Shown here: positions 1-64,000 of the stretch, piece after piece
Layout of the letters: each line of letters begins with the position of its first letter
How positions within the stretch are numbered: position 1 is the stretch's first letter
Assembly: GCF_004363655.1 (NCBI RefSeq)
Contig: NZ_SNZH01000011.1
Span: 1-64,000 of the forward strand
Direction: 5' to 3'
Length of the DNA stretch: 64,000 nucleotides
DNA from: Tahibacter aquaticus
GTDB lineage: Bacteria; Pseudomonadota; Gammaproteobacteria; Xanthomonadales; Rhodanobacteraceae
The notes under the pieces: generated by a model
What the model saw: only the letters and a program-made list of their open reading frames with translations
What the model was told of the DNA's origin: nothing
Databases searched by the model: none
Translations under genes and position numbers: made by a program

Positions 1-448
1 TAGCAAGCCGCTACAGCGACGAGAACACAAGCAGCGGTGCGATTGATCGGCTCAATCGGGGCTGAGAGAAAGAGGTGATTCTCAACAGCCTGCTAGACGT
101 GGCGGTTTCTCTTCGCCTAGGACGTAACTCTTTTCACTTAACGCTCGCGTCTGAAATTCCGCCATGGCAGACGAACTCGCGAGCAGAAGCACTGCGAACA
201 GCCGGATCAGCATGTCTCCCCCTGGAGTGCTGGTTGCGCGACAAAAGTATAGAACACAACAGACGCTGTGCAGGTAGTGAAAAGGGCCCTAATTTGAGGG
301 CGCAAGTCGATGCTGCACCGCGGAATGAGCAGGCCTCGATCCGGCACGATAGCCGAGCGGAGTAACTCGCGCTTCGCTATAGATTCGAAGGTTGATCCCG
401 GACCGGTCGACGGATCACCGCAACCGGTCCGGGGATCCATGCAGCTAA
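1..448. other. No supportable gene
   Basis: No open frame here has a convincing start, ribosome site or protein-like composition. The frames at 75-365 (+) and 207-440 (-) overlap each other on opposite strands and look random. The left edge may contain the tail of a gene that begins outside the window, but I cannot show it. Confidence 0.5.
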
Positions 449-727
449 CTAGCCCAGCGCTCTTCCCGTCGCCTCAATCAACCCCTTCACATCCCGCGAC
501 AGAATGGCTATCGCCTCGATCACCCGCGTATGCGAGCGCCGGTCGGGGTCTTCGACTTGCATGCTGAGCAGGGCGTCGCTCAAAGACGTGACGGCGGCCA
601 GGCGAGCCATGGCTTCGTCGTGAAGGGCGCGTCTTTGTTCGGGGGTGTCTACGGCGTAGGCGAACAGTACGACAGGGGCCGTGGTGTCTTCACCGGCCAG
701 GGGATAGAACGAGCCGATAGGCTTCAT
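449..727 (-). CDS. Small hypothetical protein, paralogue of the 3552-3827 gene
   Basis: A 92-residue cytoplasmic protein with no recognised function. The ATG at 727 follows a GAGGAG ribosome site about 8 bases upstream, so it is preferred over upstream starts in the same frame. It opens MKPIGSFYPL, has a central AVDTPEQRRALHDEA segment and ends in a helix IEAIAILSRDVKGLIEATG. The gene at 3552-3827 shares this layout and most residues, so the two are paralogues flanking a repeat array and a third small gene. The helical C-terminal half loosely resembles the XAC0095-like small proteins of xanthomonads, but that is a guess. Confidence 0.72.
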   Translation of the reverse strand: MKPIGSFYPLAGEDTTAPVVLFAYAVDTPEQRRALHDEAMARLAAVTSLSDALLSMQVEDPDRRSHTRVIEAIAILSRDVKGLIEATGRALG

Positions 728-1003
728 GGTTTGGCGCTCCTCGCGGAGTGAGTCAGATGGCGCCAAACTAGGCATGGCGCCGATGTGCCCTCATTATTTT
801 TCGAGCCGCCAAACTCGGCTGCCACATGAGTGGCAACGGGCGCAGTTTTATATCTGCGCATTCCGGCGCGTCAAGGGTATCTGCACAAAATAAGTGGCCA
901 GGTATACATCCGGCGCGACCATTCCGAACCGGATGCAGGGATAGACGAAACTGTCCCGTCGGGCAATTCACCACTGGGAGCTGGCTGTCCGCGGTTCTGC
1001 GAC

Positions 1004-1510
1004 TCAACGCAACCGGCTACGCCGCCTTCCCTGCTCGACCGCCGCGACGACCGCGCATAGCGCAGCCAGCAGTGCCGCGGCGAATGCTGTCAGGGACGGT
1101 ATTGGAACAGCACTGGCGTCGCCGTAGGGCGCGACGGTGACTGGACGTTGCCCCATCAAACGGGGTGGTCCGCCGCCCGACAAGGGGTGTGGAAGATAGA
1201 AGGCCTTCAAGGTGTAGACGCCTGGCGGAAATCTCCCGACGACATACGAGCGGGTGGTAGTGGGGAAGTTGCAGAAGGCGTTGACCCTCGCCGGAACGAC
1301 GATGGTGATCGTGGTCCCGGCTGTCGTTACAACGGCATCGTTTGGGCCACCGTCGAAGAGGTAACAGCCACTCGCACGCGTCTCCATCGAAATGACATCG
1401 GCCGACGTCGGAGCCGCAGGTGACAGCACGGGTGGACCGAAAATGGCAAACAGCGCGCCACTTCTGGCGGCCAGCGTCAGAAAGCCCACGGTCTGCAGCA
1501 ATCGCGTCAT
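1004..1510 (-). CDS. Secreted hypothetical protein with IPTL-CTERM-like sorting tail
   Basis: Encodes about 168 residues. The N-terminus (MTRLLQTVGFLTLAARSGAL) looks like a signal peptide, and the middle is rich in beta-branched residues (TTITIVVPARVNAFCNF). The end has the layout of a C-terminal sorting signal: VPIPSLTAF, a hydrophobic stretch AAALLAALCAVVAAV, then an arginine cluster GRRRSRLR. This matches the general IPTL-CTERM/PEP-CTERM plan (short motif, membrane helix, basic tail), with IPSL in place of IPTL. Starts at 1543 (ATG) or 1546 (GTG) are also possible; 1510 was chosen because it puts the signal peptide at the N-terminus. Its role is unknown, and the sorting assignment is inference. 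Confidence 0.6.
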   Translation of the reverse strand: MTRLLQTVGFLTLAARSGALFAIFGPPVLSPAAPTSADVISMETRASGCYLFDGGPNDAVVTTAGTTITIVVPARVNAFCNFPTTTRSYVVGRFPPGVYTLKAFYLPHPLSGGGPPRLMGQRPVTVAPYGDASAVPIPSLTAFAAALLAALCAVVAAVEQGRRRSRLR

Positions 1511-1639
1511 CAATGGCTCGATCCCGTTGCGCGCAGCGCCCATCACCGTAGTGACCTGGCTGCGAAATTCGCCAGTGGCTGTTTCTATACGACGGTCGTT
1601 GCTGGCGGGTTAATCGTTGGTTATTGCAGGCTGCGGATT

Positions 1640-2000
1640 GCACGAGGCGCACAGTGATGGCGGGGGGCGTGTGCCCTGCACTGCGCAAGGTTTCCGGGCG
1701 ATTCGGGGGCGCCGAAGCGCTGGAGAACGGGCGGTTGCCGCGGTAGTTTGTCGGCAAACTGGGATGGCGCGCTCGTCCCATGCACGCACACACTCCTTCG
1801 TGTCGTAGCCCTTGTCGGCGCCGAGCGTGCCACCGTTTCCTGGCTGAATGCGTGCCGGATGAACAGATCCGCCTGCCGCACCGGCACACCCCAAGGGTCT
1901 TGTTGGGGAAAAGATCGGCCAGCACCGGCCACCGTGCCGTCCGCGCCGCGCACGACCACAACAGCGACCACGCCTACCGCGTCCGTGATCCTCCGTCGAG
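1640..2000 (-). pseudogene. Decayed IS5-type transposase fragment
   Basis: In one minus frame around 1755-1830 the translation reads LGADKGYDTKECVRAW followed by a segment resembling the V-x-P-x-V stretch after it. This closely matches the catalytic-domain signature of IS5-group DDE transposases (GADKGYD). The flanking sequence reads in other frames with no intact open frame, and no full-length transposase or clear terminal inverted repeats are visible. It is best read as an old, frameshifted insertion-sequence remnant. The frame at 1974-2207 on the same strand (ending ITVADTWETAFALDGG) may be part of the same debris, but I do not recognise it. Confidence 0.5.
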
Positions 2001-2314
2001 GGCAAACGCCGTTTCCCAAGTGTCGGCGACGGTGATCGTCGCGAGGGGCGCTTGCGCCAGGAACGTTCCCTTCAGCAACTCGCGCAACGCGTGTTCTGGA
2101 TCGATCACTCCGTCCTTCGACCGTTGCACGGCAATGCGTTGATTGGCCCGTGACGAATAGTCTGCGCGAAGCCTCGGCTTCACACACGGCCCCGTATCCA
2201 AATTCACTCTTCCAATGAATTGCGTACGTTTGCATCGACTGCATAAAGTTTTCGCGACGCGAAAGCGGAGGGATCCCCACCGCCGCCACGCTCACACGCC
2301 ATCGTCAGGGGTCG

Positions 2315-2851
2315 ATGGACCATCGCAAGGAACAACGCACGCGTACGGAGACCGTTGTGGCCCAAAACCTCTTGTCCATCACCTATACCGACGAACAGAT
2401 GGCCGCCGCCGAAGCCGCCATCACCCAGCTCGAAACCATCTTCGGGAATTTCCTTTCCCTCACCCCCGACGAACGCCGCCGCCTCAACCGCATGGGCCAG
2501 CAATCGCAGCCGTTCTGCGAGAAGACGTTGATGATGATGGAGCAGAACCGCCACCTGATTCCGCCCGTACTCGACATGGCGGAAGCCCGGCGCGACCAGA
2601 AAGCCCTGCAACTGCTGGAACCCCTGCTCAACCGCCTGGAACGCCTGGCCGAACGCGGCGCCGACACCGAAGCCGCCCTGGGCAGCGACCTGATGATGCT
2701 GTGCCTGGACGGCTACGCCGCCCTCGACCGCGGCGGCGTGGGCGAGGGCCTGGACAGCCTGCGCAAGGAACTGGCCAAGCGCTTCGCGCGCAAGCGCCGC
2801 GCTACGGTGGCCGAAAGCGCCGGAGCCGACGACCACGGCGACAAGAAGTAA
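2315..2851 (+). CDS. Helical hypothetical protein (178 aa)
   Basis: A soluble, mostly helical protein with no signal peptide. From about residue 20 it reads as amphipathic helices (DEQMAAAEAAITQLETIFG, QPFCEKTLMMMEQN, LEPLLNRLERLAERG), like a four-helix bundle, ending in a basic tail with Asp/Lys. The start is uncertain: ATG at 2315 has a weak AGGGG site, while GTG at 2357 follows CGGAGA and gives a protein beginning VAQNLLSITYTDEQ. That could be the real N-terminus because the first 14 residues are very polar. It sits between the two small paralogues and directly upstream of the repeat array. Function unknown. Confidence 0.7.
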   Translation: MDHRKEQRTRTETVVAQNLLSITYTDEQMAAAEAAITQLETIFGNFLSLTPDERRRLNRMGQQSQPFCEKTLMMMEQNRHLIPPVLDMAEARRDQKALQLLEPLLNRLERLAERGADTEAALGSDLMMLCLDGYAALDRGGVGEGLDSLRKELAKRFARKRRATVAESAGADDHGDKK

Positions 2852-2928
2852 GCCACCCGGCCCTCCTGACCGCCGCCGCGGCGTTCTGCCAAACGCGGCG
2901 GCCGGGAGGGCTACCAGATACCTTACGC

Positions 2929-3340
2929 ACCCGGTCCGGCACCTTGCGCGCAAGGTTCAAAGCCTTGCAGACCTGGTGCCCCGCCGGGTGCGCAAGGTCG
3001 AAAGTCCCGAGTGCAAGGTCAAGAGTCCTGAATCCGGGCGCCAAAACGCCGGCTGCGCGCCGAAAACGCCCTGCCGCAAGCGCGGGCGGCTGAAATCACC
3101 GAAAAACCGGTCAAACCGCAAGGCCGACACCCTTGCGCGCAAGGTCCGGACCGCGGAACGCAAGCCTCCAAGCGCGGCCTGCAAGCATCAAAACCTTGAG
3201 CGCAAGGTCAAAACCGCGGCGGTTTGGAATTTCGACCTTGCGGGTAGCGGTTCAGACCTTGCGGACCCGGTCCGGCACCTTGGGCGCAAGGTAAAAAGCC
3301 TTGCGGACCCGGTCTGTAACCTTGCAGACCCAGTCAATGA
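2929..3340. repeat. Degenerate CAAGGT/ACCTTG repeat array
   Basis: About 400 bases are built from variants of one short unit in both orientations. CCTTGCGGACCCGGTC-like copies occur near 2930, 2963, 3257, 3299 and 3320. CGCAAGGT-like copies occur near 2950, 2992, 3014, 3141, 3203 and 3287. Two copies meet head to head as the perfect palindromes ACCTTGCGCGCAAGGT at 2941-2956 and CCTTGCGCGCAAGG at 3131-3144. An open frame at 2976-3449 crosses the array and gives repetitive Lys/Arg-rich sequence; I regard it as a by-product. There is no spacer regularity like that of a CRISPR. Confidence 0.7.
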
Positions 3341-3409
3341 TCGTGCTCACAACGGAAGAATGCAGTCGTCAGAACTCGATACGCGCGCGAACGGCGGCTA
3401 CAGCGCGCT

Positions 3410-3450
3410 CCCTCTGCCCCGACTGCGTCGGGGGAGAGGGTTGGGGTGAG
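3410..3450. repeat. Dispersed CCCTCTCC hairpin element, copy 1
   Basis: CCCTCTGCCCCGAC faces GTCGGGGGAGAGGG across a short loop, followed by TTGGGGTGAGGGGG. The same arms and the same TTGGGGTGAGG-type extension recur at 11055-11097, and in weaker form at 10911-10950. This is a small intergenic repeat family able to fold as a hairpin. Confidence 0.65.
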
Positions 3451-3551
3451 GGGGCGACGCGAAGGTCGATGAGTCCCAGATGCTATCGCCGGAGCCACCC
3501 AGCGCCCCTAACAAATCGCAACGCCTGACCCACCTCAGCGCCACAACCGCC

Positions 3552-3827
3552 CTATCCCACCTCCCCCATCGCCACCAACAAGCCCCGCGCATCCCGCGAC
3601 AAAATCGCAATCGCCTCCAACAAAGGCACATGACTGCGATCGTCATGCGCCTCGACCCGCACAGTCGTCAACGCATCGCTAAGCGCATTGGCCGCGGAGA
3701 GGCGGGCCAGCGCTTCCTGATGGAGGGCGCGGCGTTGGGCGGGGGTATCGACCGCGAAAGCGAACAATACGCCGGCGTCATCGCCTGTTTCGCATGGCAG
3801 CGGATGGAACGATCCGATGGATTTCAT
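3552..3827 (-). CDS. Small hypothetical protein, paralogue of the 449-727 gene
   Basis: A 91-residue soluble protein. The ATG at 3827 has a good GGAGG site 7 bases upstream; longer forms of the frame were rejected because they read through non-conserved sequence. It shares with the 449-727 product the opening MK-x-IGSF-x-PL, the segment AVDTP-x-QRRALH-x-EA-x-ARL, the SDAL motif and the C-terminal EAIAILSRD helix. Conservation over the whole length at separate sites indicates duplication under selection. Function unknown. Confidence 0.75.
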   Translation of the reverse strand: MKSIGSFHPLPCETGDDAGVLFAFAVDTPAQRRALHQEALARLSAANALSDALTTVRVEAHDDRSHVPLLEAIAILSRDARGLLVAMGEVG

Positions 3828-4036
3828 GGCGCGCCTCCATTCGAATCGCCATCGCCGCGCCGCAGCCACGTTGGCCACATCCCTACCCGGCAGCAAACAA
3901 GTTCCTTGCTCATGAACCCACCTCCCGCCGTCTGAGAATCGACGGCCGATCTCTTCCGTTCCAGCTCCAAGCCGCCGAACTAATACCATAGTACTAGCCG
4001 TAGGACGGTAGCAGGGTCTCGTTGTGGAGCCCTGCA

Positions 4037-4258
4037 ATGCCTACATTTGAACAAGCGCTTGGCCAGGTAATTGCGACTGAAAGGAAGCGACTGGGACTCA
4101 CACAAGAAGCTCTCGCTGAAGCGTGTGGCGTTCATACGACTTACGTAAGCCAATTAGAGCGAGGTCTGAAGTCACCAACAGTACGTGTCGTAAGATCTCT
4201 CGCCTCAGTACTAAAATCAACCGCCGCTTCTCGAATCGCGAAAGCAGAAAAAGCCTGA
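4037..4258 (+). CDS. Xre-family transcriptional regulator
   Basis: A 73-residue protein that is essentially one helix-turn-helix domain of the Cro/C1 type: RKRLGLTQEALAEACGVHTT then YVSQLERGLKSPTVRVVRSL, with the usual Q, S/T and E positions. The ATG at 4037 follows a TGGAG site; a TTG at 4022 is less likely. It is the first gene of an AT-richer patch and converges on the membrane protein gene with about 20 bases between them. Single-domain Xre proteins are common next to mobile or defence genes. A short palindrome TAGTACTA at 3989-3996 upstream could be its own operator, which is inference. Confidence 0.85.
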   Translation: MPTFEQALGQVIATERKRLGLTQEALAEACGVHTTYVSQLERGLKSPTVRVVRSLASVLKSTAASRIAKAEKA

Positions 4259-4278
4259 ACTGGCGTGCCGACCGCCAA

Positions 4279-5322
4279 CTACGACGCTAGATAAAATAGA
4301 AGAGCGGCGGCGAATTTCGCCAGAATTGAGCTGGACATAGCTCCGACGAACTTCAGTATAGCGACTAGAACGGATTTACTATTCTCGGCTCTAGCTGAGC
4401 GAATTGCTGCCTTGTCGCCCGCGGTTAAGCTCAAGTATGAAAGCTCTGACCACCTATCCAGCGAGCTTTCTGCGGCTCTTCCAATGTGAAAAGCGAGCCT
4501 ATAGAAAGCAAATATACCGACTAGTGAAGCAACGACAAAGCTAGCTCCATCACGAATTGTTGCATCGCTTTTTACGAAAAGCCCTGAATACTCAATGGCA
4601 ATCAGCGCAGCTACAATTCCGACAAAATATCTCGAAATCAACGGAATATAATGTGATTTTCTTACTACAGATTTCCACAGTCTCGAAGCACTCTCTTTGG
4701 GGACACTATCCAACCAGGAGTCCACCGTATCGAGTAGATTTCTCGCAACGATATAATCCACGTATTTTACTGAAACTATTGCCGTTCTTGCGCCAAACGT
4801 GCGAAACATTCTTGGAACATCGATCAGCATCCCCTTCGCCATTTGGCCCTCAACTGCAATTCGAGAACTCAACCGAACCGATAAATTATAGTTCTGGATA
4901 GTTCCCACCTTAGGCAACAAAATCATGAAATCATACGCTATCAACACACTTTCCACTGAACTAGAGTTTCCCGCATTGAAAGCACGAAATCGGTCGAAGG
5001 AACTAAAAGTTTCCTTGCTGTCTTTCACATAAAAAATTGTTGCTGAGCAGCTACTTGCACGAACATTGTACTGCTCACAGCATTGAGTTACCCGGTAATT
5101 CAATTGCTCAAGATCTGAAAACTCAATTTGAAATGGGTCTGAATACGCCTTCGAAACGTCTTCGGATTTCCCTGTTAGCTCATAGTAGATATTCTGCAAG
5201 ACCTGAATACTAACCTTGCTTTCATGTGGTGTACCTTGCCCTACGACAGCGAGATCACCAACCCCCCCATCTCCCGAAGCATCACCCTGACTAGATATCA
5301 CGAGACCCCCTATCGGCAACAT
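4279..5322 (-). CDS. Hypothetical membrane protein of AT-rich island
   Basis: A protein of about 347 residues. Residues from about 1 to 210 are soluble and mixed alpha/beta (YSDPFQIEFSDLEQLNYRVT, FSSFDRFRAF, SVKYVDYIVARNLLDTVDSW). The C-terminal third has three hydrophobic segments: YFVGIVAALIAIEYSGLF, ASFVVASLVGIFAFYRLAF and a final SILAKFAAALLFYLA. I do not recognise the family. Codon use is clearly poorer in GC than in the flanking genes, so recent transfer is likely. The ATG at 5322 has no clear ribosome site; the first 35 residues are Gly/Asp-rich and the true start may lie further in. Convergent with the Xre gene. Confidence 0.75.
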   Translation of the reverse strand: MLPIGGLVISSQGDASGDGGVGDLAVVGQGTPHESKVSIQVLQNIYYELTGKSEDVSKAYSDPFQIEFSDLEQLNYRVTQCCEQYNVRASSCSATIFYVKDSKETFSSFDRFRAFNAGNSSSVESVLIAYDFMILLPKVGTIQNYNLSVRLSSRIAVEGQMAKGMLIDVPRMFRTFGARTAIVSVKYVDYIVARNLLDTVDSWLDSVPKESASRLWKSVVRKSHYIPLISRYFVGIVAALIAIEYSGLFVKSDATIRDGASFVVASLVGIFAFYRLAFHIGRAAESSLDRWSELSYLSLTAGDKAAIRSARAENSKSVLVAILKFVGAMSSSILAKFAAALLFYLAS

Positions 5323-5598
5323 CAACAGAATGTAGTATTGGCCTAATCTTTAACCCATCACTGATCAGCCAGATCAGGAACCGAAGCATTCGGCGCCCGA
5401 AAGCCATTCTTCCACTAATTATAAATTCAATCGCGACTAAATCTCGCGCCGTCGAGCGATGCCCAGTTCATCGGCCCACTTTTCGGCTGGTGGATAAGCA
5501 CCTTACCGCTACTTGCTTTGGTGGCGAGCTGAAAGCGGAATACGGATTCGCTGATAGATCTGTTCAAGGGCATTGTGTTGCTTCCACCCCTCGAATGA

Positions 5599-5700
5599 TC
5601 AGGAAAACCAATAGTCCTTGAGAAATGTCCCCAGAAGGCACGCCAGTGCACCGACCAAGGCAGCGACTACCGCGACCCCGAAGAATTTTTCGCTGCCCAT
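5599..5700 (-). CDS. 33-residue single-span membrane protein
   Basis: A short frame with strong initiation signals: GGAGG ends 5 bases before the ATG at 5700. The peptide has a charged start (MGSEKFF), one hydrophobic span (GVAVVAALVGALACLLGTFL) and ends KDYWFS before TGA. The combination of ribosome site, composition and clean stop argues for a real small membrane protein, although no homologue is known to me. It lies upstream of the membrane protein gene on the same strand, about 280 bases away. Sequence after its stop (to about 5427) has another short frame that I could not support. Confidence 0.55.
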   Translation of the reverse strand: MGSEKFFGVAVVAALVGALACLLGTFLKDYWFS

Positions 5701-6001
5701 TCTCGCCTCCGTTTTGCGGACTAGGGCTTACTTTCTTTCCTTGAACTGGTCTCTTCGGAATGTGCGAACAGAGCCAAACTCACTTAGCCCATTGAAACGA
5801 AGCGCAATCAGCTCACATAACCCATCAGAACCACGCAAACCGCCGCGATCCCCGAGACCTCCAGCCCATCCCCCGACGGATCCGCCACGGCCTCAGAAAT
5901 ACATCTGCAACTCTTGATGCCTTTTCCCGAAGGTCGTCCATGGAGCTGGGCTTGGCGACCTTGGCCACGAAGTCGGCGGCAGTGGCCAACCTGTTCTGAG
6001 T

Positions 6002-6279
6002 CGACAACTAACGGGGTCAGGTTTACTTCTTCGAGGACCAACGTCCGCGAAGCCCCTCCACCTGAACACCCCACCAGCCCTCACTATTCCGCCCCCTCCG
6101 CCGCCTTTCCATGCCTGATCGTTATTCGAATCGCCGCCTTCGACAACTAACGGGGTCAGGTTTACTTCTTCGAGGACCAACGCCCGCGAAGCCCCTCCAC
6201 CTGAACACCCCACCAGCCCTCACTATTCCGCCCCCTCCGCCGCCTTCCCATGCCTGATCGTTATTCGAATCCCCGCCTT
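6002..6279. repeat. 139-bp tandem direct duplication
   Basis: Bases 6002-6140 and 6141-6279 are near-identical tandem copies; both begin CGACAACTAACGGGGTCAGG and differ at only a few bases. The second copy contains the last 19 or so codons of the DUF5675 gene (stop at 6223), and the first copy is a displaced, non-coding duplicate of that 3' end plus downstream sequence. The rest of 5701-6222 holds no gene I can support. Confidence 0.9.
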
Positions 6280-6801
6280 CGCGTCCGAATAGGGTTTGAG
6301 CAGGGCCATGAGCTCCTTCACCGCCTTGTGTGTGTTGCCGCTAACGTAGTCCTTGCTTTTTACGCTGCCGACCAAGATGCAACCCTCGGTATCCCCAGCG
6401 GCGTTCCCCCAGTGGATTCGTATATTCGTGAAGTTCGGAACATTAAGTAGCTCCGGCAGAACCGTCCCGAATTTGGGCGATTCTGTGAGCCTTATCTCGT
6501 AGGTACCCGTCGGAATAGCTGTCTCATTGGCTATCTTTTTGACGCGCTCCACGTCCTCCAGTGTGTAGAAGAGGTGGCGCCCGCGGAGGCTCAGCTCGCC
6601 CATCGTGCTTTTTTTCGTGAATGTCGTTCTGACCAGAAGCAACTCGCAGGGTCCGAGCACCTTCTTCGTCGAGCCTGCCGTTGAATCCCCCGCGCCTACC
6701 GTTCCGGGTATCGGCGAGGCCGCGGGGATCCGGGTGCCCGGGTCAATCGTTGTCGTGCCTTGGTCTCCGCATGTTGGTCCTGGCGTTCGTCCGCAAGCCA
6801 T
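6223..6801 (-). CDS. DUF5675 family protein
   Basis: A 192-residue protein. Residues about 50-185 match the DUF5675 plan: a Thr-rich opening strand (LLLVRTTFTKKSTMGEL), FYTLEDVER, ETAIPTGTYEIRLTESPKF, then VPNFTNIRIHWGNAAGDTEG and CILVGSVK. The conserved H-x-GN-x-x-x-DT-x-GC segment is complete. The family is widespread in phages and bacteria and has no proven activity. The first 45 residues are Pro/Gly/Thr-rich and poorly conserved. The ATG at 6801 has a GGAGGT site. The last codons are duplicated downstream by the 139-bp tandem repeat, without disturbing the frame. A mobile or phage origin is possible. Confidence 0.8.
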   Translation of the reverse strand: MACGRTPGPTCGDQGTTTIDPGTRIPAASPIPGTVGAGDSTAGSTKKVLGPCELLLVRTTFTKKSTMGELSLRGRHLFYTLEDVERVKKIANETAIPTGTYEIRLTESPKFGTVLPELLNVPNFTNIRIHWGNAAGDTEGCILVGSVKSKDYVSGNTHKAVKELMALLKPYSDAKAGIRITIRHGKAAEGAE

Positions 6802-7182
6802 GGCTGACCACCTCCGTTTGCCGTGTTCGTGTGCCGACTGGTGTTTGCAACAGCGGGTTCGGCTTTACTGCTGGAACGGCCTCACGGGTTGAGCTGCCGG
6901 CCGTGGGTCGACCTGACTGCGCTGGCTCAACGCCGTACTGCGCCGCAACATTGCGCCACGGCAGCCGTCGGCCCGCTTCGCCCGGATGACGCCCATGGGA
7001 CACGCTGTCGCCTCACGGCGCGTTCTCTCACCCGCCGGGGTATACCGCTGCAGAAAACGCGGCAGACGCGCCCGGTCGACACGGGTCGGCCACTCCCCCG
7101 CCCTTCCCGGAATGCCCGTGGCGCGTCGGACCACCCATTTCTGTCTCACCCGGTGATACAGGGCGCCCTGACCCTCCGCGCC
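6802..7182. other. Intergenic region, no gene seen
   Basis: This divergent spacer lies between the DUF5675 gene (minus) and the 7183 gene (plus). Frames across it on both strands are Arg/Pro/Ala-rich and lack ribosome sites. It probably holds the promoters of both flanking genes, but I cannot place them. Confidence 0.4.
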
Positions 7183-7449
7183 ATGATCTCGAACCACACT
7201 TGGCACCGCGCCGGCCTCACCCTCACGCTGCAATCGCCGGACGGGCATCGGGTCGGCAGCATTTCTGCCGTGGAGAACGGCCGCTGGCGCGTGGAGACGC
7301 GATTCAGGACGGGGCATGCGGATGTGCGCACTTACGACTCGCTGGCCGAGGCGCAGCGCTATCTGGCGGATCCGCTGGATGCGGCGCTGGTGCGGCTGTT
7401 GTCGCCGGCGGCGATCAATGCGTTGCGGCGCGCGGGGTTGATGCCGTGA
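7183..7449 (+). CDS. Small hypothetical protein, first of a coupled pair
   Basis: An 88-residue protein: a beta-rich first part (WHRAGLTLTLQSPDGHRVGS then RWRVETRFRTG) and helices at the end (YDSLAEAQRYLADPLDAALV, INALRRAGLMP). I do not recognise it. ATG at 7183 was chosen because upstream sequence in frame is low-complexity; an in-frame GTG at 7153 is an alternative. Its TGA overlaps the GTG of the next gene (GTGA), implying translational coupling. The next protein has the same overall order of strands then helix ending in -AGL. Confidence 0.6.
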   Translation: MISNHTWHRAGLTLTLQSPDGHRVGSISAVENGRWRVETRFRTGHADVRTYDSLAEAQRYLADPLDAALVRLLSPAAINALRRAGLMP

Positions 7450-7706
7450 TCATTGCGGCGCAGTGGCGCGACGACGGCTATGGCCAGCATGTGCTGTTTG
7501 CTGGCCCCGAGCCCATGGCCCAGGTGCAGCGCGTGCCGGGGCGAACGCAGTTTCGCTGCGGCATCCGCAGCCCTACGGGGCTGCGCTACACGCTGTTTCC
7601 TACGCTGGAGCAGGCCAAGGCACAGGCGGAGCTGGCGGTGGATGCGATGGTGCGTGCGCGGCTGGGGGATGCGGCGAATCGGGTGCTGAGCGAGGCGGGG
7701 TTGTAG
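7446..7706 (+). CDS. Small hypothetical protein, second of a coupled pair
   Basis: An 86-residue protein starting at GTG 7446, which overlaps the stop of the gene before it by four bases. It reads VIIAAQWRDDGYGQHVLFAG, then short strands (TQFRCGIRSPTGLRYTLFP), then a helix EQAKAQAELAVDAMVRARLG and the ending ANRVLSEAGL. The order (Trp-containing first strand, second strand pair, helix, RLG/LLS, -AGL end) parallels the upstream product, so the two may be diverged duplicates or partners in a complex. Function unknown. Confidence 0.6.
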   Translation: MIIAAQWRDDGYGQHVLFAGPEPMAQVQRVPGRTQFRCGIRSPTGLRYTLFPTLEQAKAQAELAVDAMVRARLGDAANRVLSEAGL

Positions 7707-8291
7707 CCGTGCGCGCGTGCCAGCCCCGGCGCCCGTGAGGACACGGCGTTCTCGCAACGTTGCACCGCTTCAGCGCGCTAGGCCTGCTTGAGAACAATCA
7801 CGCGCGGAAGCGCAATCACGTTCTGTGTCATACGCAGTACGTCCTTGTCCGGGTGAGGAATGGCCAGGCGGCCAGCACCGTTCGCGTGTTGGGATACGGT
7901 GCCGTTTCCTGATGCGGCGGGGCGAACGCAGGAAGTGTCTACGATGACAGCGCTTTCAGCGGCCGCAGCTTTGTATTGAGGGGCGTTGACCCTGCCGGGA
8001 CGCCCGGCGTTCCGACTGCCCGCCCCGACTGTGGCCGGAGCCGGTCATTCCGGCGCCGGCCTCGGCTTGGGCAATGTGCACACGTTCGCACATGCGGCAA
8101 CTGCCGCGTGCTATCTAACGGCGTTGCCGCGCGCCGGCGACAGCGGCTGCGGGGGCAGCCTCGCCGGGCGCGGCATACGCGCGGACCCTGGTCCGCACTC
8201 GCACGGCCGTTTCCGGCGCCATCATCCGCCGGCACGGCCGACTATCACGCCGGCCGTCGGGGAGGATGGCCGGCTGACCCTGGAGAGTCCC
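7707..8291. other. Intergenic stretch, possible gene remnant
   Basis: A minus-strand frame from about 8050 to the TAG at 7778 stays open and gives protein-like sequence (for example ESAVIVDTSCVRP and LAIPHPDKDVLRMTQN) but has no plausible start codon, only an internal ATG 17 codons from the end. It could be the 3' part of a lost gene. The plus strand carries the leader of the carboxypeptidase gene (GGAG at 8283-8286). Nothing else was recognised. Confidence 0.3.
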
Positions 8292-10886
8292 ATGCTGTCC
8301 AAACTGGCCGTATTGCCGCTGGTGTTAGCCGGCGCCCTCAGCGCGCCCGCGCAGGCGGAAGAAACCTGGTTCGTCACTGCAAGCTACGAAAAACCCGGGC
8401 AGCTGCAGGCCATTGCCTCGCAGTTCCAGCATCTGATCGTGGACAAGAACAAGCGCACGGTCAGCGTAGAGGCCGACGCCTCGACGCTGAGTGCACTGCG
8501 CGCGGCCGGCTTCGATGTGCGCATCGACGAGGAGAAGACGGCCAAGCTGCGCGCCTATGAGTCGGCCCTGGCGGCCGGCGGCGGCCTGCGCAGCATTCCC
8601 GGCTACAGCTGCTACCGCACCGTGGAAGAAACCCAGACCACGATGAACCAGCTCGCCACGCAGAAGCCGAACCTGGCCGAGGTGCTCGACATAGGCCCGA
8701 GCTGGGAAAAGACCCGCAACGCCAATAACGGCTATACGGTGAAAGTGCTGCGCCTGGGCAACAAGGCCACCGACGCGGCACTGCCGGACAAGCCGGCCCT
8801 GGTCGTGATGAGCGGCCTGCATGCGCGCGAATACACGCCGGCCGAGACCATGACGCGCTTCGGCGAGTGGCTGGTGAACGGCTACGGCACCGATGCCGAG
8901 GCCACCTGGCTGATGGACAATTTTAAATTTCACCTGATCCTGCAGGCCAATCCGGATGGGCGCAAGAAAGCCGAAGCCGGTTCGTCCTGGCGCAAGAACA
9001 CCAACAACACCAACGGCAGCTGCTCGGCATCGAGCTATGGCACCGACCTGAATCGCAATTTCCCGTTCCACTGGAACAGTGCGCCCGGCGGTTCCAGCGG
9101 CGATGCCTGCGCCGAGACCTATCGCGGCCCGGTGCGCGGCTCGGAACCGGAAACGCAGAACATCGTGCGCTATGTCGCCGGCACCCTGGGCAGCAACGGC
9201 AGCTATAGCGGCGGCGTTTTCGCCGACCGCCGCAGCGATGCCGTCAGCAGCGCCGCGCCCGACGATTACAAGGGCGTGTTCATGGACATCCACAGCTATG
9301 CGCAGCTGGTGCTGTGGCCCTGGGGCGATACCCCCACGGCGGCGCCGAACGGCACAGCCCTGCGCACCTTCGGCCGGCGCCTGGCCTGGTTCAATAATTA
9401 CACTCCGCAACAATCTGACGAGTTATACGCCACCGACGGCGCCAGCGACGACAACATGTACGGCCTGCTCGGCGTACCCGCGTTCACCATCGAGCTGGGC
9501 GTGGCGTTCTTCGAAAGCTGCACCACGTTCCAGAACACGACGCTGCCGCAGAACCTCGGCGCCCTGCGCTATGTCGCGCGCAACCTGCAGGCGCCGTACA
9601 AGCTGCCGGCGGGGCCGGATACCACGGCGGTGAGTGTGTCGCCGACGAGCGTCGCCGCGGGCGGCCAGATCACCGTGACGGCAACCGTCGACGACAGCCG
9701 CTTCAACCAGAGCAACGGCAGCGAAACCGTGCAGAACATCGCCTCGGCCGCGGCCTATGTCGATGCCACGCCGTGGCAGGCCGGCGCCGTGCCGGTGGCG
9801 ATGGCGGCCAGCGACGGCAGCTTCAATGCCAGCAGCGAAGGTGTGCGCGCCACCATCAGCACCAGCGGCCTTGCGCCGGGTGTGCACACCGTGTTCGTGC
9901 AGGGCACCGACGCCGCCGGCAAGCCCGGCACGCCGAATGCGGTGCGCTTCACGGTGACCGGCGGCGCCAACCAGGCGCCGGTGGCGAACTTCAGCGCCGT
10001 CGCCAACGGCCTGACCGCGAGCTTCACCGATACCTCGACCGACAGCGACGGCAGCATCGCCTCGCGGGCCTGGAATTTCGGCGACGGCAGCACGTCGACC
10101 GCGACCAATCCCAGCAAGACCTACGCCGCCGCCGGCACCTACACCGTCACGTTGACCGTTACCGACAACGCCGGCGCCAGCAACACCAAGAGCAGTTCGG
10201 TCACGGTGAGCAGCGGCGGTGGCAATGTGCTGCAGAACGGCGTTGCCGTCAGCGGCCTTGCCGGTGCGGCCGGCGCCAGCCTGAGCTACACGCTGGTGGT
10301 GCCGGCCGGTGCGAGCAATCTCAAGTTCGTGACCAGCGGCGGCAGCGGCGACGCAGACCTGTACGCCAGGTTCGGTTCCGCGCCGACGACAACCAGCTAC
10401 GACTGCCGCTCGGAAGGGTCCAGCAACGCGGAGACCTGCACCATCGCCACGGCGCAGGCTGGCACTTACTACGTGCTGGTGAAGGGCTATGCGGCTTTTT
10501 CCGGTCTGAGCCTGACCGGCAGTTACAGCACCGGTGGCAGTGGCGGGGGCACCTTCGAGAACACGACCGATTTCGTCATCACCGACAACGCCACCATCGA
10601 AAGCCCGGTCACAGTCAGCGGCATTGCCGGCAATGCGCCGGCAACGCTGAAGGTCGACGTGGCGATCAACCACAGCTACCAGGGCGATCTGAAAGTCGAT
10701 CTCGTCGCGCCGAACGGCACGGTCTTCAATCTGTGGAACCGCACGGGCGGCGGCACCGACAACATCATCCAGACGTTTACCGTGAACGCCTCGGCCGTGA
10801 CGGCCAACGGCGTGTGGAAATTGCGCGTGAACGACAATGGCAATGGGGATACAGGAACGCTGGACCGGTGGGCGTTGCGGTTCTAG
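8292..10886 (+). CDS. Secreted M14 zinc carboxypeptidase with PKD, PPC and P domains
   Basis: An 864-residue exported peptidase. A signal peptide (cleavage near AQA-EET) is followed by a propeptide and the M14 catalytic domain at about 105-430. The zinc ligands are visible as H177/E180 (GLHAREYTPAE) and H334 (DIHSYAQ). The substrate-binding segment DLNRNFPFHW and the catalytic Glu in FTIELG (E401) are also present. The C-terminal tail has a PKD domain (about 560-640), a PPC domain (about 643-750) and a proprotein-convertase P domain (about 755-864), suited to secretion and substrate or surface binding. ATG 8292 has a GGAG site; upstream in-frame sequence is not protein-like. Likely role: extracellular peptide digestion. 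A hairpin follows the stop. Confidence 0.93.
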   Translation: MLSKLAVLPLVLAGALSAPAQAEETWFVTASYEKPGQLQAIASQFQHLIVDKNKRTVSVEADASTLSALRAAGFDVRIDEEKTAKLRAYESALAAGGGLRSIPGYSCYRTVEETQTTMNQLATQKPNLAEVLDIGPSWEKTRNANNGYTVKVLRLGNKATDAALPDKPALVVMSGLHAREYTPAETMTRFGEWLVNGYGTDAEATWLMDNFKFHLILQANPDGRKKAEAGSSWRKNTNNTNGSCSASSYGTDLNRNFPFHWNSAPGGSSGDACAETYRGPVRGSEPETQNIVRYVAGTLGSNGSYSGGVFADRRSDAVSSAAPDDYKGVFMDIHSYAQLVLWPWGDTPTAAPNGTALRTFGRRLAWFNNYTPQQSDELYATDGASDDNMYGLLGVPAFTIELGVAFFESCTTFQNTTLPQNLGALRYVARNLQAPYKLPAGPDTTAVSVSPTSVAAGGQITVTATVDDSRFNQSNGSETVQNIASAAAYVDATPWQAGAVPVAMAASDGSFNASSEGVRATISTSGLAPGVHTVFVQGTDAAGKPGTPNAVRFTVTGGANQAPVANFSAVANGLTASFTDTSTDSDGSIASRAWNFGDGSTSTATNPSKTYAAAGTYTVTLTVTDNAGASNTKSSSVTVSSGGGNVLQNGVAVSGLAGAAGASLSYTLVVPAGASNLKFVTSGGSGDADLYARFGSAPTTTSYDCRSEGSSNAETCTIATAQAGTYYVLVKGYAAFSGLSLTGSYSTGGSGGGTFENTTDFVITDNATIESPVTVSGIAGNAPATLKVDVAINHSYQGDLKVDLVAPNGTVFNLWNRTGGGTDNIIQTFTVNASAVTANGVWKLRVNDNGNGDTGTLDRWALRF

Positions 10887-10910
10887 AGGGGTTTAGGCCC
10901 GGCGAAAACT

Positions 10911-10940
10911 CCCGCTCCCCCGAGTGCTTGGGGGAGCGGG
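10911..10940 (+). terminator. Hairpin after carboxypeptidase gene
   Basis: CCCGCTCCCCC (10911-10921) pairs perfectly with GGGGGAGCGGG (10930-10940) around an 8-base loop, 24 bases after the stop. There is no T-run, so it may terminate or simply stabilise the 3' end. It resembles the dispersed CCCTCTCC element. Confidence 0.55.
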
Positions 10941-11065
10941 CCAGGGTGAAGCAGCGGTGTTGGACGCTGCCTCGGCGCGTTGAATTTCGCGCCACGCTTT
11001 CAGACGCGGAATTTTGGCGATAGACGTGAGCCGAGGTTCGCAGCCATGGCTGCCGCCTCACCCAA

Positions 11066-11097
11066 CCCTCTCCCCCAAACACGTTTGGCGGAGAGGG
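11066..11097. terminator. Dispersed CCCTCTCC hairpin element, copy 2
   Basis: CCCTCTCC (11066-11073) pairs with GGAGAGGG (11090-11097), with an inner CCAAAC/GTTTGG stem. It lies between two convergent genes, where it could end transcripts from both sides. The CACCCAACCCTCTCCCCC sequence is the reverse complement of the extension seen in the element at 3410-3450. Confidence 0.55.
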
Positions 11098-11181
11098 CTT
11101 TATGCGCCACGCATCACGCATCAAAGCGGCACACTGACCGCTTGCACATCACCTTGCCCGGGCGCCCAAGCAGCCGTAGTG

Positions 11182-13362
11182 CTACCGCACTTCACTCGGC
11201 GCCAGATTGCGCAGCAAAAACGTGTACTCGTCCGCCAGCAATTCCGCGACCTGCAATTTATTGTTGCCCAGGCCATGGCCGGCGTCGTAGTCCACGCGCA
11301 ACAGCACCGGTTTGCCGGAACCTGAAAGCGCCTGCAGGCGCGCCGCCATCTTGCCCAGCTGCCAGGGCGGTACGCGCGGATCGTTGATGCCGGTTTCCAG
11401 CAGCACCGCCGGATACGCGCCGCCCGGGCGCAAATTGGCATAGCCGCTCAGCGCGCGCATGGCGCGGAAATCGTCTTCGATGTTTACGCTGCCGAATTCG
11501 TTGATGTTTGCCTCGCCGCCCTCGGTCACTTCGGTGCGCAATACGTCGGTGACGCCGACGCGGATCAGCACGGCACCGAACAACTCCGGCGCCTGGGCAA
11601 TCGCCGCGCTCATGATCACGCCGCCGGCGCTCTTGCCGGCAATGCCCAGGCGCTGGGGCGTGGTATAGCCCTGGGCGATCAGCCAGCGCGCCGTGGCGAG
11701 GAAATCGTCGACGGCATGCTGCTTGTTGTTGCGCCGGCCGCCTTCGCGCCATTCCGCACCTTTCTCGCCACCACCGCGCACATGGGCGAAGGCGATGATG
11801 CCGCCGCGTTCGTACCAGGCCAGGTCGGCGGCGGAAAACCACATCGGCGAGATGGCGCCGTAGGAACCGTAGGTGACCAGCAGTACCGGGTTGCTGCCGT
11901 CGAGCTTCAGATCCTTGCGCGCGGTCAGGGTCAATGGCACGCGCAGATCGCCATTGGGCACTTCCAGCCGGCGCGTGACGATGCTGGAAAAATCGGCCGG
12001 ATCGGCGGCGCGAACGCCCGTGTCGGTGAGATCGCCGCGGTCCGGGTCGTAGCGGAATACGCGTGGCGACAAGGTCGGTCCCTGCAGCGCCAGCAGCGCG
12101 CCTTTGCGCCGCGGGCTGCTGTCGAATTCGATCAGTTCGCCGTCGGCGCCCAGCGGTATTTCCCTGGCCCGGTTCGGCGTGTCGTAGGACAGCGTGCGCA
12201 GCACGCTGCGCCCCTGGCGCAGACCGGCGACATACAGCGCATCGCCGGCAACCGCAAGGCCGCCGCTTTCGTCGGCGATGCTGATGTCGCCTGCGGCCAG
12301 CCATTCCTGCGCATCGGCCAGTTTCTGCGTGCGCGCATCGAAGCGCAGCACGCGGCCGGTACGCTGCGGTTTTTCTGCAATGACGTAGATCCAGTCCTTG
12401 TGCGCCAGCGCAATGCTGACGCCGTCGTCGAAGCCGGCGATGGCGCGCCAGGGCGCATCGGCTTTGCGCGCATCGCGCAGCCACAGGGCGGGATCGTTGT
12501 CGGTGCCGCGATATACCGAGGCGATCAGCCAGCGGCCGTCGCCGCTGACCTGCACGCCGGGAAACCAGGATTTGCTTTCCAGCGCGATCGCCGCATGCAC
12601 GCCGTAGCCGAAGACGGCGGTGTCCCGCGCCGTATCGCTACCCAGCGCGTGGTAGTAGACCCGCTGCTTGTCGTACTTGGCGGTGGCAGGGTCTTGCGCC
12701 GTCAATGCCTGCAACTGGGTGTAGTAGAAGCCGCGCCCCCTGGCGTCCCAGGACGGTATCGGCGCAGCCACGCGCTCGATGCGTTCCGGCAGCAGTTTGC
12801 CGCTGGCCGCATCGACGATGTGCAATACCCAGTCTTCGCCCCCGCCGTGGGAGACGATGAATGCGACGTGGCGTCCGTCCGGCGCGACGCTGATGAAGTC
12901 GACGCTGGCGCGGCGCTCGGACGTGGACAGGCTGGCTGGGTCGAACAGCACGCGGCGCTCGCCCCCCTTGCGCGGCCAGCTGACCAGGCGTGCGGCATTG
13001 CCGTCGGCGGGGGTTTCCAGGAAGAAATAATGGCCGCCGGCCTCGGCGACGAAACGTGTGCTGGCCGTGCCTTTCTGCAGTACGCGGATGCGATCGAACA
13101 CGTGCTGCCGCAGCGGCGCATCCTGTGCGTACCAGCGCCGCGTGTAGTCGTTCTGGGCGCGCAGCCAGGCGACCAGCTCGGGATTGTCGCGGGCTTCCAT
13201 CCAGCGATACGGATCGCTTACCTCGCTGCCGAAATAGCGGTCGCGCACCTCGGCTACGCGGGCAGGCGGCGGTGGATCGGTGGCGGGGCTCGCCAGCGCA
13301 GGCAACAGGCTGGCGGCGAGAACGACTACGCGGACGAGGTGTGGCCGATAGGGTATGCGCAT
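11182..13362 (-). CDS. Exported prolyl oligopeptidase family peptidase (S9A)
   Basis: A 726-residue serine peptidase with an N-terminal signal peptide (VRVVVLAASLLPALASPA), then the N-terminal segment typical of prolyl oligopeptidases (DPYRWMEARDNPELVAWLRA), a seven-bladed propeller and an alpha/beta hydrolase domain from about 470. The catalytic triad is visible: S578 in GKSAGG, D661 in GINDPRVPP and H696 in YDAGHGLG. The GGGEKGAEWREGGR segment is also family-typical. It cleaves short proline-containing peptides after Pro. The nucleophile motif GKSAGG differs from the GGSNGG usual in prolyl oligopeptidases and is closer to oligopeptidase B, so the specificity is not certain. No clear ribosome site precedes ATG 13362. 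Likely periplasmic. Confidence 0.9.
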   Translation of the reverse strand: MRIPYRPHLVRVVVLAASLLPALASPATDPPPPARVAEVRDRYFGSEVSDPYRWMEARDNPELVAWLRAQNDYTRRWYAQDAPLRQHVFDRIRVLQKGTASTRFVAEAGGHYFFLETPADGNAARLVSWPRKGGERRVLFDPASLSTSERRASVDFISVAPDGRHVAFIVSHGGGEDWVLHIVDAASGKLLPERIERVAAPIPSWDARGRGFYYTQLQALTAQDPATAKYDKQRVYYHALGSDTARDTAVFGYGVHAAIALESKSWFPGVQVSGDGRWLIASVYRGTDNDPALWLRDARKADAPWRAIAGFDDGVSIALAHKDWIYVIAEKPQRTGRVLRFDARTQKLADAQEWLAAGDISIADESGGLAVAGDALYVAGLRQGRSVLRTLSYDTPNRAREIPLGADGELIEFDSSPRRKGALLALQGPTLSPRVFRYDPDRGDLTDTGVRAADPADFSSIVTRRLEVPNGDLRVPLTLTARKDLKLDGSNPVLLVTYGSYGAISPMWFSAADLAWYERGGIIAFAHVRGGGEKGAEWREGGRRNNKQHAVDDFLATARWLIAQGYTTPQRLGIAGKSAGGVIMSAAIAQAPELFGAVLIRVGVTDVLRTEVTEGGEANINEFGSVNIEDDFRAMRALSGYANLRPGGAYPAVLLETGINDPRVPPWQLGKMAARLQALSGSGKPVLLRVDYDAGHGLGNNKLQVAELLADEYTFLLRNLAPSEVR

Positions 13363-13504
13363 CGGCCGATACTACGAATCGCTACGTAGATTGACTAGAT
13401 GCGCTGCAGCACGCCGCCGTGCCGGTGCCGGACCACCGGACAGTACGGCAATACCGACACCGCCCGGCATGACCGGATGGCATCGCGCAGAACCGCCATG
13501 AAGA

Positions 13505-13569
13505 CCCGGCCGCCGGATGCGGCGGCCGGGCCTGTCTCGGGCCAGGCAGGCAAGGCGCCTGCCTGGCCC
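13505..13569 (-). terminator. Two tandem hairpins after M4 peptidase gene
   Basis: Two strong inverted repeats lie just past the stop of the M4 gene. One has CCCGGCCGCC/GGCGGCCGGG arms (13505-13530). The other has 13-base perfect arms, GGGCCAGGCAGGC (13539-13551) and GCCTGCCTGGCCC (13557-13569). Neither has a T-run. Confidence 0.55.
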
Positions 13570-13574
13570 GGCGC

Positions 13575-15833
13575 TTACGGCTTTTGCAGGCTCAGGGTAT
13601 AGCTGCCGGTGCCGGCAAAGTTCACAACGCGCACAACGTAATACCCGGCGGTGCCGGTATAGGCGATGCGCTCCGACGAGGTTGCCGATTCGCTCTTGGC
13701 CACCTGGGCCCAGGCGCTGCCGTTCCACTTGTCCAGGTAGATGTCGAAGTCGGTGCCGGCCGGTCCGGTCAGGCAGACGGTATGCGCGCCGCTGACCGTG
13801 GTCTGGTAGTAGTTGCCGTTGGGCTGGACCTGGGTCTGGCCGGCGGCGCCGCTGAAGGTGCCGCTATAGCTGGTGCCCGGACAGGTACCGCCGCCACCCG
13901 TGCTTACCGTGACCTGCTGGCTCTTGCTGTTGCTCGCGCCCTGGTTGTCGGTGACGGTCAGGGTGACGGTATAGGTGCCGGCCGTCGTATAGGTCTTGCT
14001 GGTCGTTGCACCGCTGCCGCTGGTGTTGTCGCCGAAGTTCCAGCTGTAGCTGGCGACGGAACCGTCCGGATCGCTGGAACCGCTGCCGTTGAGCGCCACC
14101 GTAAGGCCGCTCGGCGCTGCGGTGAACGAAGCCACCGGCGGCTGGTTGCCGCCACTGCCGCCGCAGGCATTCGGATTGGCCGGCGCGGTGCCGGTGACGC
14201 CGACGGCATCCCAGGCCTGGCCGACGCGCACTTCGTCGCAGGCACCGACCGTGCCGTTGGCGCGGGCGCGCGTCATCATCGCGTTGCGCAGGCGCGCGAA
14301 GGTGTCGTTGGCCTGCAGGATGCTGGTATGCGATTCGTACAGGTACTTGATCGCGCGATCGAACGGAATCGCCGTCACCTGCACGCTGCTGGCGCCGCGC
14401 GGGTGCGTGCCGCCGGTGGTGAGCAGGTAGAACGCGAGATTGACGATGCCGCTGGACAGGTGCACGCCGCACTGGTCGTTCTGCTGCGACGGCGTGCAGC
14501 TGCCGTATTGCTGGGTGTACTGGGTGTAGTGGTCCAGGCTGCGGCCGTCGGCCTTGGGATCGTTCATGAAACGCAGCGCGGCGGTGCCGTTGCGCATCAG
14601 GCCTTCGCCGAGTTTCCAGGTGTTGGCATCGGGCGTATAGCTCACCGCCGTGCCGGCGCCGGGCTCGCCCGAGACTGTATTCATCCACGCCTCGACCGCA
14701 GCGGCGTAGATGTCGGACGAGGCTTCGTTCATGCCGCCCGACTGCTTCTGGTAGACCAGATTGGAGGTGGACTGGGTCACGGCGTGGCCGAGTTCGTGAT
14801 AGATCACGTCCGGCTCGCTGTTCATGTCGTAGAAGGTGCTGCCGCCGTTGCCCATGGCGATCTGCGAACCGCTCCAATAGGCATTGTCGCCGCTGCAGCC
14901 GCTGTTGCCCTGGAAGGTGGCCTTGACCGAGACCGTGATCTTGGCGCCGGCGCCGTTGTACGAATCGCGGCCGAATGCATCGCGGAACCACCAGTAGACA
15001 CGGCCGGCGTTGCGATAGGCCTGGTTGACCACGCTGTCGGCGCTGCTGCCGCCTTCGCTCATGGCGAGCGGGCCGGGCAGGCCCGAGCCGCTCGCCGATA
15101 CACAGGCGTTGTTGAGGTTGTGTACGGCGCGGTTGATCGCGTCTTGTACATAGGTGTAACTGTTTAACAATGCGCCAGTGCGTGCATCGACGAACACGCG
15201 TGCGGCCAGCGGCCGGCCGCTGACGCCTTCGTAGGCGATGTCGGCGTCCCAGGCCAGCGTCGGCGCATGGCCGTCGGCGGCATAGACGCTCAGTTCCGGT
15301 GCGCGCGTATAGCGGAAGCCGCGCGCGGCGGCCGCGGCGGCGCGCACTTCGGCGCCGTCGTTGAGCGCTACCGTGCGCACGGCCTCGGCGTACAGTTCGC
15401 TCGCGGCGCGCGGATTGTCCACGGCCAGGTTACTGACCGGAATGGCGCTGCCGAACACGGCTTCGACCGTGCCGGCGGCATCGGTCTGCACGACCAGGCC
15501 GTCGCCCCAGACGGGCACGCCCCGGTATTCCTGGCGGCTGCGGTGGAAGCGGCGTCCGTCGGCGGTCGTGGTGACCGAGTGCACGCGCACGCTGTCGGTG
15601 GCAGACAGGCCGACCAGTCTGCCCAGTTCGCCCTGGAACAGGGCGCTGACGGCATCGCTGTCGACGGCACGCAGGGTGGTTTTGCCGGCGAGCAGGTCGG
15701 TGCGGCCGTTTTCGCCGCGACTGACGGAGGTGAAGCCCAGCGCCTGCGCGCGGGTTTCGGTGGATTGGGCCTGTACGGCGGGAACGGCCGCGAACGCGGC
15801 GGCAAGGGCCAGCGGAAGTACTGCGAAACGCAT
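13575..15833 (-). CDS. Secreted M4 (thermolysin-like) metallopeptidase with PKD and PPC domains
   Basis: A 752-residue zinc endopeptidase. A signal peptide ([20 protein letters not shown], ending AQA) leads into an FTP/PepSY-type propeptide (about 25-230), then the M4 domain. The zinc motif HELGH spans 346-350 and the third ligand lies in [23 protein letters not shown] and GTHPRG belong to the C-terminal lobe with the active-site His. A PKD domain (about 563-645) and a PPC domain (about 650-752) end the protein. I prefer ATG 15833 because GAGGAA lies 8 bases upstream; the ATG at 15848 overlaps that ribosome site. The protein is exported and self-activating, like pseudolysin. The large regulator downstream is on the same strand. 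Confidence 0.94.
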
Positions 15834-16031
15834 CGTCGTTTTCCTCATGCTGTTGAACGCAACGGGTGTTGCGCCAGCAAGTCGCGTGACGATGCAGCAG
15901 GGCGCCGCCCGGAAAAGGCGGTGCAATGCGGTTGCCCTGGACAACCGCCGCTGTTGCGTAGTTCGACGACCGCACCCCCGACCCGGAGAGACCTGTCATC
16001 GCCCCGGCGTTATGGCACGGGGCGGCGCAAC

Positions 16032-18833
16032 CTAAGGCGTGCCGCGCGCGGCTGCAAGCTGCGCTGCAACATCGGCGCCCGCGGCGTCGAGCAGCCAGAG
16101 ATCGGAAGCGCCGCGTAATCCACTTTTTGCCAATAGCTGGCCATGCCGCGCCGCGCTGCAGTGCGCGGCGCGCGGGTTGGTTTCGGCAATGCTGTGCACC
16201 AGCAGTTCGCCGAGCACGTCGGCATGCCGGCGCGCGTCCGCGTCCAGCGCATCCATGAGCTGCGCCGCCAGCGCCGTATCGCCGCGGCGTTGCGCCAGCA
16301 GCGCCTGCACCGTGCGCAGGCGGCGGCGGCTTTGCCAGTTGTCCGCCGGCAAGTCCGCGCCGCTGCGCGCGGCTTCGCTCGCGGCCAGGTCGAGCTGGCC
16401 GGCGGCCAGGGCGATTTCGGCCAGGGCCAGATGCGCATCGGCGCTCAGCGCCACATAGCCGGCGCGCTGCAGCAGTTCCTGTTGCGCCTGGACCAGCCGG
16501 CGTGCGCCGTCGAGATCGCCGCTGCGCGCCAGCAACGGTGCCAGCACGAGTACCAGCTTGCTGCGGTCCGGCGTACTGTCCAGCGTCGCCAGATTGCTGC
16601 GCGCGGCGGCGAGCAGGCGCCGGCTTTGCGCCAGGTCGCCAGCCTGCAGGGCGAGTTCCGCTTCGCCGACATCGGCGTAGATCTGGTAGTGCGGCAGCTG
16701 CGGCGCGCGGCATTGGCCGAAGGCGTTGCGTGCGCGCATGGATTCGCCCTGGGCCAGCGCAATGGCGCCGCGCAGGCACGACAGGCCCACTACCTGGCCG
16801 GTGCGCGTGCTGTCGCCGGCCAGCACCTGTTCGGCGCGATCGAGCAGTTGCCGTGCGCGTGCGTAGTCGCCGCGGTCGTAGGCGACGCTGGCGGCGAAAT
16901 GGCTGAACCAGAGCGAGGCCATGCCCTGCAGCGGCTGCGTGTCGAGCAGGGCCAGGCGCCGGTCGGCCGCGGCACTGTCGCCCTGCAGCAGCTCCTGGTG
17001 CAACAGATCGATGCTGGCGATGGTGCGCGCATGGCGGTCGCCGGCCGCATCGGCCACGGCGACGGCCTGGGCCAGGCGCTCCGCGTAGGCCGGCATTTCT
17101 CCCTTGCGGTAAAAATGGAAAGCGCTACGGCGCAGCGCGTCGAATTCGACCGCGACATTGCCCGCGGCGCGCGCCTCGGCCAGTAGCTGGTCCAGCGCCT
17201 GGCGCTGGGCCGCGGCATCGTCGCGCAGCAGTTGGGCAAGAAAATGCGCACGCAGGGCGCCGAGGCGATCATCGCTGCGCACATACAGTTCCTGCGCCTG
17301 CTGCAGCAGCGCTGTCGCATCGCCTTCGGCACCGCCGCCGGCGGCGTCGGCCAGCAGGCTCAGGGCACGCGCCTGCTCGTGTTCCCAGCCCAGGCGCGCG
17401 GCCTGCGCCGCCGCCTGGCTGGCGCTGACGCGGGCACGCAGGGGCTCGCCGCCGACCAGCTCGGCGATGGCCCGCTCCAGCAGCCAGGGCACAGCCTGGC
17501 GGGGTTGCGCCGGCACTTCGCCGCCCAGCCGCCGCAGCGCGTCTTCGCTGCGCCCGCCGCGGCGCAGGTTGCGCGCCTGGGCCAGGCGCATCGCCGCCAT
17601 GTCTGCACTGTTGCTTTGTTGCAAGGTATTGAAGGCGGCCGCAGCCTGGTCGAAATCCTGCGCCAGCGCGAGCAGATCGGCCTGGTGCATCGCGCGCACC
17701 GGCGGCGGCAGTGCAGCCACCCATTCGCGCAGGCGCGGCAGTTGCGCCTCGGCCGCGCCCTGCTGGCCGAGTTCGGCCAGGTCCTGCGCCAGGCGCAGGC
17801 GTGCATAGCCGAAATCGGGTTCGGCGGCGATCACGGCCTGGTAGTGCTGCGCCGCACTGGCGCGGCGATGGCGCTGTTCGTCGTGCAGGCCGGCGACGAA
17901 TTCGGCTGCCGCCCTCGCATCCAGCTGCAGCGCCGGCCAGGCCTGCGCGGCGGATTCTGCCGCCAGCACGCGGTGTACATCGCGGCTGAGGCTATCCAGG
18001 CCCGGCACCAGACCGGCTGCCGTCACGTTCAGTATCAGGTCGTGCTGGATGCCGTTGCCGCGCAGGCGCGCGCCGAGCTGCCAGCTGCCGGCTTCGCCGT
18101 CGCCCGGCGCGGCGCTCAGCAGTACCACGACGTCGTCGCCCTGGCTGGCGGAATCGGCGCTGACCTGGGCCAGTTGCACTTCGCTGCTGGCGCGCAGCTT
18201 CCACTCCAGCCAGGCCTGCAGCAGATGCACCGGCCAGGCGGCCGCTTCGGTGCCGCCGGGATCGCTGGCGGCGGCGAGCACGATGCGCCGCGGCGCCTGC
18301 GCGCTGACTTTCCACCACAGTGCGCTGGACAGCAGCAAAGCAAGCGCCGCAAGTACCGTCGCGGCGACGGCGCGGCGACGGTCACGCCAGCCTCGCTGCA
18401 GCGGCGCCTGCGGCGCCACGACGGCCGGCGCCGGCGGTGCCGCGGCGGGCAGCGACACCGGCGAAGCCGCGGTCGTGGCTTCGTCGGCCCATTGCACCGG
18501 CTGCGGCGGATCGAACACATAGCCAAGCTTGGCCACGGTGCGGATCCAGTCCTTGGCGCCGGCGCCCAGCGCGCGGCGCAACAGCCAGATGCTTTGGGTC
18601 AGATTGGCGTCCTCGACCACGACGCCGGGCCAGACCTGGCGAAAGATATCGTTGCGGCTTTGCAGTACGCCGGGATGGGCCAGGAACAGCAGCAGCAGAT
18701 CGAAGATGCGCTGGGCCAGTTCGATTTCGCCGTCGGCGCGGACTACGCGGCGATAGCGCAGGTCGATCTCGATCCCGCCCACGTGCAAGCGCCGCTGCGC
18801 CGCCGGCCACGGCAGTCGGAAGTGTTCGCTCAC
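16032..18833 (-). CDS. Membrane-anchored winged-helix regulator with TPR-like periplasmic domain
   Basis: A 933-residue protein. Residues about 10-110 form an OmpR/PhoB-type winged helix (DLRYRRVVRADGEIELAQRI, NDIFRQVWPGVVVEDANLTQ, TVAKLGYVF). A Pro/Ala linker leads to one membrane span at about 154-175 (AATVLAALALLLSSALWW). The remaining 750 residues are Ala/Leu/Gln-rich helical hairpins typical of TPR arrays. The design is that of CadC-like one-component regulators: DNA binding inside, sensing outside. GTG 18833 was chosen because GGGAGGG lies 5 bases upstream; upstream in-frame sequence is not conserved in character. It lies beside the M4 peptidase gene on the same strand, separated by about 200 bases in which CGCCCCG/CGGGGCG arms (16000-16024) form a hairpin. 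Target genes unknown. Confidence 0.88.
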   Translation of the reverse strand: MSEHFRLPWPAAQRRLHVGGIEIDLRYRRVVRADGEIELAQRIFDLLLLFLAHPGVLQSRNDIFRQVWPGVVVEDANLTQSIWLLRRALGAGAKDWIRTVAKLGYVFDPPQPVQWADEATTAASPVSLPAAAPPAPAVVAPQAPLQRGWRDRRRAVAATVLAALALLLSSALWWKVSAQAPRRIVLAAASDPGGTEAAAWPVHLLQAWLEWKLRASSEVQLAQVSADSASQGDDVVVLLSAAPGDGEAGSWQLGARLRGNGIQHDLILNVTAAGLVPGLDSLSRDVHRVLAAESAAQAWPALQLDARAAAEFVAGLHDEQRHRRASAAQHYQAVIAAEPDFGYARLRLAQDLAELGQQGAAEAQLPRLREWVAALPPPVRAMHQADLLALAQDFDQAAAAFNTLQQSNSADMAAMRLAQARNLRRGGRSEDALRRLGGEVPAQPRQAVPWLLERAIAELVGGEPLRARVSASQAAAQAARLGWEHEQARALSLLADAAGGGAEGDATALLQQAQELYVRSDDRLGALRAHFLAQLLRDDAAAQRQALDQLLAEARAAGNVAVEFDALRRSAFHFYRKGEMPAYAERLAQAVAVADAAGDRHARTIASIDLLHQELLQGDSAAADRRLALLDTQPLQGMASLWFSHFAASVAYDRGDYARARQLLDRAEQVLAGDSTRTGQVVGLSCLRGAIALAQGESMRARNAFGQCRAPQLPHYQIYADVGEAELALQAGDLAQSRRLLAAARSNLATLDSTPDRSKLVLVLAPLLARSGDLDGARRLVQAQQELLQRAGYVALSADAHLALAEIALAAGQLDLAASEAARSGADLPADNWQSRRRLRTVQALLAQRRGDTALAAQLMDALDADARRHADVLGELLVHSIAETNPRAAHCSAARHGQLLAKSGLRGASDLWLLDAAGADVAAQLAAARGTP

Positions 18834-19244
18834 AGGCCCTCCCCGATAGCGATGGATGGCGCGGCTGCAGCCGGTTCCTCGCTGCGGGTCGCACCGGCGC
18901 AGCGACCTCCCCGTCATGCGCCAGCGAAATAGTTACTCCAGTAACGATCTCGACTCAAGCGCATGAGCGCGCAATCGCGGTTCAGATCGATATCTATCGC
19001 GCCACTCGCGGCACGGAGATGCGCAATTGATGCGGGATTGATGCTGCGCCAGAGGCGGTACCTGCCCGTCATGGCGACGCTGCAAGGGCGCCAGCACACC
19101 CCTGACCCGGAGGCGCCGCCCCGCCCTGCCTCCAAAGGGCGGGGCACCTGTATCGAAATAACGCAAGACGGGTTCCGCGCGATGGCGCGGAACCCGGTAG
19201 TCGATCAAACGAGGCGCGCGGCCAGCGCGGCGCGCCAGATGGCC
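18834..19244. other. Intergenic region with terminator hairpins
   Basis: No gene is supported. It contains the regulator's leader at the left. At the right are two stable hairpins: GCCCCGCCCT/AGGGCGGGGC at about 19116-19144, and the one listed at 19169-19196. Confidence 0.5.
19169..19196 (-). terminator. Hairpin after the small polar protein gene
   Basis: CGGGTTCCGCGC (19169-19180) and GCGCGGAACCCG (19185-19196) pair perfectly around a 4-base loop, about 50 bases past the stop of the minus-strand gene at 19245. On that strand the sequence after it (TCTTGCGTTATTTC) is T-enriched, so it is a plausible intrinsic terminator. Confidence 0.65.
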
Positions 19245-19541
19245 TTAGCGGCGGCTCTTGCCGTTGTCGGTGCTGTCGTCGACGCGATTGCCCGAGGCGG
19301 AACGCGTGTTGCCGCTATCGTCGTCCCACGAGGAGCGCGAGGGGTTCTGTGTACCGGCCTTGGTCGGGTCCGTCGTGTTCTGGTCCACCGCATGGCCGCG
19401 GCCGCTGCTCGGCGAGCTGTCGCCGTGGCGACCGCCGGCCTGCTGCGGTTGCGCCGGCTTGCGGTTGTTGTCGTCCTGCTGGTTCTGCGGCGGCTGGCGC
19501 GGCGGATTCGGGTTCTTGTTGGCGTTCGGGTTGGTCGGCAT
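19245..19541 (-). CDS. Small disordered Asn/Pro/Gln-rich protein
   Basis: A 98-residue hydrophilic protein with no hydrophobic segment: MPTNPNANKNPNPPRQPPQN at the start, then Asp/Ser/Gly/Arg-rich sequence ending DDSTDNGKSRR. It is probably disordered. GGAG lies about 9 bases before ATG 19541, and a strong hairpin follows the stop, so this looks like a real single-gene transcript although composition alone gives no function. Similar short Asn/Gln-rich proteins occur in xanthomonads and may be stress-related; that comparison is from memory and unproven. Confidence 0.6.
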   Translation of the reverse strand: MPTNPNANKNPNPPRQPPQNQQDDNNRKPAQPQQAGGRHGDSSPSSGRGHAVDQNTTDPTKAGTQNPSRSSWDDDSGNTRSASGNRVDDSTDNGKSRR

Positions 19542-19949
19542 GGTGGGTATCTCCATTGGCTTGACTGCGCGAATGCGCCAATGGAAGTGGCAAGCCGCAT
19601 GCCAGGGCAGAAATAGCGCTAAACCGCGCATTTGCTGCGCATTCCACACGGCGTTTCGCATGCAATCCGCGCAGGGCCATGCAAGGTAAAGAGCCCGCTT
19701 GCGCTGGCGCTACGGCGACAGGAAAAGCGGCGGCGGACGCGACAGAATCGCCAGCAAGACTGCCCCAGCCTGCAGGCAAAGCGGATGTCGCTTTTCCGTT
19801 AGCCGCGCAACGGCATCGCCATCGATGCCGCAACCTGAACCAGCATTCTTCTTGTTAGTAGCAATTGCAGCAAAAGCTGCGTCTGCACAGGCCCCGATGG
19901 GCGCCGGCCATTGGATGCCGGCAATGCCGCCGCTGCGCCCTGCGACAGC
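19542..19949. other. Intergenic region, no gene seen
   Basis: Nothing supportable lies between the DAK2-DegV gene (ends 19950, minus) and the start of the small polar protein (19541, minus). It should contain the promoter of the latter. Short frames here have no ribosome sites. Confidence 0.4.
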
Positions 19950-21773
19950 TCAGCCCGGCGGCAGCACGCCGACGACGATGGCCCCCGGCCCCGCATGCGC
20001 GGAGATCGCCGCGCCCACCGGCACGATATCGACCGTGCATTGCGCCAGCGCCACACGCAGTGCCGCGGCCAGCTGTTCGGCTTCGTCCGGGTTGTCGCAG
20101 TGGCCGACCAGCACCTTGCAACCCGCGGGCACGGCGCCCAGCCGGCGCACGATCCAGCGCGCAAAGCGCTGCGGCAGGCCGGCACGGACACGCAGCACCG
20201 AGGTCAGGTGCAGGCGCCCGTCCTTGCCGACGGCGGCAATGGGCGCCAGGCGCAGCCAGCGGGTGATGGGCAGGGTCCAGCGCGGCAGGCGGCCGCCCCG
20301 CACGACGTGGCTGAGGTCGCGCACGTAGGCGAACACCTGGGTGCGCGCAACGAGCACCTGCAGGCGCGCAACGATGTCGGCGGCGCTGTAGCCCTGTGCT
20401 GCCCACTGCGCCGCCTCCAGCGCCAGCAGCCCCTGGCCGCAGCTGGCGGTGCGCGTATCGACGACGTGTACGCGCCCGGCGGCGCAGCGCGAGGCGGCAG
20501 ATTCGCCCGCCTGCAAGGTGCCGCTGACCGCGCGCGACAGGCCGATGTAGACCACTTCCTCGTGGTGACTGAGCAGGAATTCGAACAGGCGGCGGAAATC
20601 GCCCGGCGGCGGCTGCGAGGTGCGCGGCGGCAGCGGGTTCTCGCGCAGTTCGCGAAAAAATTCACTCGGCGACAAAGACACTTTGTCGAGATAGTCCTGG
20701 GCGCCGAAATTCAGCCGCACCGGCACCAGGTGCAGCGGCAGCGACTCCAGCGCCGCATCGGGCAGGTCGGCGGCCGAGTCGGTCACTATCGCGACGCGGC
20801 TGCGCGCTTGCGTGGCGCGCTGCTGCGCATGCATGTCGTCGGCCTTGCAGCTGCCGACACGGCCGAAGCGGGCCAGCACGTCGAACAGCTGCTGGGGCTG
20901 GTCCAGGTGTACGTGCACACGCAGTTTCTGCCGCGTGCCGGCCAGCACCAGGCTGGAATGCTCCAGCGCGTCGATGGCGGCGCGCACGCGGTCGCGCTCG
21001 ATCGCCTCGGCGCTGAGTACGCATTCCGTACACCAGCGGTGTTCGGCATCGTGCTCGGCGCTGGCGACGACACCGGCCTCGCCGCCCTGGTAGTCCTGCC
21101 GCGCAGCCAGGCTGGCACGGCCACGTGCCAGATAGTCGTCCATGCCTTCGAGCAGATCGACGAAACCCTGAGCACCCGCATCGACGACGCCGGCCTTGCG
21201 CAGCACGGCCAGTTGCTCGGGCGTACGCGCGAGCGCGACGCGGCTGGCAGCGACGGCGCGGCGCCAGCCCTGGCGCAGATCGGCCGCGCCGGCCGCGGAG
21301 GCGTCGCGCAGCGCGTCGGCAAACGCCGCGATCACCGACAGCATGGTGCCCTCGCGCGGCTGCGCCACCGCACTGCGCGCCTGCGCGGCACCATGGGCCG
21401 CGGCCTGGGCCAGGATGGCCAGGTCCAGCCGCGGCTGGTCGGCCAGGCGCTCGCCCAGGCCTTGCAGGAACTGGGCGAGGATGGCGCCGGAATTGCCGCG
21501 CGCCCCGTCGATGGCCTCGTCGCCGGCCCGCGCCAGCAACCCGCCGGCACTGCGCAGGCGCAGCGGCCGCAAGGCCTGTTCCACCGCGCTCAGGGTAAAG
21601 GCGAGATTCGAGCCGGTATCGCCGTCGGCGACCGGAAAGACATTGATGCGGTTGATCGCATCGCGCCGCGCCAGCACTCGGCCTATGCCGGCGAACAGGC
21701 TGCGCTTGAGGGCGAGGCCGCCGGGACGCCAGCGGCGGGGCAGTGCGATCAGGTCGACGGGGAGCGAGCTCAT
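19950..21773 (-). CDS. DAK2-DegV fusion, fatty acid kinase-like protein
   Basis: A 607-residue cytoplasmic protein joining two partners that are separate in Gram-positives. Residues about 1-210 are a DAK2/DhaL-type kinase domain with the metal-ATP loop NVFPVADGDTGSNLAF (near 43-58) and GARGNSGAILAQFLQG. Residues about 230-320 match the FakA middle domain (SLVLAGTRQKLRVHVHLDQP). Residues about 326-607 are a DegV/FakB fatty-acid-binding domain (VAIVTDSAADLP, GLSRAVSGTLQAGE, LRLAPIAAV). FakA phosphorylates fatty acids bound to FakB, so this protein may do both jobs in one chain. The FakA C-terminal domain is absent. The start at 21773 has no clear ribosome site. A neighbouring function is not evident. 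Confidence 0.85.
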   Translation of the reverse strand: MSSLPVDLIALPRRWRPGGLALKRSLFAGIGRVLARRDAINRINVFPVADGDTGSNLAFTLSAVEQALRPLRLRSAGGLLARAGDEAIDGARGNSGAILAQFLQGLGERLADQPRLDLAILAQAAAHGAAQARSAVAQPREGTMLSVIAAFADALRDASAAGAADLRQGWRRAVAASRVALARTPEQLAVLRKAGVVDAGAQGFVDLLEGMDDYLARGRASLAARQDYQGGEAGVVASAEHDAEHRWCTECVLSAEAIERDRVRAAIDALEHSSLVLAGTRQKLRVHVHLDQPQQLFDVLARFGRVGSCKADDMHAQQRATQARSRVAIVTDSAADLPDAALESLPLHLVPVRLNFGAQDYLDKVSLSPSEFFRELRENPLPPRTSQPPPGDFRRLFEFLLSHHEEVVYIGLSRAVSGTLQAGESAASRCAAGRVHVVDTRTASCGQGLLALEAAQWAAQGYSAADIVARLQVLVARTQVFAYVRDLSHVVRGGRLPRWTLPITRWLRLAPIAAVGKDGRLHLTSVLRVRAGLPQRFARWIVRRLGAVPAGCKVLVGHCDNPDEAEQLAAALRVALAQCTVDIVPVGAAISAHAGPGAIVVGVLPPG

Positions 21774-22133
21774 GCCCGAGTCTAGCCAGCGCCACCCCGC
21801 CTGGCCCGCTGCATTGCAGCGCAGCCGCCGGCCCGGGACAGGCCGTCGCCGCCGTACGGCACCACGCCGGTGAAAAAAGTTTCATGCGCACGCAACCAGA
21901 TCTCGCCTGGGCGCATCTGGATGTCTGTCCGGCGCGTGTCCGCGCTCGCTCAAGCGGACACGGCGGACAATAACCATGACTTCAAGCCCTTGTTGCACAA
22001 GGCCCGGCAGGGCTGGCATGCGTTGGCACGAAGCCTGCTGTAGCGTAGCGCCCCCGCTGGCTACACCGGTGCAATCGTGCGAGCATTCCGCCCCGCCCGA
22101 GCCGTGCCAGCGTTCCGCTATCCGGAGCCACCG
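21774..22133. other. Intergenic regulatory region
   Basis: No gene. It contains an inverted repeat CGTGTCCG/CGGACACG (21935-21942 and 21955-21962), a small palindrome CCTTGTTGCACAAGG at 21988-22002, and the sigma-54-like promoter listed separately, all upstream of the 22134 gene. Confidence 0.5.
22024..22039 (+). promoter_or_regulatory. Candidate sigma-54 promoter
   Basis: TGGCACGAAGCCTGCT matches the sigma-54 consensus TGGCACG-N4-TTGCW with the exact GG-to-GC spacing and one mismatch. It would start transcripts near 22051, about 80 bases before the gene at 22134. The palindrome CCTTGTTGCACAAGG lies just upstream and could be an activator site. This is pattern-matching only. Confidence 0.4.
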
Positions 22134-22511
22134 ATGCTCACTATCACTCGAACACTGCTTCTGCTGATGAGTCTTTCCGCCCTATCCGGCATCGTCCGGG
22201 CGGACGATTTCATGCTCGGCGGCGCACCGACCCTGGCCATGGCGCAGGTCCGGCAGGACTGCGACATTCCGCCAAGCAGCACCGCCCAGGCGCGTGTCAT
22301 CTATCACGACGGCCAGCAGGCGCCGATCAGCGTACCGGTGGATTCGCGCGCCGTGGTCAGCGACGACATAAGCACGCCCGGCGGCGACAGCGCTGAACTG
22401 AGCCGCGGCGCGGGTTCGGTCAACCTGCCCTCGGCCGAGCCGGCCGTTCCGCAGAAACCCCGCGGCGGCGGACTGCGCTGGCAGTCGGTGCTGCCGGGCT
22501 CGATCAAGTAG
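22134..22511 (+). CDS. Secreted hypothetical protein (125 aa)
   Basis: A signal peptide (MLTITRTLLLLMSLSALSGI, cleavage near VRA-DDF) is followed by about 100 polar residues with no recognised domain: LGGAPTLAMAQVRQDCDIPP, a possible short beta segment RVIYHDGQQAPISVPVDSRA, and a basic C-terminus. ATG 22134 follows GGAG at 7 bases. It may depend on the sigma-54-like promoter upstream. It is 93 bases from mtfA on the same strand, so the two could be cotranscribed. Function unknown. Confidence 0.7.
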   Translation: MLTITRTLLLLMSLSALSGIVRADDFMLGGAPTLAMAQVRQDCDIPPSSTAQARVIYHDGQQAPISVPVDSRAVVSDDISTPGGDSAELSRGAGSVNLPSAEPAVPQKPRGGGLRWQSVLPGSIK

Positions 22512-22604
22512 ACCATCGCGCCAGCGGCCCCTGGCCGCCAACCTGTAAGTCCTACGCTGCAATACGGCTATCGCCGCGCCGCCCCGGCGCGGCATCATCG
22601 GCGC

Positions 22605-23381
22605 ATGTTTTCTCTGCTGCGCCGCCTGGGAGACGCCCTGCGTCCCCGCCCCGAACCCATTTCCGATGAGCGCTGGCAGGCCGTCGTCACGGCCTGCGCC
22701 CTGCTGCAGCCGCTGGATGCGCCACAGAGCCAGCGCCTGCGCGAGTTCTGCGCGCGCTTTCTCGCCGACAAGCAATTCGTCGCCCTGGCCGGGGCCGAGC
22801 TGAGCGCGCAGCGCTGCCTGCTGATCGCCGCCCAGGCCTGCCTGCCGGTGCTGGAGCTGGACTACGACTACCTGCGCGGCTGGTATCAGGTACTGGTCTA
22901 TCCGGACGAGTTCCACATGCGCAACGAACACCACGACGAGGAAACCGGCGTAGTGACCGACGTGGAAGACAGCCGCATCGGCGAAGCCTGGGACTACGGT
23001 CCGCTGGTGCTGTCCTGGGCCGACATCGAGCACGACCTGGCCGATCCGCACTCCGGCTACAACGTGATCATCCACGAGATCGCACACAAGCTGGACATGC
23101 GCTGCGGCGCCGCCAACGGCATACCGCCACTGCCGCCCGGCCTGCCGCGCAGCGAATGGAAACGCACCTTCCAGCAGGCCTACGAGGCGCATCAGGCCGC
23201 CGTCGATGCAGGCGAAGAGGCCTTGCTGGATGCGGATGCGGCGGAAAGCCCGGACGAATTCTTCGCCCACGCGGCCGAGGCCTGGTTTTCCAATCCGGCC
23301 CTGGTCGCCGCGGCCATGCCGGCCGTGGCCGAGCTGCTGCGCCGCCTGTTCCGCCCCGGCCGCGATCCCGCATCAGCCTGA
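22605..23381 (+). CDS. mtfA: MtfA-type zinc peptidase (M90)
   Basis: A 258-residue soluble protein of the usual MtfA length. The zinc motif is HEIAH at 157-161 (NVIIHEIAHKLDMRCGAANG), and the third ligand Glu lies in ESPDEFFAHAAEAWF. The upstream VLSWADIEHDLADPHSGYNV and the YYQVLVYPDEF-like strand are family-typical. In E. coli, MtfA is a zinc aminopeptidase that binds the glucose repressor Mlc; no Mlc is visible here, so the partner is unknown. It sits between two secreted-protein genes without evident functional linkage. Confidence 0.92.
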   Translation: MFSLLRRLGDALRPRPEPISDERWQAVVTACALLQPLDAPQSQRLREFCARFLADKQFVALAGAELSAQRCLLIAAQACLPVLELDYDYLRGWYQVLVYPDEFHMRNEHHDEETGVVTDVEDSRIGEAWDYGPLVLSWADIEHDLADPHSGYNVIIHEIAHKLDMRCGAANGIPPLPPGLPRSEWKRTFQQAYEAHQAAVDAGEEALLDADAAESPDEFFAHAAEAWFSNPALVAAAMPAVAELLRRLFRPGRDPASA

Positions 23382-23478
23382 ACGGCTGCAGTCTGCGACG
23401 CTGACGGGCCGTCCCATCGTCCGTGCAGGTTTCGGCTACACTGCCGCGGTTTTCTCTGTCGCATTTGGAGTGGTTGGC

Positions 23479-24144
23479 ATGCGTATCACCGCAATTCTGG
23501 CCGCGCTGGGCCTCGGCCTCGTCGCCTCACCGTACGCCTTCGCCATCGAAGAGTTTGCGGGCACCGGCACCGGCGCTATCCCCGACGCTCCCGCCGGTAC
23601 GCCCAATTGCGGCGTGAACAACCTCGGCCAGCCGCGCATCGTCAGCTTCGACGTACACGATCTGATCTTCCCGGTCGTTGCGATCGGCGTCAGCATGGAC
23701 CTCACCCACTCCTGGCGCGGCGACCTCGTCGTCAAGCTCGCCGCCCCGGGCGGCACCCCGTCCAAGATCATCTTCAGCCATACCGGCTCCAACGTACCCA
23801 ACGGCTGCGGCCACAACGGCAAGCTGGCCGGCGTATACAAATTCGACGACTCCGGCGACCGCGACTGGTGGGGCAGCGCGTTTTCCACGGTCCCTACGGG
23901 CAACTACAAGGTCAGCGCACCGGGTGGCGCCAACCCCGGCGGCGGCGCGATCCTGCTCTCGCCTGACTTCAAGGGCCTGACACCGGAACAGGCCAATGGC
24001 ACCTGGACCCTCACTTTCTGGGACGCCGGCGACCCCGGTCCGGGCCAGCCGGGCATAGGCTCGGTCAATGCGGCCACGCTGTTCATCGATCAGAGCGACC
24101 TGATCTTCAAGAACGGCTTCGAGACGCCGCCGACCACGCCCTGA
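23479..24144 (+). CDS. Secreted P-domain-like protein with GFE-type C-terminal motif
   Basis: A 221-residue exported protein. After a signal peptide (MRITAILAALGLGLVASPYA, ending AFA) almost the whole chain is a proprotein-convertase P-like jelly roll: VAIGVSMDLTHSWRGDLVVK, LAAPGGTPSKIIF, NGTWTLTFWDAG. It ends DLIFKNGFETPPTTP; this short F-x-x-GFE-type motif near the C-terminus recurs (as VFADTFD) in the protein encoded at 53500-54912. ATG 23479 follows GGAG. There is no catalytic domain, so it may be an adhesive or binding module. It lies upstream of the C25 peptidase on the same strand. Confidence 0.75.
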   Translation: MRITAILAALGLGLVASPYAFAIEEFAGTGTGAIPDAPAGTPNCGVNNLGQPRIVSFDVHDLIFPVVAIGVSMDLTHSWRGDLVVKLAAPGGTPSKIIFSHTGSNVPNGCGHNGKLAGVYKFDDSGDRDWWGSAFSTVPTGNYKVSAPGGANPGGGAILLSPDFKGLTPEQANGTWTLTFWDAGDPGPGQPGIGSVNAATLFIDQSDLIFKNGFETPPTTP

Positions 24145-24280
24145 AACGGCCTGCCGCGGCGCAGCGCCACGGCCTGGCGCCGGGGGACAACTCTGTACCT
24201 ATGGGGGTTTGCATAGGCATTGAGCAGCGGTTAGCCTGCCTGATTCGGTCATAACGACGATTCGCAGGTTCTGCTCGCTC

Positions 24281-26989
24281 ATGCTTCCGTATTCCCGTCG
24301 CGTCGCTCTCGCCCTTTTTGCCGCCCTGCCGGGTTCCGCCGCACTCGCCTGCTCCGGCGGACTGCACATCGAAATCGAGTCGCCCGGCGTCTACGCGCTG
24401 GACCAGGCCAGCCTGGTCGCCGCCGCGCCGCAACTGGCCGACTGTCCGCGCGACTCCCTCGTACTGACCCAGCGCGGCAAGGAAGTGCCGATCCGCATCA
24501 GCGGCAGTGGCGCCACCCTGCAGCCGGGCGACCATATCGAATGGGTAGGCCAGGCGCTGCACGGGCCGCTGTCCTGGTTCGACAGCTACAGCACCGTCAA
24601 CGTCTATCAGCTCGGCAGCCGCAGCGACGGCGGCGCGCCCGCGCGCATCGTCGACGCCAGCGCCGCGCACGGCGGCGCGAGCGCGCCACTGAGCCGCCGC
24701 CTGCACCTGGAGCAGGAAAACCTGATGATCCGGCTCAACCAGGCCCACGTGAAGCAGTGGGCCGAGCCCGACTACTGGCACTGGGCCAAGCTGACCCATG
24801 TCGATCCGGACCCGGTGCAGATCGATTTCGACCTGCCCGACCTGGCCGCGCGCAGCGGCAGCGTCACGTTCAAGCTGAAATTCCGCGGCATGTCACAGAT
24901 CACCCCGCTGGGACAACCGGACAAGCCGCTCGACCACCAGGTCCGCGTGCAGCTGGGCGGCAAGCCGGTGGCCGAGTTCACCTGGGACGGGCGCGCCGAG
25001 GTCGAACACGCCCTCAGTGTGCCGGTGGCCAGCCTGCGCGAGCAGGGCAACCGCCTGACCCTGAACGTGCCCAAGCGCCAGGCCAAGCCGGCCGATCCGA
25101 ATCCCATCGTCGACGTGGTGATGTTCAATTCCCTCGACCTGGACTATCCGGTCAACGGCAATATCGACCGCAGCGCCGAATCGCTCTATCCCAGCGGCGC
25201 CGGCAGCGTGGTGCTCGGCCATGGCGGCGGGCAGCTGTCGGCGTACAGCGAGGACGGCCGCCGCTGGCTGGCCCAGGGCGACCAGCTCGGCCGCATCGAT
25301 GCCGGCGTGGAGCTGTATCCCATCATCGACCAGGGCTTCGCCAAGCCGCAGCGCATCCGCCCGATGGCGGGCAAGGACTGGCGCACGCCCGACGCGCCCA
25401 TCGACTACATCATCATCAGCCACTCGCGCCTGATCGACGCGATCCAGCCGCTGGCCGAGTTCCACCGCAAGCGGGGCCTTCGCGTGGCCGTGATCGACGT
25501 CGACGACGTCTACGACCAGTTCAACCACGGCATCACCCATCCGCAGGCCATCCGCAACCTGATGGAGCAGGCCTACAAGCACTGGCCGGCGCCGCAGCCG
25601 CGCTTCGCCCTGCTGGTCGGCGACGCCAGCTTCGATATCCGCCACCAGCGCGTGGACCGGCGCAACCTGGCCAAATGGGCCGACTCGGAACTGCTGATGC
25701 CAGGCCAGTTCGGCGACATCAGCAGCACGCCGTACGCCGACACGCCGAGCGAACTCAAGCACCGCGCACTGATACCGACCTGGCAGTTCGTCTCCTACGA
25801 CGGCCAGTCGGCCAGCGACAACCACTTCGTCAGCGTCGGCGAAGACGGCCTGCACCCGGTCATCGCGATCGGCCGCTTCCCGGTAGTGCGTCCCGACGAG
25901 GTCAAGGCCATCGTCGACAAGACCATCGCCTACCTCAGCACGCCGCAGCTGGGTGCCTGGCGCCGCGACGTGATGTTCATCACCGACGAAAGCGACTACT
26001 TCAAGAACAGCTCGGACCAGATCGCGAAAAGCCTCGACAGCGAAGGCTTCCTCACCGACAAGGTGTACGCCAGCGCCGACGAGAAAGACAACCTGGCACA
26101 CCAGTCGTCGATCAAGGACGGCCTCAACGAAGGCCGCCTGCTGGTGCATTTCATCGGCCACGGCGGACGCTATATCTGGCGCACCGGCCCGCCCGACCTG
26201 CGCAAGAACCACGACTTGTTCACATTGGAAGATGTTTCGGGCCTGAACAACGGCGCGCGCCTGCCGATGATCCTGTCGATGACCTGCTACTCGGCGCCGT
26301 TCGACAACCCGACTGAAGACTCGATCGGCGAACGCTTCCTGCGCGAGCCGGGCAAGGGTGCGGTAGCCGTATTCGCCGCGTCCTGGCGCAACTCGCCGTC
26401 GCCGCAGTACAGCAAGGTGATCGTCGAGCAGCTGACCAAGCCCGGCGTCACCATCGGCGAAGCGATCATCGCCGGCAAGAAACCGATCCAGGACGATACC
26501 CTGGTGGAAACCTACAACCTGCTGGGCGATCCGGCCGTGGTGCTGGAACGTCCGGCCGGCGAATTCCAGCTGGCGCGCAAGGCGCGGCCGTTCGGTCCCG
26601 ACGCCATCGAAGCCAGCGTGCAGCGCACCAGCTTCCGCGGCATGGCCGAGGTGAACTGGGTCGACGCCACGGGCAAGTCGCTGTTCGCCAGCCGTTTCGC
26701 CGTGCTCGGCCCGCGCTTCACCCTGCCCGAACCGCCTGCCGAGGTGCGCGCCACGGCAACCGAAGTGCGCGGCTATATCGCCGACCCGGCCAACCCCTTC
26801 GACGCCATCGCCATGCTCGACCTGAGCAGCGCGGCACCGGCGCAGCCCAAGCTCAACGCCGAAGCACTGTCCAGGCTGAAGAAGACGCCCGACCGGGTCA
26901 GCCAGGGCGACGTGATTCTCGGCACCGGCTTCGACCAGGCAGCGCCAGTCGAGACCGGCAAGAACAACGACAAGGTCGCCACGCAGTAA
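24281..26989 (+). CDS. Exported C25 (gingipain-like) cysteine peptidase
   Basis: A 902-residue protein with a signal peptide (RVALALFAALPGSAALACSG). Residues about 30-360 are a beta-rich N-terminal region. The Peptidase_C25 domain at about 370-760 begins DYIIISHSRLIDAIQPLAEF and contains LVGDASFD, AIGRFPVVRPDEV and the catalytic pair: H627 in FIGHGGRY and C669 in SMTCYSAPFDNP. A beta-sandwich follows to the end, with no type IX secretion tail visible. Gingipain-like peptidases hydrolyse after Arg or Lys in Bacteroidetes; here specificity is unknown and export is probably Sec plus another system. A hairpin separates it from the convergent glycosyltransferase operon. Confidence 0.9.
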   Translation: MLPYSRRVALALFAALPGSAALACSGGLHIEIESPGVYALDQASLVAAAPQLADCPRDSLVLTQRGKEVPIRISGSGATLQPGDHIEWVGQALHGPLSWFDSYSTVNVYQLGSRSDGGAPARIVDASAAHGGASAPLSRRLHLEQENLMIRLNQAHVKQWAEPDYWHWAKLTHVDPDPVQIDFDLPDLAARSGSVTFKLKFRGMSQITPLGQPDKPLDHQVRVQLGGKPVAEFTWDGRAEVEHALSVPVASLREQGNRLTLNVPKRQAKPADPNPIVDVVMFNSLDLDYPVNGNIDRSAESLYPSGAGSVVLGHGGGQLSAYSEDGRRWLAQGDQLGRIDAGVELYPIIDQGFAKPQRIRPMAGKDWRTPDAPIDYIIISHSRLIDAIQPLAEFHRKRGLRVAVIDVDDVYDQFNHGITHPQAIRNLMEQAYKHWPAPQPRFALLVGDASFDIRHQRVDRRNLAKWADSELLMPGQFGDISSTPYADTPSELKHRALIPTWQFVSYDGQSASDNHFVSVGEDGLHPVIAIGRFPVVRPDEVKAIVDKTIAYLSTPQLGAWRRDVMFITDESDYFKNSSDQIAKSLDSEGFLTDKVYASADEKDNLAHQSSIKDGLNEGRLLVHFIGHGGRYIWRTGPPDLRKNHDLFTLEDVSGLNNGARLPMILSMTCYSAPFDNPTEDSIGERFLREPGKGAVAVFAASWRNSPSPQYSKVIVEQLTKPGVTIGEAIIAGKKPIQDDTLVETYNLLGDPAVVLERPAGEFQLARKARPFGPDAIEASVQRTSFRGMAEVNWVDATGKSLFASRFAVLGPRFTLPEPPAEVRATATEVRGYIADPANPFDAIAMLDLSSAAPAQPKLNAEALSRLKKTPDRVSQGDVILGTGFDQAAPVETGKNNDKVATQ

Positions 26990-26997
26990 CCCGCAAC

Positions 26998-27026
26998 GCC
27001 CTGCGCGGCTATTTGCCGCGCAGGGC
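26998..27026. terminator. Hairpin between convergent genes
   Basis: GCCCTGCGCGGC (26998-27009) pairs perfectly with GCCGCGCAGGGC (27015-27026) around TATTT. It lies after the C25 gene and over the last codons of the convergent glycosyltransferase gene, so it could end transcripts from either side. Confidence 0.6.
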
Positions 27027-29246
27027 CGACCACAGGTCGCGCAGCGCGTTGCGTACGTAACCCTTGTCGTAGAAGCGCGCGCTGACATGGCGCGCGAACG
27101 CCGCCGGTGCAATGCGCCGGCGCTGCTGCACACGGCGGCGCTTGCGCAGCATGGCCAGGCTGCCGCGCAACGCATCGCGATACAGGCGGAACACCACGCG
27201 CGCCTTGCCGCGCAGCGAATGGCGCAGCACGATGCCGCCGTGGATGGCCACTATCCAGGGCAGGCGGCGCAGGATCAGGCTCAGCGGCACGCACTTGAGC
27301 AACATCCAGATCGAGTTGCGGATGCCGTGGTACAGCACGAAATCATTGAAGCCGCCGCCACTGGAGGCCTGGCCTTCATGGTGCGCCAGCACCGCATCGG
27401 TATAGCGCGGCACGAACCCCAGCAGCAGTGCCCGCGCTGCCACGTCGGTGTCCTCGGCATAGCAGAAGAACGCTTCGTCGAACACGTAGCCATGCTCGGC
27501 CTGCAAGGCCTCCAGCACGTGCCGCGCATACAGCGCACAGCCACCGGTAGGGCCGAAATACGGTTCGGCGGCATCGAGCCGGTTGGAGGCGAGCAGGCTG
27601 CGGTAGATGGCAATGCCGAGCGAATCGATCTCGTCGCTGCCGGCGTGCAGCTTGAGGACGCGGCCACCGGCGAGATCGGAATCGGCGCGTCCCTGCACAT
27701 GGTCGTCCAGCCAGTGCTGCAGCGCCGGCGTGGCCACCGCGTCGTTGTTCAGCAGCAGCACGTGCGACACGCTGGCCTCTGCCAGGCAGCGCGCGATGGC
27801 GCGGTTGCAGCCGGCGGCAAAACCGATATTCAGCGGACTGGCAATCAGCTCTGCGGCAGGCCATGCCTGCACCAGGCCATCGCGCAGCAGGGCCAGGTCG
27901 GCCGGCTGCGAACCGCTGTCGACCACGATCAGGCGAATGCGCCCGGCCAGTCCGCGCAGCGATTCGACACAGCGCAGGCTGCGGTCAGCGGTGTTGTAGT
28001 TGACCAGTACCACGGCGGCCCGCGGCGGCAGCGCGGCCAGTGGAGGCGGCGACGCGGCAACCGTGCCGGCACCGGCCCGCTGCTGCGCAATGCGATACAC
28101 CTGCAGGGTCGCCGCGACCGTGCGCTGCCAGGAATAGCCGGCGGCCTGGGCCAGTCCGGCCGTCCTTGCCTGCGCGCGCCAGCCTTCGTCGCCGATCAGC
28201 CGACCGAGTCCGCTGCGAATCGCGTCCACGTCGAGCGGGTCTACGCACAGCGCCGCGGTGCCGACCACTTCCGGCATGCAGGCCGCGTTCGACGTCAGCA
28301 CCGGCACGCCGCTGGCCATGGCCTCCAGCAGCGGCAGGCCGAAGCCCTCGTACAGCGACGGAAAGGCGAAGCCGGCCGCGCCCGCATACAGCGCCGGCAG
28401 CTGTGCGTCGGCGACGAAGCCAAGCCGGCGCACTTCGCCGCGCCGCTCCAGCGGTTCCAGCACGCGCGCCAGCGGGGCGTCCAGCCAGCCACGCGCTCCG
28501 ACCACGACCAGCGGCAGGCGCGCGCGCGTGGCCGCGTCCAGGCCGGCATAGGCCTGCACCAGCCGCTCCAGGTTCTTGCGCGGCTCTTGCGTGGCGACCA
28601 CCAGCAGATAGCCCTGCCAGCGCAGCCCGTGCGCCGCCAGCACGGCGGCAACCGCTGCCTCGCCCTGCGGCCGGAAGGCTGCATCCACGCCCAGCGGCAC
28701 GACGTGCAGCTTGGCCGCATCGACGCCGAGCACGCTGACCAGTTCGTCGCGCACATAGGCCGAATCGACGATCAGCGCATCGGCGCGCTGCAGGGTCGGC
28801 GGCAGGTGGCGTTCGAGGAAGCGCACGCGTTCGCGCGGGTGGAACTGTGGATAACGCAAATAGGAAATATCGTGCACCGTGGCGACGCAAGGGCCGTCGA
28901 ACGGCATCAGCACGAAGTTTGGCGCATGCAATACGTGATCGCGCAGGCGCCGCGCGTTGAGCCGGAACAGCTCCGCACGCAAACGCGTATAGCCCTCCAG
29001 CGCAGCGCGCTTGAATGGCAGCAGCCGGCGCACGCTCTGGATGGTGCGATTGACCTGGAACGCCTGTTCGCTGTTACCGACCCAGCGATAGGCGGAAAAC
29101 AGTTTCAGCCCGGCCAGGTCCGGCGAACGTTCCAGCCCCTGGGCCAGTTCCCGCGTATACACGCCGATGCCGGTCAGCGGTGCGCTGATCGCATCGACAT
29201 TCAGAATCAGCTTGAGCGGCGGCAGGCTTTCCTCGGCGGCGCTCAT
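27009..29246 (-). CDS. Two-domain glycosyltransferase (GT4 + GT2)
   Basis: A 745-residue cytoplasmic protein. Residues about 10-375 are a GT4 (GT-B) enzyme: ISAPLTGIGVYTRELAQGL, VVATQEPRKNLERLVQAYAG and the nucleotide-sugar motif FPSLYEGFGLPLLEAMASGV. Residues about 390-640 are a GT2 enzyme: VVLVNYNTADRSLRCVESL, NIGFAAGCNRAI and LLLNNDA as the DXD-like metal site, with FDEAFFCYAEDTDVAARALL as the acceptor region. The tail (to 745) is basic. Two sugars may be added in sequence by one chain. It is the last gene of the minus-strand glycan operon; its ATG overlaps the previous stop (ATGA). Confidence 0.9.
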   Translation of the reverse strand: MSAAEESLPPLKLILNVDAISAPLTGIGVYTRELAQGLERSPDLAGLKLFSAYRWVGNSEQAFQVNRTIQSVRRLLPFKRAALEGYTRLRAELFRLNARRLRDHVLHAPNFVLMPFDGPCVATVHDISYLRYPQFHPRERVRFLERHLPPTLQRADALIVDSAYVRDELVSVLGVDAAKLHVVPLGVDAAFRPQGEAAVAAVLAAHGLRWQGYLLVVATQEPRKNLERLVQAYAGLDAATRARLPLVVVGARGWLDAPLARVLEPLERRGEVRRLGFVADAQLPALYAGAAGFAFPSLYEGFGLPLLEAMASGVPVLTSNAACMPEVVGTAALCVDPLDVDAIRSGLGRLIGDEGWRAQARTAGLAQAAGYSWQRTVAATLQVYRIAQQRAGAGTVAASPPPLAALPPRAAVVLVNYNTADRSLRCVESLRGLAGRIRLIVVDSGSQPADLALLRDGLVQAWPAAELIASPLNIGFAAGCNRAIARCLAEASVSHVLLLNNDAVATPALQHWLDDHVQGRADSDLAGGRVLKLHAGSDEIDSLGIAIYRSLLASNRLDAAEPYFGPTGGCALYARHVLEALQAEHGYVFDEAFFCYAEDTDVAARALLLGFVPRYTDAVLAHHEGQASSGGGFNDFVLYHGIRNSIWMLLKCVPLSLILRRLPWIVAIHGGIVLRHSLRGKARVVFRLYRDALRGSLAMLRKRRRVQQRRRIAPAAFARHVSARFYDKGYVRNALRDLWSALRGK

Positions 29247-30277
29247 GCGGCACCGGCCCTGCGCAGGCGGCGCTGTTCGGCCTGCACCAGCAACTGGGCG
29301 AGACCGGCCAGGTCCAGGCTGTGGCTCAGGCCCAGTTCCTGCCGCGCGCGGCGGGCGTCGCCGCGCAGCAGCGGCGCGTCGGCACGGCGCAGCAGCGTTT
29401 CGTCGACACTGATGCAGACCGTGCCGGTGGCATCCCGCGCAGTTTCGGCGGCGCCGCTGCCCTGCCACTCCAGCGCAATGTCGGCGCTGGCATAGGCCAG
29501 CGTGGCGAACTGGCGTATCGAGGCGACCTGGCCACTGGCGAAGACGAAGTCCTCCGGCTGCTCTCGCGCCGCCAGCTGCTGCAGGGCGGCGACATAGTCG
29601 GGCGCGTAGCCGAAATCGCGCTGTGCGGCGAGATTGCCCAATTGCAATACCTCGGCGTGGCCGGCACTGCGCCGCGCCACCGCTGCGGCAATCTTGCGCG
29701 TGACGAAAGCAGCGTCGCGCAGCGGCGATTCGTGATTGAACAGGATGGCCGCGCTGGCCCGCAGCGCAAAGCTGTCGCGATACGTGCGCACGGCTGCATG
29801 CGCCAGCAGCTTGGACAGCGCATACGGATGGCGTGCCTGCAGCGAACTGGATTCGTCCACAATGCCATTCTGCGGCACGAAGATTTCGCCGCTGGAAGCG
29901 AGCACGAAGTGCGTATCAGCACTGTGCCGCTGCACCGCCTGCAGCAGATGCAGGGTGCCCATGCCGTTGCTGTTGACGCTGTCGAGCGGGTCTTGCGCGG
30001 CGCGGGCGACGCTGCTGACCGCAGCAAGATGGTAGAGCTGCTGCGGTCGCAGGCTGCGCACGGCATCGGCGCAGGCCAGCGCATCGCGCACGTCCAGCGC
30101 AATCAGTTCCAGCCGTGGCTGGCCGAGCAGGTCCAGCTCGCGCAGGCGCCACAGCGAGGCTTCGCCGAATCCGGGCCGCAGTGCAGCCTGCACCTGCCAG
30201 CCGGCGGCGAGCAGATCGCGGCAGAGGTAGGCGCCATCCTGCCCGCCGGCACCAGTGACCAGGGCGCAGCGCTTCAT
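29243..30277 (-). CDS. GDP-mannose 4,6-dehydratase-like SDR enzyme
   Basis: A 344-residue NAD(P)-dependent sugar-nucleotide enzyme. The Rossmann motif is GAGGQDGAYL at 9-18; LYHLAAVSSVARA, the SDR pair Y-x3-K in HPYALSKLLAH, and the catalytic Ser/Glu in ASSGEIFVPQ follow. LFNHESPLR and GNLAAQRDFGYAPDYV are hallmarks of GDP-mannose 4,6-dehydratases. It would make GDP-4-keto-6-deoxymannose, precursor of GDP-rhamnose or GDP-fucose. Sequence is more diverged than a textbook Gmd in the C-terminal third, so RMD or a related 4-epimerase role is possible. It shares stop/start overlaps with both neighbours. Confidence 0.8.
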   Translation of the reverse strand: MKRCALVTGAGGQDGAYLCRDLLAAGWQVQAALRPGFGEASLWRLRELDLLGQPRLELIALDVRDALACADAVRSLRPQQLYHLAAVSSVARAAQDPLDSVNSNGMGTLHLLQAVQRHSADTHFVLASSGEIFVPQNGIVDESSSLQARHPYALSKLLAHAAVRTYRDSFALRASAAILFNHESPLRDAAFVTRKIAAAVARRSAGHAEVLQLGNLAAQRDFGYAPDYVAALQQLAAREQPEDFVFASGQVASIRQFATLAYASADIALEWQGSGAAETARDATGTVCISVDETLLRRADAPLLRGDARRARQELGLSHSLDLAGLAQLLVQAEQRRLRRAGAA

Positions 30278-31770
30278 GCGCGCACACCGAACGGATTCGC
30301 CGCCGCCGCACCGTCGCGGTCGAGCTGGAACAGATCGGCCACGGCCGCCAGCTCCGCCGGCAGCGTGCCGACGATGCGGTCTATCGCCTGGCGCTGCAGC
30401 AGCTGGGCAAACGCCGCACGGCGCTGCGCCCGCGCCGCCGCATCGTCGCCGGCGGCGACAGCAATCCGTTCGCACAGCGGCCAGCGCTGCGCATCGGCCG
30501 ACTGCAGCAGCCAGTGGTCGCGCTGTACGCTGCAGTTGGCCAGCAACTGCCCGTCGCCGGGCGTAGCCGCAGCACCCTCCCAGCACAGTAGCCGCGGCAG
30601 CGGCGCCGGCCGGGCATAGGCGCAGCGCACGCGCCAGTCCAGCGCGCGCCGGCGCGGCGAAAACAGCGTGGCACCGACATCGGCTTCGTAGCGCGGCCAG
30701 CGCTGGCGCAGCACGGCCATGCCCGCCTCGCCCAGCACGCGGCGGCGCTCGTGGCCGAAGCTCTGGCTGCGGGCATGCCGCACCAGCACCGGGCCGGCGA
30801 TCGCATGCTGCCAGCCGGCGGCCTCGGCGCGCTGGCACCAGTCGTTTTCCTCGCCGTAGCCCTGGGCGAAGGCGTGTGCGTCGAACAGGCCGACCGCGTC
30901 CAGCGCGGCGCGCTTGAGATAGATGCAGAAACCGTTGCCGGTGGGCAGGCGCGGATAGGCCAGCCCGGCGCACTGGCGCAGGGCCAGCGCCGCTTGTGCA
31001 AATGTCCACCCTTGCGGAAAGGGATTTTCCTGCTCCAGCTCGGGCACCGAGAACGCGCCGGCATTGTCCGACACCGCCGTGGCACTGGCCGTGTCGCTGC
31101 GCGCCCAGGCGGCGGCACGCAGGCCGTCCAGCCAATGCGCGGCGACTTCGGTATCGGCGTTCAGCAGTACCACGTCAGCGCGGCCGGCCAGCTGCATGCC
31201 GCGGTTGACCGTGCCGGTGAAGCCGAGGTTGCTGTCGTTGCGCAGGATTTCCACACCGGCGATGCCGCGGTAGCTGGCCAGCAGCGGCGCGATCGCCGCC
31301 TCGCTGCTGGCATCGTCGATCACGATCAGGCGCGCGGCACCGCGCGTATGCGCCAGCACGCTGTCCAGGCAGCTGCGCACCGCCTCGGCCGCGTTGTATA
31401 CCGGCACGATGATCGCCACTTCGCGCGCCAGGGCCACGGCGGCAGTCGTCGGATCGAGCAATTCCTCGCCCTGCAACGGCTGCAGCGGCAGCAGCGTGTC
31501 GGCGCGCGCCAGGCCGGCCTGTCCCTGGCACAGCTGCACCGGTGACGACAGTTCGCCGCCGCAGCGCAATTGCAGCTGTATACTTTTCTGCCCGTTGGGC
31601 AGGTCGGGCAGGGCCAGCACTATGCGACTGGCGGCGTCGGCCGGCAGGCAGGCGTAGATGACCTGGTCCAGCCACACTTCAACAGCCTGGCCCGGAGCCG
31701 ATTCCAGCGCGAGCGCATGGCCGTCCCAGTCCAGCCGCCGCGGCAATCGCGAATGTGCTTGCGTATCCAT
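30274..31770 (-). CDS. GT2 family glycosyltransferase with extra N- and C-terminal domains
   Basis: A 498-residue protein. Residues 1-115 are a beta-rich leader with no recognised family. Residues about 118-375 are a GT2 GT-A domain: VAIIVPVYNAAEAVRSCLDS, LIVIDDASSE, SNLGFTGTVNRGM and LLNADTEV as the metal-binding motif, then NGFCIYLKRAALDAVGLFDA and GYGEENDWCQRAEAAGW. The last 110 residues contain a small unassigned domain (LLCWEGAAATPGDGQLLANC). It likely adds one sugar of the surface glycan. The ATG at 31770 shares a base with the upstream stop (TGATG), so translation is probably coupled. Confidence 0.88.
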   Translation of the reverse strand: MDTQAHSRLPRRLDWDGHALALESAPGQAVEVWLDQVIYACLPADAASRIVLALPDLPNGQKSIQLQLRCGGELSSPVQLCQGQAGLARADTLLPLQPLQGEELLDPTTAAVALAREVAIIVPVYNAAEAVRSCLDSVLAHTRGAARLIVIDDASSEAAIAPLLASYRGIAGVEILRNDSNLGFTGTVNRGMQLAGRADVVLLNADTEVAAHWLDGLRAAAWARSDTASATAVSDNAGAFSVPELEQENPFPQGWTFAQAALALRQCAGLAYPRLPTGNGFCIYLKRAALDAVGLFDAHAFAQGYGEENDWCQRAEAAGWQHAIAGPVLVRHARSQSFGHERRRVLGEAGMAVLRQRWPRYEADVGATLFSPRRRALDWRVRCAYARPAPLPRLLCWEGAAATPGDGQLLANCSVQRDHWLLQSADAQRWPLCERIAVAAGDDAAARAQRRAAFAQLLQRQAIDRIVGTLPAELAAVADLFQLDRDGAAAANPFGVRA

Positions 31771-34445
31771 CAGCTTCGTTCCCGTTCCGCCGCCAGCACA
31801 GCGCGATGCTCACGGCCAATCTGTTGCAGCAGCGCGACCGCCGTGTCGTCGGCGGCTGGCGGCGCCGCGTCGCCGATCGCATCTGCTGCACGCTGCTGCA
31901 GCCATTGCCACAAGGCGGTCTGCGCCGCACTGGCCTGCGGTTCCCGCGCCAGCCGCTGGCGGGCCAGCTGCGGCCCGACCCAGGCGGCCACCTCTTCCGC
32001 CGCAGGCTCGCGCAGCCCGCGCAGGCCAAAGTCCTGCAAAGCCCGGCGCAGCCGCTGCAGTTGCAGCAGCGGCTCGCGCAACAGGCAATGGTAATCCAGC
32101 ACGATGCTGCGCCGCTGATGCGTCAGTGCCAGTGCGGCGCGGTTGTGGTGCTCCCACAGGGCCAGCGCATGCGGCGCGGTCAGGCCATCACGGCGCAACA
32201 GCGAAGCCGCCACGGCGGCCGGCGGGCGTATCACGTGGACGAACACAGCATCGGCCAGGCTGTCGGCGATTTCGTCCAGCAGCAGGCACAGGCGCGGCTC
32301 CTTGACGAACCAGGTGCCGGCCGGGCGCAGCTGCGCCTGGATCGCGGCCCAGTCGTCGCGCCAGCGCTGCCGCGATCCACGCAGTGCCGCCGTATCCCAG
32401 CCCAGCGGCACCGACCAGTCGCCGCCGCGGCTGCGCAAGGCTTCGACACAGGCCAGATGCAGGTCGCCACGTTCGAGAAAGCCGCGCGGGTTTTCCTGCG
32501 GATTGCGCAGGAAACCCTCCGGCTCGCCGCCATAGGCGCCGAGCAGCTGCAGCAGGCCGGCGACGCAGGAGGTGCCCGAACGATGCATGCCCAGCACCAC
32601 CAGTGGCTGTTGCGGCGCCGCCGCGGCCACCGCGCGCAGGCGTGCCGGCGGACGCTGCTGCAGGCGTTCGCGCACGCGCTGCGCAGTCTGCGCCCAGGCG
32701 CCCTGTACTCGCACGGCCGCGCTGATCTGCTCTGCCCGGGCACAGGCCGCCGGCCAATCCGCCAGCCATTCGCGCAGGCGCTGCAGCAGCGCTGTTTCCA
32801 TTTCCGCGGCGTCGGCGCTGACCGCCTGCCCGCCGTACTGCGCCAGCAACTCGGCGCAGATGCCGTGGTCCGGTGCGAGCAAAGGCTTGCCCACGGCGAG
32901 CGCCTGCAGCGCCGCCCAGCTGCGCTGGCGGCTGCGGCTGCTGACGATGACCGCGTCGGCCGCGGCAAACAGGGCCGAATGCTGCTCTTCGTGCAGACGC
33001 CGCTGCGGCAGCAGGCTGTAGCGGCCACCGTGCGGATCCAGCGCCAGCGCGCGCGTGGCCGCGGCCAGGTCGATGCCGGGCGCGTCCAGCCACAGCAGCA
33101 GGCGCAGCTTGTCCTCGCGTCGAAAAGTCTGCGTCCAGGTTTGCAGCAGTTGCCAGGGCCGGTCGAGTTCGTCCCACTGCGCCACGCACAGCACGACGCG
33201 CTCGCCGGCCGGATTGCGCGGCACACGCAGGCGCGGATGCGCATACGCCGGATCGATGCCGAACGGCAGCCAATGCACCGGCGCCTCGACACCCAGTCCC
33301 AGCAGCTCGTCGCGCTGCCACTGCGCCGCCACCCAGATCTCGTCCATCGCGCGCAGGCTGGCGATCTCGTCGTCGGCCAAGGTCTCGAACGCGGCCAGTC
33401 CGATGCGATACGCGCCGGCCACGCGCGGCCACAGGCGCATATCGCCGGCACACAGCACGACCTCGGGCAGTGCGGCCAGCGTGCGCCGGCGCAGCATGTT
33501 CAACAGCACGTCTTGGCTGTCGCCGCTCTCGGCAATCGCTTCGGGCAACACCGCCGCATACAGCGAGCGATACGTCAGGCGCACGCCGGCCAGGTCCAGC
33601 GCACGCGCCAGCGGCCGCAGCCAGCGTGCCGTTTCGCGGGGAAAATCCAGCGCACCGGCGATATGCAGATCGAGGTCGTACTGCTGGCGCAATGCGGCGC
33701 CCCAGTGCTGCAGCAGGGTGGCGCGGCCCTGCGCCTGCAGCTGCGCGCGCCATTCCTCGCGGCCGGCACTGGAGCCGTGCTGCTCGTGCTGCAAGGTCAC
33801 GCCGCCGCAAAGCCAGGTCTGCCAGCCCGCGGCCGCCGCGCGCAGGCAGTAGTCGCTGTCCTCGCCGTAGGTCACGTAATCGGTATGCAGCGGCCCTATC
33901 GCCTCGATCACCGCACGGCGGATATACACCGCGGCGAAGACCACGCCTTCGACGCGTCGGTCCGCGTCGCTGTACTGGCCCATATCGCGCTCGACCCGGC
34001 CCGATGCGGTCTGCACGCCCGCGCCGTCGTCAGGCATCAGCCGCGTGCCCGCATGCAGCAGCCTGCCCTCGCCGTCGACCAGGCGGCAGCCCGCAATGCC
34101 GCAGCGCTCGTTATCTTGTACACAACGCCGCAAACGCTGCAGCCAGTCGCGCTGGCCGAACACCAGGTCATTGTTCAGCAGCACCACGTCGCTGTCCGCG
34201 GCCACGGCGGCAATGCCGGCGTTGTTGCCGCGCACGAAGCCGAGGTTGTGCGGCAGGCGCAGGCTGCGCACGCGCGGTGCATAGGCCGCCAGGCGCTGCG
34301 GTGTCGCATCGCTGGAACCGTTGTCGACGACGAGGATGTCGCAATCGGGCAGCGCGCAGCCGAGCAGGCTGTCCAGCGCGCGCGCCGTCAGTTCCCAGCG
34401 GTTCCAGGCCAGCAGGATCAGGCTGGTACGCGCCGCCAGGCTCAT
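31770..34445 (-). CDS. Three-domain GT2 / GT4-like / sulfotransferase protein
   Basis: An 891-residue protein. Residues about 5-250 are a GT2 domain (SLILLAWNRWELTARALDSL, VVDNGSS, NLGFVRGNNAGI, LLNNDLV, TYGEDSDYCLRAAAAGW). Residues about 330-600 are a GT-B/GT4-like domain (GAYRIGLAAFETLADDEIAS, WLPFGIDP, LFAAADAVIVSSRSRQRSW), lacking a clean EGF-type motif. From about 615 there is a sulfotransferase: the 5'-phosphosulfate loop LGMHRSGTSCVAGLLQLLG (618-636), NPRGFLERGDL, and a 3'-phosphate site near HVIRPPAAVAASLLRRDG. This predicts assembly and sulfation of the glycan by one chain, using PAPS as donor. The start at 34445 overlaps the previous stop (ATGA). Domain limits are estimates. Confidence 0.88.
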   Translation of the reverse strand: MSLAARTSLILLAWNRWELTARALDSLLGCALPDCDILVVDNGSSDATPQRLAAYAPRVRSLRLPHNLGFVRGNNAGIAAVAADSDVVLLNNDLVFGQRDWLQRLRRCVQDNERCGIAGCRLVDGEGRLLHAGTRLMPDDGAGVQTASGRVERDMGQYSDADRRVEGVVFAAVYIRRAVIEAIGPLHTDYVTYGEDSDYCLRAAAAGWQTWLCGGVTLQHEQHGSSAGREEWRAQLQAQGRATLLQHWGAALRQQYDLDLHIAGALDFPRETARWLRPLARALDLAGVRLTYRSLYAAVLPEAIAESGDSQDVLLNMLRRRTLAALPEVVLCAGDMRLWPRVAGAYRIGLAAFETLADDEIASLRAMDEIWVAAQWQRDELLGLGVEAPVHWLPFGIDPAYAHPRLRVPRNPAGERVVLCVAQWDELDRPWQLLQTWTQTFRREDKLRLLLWLDAPGIDLAAATRALALDPHGGRYSLLPQRRLHEEQHSALFAAADAVIVSSRSRQRSWAALQALAVGKPLLAPDHGICAELLAQYGGQAVSADAAEMETALLQRLREWLADWPAACARAEQISAAVRVQGAWAQTAQRVRERLQQRPPARLRAVAAAAPQQPLVVLGMHRSGTSCVAGLLQLLGAYGGEPEGFLRNPQENPRGFLERGDLHLACVEALRSRGGDWSVPLGWDTAALRGSRQRWRDDWAAIQAQLRPAGTWFVKEPRLCLLLDEIADSLADAVFVHVIRPPAAVAASLLRRDGLTAPHALALWEHHNRAALALTHQRRSIVLDYHCLLREPLLQLQRLRRALQDFGLRGLREPAAEEVAAWVGPQLARQRLAREPQASAAQTALWQWLQQRAADAIGDAAPPAADDTAVALLQQIGREHRAVLAAERERS

Positions 34446-34819
34446 GCCTGGGCGTCGTCGCGCACCGGGTTTTCCTGCGCCACGCCCTGCCACAGCTGCT
34501 GCAACAGCGGATCGAGATCGCGCGCCGCAGCGGCGTCGTCGCAGAGCGCGTCCAGCAGCACGCGGCGGCGCGCCAGGCCGTCGTCATGGGCGGCGACGAT
34601 GCGGCGCCAGTGCTGCGTGTCCTGTGCCACCGCCGTGCTGCGCCCGCCGCGGCGCAGCAGCCAGTCCACGGGCGCCAGCAGCGCGCGGCCCAGGCGCCAG
34701 CTGCGGCTGTGGAATACCGCCTCGCCCTGCTGCAGCAGAATGTCGATGACATGGCGCAGTTCGGCTTCGACCTGGCGCGATTCGGCCAGGCGCAGTTCCA
34801 GTTCCTGTTCGCGATTCAT
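34442..34819 (-). CDS. Short helical accessory protein of the glycan operon
   Basis: A 125-residue protein with a strong GGAGG site before ATG 34819. The N-terminal half is a charged helix likely to form a coiled coil (NREQELELRLAESRQVEAEL), followed by SRSWRLGRALLAPVDWLLRR. That last stretch resembles the S-x-SWR-(L/I)-T-x-PLR linker that often ends a coiled coil in glycosyltransferase proteins. It may organise or tether the multi-domain glycosyltransferase encoded next. Four-base overlaps join it to both neighbours. No catalytic motif is visible. Confidence 0.72.
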   Translation of the reverse strand: MNREQELELRLAESRQVEAELRHVIDILLQQGEAVFHSRSWRLGRALLAPVDWLLRRGGRSTAVAQDTQHWRRIVAAHDDGLARRRVLLDALCDDAAAARDLDPLLQQLWQGVAQENPVRDDAQA

Positions 34820-36180
34820 GCCACGCCTCCGGCGCAAGCGCCGTCCAGCCACGGGCCGAGCAGCGCCAGGCCCAGCAGCAACGCCGCCAGCAGGCTTGCC
34901 AGCAGCCAGCGCCAGGTTCCGCCGAATACCACGGCCGCGCCGGGTTCGTTGCGGCGCAGGCTGACCAGGGCGCTGCCGGCAAACGCGCACAGGAAGGGCA
35001 TCATCGGCAGCAGGAAGCGCGCTTTCACGTGCAGCAGCAGGTACAGGCCCAGCTGGTAGGCGAAGAACAGGCCTATCCACCACACCAGCACGTCACGCCA
35101 GCGCCGCCAGAACACCAGGCCGAGCGCAAAGCCAGCCAGAATGGACAAGTGGAAAATATCGCCCAGCAGGGCCAGGCCCTGCCCCAGCAGCGGCGGTACG
35201 GCACGATAGGTGCCGACATGGCCGCTGCAGGCCGGGCCGGGCAGCTGGCTCAGCAGCAGGGTCTTGCTGCTGAACAGGCGGAAATACTGCTTCTGCAGCT
35301 GCTGCGACAGGGTTTGCAGCAGGCCACGTTCGCGCACGATGCCTTCGGCCCTGGCCATGAACAGCGCATTGCGCTGCGCCGCGCCGCCGGGCAGGCTGAA
35401 ATACTCGCCCGCCAAGGGAGCGACGCTGTCGGCTACGTAGTCGCTGCGCCAGCGGTCTTCCAGGCCGCCGACCAGGTTGAACGCGGAACTGTCGGCGATC
35501 ATCGGCTTGCCCGTGAGCTTCCAGCCGTTCCACAGCGGCACGGCGATCACCGCGGCCACGGCCAGCAGCAGCGCTGCGCTCGCGCGCCAGTTCCAGCGCC
35601 AGCCCTGCACGATCAGCAAGGCCGGCCAGAACAGGCTGAGCAGGCTCTTGGCCAGCAGCGCGCCACCCAGGGCCAGGCCGGCCGCCACGCCGCGCCAGGC
35701 CGTGGTCAGGCGCTGCACCAGGCGCAGCGCCGCCAGCAGCAGCAGCAGGTGCAACGGCTCAGGCCAGAGCCACTGCGCATAGGCCATGGTGGAAGGATTC
35801 AACAGCAGCAGCGCCGCCGCCGCGTTGGCCGCGCGCACGCGGCCGTCCACGTCGCGCCAGATCGCGCGCAGCAGCGCGGCCGCGCCGATCAGGAATGCTG
35901 TCTGCAGCAGCTGTATCGGCAGCAGGTTTTCGCCGAACAGGCGCAGCATCGCGGCGATCAGCCAGGCCTGCAGCGGCGGCCACCAGCCGGCGTCGACGAT
36001 CGGCGGCGCCAGACCGGCCAGGCCGCGCGCCCAGTTCAGATAGCTGGCTTCGTCGCCAAGCAGCGTCTTGCCACCGCCCCAGTACAGCCAGTACAGGGCA
36101 ATTTGCTGCAAAAGGAAAAACGCAATAAATACCAGCAGCAGGATGCGCCGCCGCGACTGCGCATCCTGCCGCGGGTTCAC
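34816..36180 (-). CDS. GT-C membrane glycosyltransferase (ArnT/PMT-like)
   Basis: A 454-residue polytopic inner-membrane protein with about ten to twelve hydrophobic spans, beginning LLLVFIAFFLLQQIALYWLY. The first periplasmic loop has the acidic motif LLGDEASYLNWARGL expected for the catalytic Asp/Glu of lipid-linked sugar transferases, followed by WWPPLQAWLIA. A large loop at about 230-300 (LVGGLEDRWRSDYVADSVAP) is typical too. It would transfer sugar from a polyprenyl-phosphate carrier on the periplasmic side. The GTG at 36180 lies 3 bases after the lipoprotein stop, so the operon probably begins with the lipoprotein gene. Confidence 0.85.
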   Translation of the reverse strand: MNPRQDAQSRRRILLLVFIAFFLLQQIALYWLYWGGGKTLLGDEASYLNWARGLAGLAPPIVDAGWWPPLQAWLIAAMLRLFGENLLPIQLLQTAFLIGAAALLRAIWRDVDGRVRAANAAAALLLLNPSTMAYAQWLWPEPLHLLLLLAALRLVQRLTTAWRGVAAGLALGGALLAKSLLSLFWPALLIVQGWRWNWRASAALLLAVAAVIAVPLWNGWKLTGKPMIADSSAFNLVGGLEDRWRSDYVADSVAPLAGEYFSLPGGAAQRNALFMARAEGIVRERGLLQTLSQQLQKQYFRLFSSKTLLLSQLPGPACSGHVGTYRAVPPLLGQGLALLGDIFHLSILAGFALGLVFWRRWRDVLVWWIGLFFAYQLGLYLLLHVKARFLLPMMPFLCAFAGSALVSLRRNEPGAAVVFGGTWRWLLASLLAALLLGLALLGPWLDGACAGGVA

Positions 36181-36183
36181 GGC

Positions 36184-36726
36184 TTACTGCGCCGGCTGGG
36201 TCGGCTGCGCAGGCTGTGCCGGCGCGGCGGCCGGCTTGCGCTTGGCAGCGGCCTTGAACACCGGCGTGAACTTCTCGCGGGTGCCGTCGGTGGCAATGGA
36301 TTCGACGTAGTACCAGTATTCCTTGCAGGGATCGATGGTGTCGTCGCGGAATTCGTATTTCTTGGTTTCGTCGGTAGTGCCGGCGCCGAGCACCGGTTCC
36401 GCGCCGAGCTTGGCGAACGGGCCGGCTTCGGCATCGCCGCGGAACACTTCATAACCGAAGTTGTCGACTTCGCTGGCCGTGGTCCAGCGCGGCGTGTTGG
36501 CCAGGCGCTGTTCTTTGGGCAACGCGCTCTGGTCGCCGCACGCGCCTTCTGCAATCGCCGGTGGCGGCGCGTCGGCCGGTTTGGCATCGGCAGGCTTGGC
36601 ATCGACCGCCTTGTTTTCCGCAGCCTTGGCAGGGGCGGCCGGTGCCGCCGGTTTGCTGTCGGTGGACGAATTGCTGCACGCCGTCAGCGACAGCAGCAAG
36701 ACCAGGGGAACGAACAGATGGCGCAT
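36184..36726 (-). CDS. Lipoprotein with fibronectin-III-like domain
   Basis: A 180-residue protein with a lipoprotein signal: MRHLFVPLVLLLSLTACSNS, with lipobox LTAC and Cys at 17. An Ala/Pro/Lys linker of about 40 residues follows, then a region that resembles a fibronectin type III module (TPRWTTASEVDNFGYEVFRG, then EYWYYVESIATDGTREKF), and a Pro/Ala/Gln tail. The linker and tail may span the peptidoglycan. A GGAG site precedes ATG 36726. First gene of the minus-strand glycan operon and divergent from the transglutaminase-like gene, so both promoters lie in the 92-base gap. Possible role: outer-membrane component for glycan display. Confidence 0.75.
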   Translation of the reverse strand: MRHLFVPLVLLLSLTACSNSSTDSKPAAPAAPAKAAENKAVDAKPADAKPADAPPPAIAEGACGDQSALPKEQRLANTPRWTTASEVDNFGYEVFRGDAEAGPFAKLGAEPVLGAGTTDETKKYEFRDDTIDPCKEYWYYVESIATDGTREKFTPVFKAAAKRKPAAAPAQPAQPTQPAQ

Positions 36727-36818
36727 GGGGAACTCCGCAGATGAGGTGGGCTGGAACACGAACCGTATCCCAACGCGGCCTATGGACAAGCACAGGCGGG
36801 CGCAACGATAGTCGGCAC

Positions 36819-37991
36819 ATGCTTTCCGTGCAAACCCCAAATCGGCTCAGGTCGCCGCGATTGGCCCTGGCCAGCTTGCTGCTGTGGCTGCCTTTTGCCA
36901 TTGCCCAGGCCGCCGGCTGGCAGGCCAGCATCAGCCCCGGCGACGCGCTGTATCCCGTACTCGATCTGTCCCAGGGCGTGAGCAAGCCCGGCGAAGGCCG
37001 CTACGGCGACGGCAGCGGCATGATCTCGGTCGATATTGTCGCCAGCCAGGACAACGAACGCGTCGACCTGCGCGTCAGCGCACCGGCGCTGGCGCAGGCA
37101 GCGACGGTACAGGCCGTACTGCCGCGCGCCGGCCAGCACTACACCTTGAAACCGCGCCTGCGCTGGGACCGCGGCGCACTGGCGCGCGTGGACAAGCCGC
37201 AGGACATCGCCGTCGACTTCCGCCTGCAGCGCAACGGCGGCGACGTGCAGACGCGGCGCCAGGCTGCGCGCCTGCACCCGCTGTCCGAAGCGCTGTACTA
37301 CGTGCGCGACGGCAAGGACCATGTCGATCTCGGCTGGATCTTCGCCGCCTACGCCGATCCCAACTCGCCCGTGATCGATCGCATCCTCGACGAGGTGGCC
37401 GAGCGCCATCCCTTCGTCTCGCTGCAGCCCGGCCCGCGCAGCAGCGCGCAGACCCTGGCGGCAGCCTATGCCGTGTGGGAAGTGCTGCAACTGCACGGCG
37501 TGCGTTACGCGGACGAAGACCCGGGCCTGGCCCGCGGCCCGCTGGTCTGGAGCCAGCACGTGCGCCTGCACGACGATGTGTGGAACGAACGCCGCGCCAA
37601 CTGCATCGACGGCAGCCTGCTGCTGGCGGCGGCGCTGGAACGCCTGGGCATACGCAGCGTGCTGCTGCTGGTGCCGCGGCATGCCTTGCTGGCGTTCTAT
37701 ACCGACGCACGCCAGTCGGCGCCGACCTTCGTCGAAACCACCTTGCTCGGTGCGCGCCAGCTGGCCGTGCGCCCCCGGCCCGGCTTCGTCGGCGAACTCA
37801 GCCTGATCGACAGCGATGCACTGGACAGTTTCTCTGCCGCCCTGGTCGCCGGCCAGGCGCGCTATGCACGCGAAGCGGCCGGCTTCGGCCAGCGCAAGCC
37901 CGACTTCCAATGGATCGACCTGGCTACCGCGCGCAGCTACGGCATCGTGCCGCTGGCCGCACCCGCTGCCGCGGCACCGCCGCGCCGCTGA
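36819..37991 (+). CDS. Secreted transglutaminase-like protein
   Basis: A 390-residue protein with a signal peptide (LALASLLLWLPFAIAQAAG). Residues about 25-140 look like a beta-rich domain. From about 200 onward there is a papain-like transglutaminase fold: AYAVWEVLQLHGVRYADEDP, RRANCIDGSLLLAAALERLG with the candidate nucleophile Cys in NCID, and a candidate His in VPRHALLAFYTD, followed by a candidate acidic residue further on. It might cross-link or cleave peptide or cell-wall material, or act as a peptidase. It starts the plus-strand half of the glycan locus. Family assignment is from motif order; activity is not assured. Confidence 0.65.
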   Translation: MLSVQTPNRLRSPRLALASLLLWLPFAIAQAAGWQASISPGDALYPVLDLSQGVSKPGEGRYGDGSGMISVDIVASQDNERVDLRVSAPALAQAATVQAVLPRAGQHYTLKPRLRWDRGALARVDKPQDIAVDFRLQRNGGDVQTRRQAARLHPLSEALYYVRDGKDHVDLGWIFAAYADPNSPVIDRILDEVAERHPFVSLQPGPRSSAQTLAAAYAVWEVLQLHGVRYADEDPGLARGPLVWSQHVRLHDDVWNERRANCIDGSLLLAAALERLGIRSVLLLVPRHALLAFYTDARQSAPTFVETTLLGARQLAVRPRPGFVGELSLIDSDALDSFSAALVAGQARYAREAAGFGQRKPDFQWIDLATARSYGIVPLAAPAAAAPPRR

Positions 37992-38016
37992 AGCAGCACG
38001 CAGCCGCCCCTTGCCC

Positions 38017-38622
38017 ATGAGCCCTACCGACGCATCCCGCCGCAGCGACGAACTGCAGCAGCTGCACGCACGGATCCGCAGCGAGGCGCTGGCCCTGCCC
38101 GCGCCACCGGCCAGCGACGTGCTGCCGCGCGCTGCCGTCACGGCGGAACTACCGGCCGATCATCCGCAGCGGCTGAACTATGCGCTGGATGATTTTCTCC
38201 ATGTGCACAACGAGGAATTTGTCGAACTCGCCTACCGCTGCCTGCTCAAGCGTGCGCCCGATGCACAAGGCCATCTGGAACTGTTGCAGCGCCTGGCCGC
38301 CGGCGACAGCAAGATCGCCATCCTCGGCGATATGCGCGAATCGGTCGAAGGCCGCGGCTTTGGCGTGGAAATACGTGGCCTGGCCGCGCGCTACCGGTTC
38401 TGGCGGCTGACGCGACTGCCGCTGGTCGGCAGCCTGATCGAACGCGCGGCACTGCTGTGGAACCTGCCCGAGATCGCCCGCGAACAACGCCGCCTGGGCC
38501 AGGCCCTGGCGCGGGAAAGCCATAGCGGCGAACTGGTCGAGCTGGCGGCCGAACTCGCACGCCTGCGCCGGGAAATGCAACGCCTGCGCCGCGACACCGA
38601 GCGTTCCGGCAAAGGCGATTGA
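38017..38622 (+). CDS. DUF4214 domain protein
   Basis: A 201-residue cytoplasmic protein. Residues about 50-120 match DUF4214: DFLHVHNEEFVELAYRCLLK, RAPDAQGHLELLQRLAAGDS and GDMRESVEGRGFGVEIRGLA, the F-V-x-x-x-Y-x-x-LL-x-R-x-P-D-x-x-G pattern. The C-terminal 60 residues are a charged helix (ELAAELARLRREMQRLRRDT) likely to be a coiled coil. DUF4214 is often found with or inside surface-glycan enzymes and exported repeat proteins; its role is not established. It overlaps the next glycosyltransferase start (TGATG), which suggests a shared complex. Confidence 0.8.
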   Translation: MSPTDASRRSDELQQLHARIRSEALALPAPPASDVLPRAAVTAELPADHPQRLNYALDDFLHVHNEEFVELAYRCLLKRAPDAQGHLELLQRLAAGDSKIAILGDMRESVEGRGFGVEIRGLAARYRFWRLTRLPLVGSLIERAALLWNLPEIAREQRRLGQALARESHSGELVELAAELARLRREMQRLRRDTERSGKGD

Positions 38623-39710
38623 TGCGCATGAAGATCGCCCTGCTCGCCCCTTCGCTGACCGCACACGACGCCGTCGGCACCGACGTGCTGGAAATGGCCG
38701 CGGCACTGCGCCAGGCCGGCCACGACGTGCGCCTGTACGCCGACCATAGCCAGGGCATTCACGACAGCGTGCATGCCCCGGCCGGGCTGGAGCGCTGGCT
38801 GGGGCCGCGGGATCTGGTCATCTACCACTATTCCATTGGCTGGCCGCGCGTCGAACAGCAGCTGGCGACGCTGCGCTGCCGCCGCGTGCTGCGCTACCAC
38901 AACATCACGCCGCCGGAATTCTTCCAGGGCTGGTCGCGCGAGCATGTGCGCAGCTGCGCTGCCGGCCGCGCCGGCCTGGCCACGGTCGCCACGCTCGGTT
39001 TCGATCTCGCCTGGGCCTGCTCGGCCTACAACCGCGACGAGCTGGTACAGGCCGGCCTGCCGCCGGAACGGAGCCTGGTGCTGGCGCCGTTCCACCGCTG
39101 CGAGGCGCTGCTGGACCAGGCCGCCGACAGCGCCCTGCTCGACCGCTACGACGACGGCCGCCGCAATATCCTGATGCTGGGCCGGGTCGCGCCGAACAAG
39201 GGGCATATCGCCCTGTTCGACGCCTTCGCCTGCTACCGGCGCGAATACGATGCCGAGGCGCGCCTGCTTGTGGTCGGCAAGCACGACCGCCGCCTGGGAC
39301 GCTATTCGCGCCATCTGCGCGAGCGCTGTGCCACACTGGATATTTCTGCACAGGTTCACTTTCTCGACAATGTCGACGATGCCCGGCTGAAGGCCTGCTG
39401 GCTGGTCGCCGATGCGCTGCTGATGCTGTCCGAACACGAAGGATTCTGCGTGCCCCTGGTCGAGGCGATGGCCCTGGGCGTGCCCATCGTCGCGCGCGAC
39501 AGCAGTGCCATAGGCCAGACCCTGGGCGAAGCCGGCCTGCTCTGGCAGGAATCCGATCCGCGCCTGTACGCCGCCAGCCTGGCCCGCCTGGTGCGCGACG
39601 CGGACAGCGCCGAACTGCTGCGCCTGTGCGGACGCGCGCGCTACCGTGAGCAGTTCGCTCCGGCAGTGCTGCGCACCCAGCTGCTCGCGGCGATGGAGGC
39701 TTTCGCATGA
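38622..39710 (+). CDS. GT4 family glycosyltransferase
   Basis: A 362-residue GT-B fold enzyme. N-terminal Rossmann half: MKIALLAPSLTAHDAVGTDV, YADHSQGIHDS and LRYHNITPPEFF. C-terminal nucleotide-sugar half: LMLGRVAPNKGHIALFDAFA, VHFLDNVDDARLKACWLVAD and LSEHEGFCVPLVEAMALGVP, with the E-x7-E pair in place. It transfers a sugar with retention. The ATG at 38622 shares a base with the preceding stop; a second ATG at 38628 is possible. Cytoplasmic, probably a step in the same glycan. Confidence 0.92.
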   Translation: MRMKIALLAPSLTAHDAVGTDVLEMAAALRQAGHDVRLYADHSQGIHDSVHAPAGLERWLGPRDLVIYHYSIGWPRVEQQLATLRCRRVLRYHNITPPEFFQGWSREHVRSCAAGRAGLATVATLGFDLAWACSAYNRDELVQAGLPPERSLVLAPFHRCEALLDQAADSALLDRYDDGRRNILMLGRVAPNKGHIALFDAFACYRREYDAEARLLVVGKHDRRLGRYSRHLRERCATLDISAQVHFLDNVDDARLKACWLVADALLMLSEHEGFCVPLVEAMALGVPIVARDSSAIGQTLGEAGLLWQESDPRLYAASLARLVRDADSAELLRLCGRARYREQFAPAVLRTQLLAAMEAFA

Positions 39711-40894
39711 AGCGTCTTGCCATCGTGGTACAGCGCTGCCATGCGCAGATTGCCGGCGGCTCCGAGGCGCTGGCCTGGCATTACGCCCAGCTGCTCGGCA
39801 CGCAATTCCAGGTCGATATTCTGACCAGCTGCGCGCTGGACTACCGCAGCTGGGACAACACCCTGCCCGCCGGCGAAGAATGGCGCGACGGCATCCGCAT
39901 CCTGCGTTTTGCCAGCGCCTGGCCGCGGGGCAGCTGGTTCAACGAACTGCACCGGCGCCTGCTGCACAGCTACGCCCAGGATGTGGAACGCGGCGGTGCC
40001 GGTGCCATCGCCTGGCGTGCGCCGCTGGCGGAACAGTTCGTACGCGCGCAGGGGCCATGGTGCCCTGGCCTGATTGATCATCTGGCGCAACATCACGCCG
40101 ACTACCAGGCTGTGCTGTTCTGCACCTACCTCTATCCGACCAGCTATTTCGGCCTGGAAACCGTGCCGCAGCACAAGCGCTTTCTGATACCGACCCTGCA
40201 CGACGAACCGCCGGCCTACCTGCCCATCTACGCCCAGGCCGCGCGCCGGGCGCGGCTGATCTGGCTGACCGCGGCAGAACGCCGCCTCGGTGCACGCTTG
40301 TGGAAAGTGGAACATGGCGAGGTAATCGGCATGGCCGTCGACACCGCGCCAGCGGCACCCGCCGCGGCACAACGCCCCTACCTGCTGTACTGCGGCCGCA
40401 TCGACGAAAGCAAAGGCTGCCGCGAGCTGATCGCCGCATTCCGCCAGCTGCGCCGCCAGCGCCTGGACACGGCAGACCTGGTGCTGACCGGCGCCGATCA
40501 CCTGCAGGTGCGCGAAGGCGACGGCGTGCGCTACCTCGGCTTCGTCGACGAAGCGCACAAGCACGCGCTGATGGCCGGTGCCCGCGCCTTCGTCATGCCG
40601 TCGCGCTGGGAAAGCTTCAGCATCGTCACCCTGGAAGCGCTGGCCCAGGGCACGCCGGTCATCGTCAACGGCGATTGCGACGTACTGGCCGACCATGTCG
40701 CCCATTCCCAGGCGGGCTGGAGCTTCCACGACACGGCCGGGCTGGTGCGCTGCATGAACCTGGCGCTGGACCTGCCCGCCGCGGCACGGGAAACCATGGC
40801 GCGGCAGGCACGCCGCTACGTCGCCGGCAATTTCGCCCGGCACACGATTGCCGAAAAACTGACCGCCTGCGTGGAAGGTGTCGCAGCCGGCTGA
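39707..40894 (+). CDS. GT4 family glycosyltransferase
   Basis: A 395-residue GT-B enzyme: MKRLAIVVQRCHAQIAGGSE at the N-terminus (the GGSE acceptor loop), a long insertion at about 60-120, LLYCGRIDESKGCRELIAAF at the donor domain and MPSRWESFSIVTLEALAQGT as the E-x7-E motif. It follows the previous GT4 with a four-base ATGA overlap and ends the plus-strand half of the glycan locus. Specificity unknown. Its stop lies 21 bases from the convergent phoQ-like gene. Confidence 0.92.
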   Translation: MKRLAIVVQRCHAQIAGGSEALAWHYAQLLGTQFQVDILTSCALDYRSWDNTLPAGEEWRDGIRILRFASAWPRGSWFNELHRRLLHSYAQDVERGGAGAIAWRAPLAEQFVRAQGPWCPGLIDHLAQHHADYQAVLFCTYLYPTSYFGLETVPQHKRFLIPTLHDEPPAYLPIYAQAARRARLIWLTAAERRLGARLWKVEHGEVIGMAVDTAPAAPAAAQRPYLLYCGRIDESKGCRELIAAFRQLRRQRLDTADLVLTGADHLQVREGDGVRYLGFVDEAHKHALMAGARAFVMPSRWESFSIVTLEALAQGTPVIVNGDCDVLADHVAHSQAGWSFHDTAGLVRCMNLALDLPAAARETMARQARRYVAGNFARHTIAEKLTACVEGVAAG

Positions 40895-40915
40895 GTCCGG
40901 GCCGGCGAGTGCACT

Positions 40916-42298
40916 TCAGCTGACGGCTTCGAACCGCACCACGAACAAGGCACCGCCCAGCGCCTCGGAACGCTGCACCGACAGCGTGCCGCGGTAGCCC
41001 TTGACGATGTCCTGCACGATGGCCAGGCCGATGCCGTGGCCTTGCACGCGCTCGTCGCCGCGCACGCCGCGCTGCAGCAGGTGCTCGACCTTCTCCGGAG
41101 GAATGCCCGGACCGTCATCTTCCACGCGCAGCTCCAGGCCGGACCTGCGCATGCGCGGCGTCTTGATCACATGCGCCGTCAGCAGTACGCGGCGGTCGGT
41201 CCATTTGAAGGCGTTTTCCAGCAGATTGCCGAGCAACTCCATCAGGTCGCCCTGGGCGCCGAAGAAGCGCGCATCCGGGTCCAGCTCGAATTCGCACAGC
41301 ACGCGCTTGGCCGCGTAGACCTTTTCCAGGCTGGCCACGATGCCTTCGGCCGCGTTCTCGATCGCCAGCGGCGTGGAGAACACCTGGTGTCGCGACGCCG
41401 TGGCGCGGGACAGCTGGTAGGAAACGATGTCGTGCATGCGCTGCGACTGGGCGCTGACGCTGCGGCGCAGGTTCTGGTAACCCGAATCGCTGTCGATCTC
41501 GCTGCGCAGTACCGCCAGCGGCGTCTTCAGGCTGTGCGCCAGGTCGGACATGGTATTACGGTAGCGGTCCAGCTGTTCGCGGCCGAAGTCGATCAGCTCG
41601 TTCAGGCTGCCGGTCAGCGGTTCGATCTCGGCCGGGTACTGGCCGGGCAGCCGATCGGCATCGCCATTCATAACATTGTCCACATCACGCACCATGCGGC
41701 GTAGTGGACTCAAGCCCCAGCGCAGCAGGGCAATCTGCAGCAGCAGCAGAACGATGGCCAGCGCGCCCAGCCAGCGCACCAGGGTGCGGCGGTAGGCGTC
41801 GATCTGGCGCAGGAACGGCTGGTCGCTCTGCGCCACGTGCACGGTCAGGGCAACGGGCTTGCGTTCGTCCACTTCCCAGCTGACGCCCTGGGAAAACACG
41901 AATACGCGGCCGACCGCGTTGTCGACCGGCCCTTCGAAGCGCGTTTCGCCCACTGGCAGGCGTGTATCGAAAGCCAGCTCGCGTCCCAGCGCCGAGGGCG
42001 ATTCCCAGCGCAGCGACTCGCTGTCGCCGACAACCACGGCGTAAAGGCCGGAACCAGGCCGGTTGAATTCGGGGTCGGGCAGGGTTTCCGGCGGCAGCAG
42101 CTTGGTGCCGCGCAGCACGTCGGAACCGGCCAGGTAGGCGTAGACATAGCCTTGCAGGCGGTCGCGCATGGCTGCGACCGTCGCGTCGTAATACGCCTTG
42201 TCCAGGGCAAACCCGGTCACGCCGAGAAAAGCCGCCAGCGCAAGGCCGGCGGCTACGGTGGAACGCGCCTGCAGCGACAGCGGCCGCCGCTGTGACAT
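40916..42298 (-). CDS. phoQ: PhoQ-like sensor histidine kinase
   Basis: A 460-residue inner-membrane kinase. Two membrane spans flank a periplasmic sensor domain (about 40-160), then HAMP, the phosphoacceptor box with H255 (SDLAHSLKTPLAVLRSEID), and the ATPase domain (GNLLENAFKWTDRRVLL, LRVEDDGPGIP, GHGIGLAIVQDIVKGYRGTL). The H-box Ser-Leu-Lys-Thr-Pro form and the order PepSY, regulator, kinase match the PhoPQ system of xanthomonads, which senses low divalent cations or cationic peptides. The PhoP gene is 5 bases upstream. The paired name is by similarity. Confidence 0.85.
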   Translation of the reverse strand: MSQRRPLSLQARSTVAAGLALAAFLGVTGFALDKAYYDATVAAMRDRLQGYVYAYLAGSDVLRGTKLLPPETLPDPEFNRPGSGLYAVVVGDSESLRWESPSALGRELAFDTRLPVGETRFEGPVDNAVGRVFVFSQGVSWEVDERKPVALTVHVAQSDQPFLRQIDAYRRTLVRWLGALAIVLLLLQIALLRWGLSPLRRMVRDVDNVMNGDADRLPGQYPAEIEPLTGSLNELIDFGREQLDRYRNTMSDLAHSLKTPLAVLRSEIDSDSGYQNLRRSVSAQSQRMHDIVSYQLSRATASRHQVFSTPLAIENAAEGIVASLEKVYAAKRVLCEFELDPDARFFGAQGDLMELLGNLLENAFKWTDRRVLLTAHVIKTPRMRRSGLELRVEDDGPGIPPEKVEHLLQRGVRGDERVQGHGIGLAIVQDIVKGYRGTLSVQRSEALGGALFVVRFEAVS

Positions 42299-42303
42299 CA
42301 AAA

Positions 42304-42996
42304 CTACTCCGCTGCGGAATCGCTGCGCGGAATGGCGAAGCGGTAGCCACGCCCGCGCACGGTCTCGATCGGCTTGAGATGGCCGTCCGGATCGAGCTTG
42401 CGCCGCAGACGGCCGATAAAGACTTCGAGCACGTTGGAATCGCGGTCGAAATCCTGCTGGTAGATGTGCTCGGTGAGATCGGCCTTGGACACCAGCTCGC
42501 CCGCATGCAGCATCAGGTATTCCAGCACCTTGTATTCGTAGCTGGTGAGGTCGACCGGCTTGCCGTCGACGGTGATGCTCTGCGCGGTGGTATCGAGCTG
42601 CACCGGGCCGCATTCGAGCACCGGCTTGGTCCAGCCGGTGGCGCGGCGCACCAGGGCATTGAGGCGGGCCAGCAGTTCTTCCACGTGGAAGGGCTTGACC
42701 AGGTAATCGTCGGCGCCGGCCTTGAGGCCTTCGACCTTGTCCTGCCAGCTGGACCGCGCCGTCAGGATGAGAATGGGGTAGCGCTGGCCCTCGTCGCGCA
42801 GTGCCTTGACCAGGTCCATGCCCGGACGCTTGGGCAGGCCCAGGTCGATCACGGCCACGTCGAAAGGCATTTCGCGGCCGAGGTAAAGGCCTTCGTCACC
42901 ATCGGCTGCACTGTCAACCGCATAGCCTTCGCGCTTCAGGCGCGCGGCCAGGGTTTCCCGCAGCGGGGCCTCGTCTTCGACCAGCAGGACTCGCAT
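42304..42996 (-). CDS. phoP: PhoP-like response regulator
   Basis: A 230-residue OmpR-class regulator: receiver with the acidic pair at 8-9, phosphoacceptor D51 (FDVAVIDLGLP), conserved Thr and Lys (LTARSSWQDKVEG, DDYLVKPFHVEELL), and a winged helix at about 125-225 (LTSYEYKVLEYLMLHAGELV, VRGRGYRFAIPRSDS). Its start overlaps the stop of the PepSY gene (TAATG), so the three genes form one transcript: PepSY, regulator, kinase. Paired with the kinase at 40916-42298. Confidence 0.9.
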   Translation of the reverse strand: MRVLLVEDEAPLRETLAARLKREGYAVDSAADGDEGLYLGREMPFDVAVIDLGLPKRPGMDLVKALRDEGQRYPILILTARSSWQDKVEGLKAGADDYLVKPFHVEELLARLNALVRRATGWTKPVLECGPVQLDTTAQSITVDGKPVDLTSYEYKVLEYLMLHAGELVSKADLTEHIYQQDFDRDSNVLEVFIGRLRRKLDPDGHLKPIETVRGRGYRFAIPRSDSAAE

Positions 42997-43250
42997 TATC
43001 GGTTCTCCTTAACGTCTTCCGCGGGAATCTTCACGACCTGGACTCGCCCGTCGCGGGTCAGCAGTTTGATCCGGTAGAGCTTCTTCTTGCCGATCGTGAC
43101 TTCTTCGGCCTTCAGCACCCGTCCCTGAATTTCCTGCTGCACCTGCTCCACTGCATCTTCCAGCGTGCGCTGTGCAAACGCCGTGGACCCGAACGCGGTC
43201 AGCGCGATCAGGGTCAAGGGACGCAGCAGAGAGACCACCGATCGGTGCAT
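42996..43250 (-). CDS. Secreted PepSY-domain protein
   Basis: An 84-residue protein: signal peptide MHRSVVSLLRPLTLIALTAF (cleavage near AFA-QRT) and one PepSY domain (LEDAVEQVQQEIQGRVLKAE, KLYRIKLLTRDGRVQVVKIP). It is the first gene of the phoP-phoQ operon. Small PepSY proteins next to PhoPQ are common in xanthomonads and may modulate the kinase in the periplasm; that role is inferred. The stop overlaps the phoP start. Confidence 0.85.
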   Translation of the reverse strand: MHRSVVSLLRPLTLIALTAFGSTAFAQRTLEDAVEQVQQEIQGRVLKAEEVTIGKKKLYRIKLLTRDGRVQVVKIPAEDVKENR

Positions 43251-43370
43251 GTGTTCATCTTAGCGAGGGCGTCCGAGTCTCGATAGCAGGGATTGAATTG
43301 CACCTGAACTGGGCGAATGGACAGTCTTGCGCCCAGCACGCCCGGCCCGGGCCAGCTGCCATGTTGGACA

Positions 43371-43523
43371 TGCGGCGCAATTCGCTGCGCTCATCGACGC
43401 CCTACGAACGCACGCCGGGGCACTCGCAGGGTGCGATGAGCGAACGCGAATTGCAGCGCCAAGTACCGCCAGCCGCGTCCATCCCAGGTCATGCGGCGCC
43501 ATTCGCCGCGCTCATCGGCGCCC
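43371..43523. repeat. REP-like repeat cluster (two direct, one inverted copy)
   Basis: TGCGGCGCAATTCGCTGCGC (43371-43390, continuing TCATCGACGCCC) recurs as a near copy at 43492-43523. A shorter inverted copy, GCGATGAGCGAACGCGAATT at 43433-43452 plus GCAGCGCC, lies between them. The three copies fill most of the 303-base gap between the PepSY and ctlX genes, the layout of a small REP/BIME element. No gene is present in this gap. Confidence 0.65.
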
Positions 43524-43553
43524 GGCGAAATTCGGCGCCGCCGGCACAAAGCC

Positions 43554-44462
43554 CTAGTACATCTCGCCGACGCAGCAGCGCAGGCTGCCGCCGGCCTTCT
43601 CGATCTCGGGCAAGGCCACGGCTTCGATGCGGAATCCCCAGCTGGCCAGATCCTGGCGCTGGTCCGGGCCCAGCGACACCGCTGCGCGTTCGCTCATCCA
43701 GACGCTATCGTCGCTCAATGCGATGCAGTTGCCCGCATAGTCGGCCTTCTGCGCGGCACTGAGCAGCAGGGTCCGCGGTGCGTAGGCCTGCGCCAGCGCC
43801 TGGGCCACGGCCGCATCGGCAAAGCCGCCGGGTGCAATGACCAGCGCGCGCCCGGCCAGCACCGACATCACCACATTGGTGTGGTATTCGCCGTCAGCCA
43901 GCTCGAAACAGAAGGTGAGGCGCAGCCCGAACGCCGCATGCATCGCCGCCGCACCGGCCTCGTCGCAGCGCTCGCTCAGGCCGCAATAGCCGATGCCGCG
44001 GGCGCGGTCGATCACCAGGCAGCCGGTCAGCTCGGCCACGCCATCCAGTGTGGACAAGTCAATTTCTTGATAAGCGGCAATATCGCGAAAGAAACCGCGG
44101 ATGTCCGGGCGCTCGGCCTCGCGCTGGCGTACCGGATGCCGCATGCGGCCGATGATGCTGCGCCCGGGCGCAGTGGCAAACACATTGTTCGGAAACACCG
44201 CGTCCGGCGTCTGCGCATCACCGGGAAAACACACCGTCGGCAGCAGCGCACTGACGCGCCGCGCCAGCTGCGCATGCTCGGCCAGCGCGGCGTTCGCATC
44301 CACGCCGGCGTGCATGGCCATGTAGCGGTTGTCGCTGGCCGACTGCTCGGCCAGGTGGAAACCCAGCGGCGTAACCAGGAATGCGCCTCGTGCACAGCCG
44401 GGCGCAGTGGCCGGCAGCTGGGCGAACTGGCGCTGGAAATCGGCAATCGAGCGTGTGATCAC
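43554..44462 (-). CDS. ctlX: Citrulline utilization hydrolase CtlX (amidinotransferase family)
   Basis: A 302-residue guanidino-group-modifying enzyme. MVITRSIADFQRQFAQLPAT begins at GTG 44462, which has GGAG about 7 bases upstream; longer frames are rejected. Family motifs: TPDAVFPNNVFAT, IGRMRHPVRQREAERPDI, ELADGEYHTNVVMSVL (with the active-site His), the loop GNCIALSDDSVWMSERA, and the C-terminal Cys pair in GGSLRCCVGEMY supplying the nucleophile. It belongs to the CtlX/COG4874 group, beta-propeller relatives of arginine deiminase, and probably hydrolyses citrulline or a similar compound. It is not in an obvious catabolic operon here. Confidence 0.85.
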   Translation of the reverse strand: MITRSIADFQRQFAQLPATAPGCARGAFLVTPLGFHLAEQSASDNRYMAMHAGVDANAALAEHAQLARRVSALLPTVCFPGDAQTPDAVFPNNVFATAPGRSIIGRMRHPVRQREAERPDIRGFFRDIAAYQEIDLSTLDGVAELTGCLVIDRARGIGYCGLSERCDEAGAAAMHAAFGLRLTFCFELADGEYHTNVVMSVLAGRALVIAPGGFADAAVAQALAQAYAPRTLLLSAAQKADYAGNCIALSDDSVWMSERAAVSLGPDQRQDLASWGFRIEAVALPEIEKAGGSLRCCVGEMY

Positions 44463-44496
44463 GACAGGCTCCAACAGGGGAAAAAGCGACCGGCGC

Positions 44497-47400
44497 CTAC
44501 GGCGCGCCACGCGGCACGTCCAGCCAGGCCGGTTCGTGTTCGTGGCCGCGGCTTTGCGCCAGCACGGCGCGGTCGCGGCCCTGGTGCTTGGCGCGGTACA
44601 GGGCCGCATCGGCAATGCGCAGGCAGGCGTCCAGGCTCAGCACGCCGGGTGCGGCGCTATCGAACGGAAACGCGCAGACACCGAGCGAACAGGTCACGGC
44701 CAATGGCTCCACGCCGAACACGAACGGCCGCCCGCCGATGCCGTCGAGCACGCGCCGCGCCGCGGCGGCCAGGCTGTCGCGATCGGTATCGCGCAGCACC
44801 AGCAGGAATTCCTCGCCGCCCCAGCGCAGCAATACATCGCCTTCCCGCGCCTGGCTGCGCAGGCGTGCGGCAATTTCCACCAGTACCGCATCACCGACGG
44901 CATGGCCGTGGCGGTCGTTGATCTGCTTGAAGTGATCGCAGTCGATCAGCACCAGGCCCAGCACCGTGCGCGTATCGCCTTCCTCGGCGCGGCGCAGCGC
45001 GCGGGCGCATTCGGCCGGCATTTCCAGGCTGAAATGGCGCCGGTTCCACAAGCCGGTCAGCGGATCGGTCAGCGAGGCATGCTCCAGGCGGCGGTTGGCA
45101 TCGGCCAGTTCGCGCGTACGCAGTGCCACTTCGCGCTGCAGCTGTCCCGCGCGGCGGGCCAGGTGGCGGTTGCGCCAGCGCCCGGCGAGCAAGCCGGCCA
45201 GCAGCAAGGCAATGCCGAAACCGATCAGGGCCGGCACGGTCTGCCACCACGGCGCCTTGAGCTGGAACGCAATCTCGATCGGCGCAGCTTCGACGCCGTA
45301 GGCATCCTGCGCGCGCAGGCGCAAGCGGTAGGCGCCCGGCGGCAGGCGGCTGAACTGGAATTGCGGATCGACCACCCAGGCCGGACTGTCGCCGCGCAGG
45401 CCGACCAGTTCGGCGCGATAGCGAATCTGCTGCGGCCGCTCGTAGGCGAGCAGGGAAACTTCCGCACGCACGCTGTTATCGCCAGCGGCCAGGCGCGTGC
45501 CCGGTTCCAGCAGCGTGCCGCGCTCGGTACTGGCCTCGCGCAGGCGCAAGGGCGCCGCCGGGCCGGCCGTGGCTTCCTGGGCCGGGTCGTACAAGGCCAG
45601 TCCGTCGACGCTGCCGGCCCAGACCCGGCCGCGCGCGTCCACGTACGAGGCGCGGTTGAATTCCAGCCCGGGCAGGCCGTCTTCCATGCCGAAATGCGTG
45701 ACCTGCTGCAGCAGCAGCGAATCGGCCAGTGGATCGGCAAAGGTATAGCGCGTGACGCCGTCGGAACCGAACACGTACAGGCGGCCGGCCTGATCCACCG
45801 CCTGCTGATAGACCTGCCCCGCCGGCCGCGCCGCCGCCGGCAAGCCGACACAGCGCAGCGGGCCACCCAGATCGACGCGCACGACGCCGGCGCGGCTGGC
45901 TACCCACAATGCCTGGCGGCCGTCGGCGCTGCGCTGCAATTGCATGTCGAGCAATTCCGGACTGGGCAGGCAGCCGTCCGGCACGGCGTGCCAGCCCGCT
46001 TCGTCGCGCCAGAGCAGGCCCGACGCGGTCGCTGCCCACAGACGCTCGCGCCCATCCGTCGCCGGGGCAAGCAGCAGCTTGCGCACCATTGGCGCGCCGT
46101 CGGCCAGGGGCAGATGCTCGCGCTGTATGACGCCCTTGCTCAGGCGCGCCAGGCCATGCCGCGTGGCAATCCACAGGTGATGGCCGTCGAACGCGTCCTG
46201 GGCAATCACGTCGAGCACGGTCAGGCCGGGCAGGTCGCTGTTATCGGCGCTGTACTGGCGCACGCTGCCTTTTTCGAGGCCGATCACCCCTTGGTCGGTG
46301 GCCAGCCAGACGGTCGCGCCGTCGCGCACCAGGGCAAACACCGTGCTGCGTTCGTACGGCGGCGGCAGGAAGCGCTGCCAGCTGCCGCCCATCCAGCGCG
46401 CCGGCCCTTCCACCGTGCCTATCCAGGGCGAATCCACGCCATCGGGAAATACTGCCCGGCCAATGCCGAACACCACGCGATGCGGCAGGCCGTGGCGCTC
46501 GTCCAGCGCCGCCCAGCGGCCGGGTTCGCGCCGCACCACGCCGGACGAGGTCGTGCCCAGCCACAGGATCCGATGCGTCGCCGATTCGCCGGTTTCCAGC
46601 AGGCTGCGCACGCCATCCTCGGGCAGGCCTTCGGCGCGCGTGACCAGCTGCACACTGCCGTCTTCACCCAGTTCCGCCAGCCCGGCCCGTGCCAGGCCGA
46701 CCCGCAGCAGCGGCCGGCCGTCGCGATCGACGCCGGGCAGCAGCGGCGCCGCCGTGCCTTCGGGAAATCCCGTTGTAGCGTCGTATACAACCAGCCTGCC
46801 CTGCGCCAGCCGGGCCAGGCCGCGGCCGGTGCCTATCCACAGATCGCGCCCGTCCGCGCCGCCCCACAGCACGAGCGAACGCACGGCATCGTTGGGCAGG
46901 CCGTCACGCTTGCCCAGATGCCAGTCGGCCAGCTGCGGTGCCGCGCCGTCGGGATCGTCCAGGCGGAACAGGCCCGCTTCATTGGTACCTATCCACAAGG
47001 CCGCGCCGTTCGGACCCTGGCCTTGCAGCAGCGCCGCCACTTCGAGCTTCTGCGTGGCCTGCAGCAGCGTGCAGCCCGCCGCATCGCAGCGATACACGCC
47101 GCGCGGCGTACCGGCAAACACCGAAGACTCGTTGCGCAGCAGCAGCGCTTCCAGCGCCAGCTCCGCCGGCAGGCCCGGCACGCTGTGCACGCGGCCGCTG
47201 CCGTCGCGCCGCCACAGGCCGACGCTGTCGCTGCCTATCCAGAGCGAGCCGTCGCCGCTGGCCACCAGATGCATCACATACGGCCGCACGCCGGCGCGTT
47301 CCGGCAGGGCAATGCGCCGCCATTGACGCCCGTCGAACTGGGCCAGGCCGTCTTCGGTGCCGGCATAGACATAGCCGGCACTGTCCTGCGCCAGCGCATG

Positions 47401-47574
47401 CACCGTGTTCTGCGGCAAGCCGTCGGCCGTGCTGTAGCGGCGCAGCGCCGCCCATTCCAGCTCGCCGCGTCCGCGCGGCGCCGGACCGTCGACCACCACC
47501 GGCGCCGCCATCGACGGCAGCACCGCCACAATCAATAAAAGTACAAAAAGGCTAAGCCGCCGCACGCAGCGCAT
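44497..47574 (-). CDS. Periplasmic beta-propeller diguanylate cyclase
   Basis: A 1025-residue membrane protein. Signal/anchor (LSLFVLLLIVAVLPSMA), then about 14 two-component-regulator propeller repeats (YSTADGLPQNTVHALAQDSA, LWIGTNEAGLFRLDDPD, LWIATRHGLARLSKG), a Y_Y_Y domain at about 670-770, one membrane span (VPALIGFGIALLLAGLLAG), a short coiled coil and a GGDEF domain with GGEEF at 919-923 preceded by an RxxD inhibitory-site motif (REGD). It would make cyclic di-GMP in response to a periplasmic ligand such as a glycan. ATG 47574 overlaps the end of dusA by 23 bases; a GTG at 47565 is also possible. Confidence 0.9.
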   Translation of the reverse strand: MRCVRRLSLFVLLLIVAVLPSMAAPVVVDGPAPRGRGELEWAALRRYSTADGLPQNTVHALAQDSAGYVYAGTEDGLAQFDGRQWRRIALPERAGVRPYVMHLVASGDGSLWIGSDSVGLWRRDGSGRVHSVPGLPAELALEALLLRNESSVFAGTPRGVYRCDAAGCTLLQATQKLEVAALLQGQGPNGAALWIGTNEAGLFRLDDPDGAAPQLADWHLGKRDGLPNDAVRSLVLWGGADGRDLWIGTGRGLARLAQGRLVVYDATTGFPEGTAAPLLPGVDRDGRPLLRVGLARAGLAELGEDGSVQLVTRAEGLPEDGVRSLLETGESATHRILWLGTTSSGVVRREPGRWAALDERHGLPHRVVFGIGRAVFPDGVDSPWIGTVEGPARWMGGSWQRFLPPPYERSTVFALVRDGATVWLATDQGVIGLEKGSVRQYSADNSDLPGLTVLDVIAQDAFDGHHLWIATRHGLARLSKGVIQREHLPLADGAPMVRKLLLAPATDGRERLWAATASGLLWRDEAGWHAVPDGCLPSPELLDMQLQRSADGRQALWVASRAGVVRVDLGGPLRCVGLPAAARPAGQVYQQAVDQAGRLYVFGSDGVTRYTFADPLADSLLLQQVTHFGMEDGLPGLEFNRASYVDARGRVWAGSVDGLALYDPAQEATAGPAAPLRLREASTERGTLLEPGTRLAAGDNSVRAEVSLLAYERPQQIRYRAELVGLRGDSPAWVVDPQFQFSRLPPGAYRLRLRAQDAYGVEAAPIEIAFQLKAPWWQTVPALIGFGIALLLAGLLAGRWRNRHLARRAGQLQREVALRTRELADANRRLEHASLTDPLTGLWNRRHFSLEMPAECARALRRAEEGDTRTVLGLVLIDCDHFKQINDRHGHAVGDAVLVEIAARLRSQAREGDVLLRWGGEEFLLVLRDTDRDSLAAAARRVLDGIGGRPFVFGVEPLAVTCSLGVCAFPFDSAAPGVLSLDACLRIADAALYRAKHQGRDRAVLAQSRGHEHEPAWLDVPRGAP

Positions 47575-48568
47575 CGCGTTGCTCCAGCGCTGCCAGAATC
47601 ACCTCGATGCCGGCCTTTTCCCGGTGCGCCTGCTCGCTCAGCACGCGGCGGAAGCCCCGCGCACCCGGCAAGCCCTGGTACAGGCCCAGCAGATGCCGCG
47701 TGATGTGCTTGAGCGCCGTGCCGCGCTCCAGCTCGTTTTCGATATACGGCAGCATGCGGCGCAAAATGTCGTCGCGGTCGGGCAGCGGCTCGCCGTAGAC
47801 CGCATGCTCGACCCGCGCCAGCACGTAGGGATCGTGATACGCCGCACGCCCGATCATCACACCGTCGACCTGCTGCAGATGCTCCAGCGTCGTCTGCTCG
47901 CAGACGATGCCGCCGTTGATCACGATGCACAGCTGCGGAAAATCCTTTTTCAACTGGTATACCCGCGCATAGTTCAGCGGCGGAATCTCGCGATTTTCCC
48001 TCGGCGACAGCCCCTGCAGCCAGGCCTTGCGCGCATGCACCACCAGCGTGCCCACGCCAGCGCCGACCATGTGCTCGGTAAAGCGCTGCAGATCGGCATA
48101 GTCGTCCTGCTCGTCCACGCCGATACGGCATTTCACCGTCACCGGCAGCGGCACCGCCTCGCGCATGGCCGATACACAATCCGCCACCAGCGCCGGCTCG
48201 CGCATCAGGCAGGCACCGAAACGCCCCATCTGCACCCGGTCGGAAGGGCAGCCCACGTTGAGATTGATTTCCGCATAGCCCGCCTCGGCACCATAACGCG
48301 CCGCCTGCGCCAGTTCCTCCGGTTCTGCCCCGCCCAGTTGCAAGGCAACCGGCCGCTCGAACGCGCTATGCCGCAACAGATAGCCGCGCTTGCCATGCAG
48401 CAGCGCCGCGGCAGTAACCATCTCGGTATACAGGCGGGCATGCGGCGACAGCATGCGATGGAAGTAGCGGCAGTGCCGGTCTGTCCATTCCATCATCGGC
48501 GCAACGGAAATCCGCCAGTCGGCGCAATTCATTGATTGGACTTTATTTTTTTCTTCGGCAAGGCTCAT
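47552..48568 (-). CDS. dusA: tRNA-dihydrouridine(20/20a) synthase DusA
   Basis: A 338-residue flavoenzyme that reduces U20/U20a of tRNA. The opening SVAPMMEWTDRHCRYFHRML, the catalytic-Cys segment EINLNVGCPSDRVQMGRFGA, VTVKCRIGVDE, VVHARKAWLQGLSPRENREI and INGGI, with the FMN phosphate site GRAAYHDPYVL, are all diagnostic of DusA rather than DusB/C. Start uncertain: ATG 48568 (MSLAEEK) and ATG 48532 (MNCADW) both lack a good ribosome site. The 3' end overlaps the start of the diguanylate cyclase gene, so the two are cotranscribed and probably coupled. Confidence 0.93.
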   Translation of the reverse strand: MSLAEEKNKVQSMNCADWRISVAPMMEWTDRHCRYFHRMLSPHARLYTEMVTAAALLHGKRGYLLRHSAFERPVALQLGGAEPEELAQAARYGAEAGYAEINLNVGCPSDRVQMGRFGACLMREPALVADCVSAMREAVPLPVTVKCRIGVDEQDDYADLQRFTEHMVGAGVGTLVVHARKAWLQGLSPRENREIPPLNYARVYQLKKDFPQLCIVINGGIVCEQTTLEHLQQVDGVMIGRAAYHDPYVLARVEHAVYGEPLPDRDDILRRMLPYIENELERGTALKHITRHLLGLYQGLPGARGFRRVLSEQAHREKAGIEVILAALEQRDALRAAA

Positions 48569-48968
48569 GAGCACGCAATCTGGCAGCTTCGGCTCCGTCG
48601 TGCGGCGCCAAAGCAGGCAATCGGGGGAATGAAACAGCCCGCCGGAAAATCGGCGGGCAATGCGCCGTATCATCGCATGCGGCAAATCGCGGCTGTAGAG
48701 CGGCGTACGGAACGGCTTCAGCAGACGCCAAGCGTGCTGCCGCCTTGTCTCCCTCAAGCTGCCTCAGTCCGGCAGCTCGCGATCCAGCGGCCGCCGCACA
48801 GGTGGCGGAACCTGGCACCGGCTTGCGCCGAATTCCCGGTAGTTGGCTCGGCCCCGGGTCAGGCTCAGGTCGCCGTTCGGGCCGAACAGCGCCCATGGCA
48901 AGCCTATGGCGCAGCAGATGGACGACCAGCTTGTCGACTGGTACGTCCGCGAAATCCGGCGCAGCCGA
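48569..48968. other. Gene-free stretch with one hairpin
   Basis: No supportable gene lies between soxR and dusA (both minus). A minus frame ending at the TGA at 48764-48766 is open across about 190 bases and gives fairly protein-like sequence, but has no start codon. The only clear structure is the hairpin at 48637-48658. Confidence 0.4.
48637..48658 (-). terminator. Candidate terminator between soxR and dusA
   Basis: GCCCGCCG (48637-48644) pairs with CGGCGGGC (48651-48658). On the minus strand it is followed by TGTTTCATT, so it could end soxR transcripts about 310 bases after the soxR stop. Confidence 0.5.
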
Positions 48969-49403
48969 TCAATCGGCCAGCAAACGCCGCGGCCCGGCTC
49001 CGCCTTGACCCAATCGATCGGCCGGATTGCTCAACCGGCAACGCTGCAGCGACAGGCAGCCGCAGCCTATGCAGCCGCTCAACTCGTCGCGCAGGCGCGT
49101 GAGTTCGCCGATGCGTGCATCGAGTTCATCGCGCCAGACGGCGGAAAGACGCAGCCAGTCTGCCCGTGTCGGTGTGCGCGCCGCAGGCAGGCGGGCCAGT
49201 GCCTGGCCTATCGCCTCCAGCGAAATGCCGACCCGCTGCGCCACCCGGATCACCGCAATGCGCCGCAGCACATCGCGTGCATAGCGCCGCTGGTTGCCGG
49301 CGCTGCGGCGGCTGTGGATCAGCCCCTTGCTTTCGTAGAAATGCAGCGCGGATACCGCCACGCCGCTGCGCGCCGCCACTTCGCCGACACTGAGTTCGCC
49401 CAT
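48969..49403 (-). CDS. soxR: Redox-sensitive transcriptional activator SoxR
   Basis: A 144-residue MerR-family regulator: helix-turn-helix at the N-terminus ([20 protein letters not shown]), YESKGLI, dimer helix, and the [2Fe-2S] cluster motif [12 protein letters not shown] with Cys at 111, 114, 116 and 122, followed by the typical R-L-S-N-P tail. It senses redox-cycling compounds and superoxide through cluster oxidation. The ATG at 49403 was chosen because it gives the usual SoxR N-terminus; the SoxR box begins 9 bases upstream, so SoxR probably represses or tunes its own transcription while activating the divergent MFS gene. Confidence 0.95.
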
Positions 49404-49408
49404 GTCGC

Positions 49409-49439
49409 TTGACCTCAAGTTCACTTGAGATTCTATGCT
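49409..49439 (+). promoter_or_regulatory. SoxR box with 19-bp-spaced promoter
   Basis: CCTCAAGTTCACTTGAGA at 49413-49430 is nearly identical to the SoxR operator (CCTCAAGTTAACTTGAGG). It sits between a -35 TTGACC (49409-49414) and a -10 TATGCT (49434-49439) separated by 19 bases, the overlong spacer on which MerR-type activators act. It faces the MFS gene starting 150 bases downstream. Confidence 0.92.
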
Positions 49440-49590
49440 CGGCGCCTCCTGTCTGGAGGTCAAGCATGGGCATCGCGGCAAGCAGCGAAGGATCGCGTGT
49501 GGAACTTCAAACAAAAGTAATCCTTGGATATTTATCCAGCCGCGGAGAAACCCTTCCCCAAGGCAGCGATCTGCCCGCAGGAATCCGCGC

Positions 49591-51009
49591 ATGAATACGC
49601 CGCAGCCGCCGCGCCTGCTCGGCGCCGGCTATCGCGCAGTCACTCTGGGCATCGTCACCCTGGTGTCGCTGATCGCCTTCGAGTCGCTGGCCATCGCGAC
49701 CGTGATGCCGTCCGTCGCCCTGGCGCTGGACGGCATGGCCTGGTACGCCCTCGCCTTCGGCGCCGCACTCGCCGCCAGCGTGATCGGCATGGTGGTCGCC
49801 GCCGGCTGGAACGACCGCCGCGGTCCACAGGCGCCGCTGTGGACCGGCGTCGCCTGCTTCGTCGCCGGACTGCTGATGGCCGGCCTGGCACCGGACATGC
49901 CACTGCTGCTCGCAGGCCGGCTGCTGCAGGGACTCGGCGACGGCCTGCTGTCGGTGTCGCTGTACGTGCTGATCGGGCGCATCTACCCGGTGCCGCTGCG
50001 GCCGCGCGTGTTCGCGGCCATCTCCGCGGCGTGGGTGCTGCCTTCGCTGATCGGCCCCAGCATCAGCGCCCTGATCCTGCACGGCCTGGGCTGGCGCTGG
50101 GTGTTTCTCGGCGTACCACTGCTGGCGGTGCCGGCCGCGCTGATGCTGCGTCCTGGCCTGCGTGCACTGCCGCCGCAGGCGCCGGATACGCAGCAGGGCG
50201 GCGGCGCACGCCGCATCGCCTGGGCGATCGGCGCTGCCGCCTGCGCCTGCCTGCTTGCACTGGCCGGCCGGCATCCGGCCGCAGCGGCGCCGCTGCTGAT
50301 CGTCGCCCTGGCCATCAGCCTCGCCCTGTGCGCGCGGCAGCTGCTGCCGGCAGGCACGCTCGCCGCGCAAGCAGGCATACCGGCCGTGATCGCCCTGCGC
50401 GGTCTCGCCGCAGCGTCGTTCTTCACCGCTGAAGTTTTCGTACCGCTGATGCTGGCCCGCGAGCGCGGCCTGGCGCCGCTCTGGGTGGGCGGCGTACTCA
50501 CCGCCGGCGCGCTGAGCTACTCGGCCGGTTCCTGGTGCCAGGGCAACATGGCCGGCCATGCAGACCACAGTCGCCGGCTGCGCAGCGGCCTCGTCCTGAT
50601 CGGTGTCGGCACCAGCATCGTTGCCTTGCTGCTGTGGCCGCGGGTCGCCCTGGTCGTTGGCATCGCTGGCTGGATCATCGCCGGTTTCGGCATGGGCATG
50701 GTCTATCCCATCCTGGCGACACGCCTGCTGCAACTCTCGCCGTCGCAGCAGCAAGGCAGCAACAGCGCAGCCCTGCAGCTGGCCAATGCGCTGTCGATTG
50801 CCGCCATGCTGGCGCTGAGCGGCAGTCTGTTCGCGCATCTGTTGCCGCAGTCCGGCGCGCTCGCCTTCCTCGCCACGTTTGTCGTCAGCGTGCTGCCGGC
50901 CTGGCTGGGGGCGACGCTCGCCGGCCGCTGTTTTGCGACACAGCCAGCGCGGCTCGCACTGCCGGCACCGCTGCAGCCACAAGCCATTTCTCGCCAAGCG
51001 CAGGGATGA
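49591..51009 (+). CDS. SoxR-regulated MFS drug efflux transporter
   Basis: A 472-residue inner-membrane protein of the major facilitator superfamily with twelve to fourteen spans: [20 protein letters not shown] at the first, the motif-A-like loop [13 protein letters not shown] between spans 2 and 3, [20 protein letters not shown], and a C-terminal bundle ([20 protein letters not shown]). It resembles DHA-type multidrug exporters. ATG 49591 has an AGGA site; the long in-frame upstream extension lies in the leader. The SoxR box upstream implies induction by redox-active compounds (phenazine-like toxins), which this pump may export. The substrate itself is inference. Confidence 0.88.
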
Positions 51010-51024
51010 TCATTGTGGACAACG

Positions 51025-51609
51025 CTATTCCTTGATGCGCGTATCCGTCGCTACCCAGTTCAGCTCCCAGCTTTTGCCGCCGTCGGCAGAAAACGCCTGC
51101 TCGAAGCGGCATTCGTCCGCCGTGGCGCAGGCGATCACAAAACGCACGGCGACGGGTTTTCCGTCCAGCGTCTCGTTGCCGTAGAACTCGCCGCGTCCGT
51201 TGCTGAAATGACCGATGGTCGGCGGCGACAATGTTCCCGCGGCCAGGCTGGCGAAATTCAGGCTCCACTGGCGCGAGCCGGCCTCGTACAGGCGCAGCGA
51301 TACGCCCTGGATGCGGCCCGATGCACCGGCGATGTCCAGCTCGGCCACATTGGCGCGGCCATCCAGCAGCTTGCGCACGACGGTAGTGCCTTCCAGTTCG
51401 ACCCAGCTGGTCGAGCCGGTCAACGGACGCTGCAGACGCGACACCGTCGTCTTCCAGCGGCCGATCTCAAAATCGAAATCGTGCTGGCCGTCGCGTGCGG
51501 TATCTTTCGCCGCCGGCTTGCCGGGCACGGCATCGGCCATGGTGGGAAACGGCGCCAGCACGGCTGCAGCAACCACCAACGAAGCACTACGGATCTTCAG
51601 CACATTCAT
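51025..51609 (-). CDS. Secreted DUF1579-like protein
   Basis: A 194-residue protein with a signal peptide (SLVVAAAVLAPFPTMADAVP) and a lipocalin-like beta-barrel typical of DUF1579: HDFDFEIGRWKTTVSRLQRP, a long central pattern of alternating strands (GASGRIQGVSLRLYEAGSRQ, WSLNFAS) and FEQAFSADGGKSWELNWVAT at the end. Good GAGGAG site at ATG 51609. Convergent with the MFS gene (15-base gap) and divergent from the serine hydrolase. Role unknown; this family often follows stress or solvent-related genes. Confidence 0.75.
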   Translation of the reverse strand: MNVLKIRSASLVVAAAVLAPFPTMADAVPGKPAAKDTARDGQHDFDFEIGRWKTTVSRLQRPLTGSTSWVELEGTTVVRKLLDGRANVAELDIAGASGRIQGVSLRLYEAGSRQWSLNFASLAAGTLSPPTIGHFSNGRGEFYGNETLDGKPVAVRFVIACATADECRFEQAFSADGGKSWELNWVATDTRIKE

Positions 51610-51883
51610 GCTCTGCTCCTCACTGATGTTTGCGGTTCTGGCGAAAAACGCGGTGACCGACGGCGCAGCGTGTCGACGACTATCCGGCGCATCCGGCGCG
51701 TTGGTAAGAACCACTTTGCACCCGCCGCGCAGCGCCACCGCAGCGCGGCGGCGCCGTGCTGCCGCGCCCTGTACCCGCTGCGCCAGGCAGGCTCGCAGGC
51801 AGCAATAGCCTCGCCACTGTCTCAACCAATTCCTGCAGTCATGCATCCGAACCGAACCCGCTTGCCACAAGGACCGACCATTC

Positions 51884-53377
51884 ATGAAAAAACCCGCGCT
51901 GCTGCCTTTCGCGACGCTATTGCTGTGCAGCCTGGCTGCCCAGGCTGAATCGGCATCGACACCGGCTTCGGTCGAACACACGCCGCCGGCGCTGCAGGCG
52001 CGCATCGCACGGGTCGAGCAAGGTCTTTCCACCCGCGTCGTGGTCAAGGGCTCGGCGCAACGCAAGATGGCATTGACCCAACGCATGGCTTTCCACCAGG
52101 TGCCCGCCGTCAGCATTGCCCTGATCAACGACGGCCGCGTCGAATGGGCGCGCGCCTATGGCATGGCCGACAGTGCCAGCCAGCGGCCGGCAACGGCGTC
52201 AACGCTGTTCCAGGCCGCATCGGTCAGCAAGCCGGTCAGCGCCCTGGGCGCCTTGCGCCTGGTCGAGCAGGGCAAGCTCGCGTTGGACGGAGACGCGAAT
52301 CGCCAGCTCGACGCCTGGAAAATTCCACAAAACGAATTTACCCGGCAGACACCGGTCAGTCTGCGCATGCTGCTCAACCACAGCGCCGGCACCACGGTAC
52401 ATGGCTATATGGGCTATGCACAGGGGCAGAAACTGCCGACGCTGCTGCAGATACTCGACGGCGTCGCACCGGCGAATTCCGCGCCAGTCCGCGTCGACAT
52501 CGCGCCGCACAGTGCGTGGCGTTACTCCGGCGGCGGCTACAGCATCGTCCAGCTGATGATGAGCGAGGCCAGTGCGCAGCCATTTGATGTTTACATGAAG
52601 TCCGCGGTGCTGGACCCGCTGGGCATGGTCCACAGCACCTTCGCCGTACCCCTGCCGCAGAACTTGCGCAAACAAGCGGCCACGGCTTACGACGGCAGCG
52701 GCAGAGCCATCGCCGGGCAATGGCACGACTATCCGGAATCCGCCGCGGCCGGCCTGTGGACTACGCCCGGCGACCTCGCAAACGTCGTGCTCGATGTTCA
52801 GCGCAGCGAAGCAGGCAAGCCGTCCGGAATCCTCTCGCGCAATATGACCACGGCCATGCTCACGCGTGGCCTGGGCGAGTACGGCCTGGGCTTCTTCGTC
52901 GAAAGACTCGGCGACCGCACCAGCTTCGGCCACAGCGGTGGTACCGCAGGATTCCGCGCCCAGCTCTATGGCTATACGCGCACCGGCCAGGGCGTGGTGG
53001 TGATGACCAACAGCGACAACGGCACTGCGCTGATCGACGAGATCCTCTGCAGCATTGCCGCCGAATACGGCTGGCCCGAGTTCGGCGTGGTGGAGAAAGC
53101 CGCCATTGCCGGCGATGCCGCCGTCAATCAACAGCTCGCCGGCGACTACCAGCTGGCCAACCAGCCCGCCCATATCGTCGCTGACGGCGAACGCCTGTAC
53201 TTCCAGGGCGACATGTTCGGCGCCCAGCGCATGGAACTGTTCGCCGAGTCGAAGAACGCGTTCTTCATGACGGCGCAGGATATGGCGATCCGCTTCGAAC
53301 GCGACGGCGACGGCGCTGTCGTCGGATTCGCCCTGACGCGCGGGGCCAACACCTATCCGGCCGCGAAGACCCGCTAG
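51884..53377 (+). CDS. Exported class-C-beta-lactamase-like serine hydrolase (S12)
   Basis: A 497-residue protein with a signal peptide (LLPFATLLLCSLAAQAESA). The penicillin-binding/beta-lactamase fold has the nucleophile motif S113-V-S-K116 (FQAASVSKPVSALGALRL), the Tyr motif YSGGGYSIVQ, and HSGGTAGF as the third motif in place of KTG. The C-terminal 100 residues are a separate beta-barrel-like domain (LAGDYQLANQPAHIVADGER). Such proteins are usually esterases or D-peptidases rather than true beta-lactamases. Divergent from the DUF1579 gene, so the 274-base gap between them carries both promoters. Substrate unknown. Confidence 0.88.
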   Translation: MKKPALLPFATLLLCSLAAQAESASTPASVEHTPPALQARIARVEQGLSTRVVVKGSAQRKMALTQRMAFHQVPAVSIALINDGRVEWARAYGMADSASQRPATASTLFQAASVSKPVSALGALRLVEQGKLALDGDANRQLDAWKIPQNEFTRQTPVSLRMLLNHSAGTTVHGYMGYAQGQKLPTLLQILDGVAPANSAPVRVDIAPHSAWRYSGGGYSIVQLMMSEASAQPFDVYMKSAVLDPLGMVHSTFAVPLPQNLRKQAATAYDGSGRAIAGQWHDYPESAAAGLWTTPGDLANVVLDVQRSEAGKPSGILSRNMTTAMLTRGLGEYGLGFFVERLGDRTSFGHSGGTAGFRAQLYGYTRTGQGVVVMTNSDNGTALIDEILCSIAAEYGWPEFGVVEKAAIAGDAAVNQQLAGDYQLANQPAHIVADGERLYFQGDMFGAQRMELFAESKNAFFMTAQDMAIRFERDGDGAVVGFALTRGANTYPAAKTR

Positions 53378-53499
53378 GCGAGCCGCCGCAGCACCAGCGC
53401 CAGGCAATCCGGCAACGGTGGTGCCAGCGCCACCGCGCGCCATGATCCCTGGCCACATCGCACTGCGTACGTGAGGACAATCCCCACGGAGTGCCTCCC

Positions 53500-54912
53500 A
53501 TGCGCCGCCTCATGCTTGCCGCCGTCCTGGCTTCTGCTGCCATCACCGGCACTACCCTGGCAGCCGATGGAGCACTGGACCCGATCTTCGGCACCGATGC
53601 CGAATTTCCCGGCTACGGCTTCTACGCCAACCCCAATGGCAGCACGACCAACTCGCTCGACTACGTAGGCGCGACCGTAAAAGCGCAAGACGGCAAGATC
53701 TGGGTCGTCGGCCGCATGAAGGCGCCCGGTGCGTATCGGCTGAGCCTGTATCGCGTCGGAGCCGACGGTTATCCCGATGTGGATTTTGGCGACCTGGGCC
53801 TGCGCACCGTGGTAGCGCCCTGCGCAGATTTCAGCGTCGCCGATGCCACGCTCGACGCCCAGGGCCGGCTGGTTGTCGCGATCGACCGCTGCCCCGACTT
53901 CACCGTGTATCGCTTCCTGCCCAATGGTGACCTCGATGCCAGCCTGGCCGGCAGCGGCGTGCTCAGCGTGCCGTTCAACCAGGGCGGCGACAACGAAGAC
54001 TTCAGCCAGCGAGTGGTCACTACCGCGAACGGCGGCATCATCGTCGCCGGCACCGTCACCACCGCGACCACGAACAATCTCGGCATTGCCTGGTACACGG
54101 CTGCCGGACTGCCGCTGCCGGGCTTCGGCAACGCGGGCAAGGTGCAGGTGCCGTTCGAGTGGTCGGTGTCGGAGATTCCCGGCGTCAACGGCCTGCACCT
54201 GATGGCGGACGGCCGCATCGTCGTCGCGGGCCAGATTTCGCAGACCACCCAGGCGGTTTCGGATAAAAAGCAATTTGTGGTGCGCCTGCTCGGCAACGGC
54301 GGCATGGACCCGGCGTTCGGCAACGTCTCCGCCGGTCTGTCCAAGATCAACCTGAAATCGCCCCTGGGCGTGGCGGAATCGCCGCGCACCTACCGTTCGA
54401 TGATGGAATCGAACGGCGCCGTGATCCAGGTCGGCCACGTGCTGTCCAACCAGGTCAATTCCGACGGCGACATTTTCCTGCTGCGCTGGCGCCCGGACGG
54501 CCAGCTCGATACCAGCATCGGCCCGAGCGGCGTGCGCCAGTACGCGCTGGATTTCGCCGGCCCCAACCCGGCGCAACCCGGCGACAACTGGGAATCGGCC
54601 AACAGCATCGCGCGCCAGGCCAACGGCCAGTACCTCATCACCGCATCGAGCTACAGCGGCGAATTTCCGGCCACTGCAGTGCTGCGCCTGAACCGCAATT
54701 TCAGCCTCGACACCCGCTTCGGCACGGGCGGCAAAATCCAGCACGTGGTGCAGGTTTCCACCACCGGCGATCACGGCCAGATCGGCAGCACGCTGCTGCT
54801 GCAACCTGGCCGTATCGTGGTTGCCGGCTCGGTCTTCACCGGATTCAACGCCCGCACACAGATGATGTTCGGCATGCAGCACGACGAGGTGTTTGCCGAT
54901 ACCTTCGATTGA
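53500..54912 (+). CDS. Secreted delta-60-repeat propeller protein with FD-type C-terminus
   Basis: A 470-residue protein: signal peptide (MRRLMLAAVLASAAITGTTL, ending LAA), then repeats of the delta-60 type (GALDPIFGT, DGYPDVDFGDLGLRT, NGDLDASLAGSGVL, DGRIVVAGQISQTT, GQLDTSIGPSGV, RIVVAGSVF), each a strand pair around D-G-x-I-x-V-x-G. These form a beta-propeller. The chain ends HDEVFADTFD, close to the F-x-x-GFE motif of the 23479-24144 product. ATG 53500 has GGAG. Probably a surface or secreted binding protein; no catalytic residues are visible. Confidence 0.75.
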   Translation: MRRLMLAAVLASAAITGTTLAADGALDPIFGTDAEFPGYGFYANPNGSTTNSLDYVGATVKAQDGKIWVVGRMKAPGAYRLSLYRVGADGYPDVDFGDLGLRTVVAPCADFSVADATLDAQGRLVVAIDRCPDFTVYRFLPNGDLDASLAGSGVLSVPFNQGGDNEDFSQRVVTTANGGIIVAGTVTTATTNNLGIAWYTAAGLPLPGFGNAGKVQVPFEWSVSEIPGVNGLHLMADGRIVVAGQISQTTQAVSDKKQFVVRLLGNGGMDPAFGNVSAGLSKINLKSPLGVAESPRTYRSMMESNGAVIQVGHVLSNQVNSDGDIFLLRWRPDGQLDTSIGPSGVRQYALDFAGPNPAQPGDNWESANSIARQANGQYLITASSYSGEFPATAVLRLNRNFSLDTRFGTGGKIQHVVQVSTTGDHGQIGSTLLLQPGRIVVAGSVFTGFNARTQMMFGMQHDEVFADTFD

Positions 54913-54951
54913 ACGGCATGCCCGCACCGGGTGCACTGGCCAATGCTTCGC

Positions 54952-56043
54952 TCAATCCAGTTCGGCAATCCGCTGGCGCATCAGATCCTGCCGATGCGCA
55001 TCGGCCTCGGCGGCCAGCATTTCCCTGAGGATGGCGACCTGCGCCACGTCGAGGGCGCGTTTCGCTGATACGGCTAGCTGCGGTGTTACGCCGCTGCCTT
55101 CCCAGTCCGTATGCGTGACCGGACTGATGGGCAAACCCGACGGCACGAACAGCATGAAATGCGCGCTGAGCCGGCGCGGACTGCCGGCATGCGCGCCACC
55201 GCCGGTGTTTTCGCCGACCAGGGTCGCACGGCCGGCATTCTTCAACGCATAGGCGAAGTCCTCGCAGGCGGAGAACGTGTCGGCGCTGGTGAGCAGATAG
55301 ACGCGGCGGGTCTCGCCGAATTTCGGACCGCTCACGCCTTGAGTGGTCCAGCGCACTTCGGTGTGGTTCTCGTCGCGGAAATAGATGTCGTTGAGATGCG
55401 TGGGCTGGTCGAACAGGTAGCTCGCCAGCAGCATGACGGTTTCCGGATCGCCGCCACCGCAGCGGCGCAGATCGATCACGAGGGCATCGGTATCGCGCAG
55501 CAGGGTCATTGCCGCGGCGATGCGCGGCGCCGCGGGCTCGGGCCGGCCGAAGGCGTGCAGGTCGATATAGCCGATATTGAACTGCAGGCGGTCGACATTG
55601 TGGAAACCGTGGTTCAGGCGCCGCGCGTTCTGCTGCTCGGCGGCTTCCTGCTCCGGCGAACGGCCGGAGGCGTCTTCGCTCAGCACCTGGGCGAAATAGC
55701 GCAGGTCGAGATGACGGTCGCCGGTCTGCGCCTGCAGCCATTCGCTCAATCTGTCGGCGAAGGCTTGCGCGCTGGAGAGCTGGTCGAACTCGCCACGCAG
55801 CAGGGCAGCGCGCAGCTGCGTGCCCAGCGCGGCGGCTTTTTCCGGGAACACGTACGCGTGCTCCAGCTGCGCAATCGCATTGCCGATCACTTCCTGGCGC
55901 ACGGTCGCATCGATCGTCATGTCCGCCTGCGGCGGCGCCGATGCGCCATTGCCAGGCACACCAAACACCTTCAGCGCCATCGCGCCCGTCACTGCACAGA
56001 GCAGAACTGCGGCCGCACCAAACACCCATTTCTTTCGCTGCAT
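54952..56043 (-). CDS. Exported S41 family peptidase
   Basis: A 363-residue protein with a signal peptide (VFGAAAVLLCAVTGAMALKV) and a tail-specific-protease-like domain: FNIGYIDLHAFGRPEP, TDALVIDLRRCGGGDPETVM, then the nucleophile S258 in SADTFSACEDFAYALKNAGR and a Lys/Gly region (VGENTGGGAHAGSPRRL). The substrate-binding PDZ domain of CtpA-type enzymes is absent, so it resembles the IRBP-type S41 group. GAGGAA lies before ATG 56043. It may process peptides or hydrophobic ligands in the periplasm. Convergent with the delta-60 gene. Confidence 0.82.
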   Translation of the reverse strand: MQRKKWVFGAAAVLLCAVTGAMALKVFGVPGNGASAPPQADMTIDATVRQEVIGNAIAQLEHAYVFPEKAAALGTQLRAALLRGEFDQLSSAQAFADRLSEWLQAQTGDRHLDLRYFAQVLSEDASGRSPEQEAAEQQNARRLNHGFHNVDRLQFNIGYIDLHAFGRPEPAAPRIAAAMTLLRDTDALVIDLRRCGGGDPETVMLLASYLFDQPTHLNDIYFRDENHTEVRWTTQGVSGPKFGETRRVYLLTSADTFSACEDFAYALKNAGRATLVGENTGGGAHAGSPRRLSAHFMLFVPSGLPISPVTHTDWEGSGVTPQLAVSAKRALDVAQVAILREMLAAEADAHRQDLMRQRIAELD

Positions 56044-56149
56044 CGCACATTCCTCGCCAGTTCGCAGGGCTGAAACCAAACCGGCCACAGCTTTGCGCGG
56101 GAATGTGAGGACATTGTGGGCAAGCCGCCGCGCCGCCGAACGCGACGCA

Positions 56150-56815
56150 CTACAGTTCGACGCGATAGCCCAGGCCGTAGACCGATTCGATGACATCGAC
56201 ACCGGGCAGCACCGCAGCGAACTTGCGCCGCAGGTTCTTGATATGCGTGTCGATGGCACGGTCGGTGACATCGAGGCTGTCGCTGCTCGCTATATCGAGC
56301 AGCTGCGCACGCGAGTAGATCGTGCCCGGCCGCTGCGCCATCGCGGCGAACAGCTTGTACTCGCTCGCCGTCAGGCGCAGCACCTGCGCGCCGACGCACA
56401 CCTGCCGTGCCGCCGCGTCCACCTGGATGCGCGCCGGTGCGCTTGCCACCTGCCGCTGCCGGCGCAGGATCGCCTTGACGCGCGCCATCAGCTCGCGCGG
56501 ACTGAACGGCTTGCACACATAGTCGTCGGCGCCGGATTCCAGGCCGAGCAGGCGATCGATTTCCTCGACCTTCGCCGTCAGCATGACGATCGGCACGTCG
56601 GAAAAAACGCGCACCGCCCTGCAAAGCGCCAGCCCGTCGAGACCCGGCAGCATCAGGTCGAGCACGATCAGATCGGGCATCGCCTGCCGGATGCGAGCCA
56701 GCGCCGTGGCACCGTCGGCGATCACCTGCGTGGCGTAGCCCTCGGCGATGGCGTAGTCGGCCACGATGGCCGCGAGGTCGCTTTCGTCTTCGACGATCAG
56801 GATCGACGCACTCAT
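56150..56815 (-). CDS. OmpR-family response regulator
   Basis: A 221-residue regulator: receiver with acidic pocket ED at 9-10, phosphoacceptor D53 (PDLIVLDLMLPGLDGLALCR), MLTAKVEEIDRLLGLESGAD and the switch Lys in DYVCKPFSPRELM; winged helix at about 130-220 (LTASEYKLFAAMAQRPGTIY, VYGLGYRVEL). The closest relatives by layout are BaeR-type regulators. Its start overlaps the kinase stop (ATGA), with the kinase gene first, the reverse of the phoP-phoQ order nearby. Target unknown; the S41 peptidase gene downstream is a possible one. Confidence 0.88.
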   Translation of the reverse strand: MSASILIVEDESDLAAIVADYAIAEGYATQVIADGATALARIRQAMPDLIVLDLMLPGLDGLALCRAVRVFSDVPIVMLTAKVEEIDRLLGLESGADDYVCKPFSPRELMARVKAILRRQRQVASAPARIQVDAAARQVCVGAQVLRLTASEYKLFAAMAQRPGTIYSRAQLLDIASSDSLDVTDRAIDTHIKNLRRKFAAVLPGVDVIESVYGLGYRVEL

Positions 56816-58209
56816 GGCGCGACCAGGCCGAGTACGACACGCGCGCGCAATCCGCCCAGCGGCGAGGCGGAAAATTCCAGGCGGCCGCCATGCGCTTCGA
56901 CAATCTGCCGGCATAGCGCAAGCCCCAGCCCGCTGCCGCCGGTCTGGCGATTGCGCGACGGATCAGGCCGGAAAAAGCGTTCGCCCAGACGCGCCAGCGC
57001 GGCCTGCGCCACGCCGGGCGCAGTATCGTCGACGACGATGTGCAGTTCCTTGCCGGCGACCACCCATTGCACATCGACCGCCCCGCCCGGATCGGTATAG
57101 CGCACACAGTTCTCCAGCAGATTGCTCAGGACGCGGCGCAATGGCTCGGCATCACACCGCACAGTCGACTGTGCCGGCGCGGCACCAAGCGACGCGTGCA
57201 GGCCGGCCCGGCGAAACTTGTCCGCAAAATCCGTAAATACCTGGTCCACCAGCGGCCACGCATCGGTCGCCACCGGTTCGCCATCGCGTCGCTCCACGTC
57301 CCCGCGCGCCAGCGCAGACAGATCGTCGACCAGCAGGCCTAGTGCGCCGACCTGGCGCAGCATCGAGGCGATGTTGTCCGGTGTCGCGCGGCGTATGCCG
57401 TCCTGCAGGCTTTCCAGTTGCGCGCGCAACACCGACAGCGGCGTGCGCAGTTCGTGCGAGGTATCGGCAACCCAGCGCCGGCGCAGCGCCTCCGCGTCTG
57501 CCAGCCGCGCCGCGAGCCGGTCGAACGCCTGCGCCAGCTCGCCGAGTTCGTCGCCGCGGCGCAGAGCCAGGCGCGTATCGAACTGCCCCTCTTCCAGCCG
57601 CCGGCTGGCATCGCGCAGACGGCGTATCGGCCGGCGGAAATGTGCTGCCAGCAGCGCCGCCACGAGCGCGCTCACCAGCACGCCAAGGCCAAGCGCCAGC
57701 AGCAGTCGATCCTGCTGCTGCAGCAGAAACGCAACCGCGAGCGCATCGTCGGGATTGCGCGACTGAGCCAGTACAACGTAGCCGACCGTGCGGCCGTCCA
57801 CCTCGACCGGACGGCGGATCGTATCGACGGAGGCAAACGCAATCACCCAGCGCCGCGCGATTGTCCCTGCCAGCAGCTGTTCGTGCGCGTCGAGCACGCC
57901 GACGCGCTCGGCCAGGTTTGTCGGTATCGTGGCGCGGGGGGACGGCCGCTTCCCGTGTTGAATCTGTTCGCCCAGCCAGACCGCCGCATCGCGCGGTGCC
58001 GGTGGCAGGAACGACCAGTTGCCGCTCTGCCGATAGCGCTCGGCGAGGCCATCGGCGAGTGCGCCCAGGAATACCGCGTCGGCATCGTTCCGGCGTGCGG
58101 AAAAATTGTCGAACAAGGTCCAGCGCACCAGTTCCAGGCCGATCGCCGCAATGAGCAGGATGGCGGCGAGCAACGCGACAAACAGGCGATGGCCAATCGA
58201 CAGCCTCAA
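56812..58209 (-). CDS. Sensor histidine kinase (BaeS-like)
   Basis: A 465-residue inner-membrane kinase with two spans (LFVALLAAILLIAAIGLELV near the start and LLLALGLGVLVSALVAALLA near 160), a periplasmic sensor of about 120 residues, HAMP (FRRPIRRLRDASRRLEEG), H-box with H252 (VADTSHELRTPLSVLRAQLE), and N, G1 and G2 boxes (NLLENCVRYTDPGG, VVDDTAPGVA, TGGSGLGLALCRQIVEAHGG). No ATG is available at the right place; I chose TTG 58209 because it gives RLSIGHRLFVAL at the N-terminus and has GGGA upstream. A GTG at 58239 is an alternative. Cotranscribed with the response regulator. Confidence 0.82.
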   Translation of the reverse strand: MRLSIGHRLFVALLAAILLIAAIGLELVRWTLFDNFSARRNDADAVFLGALADGLAERYRQSGNWSFLPPAPRDAAVWLGEQIQHGKRPSPRATIPTNLAERVGVLDAHEQLLAGTIARRWVIAFASVDTIRRPVEVDGRTVGYVVLAQSRNPDDALAVAFLLQQQDRLLLALGLGVLVSALVAALLAAHFRRPIRRLRDASRRLEEGQFDTRLALRRGDELGELAQAFDRLAARLADAEALRRRWVADTSHELRTPLSVLRAQLESLQDGIRRATPDNIASMLRQVGALGLLVDDLSALARGDVERRDGEPVATDAWPLVDQVFTDFADKFRRAGLHASLGAAPAQSTVRCDAEPLRRVLSNLLENCVRYTDPGGAVDVQWVVAGKELHIVVDDTAPGVAQAALARLGERFFRPDPSRNRQTGGSGLGLALCRQIVEAHGGRLEFSASPLGGLRARVVLGLVAP

Positions 58210-58406
58210 GCGCGCATCCCGGCGAAACGATGGCGACACGCTAGACAAGATCTGCCGCAGCCGCAAGCTGCATGCCGACAGGCATCGTTGCTGACGCCTA
58301 CGCCAGGCGTCGATGTCAAACCGCCATCTTCCGTTGCTGCCTGTTCCAGGCTCGCCGCTGTCTGCTCGCCACGTTGCGTTGCCCCGAAAAGCAGCCGCCG
58401 CTCGTG

Positions 58407-58447
58407 AAAAACCAACGCCCCGGCACACGGCCGAGGCGTTGGCTTTT
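58407..58447. terminator. Intrinsic terminator after the 58468 gene
   Basis: CCAACGCC...GGCGTTGG arms at 58412-58419 and 58435-58442, extended by a second stem block, form a strong hairpin. On the minus strand it is followed by TTTTT, as for a Rho-independent terminator of the gene at 58468-58788. On the plus strand GGCTTTTATAAAG follows, so it may work both ways. Confidence 0.8.
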
Positions 58448-58467
58448 ATAAAGTTACAACACCGAAC

Positions 58468-58788
58468 TTACTCGATGACGAATTCTTCGCCGTCGATCGC
58501 ACAAATATCCACGCCATATTCTTCCAGCGGTTCGTGGCCAGCGATTTCATAACGGAAATCGTACTTGCAGACCGACGTACCGGCGATGGAGACCGACAGC
58601 GTACCGCCGGTCGGAATCGAACCCTGCAGGATATTGCTGCCCCATTCGCCGCTCGACGACGGGCCGCCGTACAGCGCCTTCATCGTACCTGCGGTCTTGT
58701 TCACGACCGTGAACTCAACGTCGCGCGCGCTGGCAACGGTAGAGCACAGAGCAAGCGCCGCAGCGACGGCAAAAAGCGTGTTACGCAT
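58468..58788 (-). CDS. Small secreted protein of a xanthomonad-type family
   Basis: A 106-residue protein with a signal peptide (MRNTLFAVAAALALCSTVAS, ending ASA-RDV) and a compact beta domain: VEFTVVNKTAGTMKALYGGP, GSNILQGSIPTGGTLSVSIA, CKYDFRYEIAGHEPLEEYGV and a C-terminal IDGEEFVIE. It contains two Cys likely to form a disulfide. Small exported proteins of this kind, often mislabelled as argininosuccinate lyase or Tat-signal proteins, occur in tandem families in xanthomonads; their role is unknown. Followed by a clear intrinsic terminator. Confidence 0.78.
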   Translation of the reverse strand: MRNTLFAVAAALALCSTVASARDVEFTVVNKTAGTMKALYGGPSSSGEWGSNILQGSIPTGGTLSVSIAGTSVCKYDFRYEIAGHEPLEEYGVDICAIDGEEFVIE

Positions 58789-59060
58789 AAGTTTTCCCCT
58801 GTTTGGCGTAGTGCCGGAGCGGAGAGTAGGGCCGTCTACATACGCCTAGCAATGGGGATTTTCGAGCACGGGAATCCGCCGTTCAGGTTCGCGCTGCGCG
58901 ACGCTGCCGACTCGATGCCTGCTCGTAAGCGGGCGCCGCTTTTCGCTACCCGGCGTCAAGCCGGCCAGCGGCTTCGTACCATGAGTTTCGCCCCATGCCC
59001 TCGCCTGCTGCTTCCCGCACAATGCCGCATCGCGCTGACTTTCCTGCCATCGAGGTGACC

Positions 59061-60536
59061 GTGTTCCCTGCCGCCTGCCGTGCATACGTGGTCCTGCTGT
59101 TCGTCGCCATGGCTACCACTGCCACGGCCGCATCGGCAGACAGTCGTCCTTCCCCCGCGGCCAGCCTCGCGCCCTGTACCCTGCCCGGCGTCGCTCACCC
59201 GGCACGTTGCGGCAGCATCGAGGTGCCGGAAAACCCCGACAAGCCCGACGGCCGCCAGCTGTCGCTGAACATCGTCGTCCTGCCGGCGCGCAATGGCCAT
59301 GCCCTGCCCGACCCGGTGGCCTTTCTCAGCGGCGGGCCAGGCCAGGCCGCGACCAGCGACCCGGCCCACCTCAGCACCATCCTTGCCGGCATCAACGAGG
59401 AACGCGACCTGCTGCTGCTCGACCAGCGCGGCACCGGCAAGTCCGCGCCGCTGCGCTGCCCGTTGGTGGATGCCGCCGATACCGCGCCCAACCTGCGCGA
59501 CATTTTTCCGCCGGCGGCGATCAAACGCTGCATCAAGGCACTGTCTGCCACCGCCGACCTGACCCAGTACTCGCTGCGCCACTTCGCCCGCGACCTGGAA
59601 ACCGTACGTGTCGCCCTCGGCTACGAATCGCTGAACCTGTACGGCTTCTCCTACGGTACTCGTGCCGCACAGGTATACCTTCGTACTTATCCCAAAACCT
59701 CGCGAACCGCCTACCTGGGCAGCATGGCGCCGATCGACGCGGACGTGCTGCTGGAATTTCCCGACGCCGCGGAACAGACGCTGGTCCGCACCTTCGACGC
59801 CTGCGCAGCCGATGCGGCCTGCCATGCAGCTTTCCCGGCACTGCGCCAGGAATTCGCGACACTGCTTGAGCGGCTGGACAGCGGCAGTGTCGTGGTGACC
59901 GCGGCCGGCACGAATACGAAAGTCACCCTGAGCCGTGGACGCTTCGCCGAACGCCTGCGCTCGATGCTCTACACACCCGAGAGTGCCGTCAGCGTACCGT
60001 GGGTGCTGCACCAGGCGCATGAAGGCAATTGGCAACCCCTGGCCGACGGCATGCTCGACTTCGCCCGCTCCATGGATGCGCAGGCCAGCATGGGCCTGTT
60101 CTTCAGCATCACCTGCAACGAAGACGTCGCCTTCCTGCGCGAAGCGGATATCCGCGCCCGCGCCACGCCACGCCAGTTCGGCGACTTCCGCATTCGCAGC
60201 CAGCAGGCGGCCTGCGCGCTGTGGCCGCGCTACCGCGTGCCCGACGGCTATCGCAAACCCATCCAGACCGATGTGCCGACCATGCTGGTCTCCGCCGAGC
60301 TCGACCCCGCCACACCAGCCTCGCTGGCTGCGCGCGCCGCGCCAGGCTATACCCGGCACGTGGAAGTGTTGCTGCGCGGCCAGGGCCACAGCGGCTGGAC
60401 CGATTGCATCGGCGAACGCTATGCGCAGCTGCTGCGCCAGGGCACGGTGGAAGGCATCAGCCGCGAATGCCCGGCCACGCCATGGCCGGCATTCCAGCTC
60501 AAGGCCGAGGAAGCACCAGCCGACGGCAAGGGCTGA
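59061..60536 (+). CDS. Exported alpha/beta hydrolase, tripeptidyl/proline-aminopeptidase-like
   Basis: A 491-residue hydrolase. GTG 59061 was chosen because GAGG lies 5 bases upstream and it gives a signal peptide (YVVLLFVAMATTATAASADS); the ATG upstream at 58995 would bury it. Oxyanion loop SGGPGQAAT, then LLLDQRGTGKSAPLRC, nucleophile S197 in YGFSYGTRAAQVYL, D415 in SAELDPATPAS and H443 in GQGHSGWTD. The C-terminal region matches the TAP-like C-terminal domain. Probably cleaves peptides or esters in the periplasm. Divergent from the 58468-58788 gene. Confidence 0.9.
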   Translation: MFPAACRAYVVLLFVAMATTATAASADSRPSPAASLAPCTLPGVAHPARCGSIEVPENPDKPDGRQLSLNIVVLPARNGHALPDPVAFLSGGPGQAATSDPAHLSTILAGINEERDLLLLDQRGTGKSAPLRCPLVDAADTAPNLRDIFPPAAIKRCIKALSATADLTQYSLRHFARDLETVRVALGYESLNLYGFSYGTRAAQVYLRTYPKTSRTAYLGSMAPIDADVLLEFPDAAEQTLVRTFDACAADAACHAAFPALRQEFATLLERLDSGSVVVTAAGTNTKVTLSRGRFAERLRSMLYTPESAVSVPWVLHQAHEGNWQPLADGMLDFARSMDAQASMGLFFSITCNEDVAFLREADIRARATPRQFGDFRIRSQQAACALWPRYRVPDGYRKPIQTDVPTMLVSAELDPATPASLAARAAPGYTRHVEVLLRGQGHSGWTDCIGERYAQLLRQGTVEGISRECPATPWPAFQLKAEEAPADGKG

Positions 60537-60608
60537 GCCGTCCTCGTTGCACGGGCTTGCAGCAGACTGCCGCTTCGCCTGCGCGTCGCAGCAGTCTGAT
60601 CCAGCGAA

Positions 60609-61508
60609 TCACTTCGCCGGCATGAACAGACGCTGCATCGCCCACAGCAGTCCGCCGGGAAACGTGGTTTCGTGGTACGCGCCGTCCACCACGCGCGTAT
60701 GCAGTTTCAGGCCCGGATACTGGCGCGCCTGCAGCTGTTTCGCCATCGCCTGCTGGTCGCCGACCATGTCGACGCAGTTGCTGCCACCGCACTGGCCGGG
60801 ACGTTCGTTGCCGCCCACGGCGAAGAAGATAGTTGCCTTCAGATCGCGGTGTTCCTTGGCGTAGTCGCGCTCGGCCTGGAACAGCATGCGCTTGCCGTAC
60901 CAGAGCGAAGTGCTGGTAAGAATGTAATTCTGGAAAAGAGATGGTTCGTTGAAGGCCACCCACAAGCCGAACAGACCGCCGTACGACTGGCCTGAAAGCG
61001 TGCGTCGCGCCGCATCAATGCGGTAGTTGCGTTCGACCTGGGGCAGCACCTGGCCCTTGAGGAAATCCAGATACGCGCGCGCACCGCCGGTGACGTAGGG
61101 CTTGCGCGCGTCCACACTCGGCGTGTAGTCGCGGCCGCGGCTGTCGGCCGGCGTATTCTCGCTGGCGTAGCCGATGCCGACGATGATGAATTCCTCGAAC
61201 AGCTGCTGCGAGAACGGTACGCGCGAAACACCCGAGGCCACCTGGAACGTATACGGCCCGTCGTTCAGATACACGACCGGATAGCGGCGTTGCGCGTTCT
61301 CCGGCTTGTCGTAGCCGGGCGGTGTCTTGACGTAGACCTCGTAATGCCGCTGCGAGACATCGTCCTTGAGCGTATACAGCGCGCTGCGTTCGATCTGGTA
61401 GGGCGGCGGCGCGGGTTCGTTCTCGGCGCGAGCAGTATCGAAGATGGCGTGCGAAACGAACACGGCGACAAGAACGCACAGCCAATAACGCATAGAGATC
61501 GAAGCCAT
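60609..61508 (-). CDS. Exported esterase, IroE/Fes-like alpha/beta hydrolase
   Basis: A 299-residue protein with a signal peptide (YWLCVLVAVFVSHAIFDTAR). It has the family segments PVVYLNDGPYTFQVASGVSR, EEFIIVGIGYA, LPQVERNYRIDAARRTLSGQ, nucleophile S175 (SGQSYGGLFGLW), and a late His in DGAYHETTFP. The layout matches the putative esterase family that includes siderophore esterases and acyl hydrolases. A Cys pair lies at GQCGGSNCVD. No siderophore genes are nearby, so the substrate is open. It converges on the upstream peptidase-like gene with a 72-base gap carrying CAGACTGC/GCAGTCTG arms. Confidence 0.82.
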   Translation of the reverse strand: MASISMRYWLCVLVAVFVSHAIFDTARAENEPAPPPYQIERSALYTLKDDVSQRHYEVYVKTPPGYDKPENAQRRYPVVYLNDGPYTFQVASGVSRVPFSQQLFEEFIIVGIGYASENTPADSRGRDYTPSVDARKPYVTGGARAYLDFLKGQVLPQVERNYRIDAARRTLSGQSYGGLFGLWVAFNEPSLFQNYILTSTSLWYGKRMLFQAERDYAKEHRDLKATIFFAVGGNERPGQCGGSNCVDMVGDQQAMAKQLQARQYPGLKLHTRVVDGAYHETTFPGGLLWAMQRLFMPAK

Positions 61509-61573
61509 TGTGTCCGAGCTGGGGCGAGATCGTCTGGGATTTTGCCGCGCATCACAAGTGCGTGTGATGACCG

Positions 61574-62044
61574 CTAGTGAACACTCGTCGACGCAGCGAG
61601 TTCCAGTCCGAGCTTGTCCAGGCCTTCCTCGGTACCGCGCAGGCGCAAGGCACGATCCTCGTGCCCGTCCAGATAGGCAAGCTGCTCGGTGTAGACCATG
61701 CGCGTGCCGCGCTGGCTGGCGAAGAACTCGACCGTCACCAGCGATGCCGACAAGCGGCGTCCGTCGAGCCGGATGTCGTAGGCGAAGACGATGCGCCGCG
61801 CCGGCGCAATGTCGAAGAAGACTTTCTCGATTTCCTGGATGCGGCCATCCGGATACGCCACGCGATGCGTCTCATGCCCCAGCGGGCGAAAGTCGAGGCG
61901 ATAGCCGGTGGTGTATTCGGCATGGCAGTCCGACCAGCGCCGCTTGGCCTCCGGGTCGGCCCATGCCATGAACACCGCTTCTGGCGTGGCGTCGAACTCG
62001 CGCTCGATGACGAAATCGGTATGTGTGCTCGGAATGTGCGTCAT
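61574..62044 (-). CDS. SRPBCC/AHSA1 domain protein
   Basis: A 156-residue protein of the AHSA1 type: FVIEREFDATPEAVFMAWAD, PEAKRRWSDCHAEYTTGYRL, the long strand IQEIEKVFFDIAPARRIVFA and a C-terminal helix. Such proteins bind hydrophobic ligands and are usually encoded behind an ArsR regulator, as here. Its ATG overlaps the ArsR stop (ATGA), so the two are translated together, and both follow the GST gene in one operon. Confidence 0.9.
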   Translation of the reverse strand: MTHIPSTHTDFVIEREFDATPEAVFMAWADPEAKRRWSDCHAEYTTGYRLDFRPLGHETHRVAYPDGRIQEIEKVFFDIAPARRIVFAYDIRLDGRRLSASLVTVEFFASQRGTRMVYTEQLAYLDGHEDRALRLRGTEEGLDKLGLELAASTSVH

Positions 62045-62388
62045 CGCGCAGGCTTCCTGGTCTGTTGGGCGAGATAGAGTTCAAGACGATCGAACTGGCT
62101 GTTCAGCAGCTTCCTGCGCCTGGCCACCCAGGCCTCCATCGCATCCAGCGCCTTGGGCTCGATCGTGTAGGTGCGCACGCGGCCAACCTTTTCCGAGACG
62201 ACAAAGCCGCCCAGTTCCAGCACGGCCAGGTGCTTCACGGCGGACGGCAGTGCGATACCGAGCGGCCCTGCCAGGTCGGATACCGATGCCGGCCCGCGAC
62301 TGAGGCGGTCCAGCATGCCGCGGCGATATTCGTCCGCCAGTGCAAAGAACAGGCGATCCAGCTGCGCCGATTCCGCCACGCGATTCAC
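62041..62388 (-). CDS. ArsR-family transcriptional regulator
   Basis: A 115-residue winged-helix repressor: LDRLFFALADEYRRGMLDRL, SRGPASVSDLAGPLGIALPS with AVKHLAVLELGGFVVSEKVG as recognition helix and wing, then RVRTYTIEPKALDAMEAWVA. No Cys-rich metal site is visible in the usual place, so it likely senses something other than metal. GTG 62388 lies between the GST stop and the first conserved residue; a further GTG at 62379 would also work. Its gene is the middle one of GST-ArsR-AHSA1, and the palindrome at 63091-63110 is the best candidate operator. Confidence 0.88.
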   Translation of the reverse strand: MNRVAESAQLDRLFFALADEYRRGMLDRLSRGPASVSDLAGPLGIALPSAVKHLAVLELGGFVVSEKVGRVRTYTIEPKALDAMEAWVARRRKLLNSQFDRLELYLAQQTRKPAR

Positions 62389-62389
62389 T

Positions 62390-63085
62390 TCAGCTGTCCG
62401 CCGGATCGAAGAAGCGTCGCGACAGGCCGGCACGGCCTGGATAGAACCTGAAATACGGCCGCGCGTTTTCAATGACAGCGGCCACCGCAGGATGGGTGAC
62501 CAGGCGTTCGAAATAGGCCGACAGCTGCGCGTGCTCTGGCGGTACTGGCAGATAAGTCACGGCATAGAACAAGGCCGGCGCTGCGGTGCAATCGGCCATG
62601 CTGAACGAGTCGCCGGCCAGCCATGTCCGCCGCTGCAGATGCCGGTCGATGATGGCGTAGCTGGTCGACAGGGTTTCGCGCGCACGCGCAACGCTGCGCG
62701 GATCGCGCTCGGCTTCCGGCTTCAGCAGATCGGCAGTGAGCGCCTGCATCGGCGTCATCACGTACTGATCCAGCAGGCGGTCCCACAGACGCACGTCGAT
62801 AGCCGCGTCCGCATCATCCGGAATGAGCTTTGCGTCGCGCTGCGAATGATGGCGCTGCAGGTGCTCGATGATGATGCTGGTCTCGGGAATCGCCCGCCCC
62901 TGGTCCACGAGCAAAGGCATTTTTCCCAAAGGCCACAACGCCAGATGGGCGTCGCGCTCGGCCGGGTCGGCCAGATTGAGCAGGCGCTTGTCCACGTCCA
63001 CACCCAGCATGTCGATCGCGATCAGCACTTTCTGGCAGTGGGAGGAGAGTGGGTGGTAGTGCAAGGTGAGCGTCGTCATGGGCAT
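62390..63085 (-). CDS. Glutathione S-transferase family protein
   Basis: A 231-residue cytoplasmic protein. N-terminal thioredoxin-like domain: LHYHPLSSHCQKVLIAIDML, then GKMPLLVDQGRAIPETSIII with the cis-Pro and glutathione-binding Glu/Ser. All-helical C-terminal domain: AIIDRHLQRRTWLAGDSFSM, ADCTAAPALFYAV, PVPPEHAQLSAYFERLVTHP. The ATG at 63085 (MPMTTL) has AGGA about 9 bases upstream; the ATG at 63079 is also possible. First gene of the GST-ArsR-AHSA1 operon, immediately behind the palindrome, so probably repressed by the ArsR protein until an electrophile appears. Confidence 0.9.
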   Translation of the reverse strand: MPMTTLTLHYHPLSSHCQKVLIAIDMLGVDVDKRLLNLADPAERDAHLALWPLGKMPLLVDQGRAIPETSIIIEHLQRHHSQRDAKLIPDDADAAIDVRLWDRLLDQYVMTPMQALTADLLKPEAERDPRSVARARETLSTSYAIIDRHLQRRTWLAGDSFSMADCTAAPALFYAVTYLPVPPEHAQLSAYFERLVTHPAVAAVIENARPYFRFYPGRAGLSRRFFDPADS

Positions 63086-63090
63086 CCAAT

Positions 63091-63110
63091 ACTTTCCTTG
63101 AAAGGAAAGT
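63091..63110 (-). promoter_or_regulatory. Palindromic candidate ArsR operator
   Basis: ACTTTCCTT (63091-63099) and AAGGAAAGT (63102-63110) are perfect 9-base inverted arms around GA, ending 5 bases before the GST start. ArsR dimers bind such symmetric sites overlapping promoters. The same bases supply the AGGA ribosome site of the GST gene, so binding could block both transcription and translation; that is inference. Confidence 0.7.
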
Positions 63111-63435
63111 GTCTGGCCATCGAAGCGGCAAGTCAAGCGTTGCGACCAGCACCAATACCGGGAAGCCGATCCGGTGGCCTGGTTGGCGGCGACACTAACG
63201 GCGGGTTAGCGATCCCTGCCCGGCAGAGCGGTGGCGGTCTTCTCGTCATCCGCAGCCAACCGCAACAGCAATGCCTGCGATCGCCCGGTATCCACCGCTG
63301 CGTCGCCGCCAGCCACCAGAGCGATGCGCCCGACTCCAGGAAAACGGGCCAGATCCGCCCCCGACCTCAACCCGTCACCATACGGCGCTATAGTAGGCCG
63401 GCAAGTCTTGCGCTCACGATTTTGGGGAATCGTCC
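63111..63435. other. Divergent intergenic region, no gene seen
   Basis: This spacer lies between the GST operon (minus) and the 63436 gene (plus). No frame here is supported. It must contain the GST promoter and the promoter of the edge gene; no clear -35/-10 pairs were found. Confidence 0.4.
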
Positions 63436-64000
63436 ATGCCGTCCACCGCTCTGCCGCGCCTTGTCCGCGCCTGGCTGCTGATCAGCCTGTTGTCCTGCCT
63501 GCCTTCGCTGGCTTTCGCCCAGTGCGTCAGCCTTACCACCCTCGGTTCGGCGGTCACACAGAACTTCGACACGCTGTCGAATACAGCCGGCTCGACCACG
63601 AACAACCTGACCATCACGGGCTGGTTCCTGACCGAAAGCGGCGGTGGCGCGCGGGACAACGAGCAGTACGGGGTGGATACCGGCGCCTCGACCACCGGCG
63701 ACATGTATAGCTATGGCGCCGCAGCGGCGACGGACCGCGCGCTGGGCCAACTGCGCAGCGGCACGCTGATTCCGCTGTTCGGCGCCTGTTTCACCAATAA
63801 CACCGGCTCGACGCTGGCCAGCCTGGCCGTGGCGTATACGGGCGAGGAATGGCGCCTGGGCACGGCGGCGCGCACCGACACGCTGGCGTTCGAGTACAGC
63901 ACCACCGCGACCGACCTGGTCACGGGCGCCTGGACTGGTGTCACGGCGCTGAATTTCGTCACGCCGGATACCGCGACTGCCGGCGCCAAGAACGGCAATG
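63436..64000 (+). CDS. Secreted beta-rich protein, partial at right edge
   Basis: The first 188 residues of a secreted protein that continues beyond the window. The signal peptide (LVRAWLLISLLSCLPSLAFA) is cleaved before QCVSLTT. The rest is Thr/Ser/Gly-rich with repeating strands: VTQNFDTLSNTAGSTTNNLT, GWFLTESGGGARDNEQYGVD, TGDMYSYGAAAATDRALGQL, VAYTGEEWRLG and ALAFEYSTTATD. This matches the N-terminal module of large exported proteins that end in sorting tails or nuclease domains. The downstream part is needed to name it. Confidence 0.7.
   Translation, partial: MPSTALPRLVRAWLLISLLSCLPSLAFAQCVSLTTLGSAVTQNFDTLSNTAGSTTNNLTITGWFLTESGGGARDNEQYGVDTGASTTGDMYSYGAAAATDRALGQLRSGTLIPLFGACFTNNTGSTLASLAVAYTGEEWRLGTAARTDTLAFEYSTTATDLVTGAWTGVTALNFVTPDTATAGAKNGN

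Follow-up and report, generated by a model that had tools for sequence, protein, structure and literature searches.

The wbsalmo cluster of Aeromonas salmonicida is an ABC-2 (Wzm/Wzt)-dependent O-antigen locus that, as far as the available part of its description goes, resembles the locus analyzed here in its multidomain glycosyltransferase, ArnT-domain gene, sulfotransferase-domain gene and ABC-2 exporter (PMC4483657). In that description, wzm and wzt lie apart from each other and Wzt has 438 residues, compared with ∼232 for the Wzt considered below (PMC4483657). Unlike wbsalmo as described there, the present locus has its sulfotransferase fused to a GT2 domain and an apparently dead GT4 domain, and the exporter of this genome is encoded on another contig. 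Similarly, the accessible account of Vibrio sp. KMM 8419 presents a sulfated capsule cluster with sulfotransferases and ABC export within one glycan locus; that cluster has PAPS synthesis and Kps genes, whereas the block described here has neither (PMC11641403). WbbB-type multidomain glycosyltransferases, as outlined in part of the A. salmonicida report, are also alike in being large proteins with stacked transferase domains in ABC-2 O-antigen systems (PMC4483657), although the domain set here (GT2, GT4-like and sulfotransferase) differs. In open-licence full text, we found no paper on the gene order of this block or on the three-domain fusion.

Results

An 11-gene divergent glycan block

The window, by which we mean the whole 64,000-nucleotide stretch of Tahibacter aquaticus DNA that was analyzed, contains an 11-gene divergent glycan block at 27009-40894, made up of a minus-strand operon and a plus-strand operon. 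The genes are as follows, with those of the minus strand in their order of transcription.

36184-36726, minus strand: lipoprotein heading the minus-strand operon; LTAC lipobox and signal peptide (by eye); orthologs found; no Pfam matches
34816-36180, minus strand: GT-C membrane glycosyltransferase (PMT_2); Pfam PF13231, 27.9 bits against a cut-off of 26.1, E 3.1e-6; orthologs found
34442-34819, minus strand: 125-aa protein; coiled-coil-like (by eye), SRSW motif conserved; no family matches
31770-34445, minus strand: three-domain GT2/GT4-like/Sulfotransfer_3 protein, from family profiles, alignment and active-site residues
30274-31770, minus strand: GT2 glycosyltransferase, 498 aa; Pfam PF00535, E 9.5e-16
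29243-30277, minus strand: GDP_Man_Dehyd enzyme assigned to the GDP-mannose 4,6-dehydratase clade; PF16363, 270.6 bits
27009-29246, minus strand: GT4-GT2 fusion; catalytic motifs present in both domains
36819-37991, plus strand: secreted protein, transglutaminase-like at best; invariant Cys/His/Glu
about 38017-38622, plus strand: DUF4214 protein, start uncertain; Pfam PF13946, E 2.7e-5
38619-39710, plus strand: GT4 glycosyltransferase; EX7E intact
39707-40894, plus strand: GT4 glycosyltransferase; EX7E intact

The first-pass annotation had called this a surface-glycan locus, which both the gene content and the conserved gene order support. Its four GT2/GT4 genes are corrected to five, in addition to the GT-C gene, and the 125-aa gene was missing from its list. 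It had also described stop-start overlaps from 36180 to 27009, and all five junctions in this interval are indeed overlaps of 1 or 4 bases; the lipoprotein and GT-C genes are separated by a 3-base gap. The strict stoichiometry that had been drawn from the overlaps does not follow, however, because the overlap between the GT-C and 125-aa genes is not kept in most other genomes of the genus: this junction is a gap of 9-18 bases in five of the six other genus genomes (the sixth is ambiguous), even though most overlaps recur, a 4-base overlap being possible in 7/7 genus genomes at both the GT2-to-dehydratase and the 125-aa-to-three-domain junctions. Rfam and tRNA scans of the window gave no matches, and one weak match to a promoter consensus was found in the divergent gap.

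The 29243-30277 product falls by sequence into the GDP-mannose 4,6-dehydratase clade, with a score against the NCBIfam gmd model (233.9 bits) below the equivalog cut-off of 415. Compared with known structures, it matched GMD at E 2.4e-101 and a reductase at 2e-37, and E131, Y152 and K156 are invariant in 11/11 sequences, so that the catalytic Tyr and Lys are present. Two stronger PF16363 matches occur elsewhere in this genome. The gene at the end of the operon, the GT4-GT2 fusion, corresponds to a lone GT4 gene in all four sister genomes in which the frame was measured.

For the secreted protein, previously described as transglutaminase-like, the family match is weak (10 orthologs scanned gave one Transglut_core2 match at E 0.25, one DUF3088 match at E 0.24 and none better), but Cys262, His288 and Glu306 are invariant in 10/10 orthologs. 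The proposal that the 125-aa protein is a homolog of the 141-aa gene product encoded between Wzt and GT2-GT4 in genome G214 was unsupported by BLASTP. By eye, an S[R/K][S/T]W motif is present in both proteins. A link to type IX secretion or sortase via a neighboring C25 peptidase was also considered; the peptidase lies outside the block and scores 209.3 bits against the PorU model, compared with a cut-off of 420. Its distance from the block is about 18 kb in G004 and about 4 kb in G001, and it lies on the opposite side of the locus in G373 and G392.

Gene order in the genus and two sister genera

The comparison with relatives, which the first-pass annotation had proposed as a check, revealed an order that is conserved in the genus and largely so in two sister genera. 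The block order is kept in seven of eight same-genus genomes, the eighth being broken at a contig end; in these seven, this one counted, all 11 genes occur in order, with one gene truncated at a contig end in G003 and one broken in G004. In the two sister genera, the order is kept with gains and losses, and most of the 11 genes are found in 14 genomes, which were picked for holding the three-domain gene. The genes of relatives were called with a home-made composition caller, and their starts are approximate. A scan of named genomes with one protein gave a weak GT2 match in Sphingobacterium and nothing else. Because the 11 genes recur in order in seven genus genomes and most of them in the 14 sister-genus genomes, the block represents more than chance association.

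Among these 14 genomes, the plus-strand operon is variable. In three of them (G049, G362 and G404), the secreted protein was not detected, and the examined stretches of G373 and G392 show neither the DUF4214 gene nor the two GT4 genes. The DUF4214 gene is present in 7/7 genus genomes, and its counterpart in G049 is fused with a methyltransferase domain. A regulator/kinase flank adjoins the block in four genus genomes (G000, G001, G006 and G007) and was not seen in the examined stretches of G002 and G004.

The three-domain protein and sulfation

The three-domain protein consists of a GT2 domain (residues 1-270), a degenerate GT4-like middle (271-600) and a Sulfotransfer_3 domain (608-845; PF13469, 35.2 bits against a cut-off of 27). 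The EX7E motif is the catalytic Glu pair of retaining GT4 enzymes. In the middle domain, its first Glu is present in none of 21 sulfotransferase-fused homologs, compared with 4/4 examined homologs that lack the fusion (the unfused form of G155 is not counted, as its match ends at residue 290); the second Glu is present in 8/21 fused proteins and in 0/7 from this genus. Judged by these residues, the GT4-like middle domain appears catalytically decayed, and the idea that all three transferase domains are active is rejected, since the first Glu is lost in every fused protein. Thus, of the GT2/GT4/sulfotransferase architecture originally described, the GT2 and PAPS-sulfotransferase motifs are kept and an active GT4 is not. 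The contrast in the first Glu probably reflects a single evolutionary event, because the GT2-domain tree groups the fused forms, albeit weakly (83/18).

The 5'-PSB and 3'-PSB motifs of PAPS-dependent sulfotransferases are present in 21/21 fused proteins, all of which retain GMHR[S/A]GTS, KEPRLCL and R-x-P...S. A PDB profile search with the sulfotransferase domain returned three matches, the best of which (E 0.049) was not significant. Nei-Gojobori dN/dS, computed on high-GC DNA for 10 pairs from five same-genus sequences with dS of 0.53-0.99, was 0.19-0.45 for the sulfotransferase domain, 0.18-0.41 for the GT2 domain and 0.24-0.71 for the middle domain. None of the block genes makes PAPS; the genome has three APS kinase matches over the cut-off, two of them strong. 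A previously undescribed sulfated-glycan pathway had been suggested, and with the sulfotransferase motifs so conserved, sulfation of the locus glycan appears plausible.

An alternative, which would be compatible with any route of export, is that the sulfotransferase domain is inactive or acts on another group and that the polymer is unsulfated. A precedent exists in the A. salmonicida ABC-2 O-antigen cluster, which has a sulfotransferase-domain gene, although the part of the report available states that the O-antigen structure contains no such residue (PMC4483657). However, retention of the PAPS motifs in every fused protein and the constraint on the domain argue against this alternative, which we regard as a real but lesser possibility.

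Same-clade exporter pairs lie within the locus in relatives and elsewhere in this genome

In profile searches, none of the 11 block proteins matched an exporter, flippase or polymerase family, in agreement with the first-pass annotation. In 14/14 sister-genus genomes holding the three-domain gene, a Wzm-Wzt pair separates this gene from the GT-C gene, a position that corresponds to the junction of the 125-aa gene. The missing in-locus export genes are a peculiarity of this genus, the pair being absent from the block regions of 7/7 genus genomes. G022, from the same family, and G060, from another, have a same-clade pair at the corresponding site of the chromosome (both flanks match in G022, the regulator-side flank in G060). 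In G214 and G155, such a pair is found directly upstream of the gene for a two-domain homolog. The pair near the homologs of G277 and G180 belongs to another clade.

This genome has a same-clade pair (C8) on another contig. In trees of Wzm and Wzt, which were midpoint-rooted and in which long branches meet at deep splits (tool warning), the C8 pair is placed among the locus-embedded pairs and apart from the two other pairs of this genome. The 26-row clade has support of 100/100 (Wzm) and 100/99 (Wzt) and the grouping of the genus with its sister genera 95/97 and 95/93; the five genus Wzt proteins group weakly (81/46). The same-clade pair is unlinked to the block in five of eight genus genomes and was not found in three. 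It adjoins the atp operon in four, with a glmU-like gene on its other side in three and a contig end in the fourth, and a glmS-like gene in G007 (gene names assigned by eye; Pfam matches compatible).

Overall, we consider it reasonably likely that the block is a surface-polysaccharide locus of the ABC-2 (Wzm/Wzt) type and that, in this genus, its exporter genes have left the operon. The observations behind this reading are the gene content, the kept order, the in-locus exporter of relatives, the same-clade exporter elsewhere in this genome, and the pattern of motif retention and loss. Because of the unlinked or missing pairs just described, that the exporter still serves the locus is something we infer.

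Alternatively, the exporter may have been lost for good on the genus stem, leaving a short glycan on a lipid or protein that is finished by the GT-C enzyme. The first-pass annotation had similarly proposed protein or lipid decoration from the missing exporter, a proposal that is weakened by the in-locus pairs of the sister genera and the same-clade pair of this genome. It keeps some weight because no same-clade Wzm was found anywhere in G001 (95% complete) or G004 (99%, one contig), both of which have the block. None was found in G003 (87%, fragmented), which has it too; the best Wzm matches in the three (6e-16 to 5e-17) belong, where placed, to other exporter systems. Retention of the GT-C, lipoprotein and secreted protein genes would also fit such a loss. 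Nevertheless, five genus genomes retain the pair and the remaining operon genes are kept, as if the product were unchanged, and we judge permanent loss unlikely.

Less probable still is that the locus uses a C1a- or C1b-type pair (Wzt of 378-457 aa), both of which occur in G000, G001 and G004, and that the C8 pair serves a neighboring 863-aa glycosyltransferase. The 863-aa gene adjoins the C8-type pair in 5/5 genus genomes having the pair and is absent from G001 and G004, so that the relocated pair may now serve a different polymer. However, the C1b-type pair belongs to a separate cluster that includes a methyltransferase gene and a Sulfotransfer_3 gene, and ABC exporters whose Wzt carries a C-terminal domain usually recognize a single glycan end. 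Finally, a Wzx/Wzy-type locus is rejected because the block proteins include neither family (the four Wzy_C matches in the genome, three over the cut-off, are all outside the block), as is a group 2/3 (Kps) capsule, because Capsule_synth (KpsC/KpsS, PF05159) has no match in the genome in a search whose control was positive in E. coli and B. subtilis.

Discussion

For an ABC-2-type locus with a relocated exporter, we propose that cytoplasmic GT2 and GT4 enzymes would assemble the glycan on a lipid carrier, with the GDP-mannose-dehydratase-clade enzyme supplying a GDP-6-deoxyhexose as one of several sugars used. The three-domain protein would add one sugar via its GT2 domain and sulfate the chain from PAPS via its C-terminal domain, with the dead GT4 middle as a scaffold. 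Export of the chain would fall to Wzm/Wzt, and the GT-C enzyme would use a lipid-phosphate sugar to attach a residue in the periplasm. In this scheme, the sugar identities, the sulfation and the final attachment are predicted.

As a tentative evolutionary scenario, a GT2-GT4 protein that was originally bifunctional and served an ABC-exported glycan may have acquired the C-terminal sulfotransferase in the ancestor of the three genera. Its GT4 active site would have been lost, the dead domain persisting as a chain-binding scaffold, and one genus would later have uncoupled the locus from its exporter. If so, addition of a sugar would have given way to addition of a sulfate in the step that follows the GT2 sugar.

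The locus illustrates an annotation trap, in that a pathway may seem to lack export in one genome although its counterparts in relatives are loci for an ABC-exported polymer. In addition, its homologs form a natural series, from GT2-GT4 proteins with an intact Glu pair and no sulfotransferase to proteins with a dead GT4 and a fused sulfotransferase, along which the evolution of surface glycans that may be sulfated can be tested.

Gene content and layout of the block

Gene calls and family matches in the window confirmed that the divergent glycan block is present at the position given in the first-pass annotation.

27009-40894, both strands: glycan block of 11 genes
36726-27009, minus strand: in gene order, lipoprotein, GT-C, 125-aa protein, GT2/GT4-like/sulfotransferase (the three-domain protein, 31770-34445), GT2, GDP-mannose-dehydratase-clade enzyme, GT4-GT2
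36819-40894, plus strand: in gene order, secreted protein, DUF4214 protein, GT4, GT4

The starts of the two runs are separated by 92 bases, provided that the chosen starts hold. The block genes listed in that annotation were found, but its list had omitted the 125-aa protein, and the secreted protein it called transglutaminase-like is so at best. The same protein (36819-37991) matches the N-terminal part of the NCBIfam model antiphage_ProA (E 1.2e-23, 82.6 bits, cut-off 1500). The overlaps claimed for the minus strand between 36180 and 27009 were seen at all five junctions, by 1 or 4 bases; at the lipoprotein junction, there is a gap of 3 bases and no overlap. Because the GDP-mannose-dehydratase-like protein, a member of that clade, scores below the equivalog cut-off and the family has two stronger matches elsewhere in the genome, its substrate may be a different one.

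Conservation among relatives

As the first-pass annotation had proposed, gene order was compared with that in relatives, and all 11 genes occur in the same order in seven genomes of the genus (eight genomes, including G000, the genome of the window). In G003, the last block gene is cut by a contig end, and in G004, one plus-strand GT4 is broken into two frames (L039:7163-8241). In a search of 99 relatives, the three-domain protein was full length in 7/8 genomes of the genus, G000 counted, and in four genomes of two sister genera. At the order level, 25 of 398 genomes matched at 1e-60, and the 18 full-length matches all fell within the genus and these two sister genera; at the class level, 6 of 369 genomes matched, two of them at full length (G000 and one other of its genus). 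Within reach of the fetched stretches, 14 sister-genus genomes with the three-domain gene retain the minus run plus an ABC exporter pair (Wzm-Wzt), and their plus run is variable.

A C25 (gingipain-family) peptidase (24281-26989, 902 aa), which matches the PorU models of type IX sortases in part and far under the cut-off, is found in 8/8 genomes of the genus, close to the block in several. In G005 (680 contigs), the one genus genome where the three-domain protein was not found at full length, the end of the GT4-GT2 gene adjoins the gene for this peptidase where a contig breaks off.

An exporter inside the locus in relatives and unlinked or not found in this genus

In 14/14 of the sister-genus genomes with the three-domain gene, genes for an ABC-2 permease and an ATPase (PF01061 and PF00005 in G011) separate that gene from the GT-C gene. 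A same-clade pair occupies this site in G022, of the same family, with both flanks matching, and in G060, of another family, with one flank seen; in G214 and G155, it lies immediately upstream of a two-domain homolog. G277 and G180 also carry an upstream pair, but from another clade.

In G000, the pair of the locus clade begins at C8:89577, with the atp operon on one side and, on the other, the gene of an 863-aa glycosyltransferase, after which comes a glmU-like gene. In trees with long deep branches flagged by the tool, this pair groups with the locus-embedded pairs, apart from the two other exporters of G000. It is likewise unlinked from the block in G002, G005, G006, and G007. Among the eight genus genomes, the pair was not found in G001, G003, and G004 (best matches, 6e-16 to 5e-17). 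Because G003 holds fragments of the 863-aa gene, its exporter may just be missing from the assembly. Most simply, the pair would have been excised once on the genus stem, relocated, and subsequently lost from some species. The relocated pair may still serve the block; G001 and G004 argue against the block strictly requiring it.

The 863-aa glycosyltransferase (G000:C8:86904-89495; L061:16905-19496), adjoining the relocated pair, has a C-terminal GT4 and an N-terminal half without a Pfam match, and was not found in G001 and G004, both also without the locus-clade exporter. A 1547-aa open frame (L084:2776-7419; G000:C9:152775-157418), in which a GMHRSGTS motif was read by eye close to the start, is paralogous to this enzyme at its end (Pfam matches: the GT4 portion and, weakly, DUF4504). 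A second ABC exporter cluster (L092 and L077; G000:C1:554000-576000) has a Wzt of about 452 aa, its own methyltransferase and Sulfotransfer_3 protein, and, by eye, an adjoining metB-like gene.

A decayed middle domain in the three-domain enzyme

In an alignment of 11 orthologs, 79/260 positions are invariant in the GT2 domain and 60/238 in the sulfotransferase, but just 22/340 in the middle. When aligned to a solved GT4 enzyme, the window protein has R and Q at what we take to be the catalytic Glu pair. Among 25 homologs compared, both Glu residues are kept in 4/4 without a sulfotransferase, whereas in those with one the first is kept in 0/21 and the second in 8/21, none of these eight from this genus; sulfotransferase motifs are retained in 21/21 fused proteins. 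G659, which belongs to a different order within the class, has a GT2-GT4 gene with an intact Glu pair beside a separate gene with a sub-threshold Sulfotransfer_3 match (18.6 bits, cut-off 27) and a distant Wzm-Wzt pair. In G277 and G180, a GT4 is the third domain in place of the sulfotransferase. These domain comparisons indicate that the position after GT2-GT4 varies between homologs and that the middle of the fused form is, as judged by its residues, catalytically dead.

Sulfation and overall reading

The genome has three APS kinase matches over the cut-off, two of them strong, so PAPS is probably available. Sulfotransfer_3 domains are common elsewhere in the genome too (13 matches in all). 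The authors of a Vibrio study name PAPS genes and sulfotransferases in one cluster as a hallmark of sulfated polysaccharides (PMC11641403); the block differs from the hallmark so worded in containing no PAPS genes. For the Aeromonas salmonicida ABC-2 O-antigen cluster, a gene with a sulfotransferase domain is described, with no corresponding residue in the known structure (PMC4483657). Because of this difference and this precedent, we treat sulfation of the locus product as a hypothesis.

Overall, the block is most likely a conserved ABC-type surface-polysaccharide locus with two unusual traits: in this genus the exporter is gone from the operon, and one enzyme couples a GT2 and a sulfotransferase across a decayed GT4.
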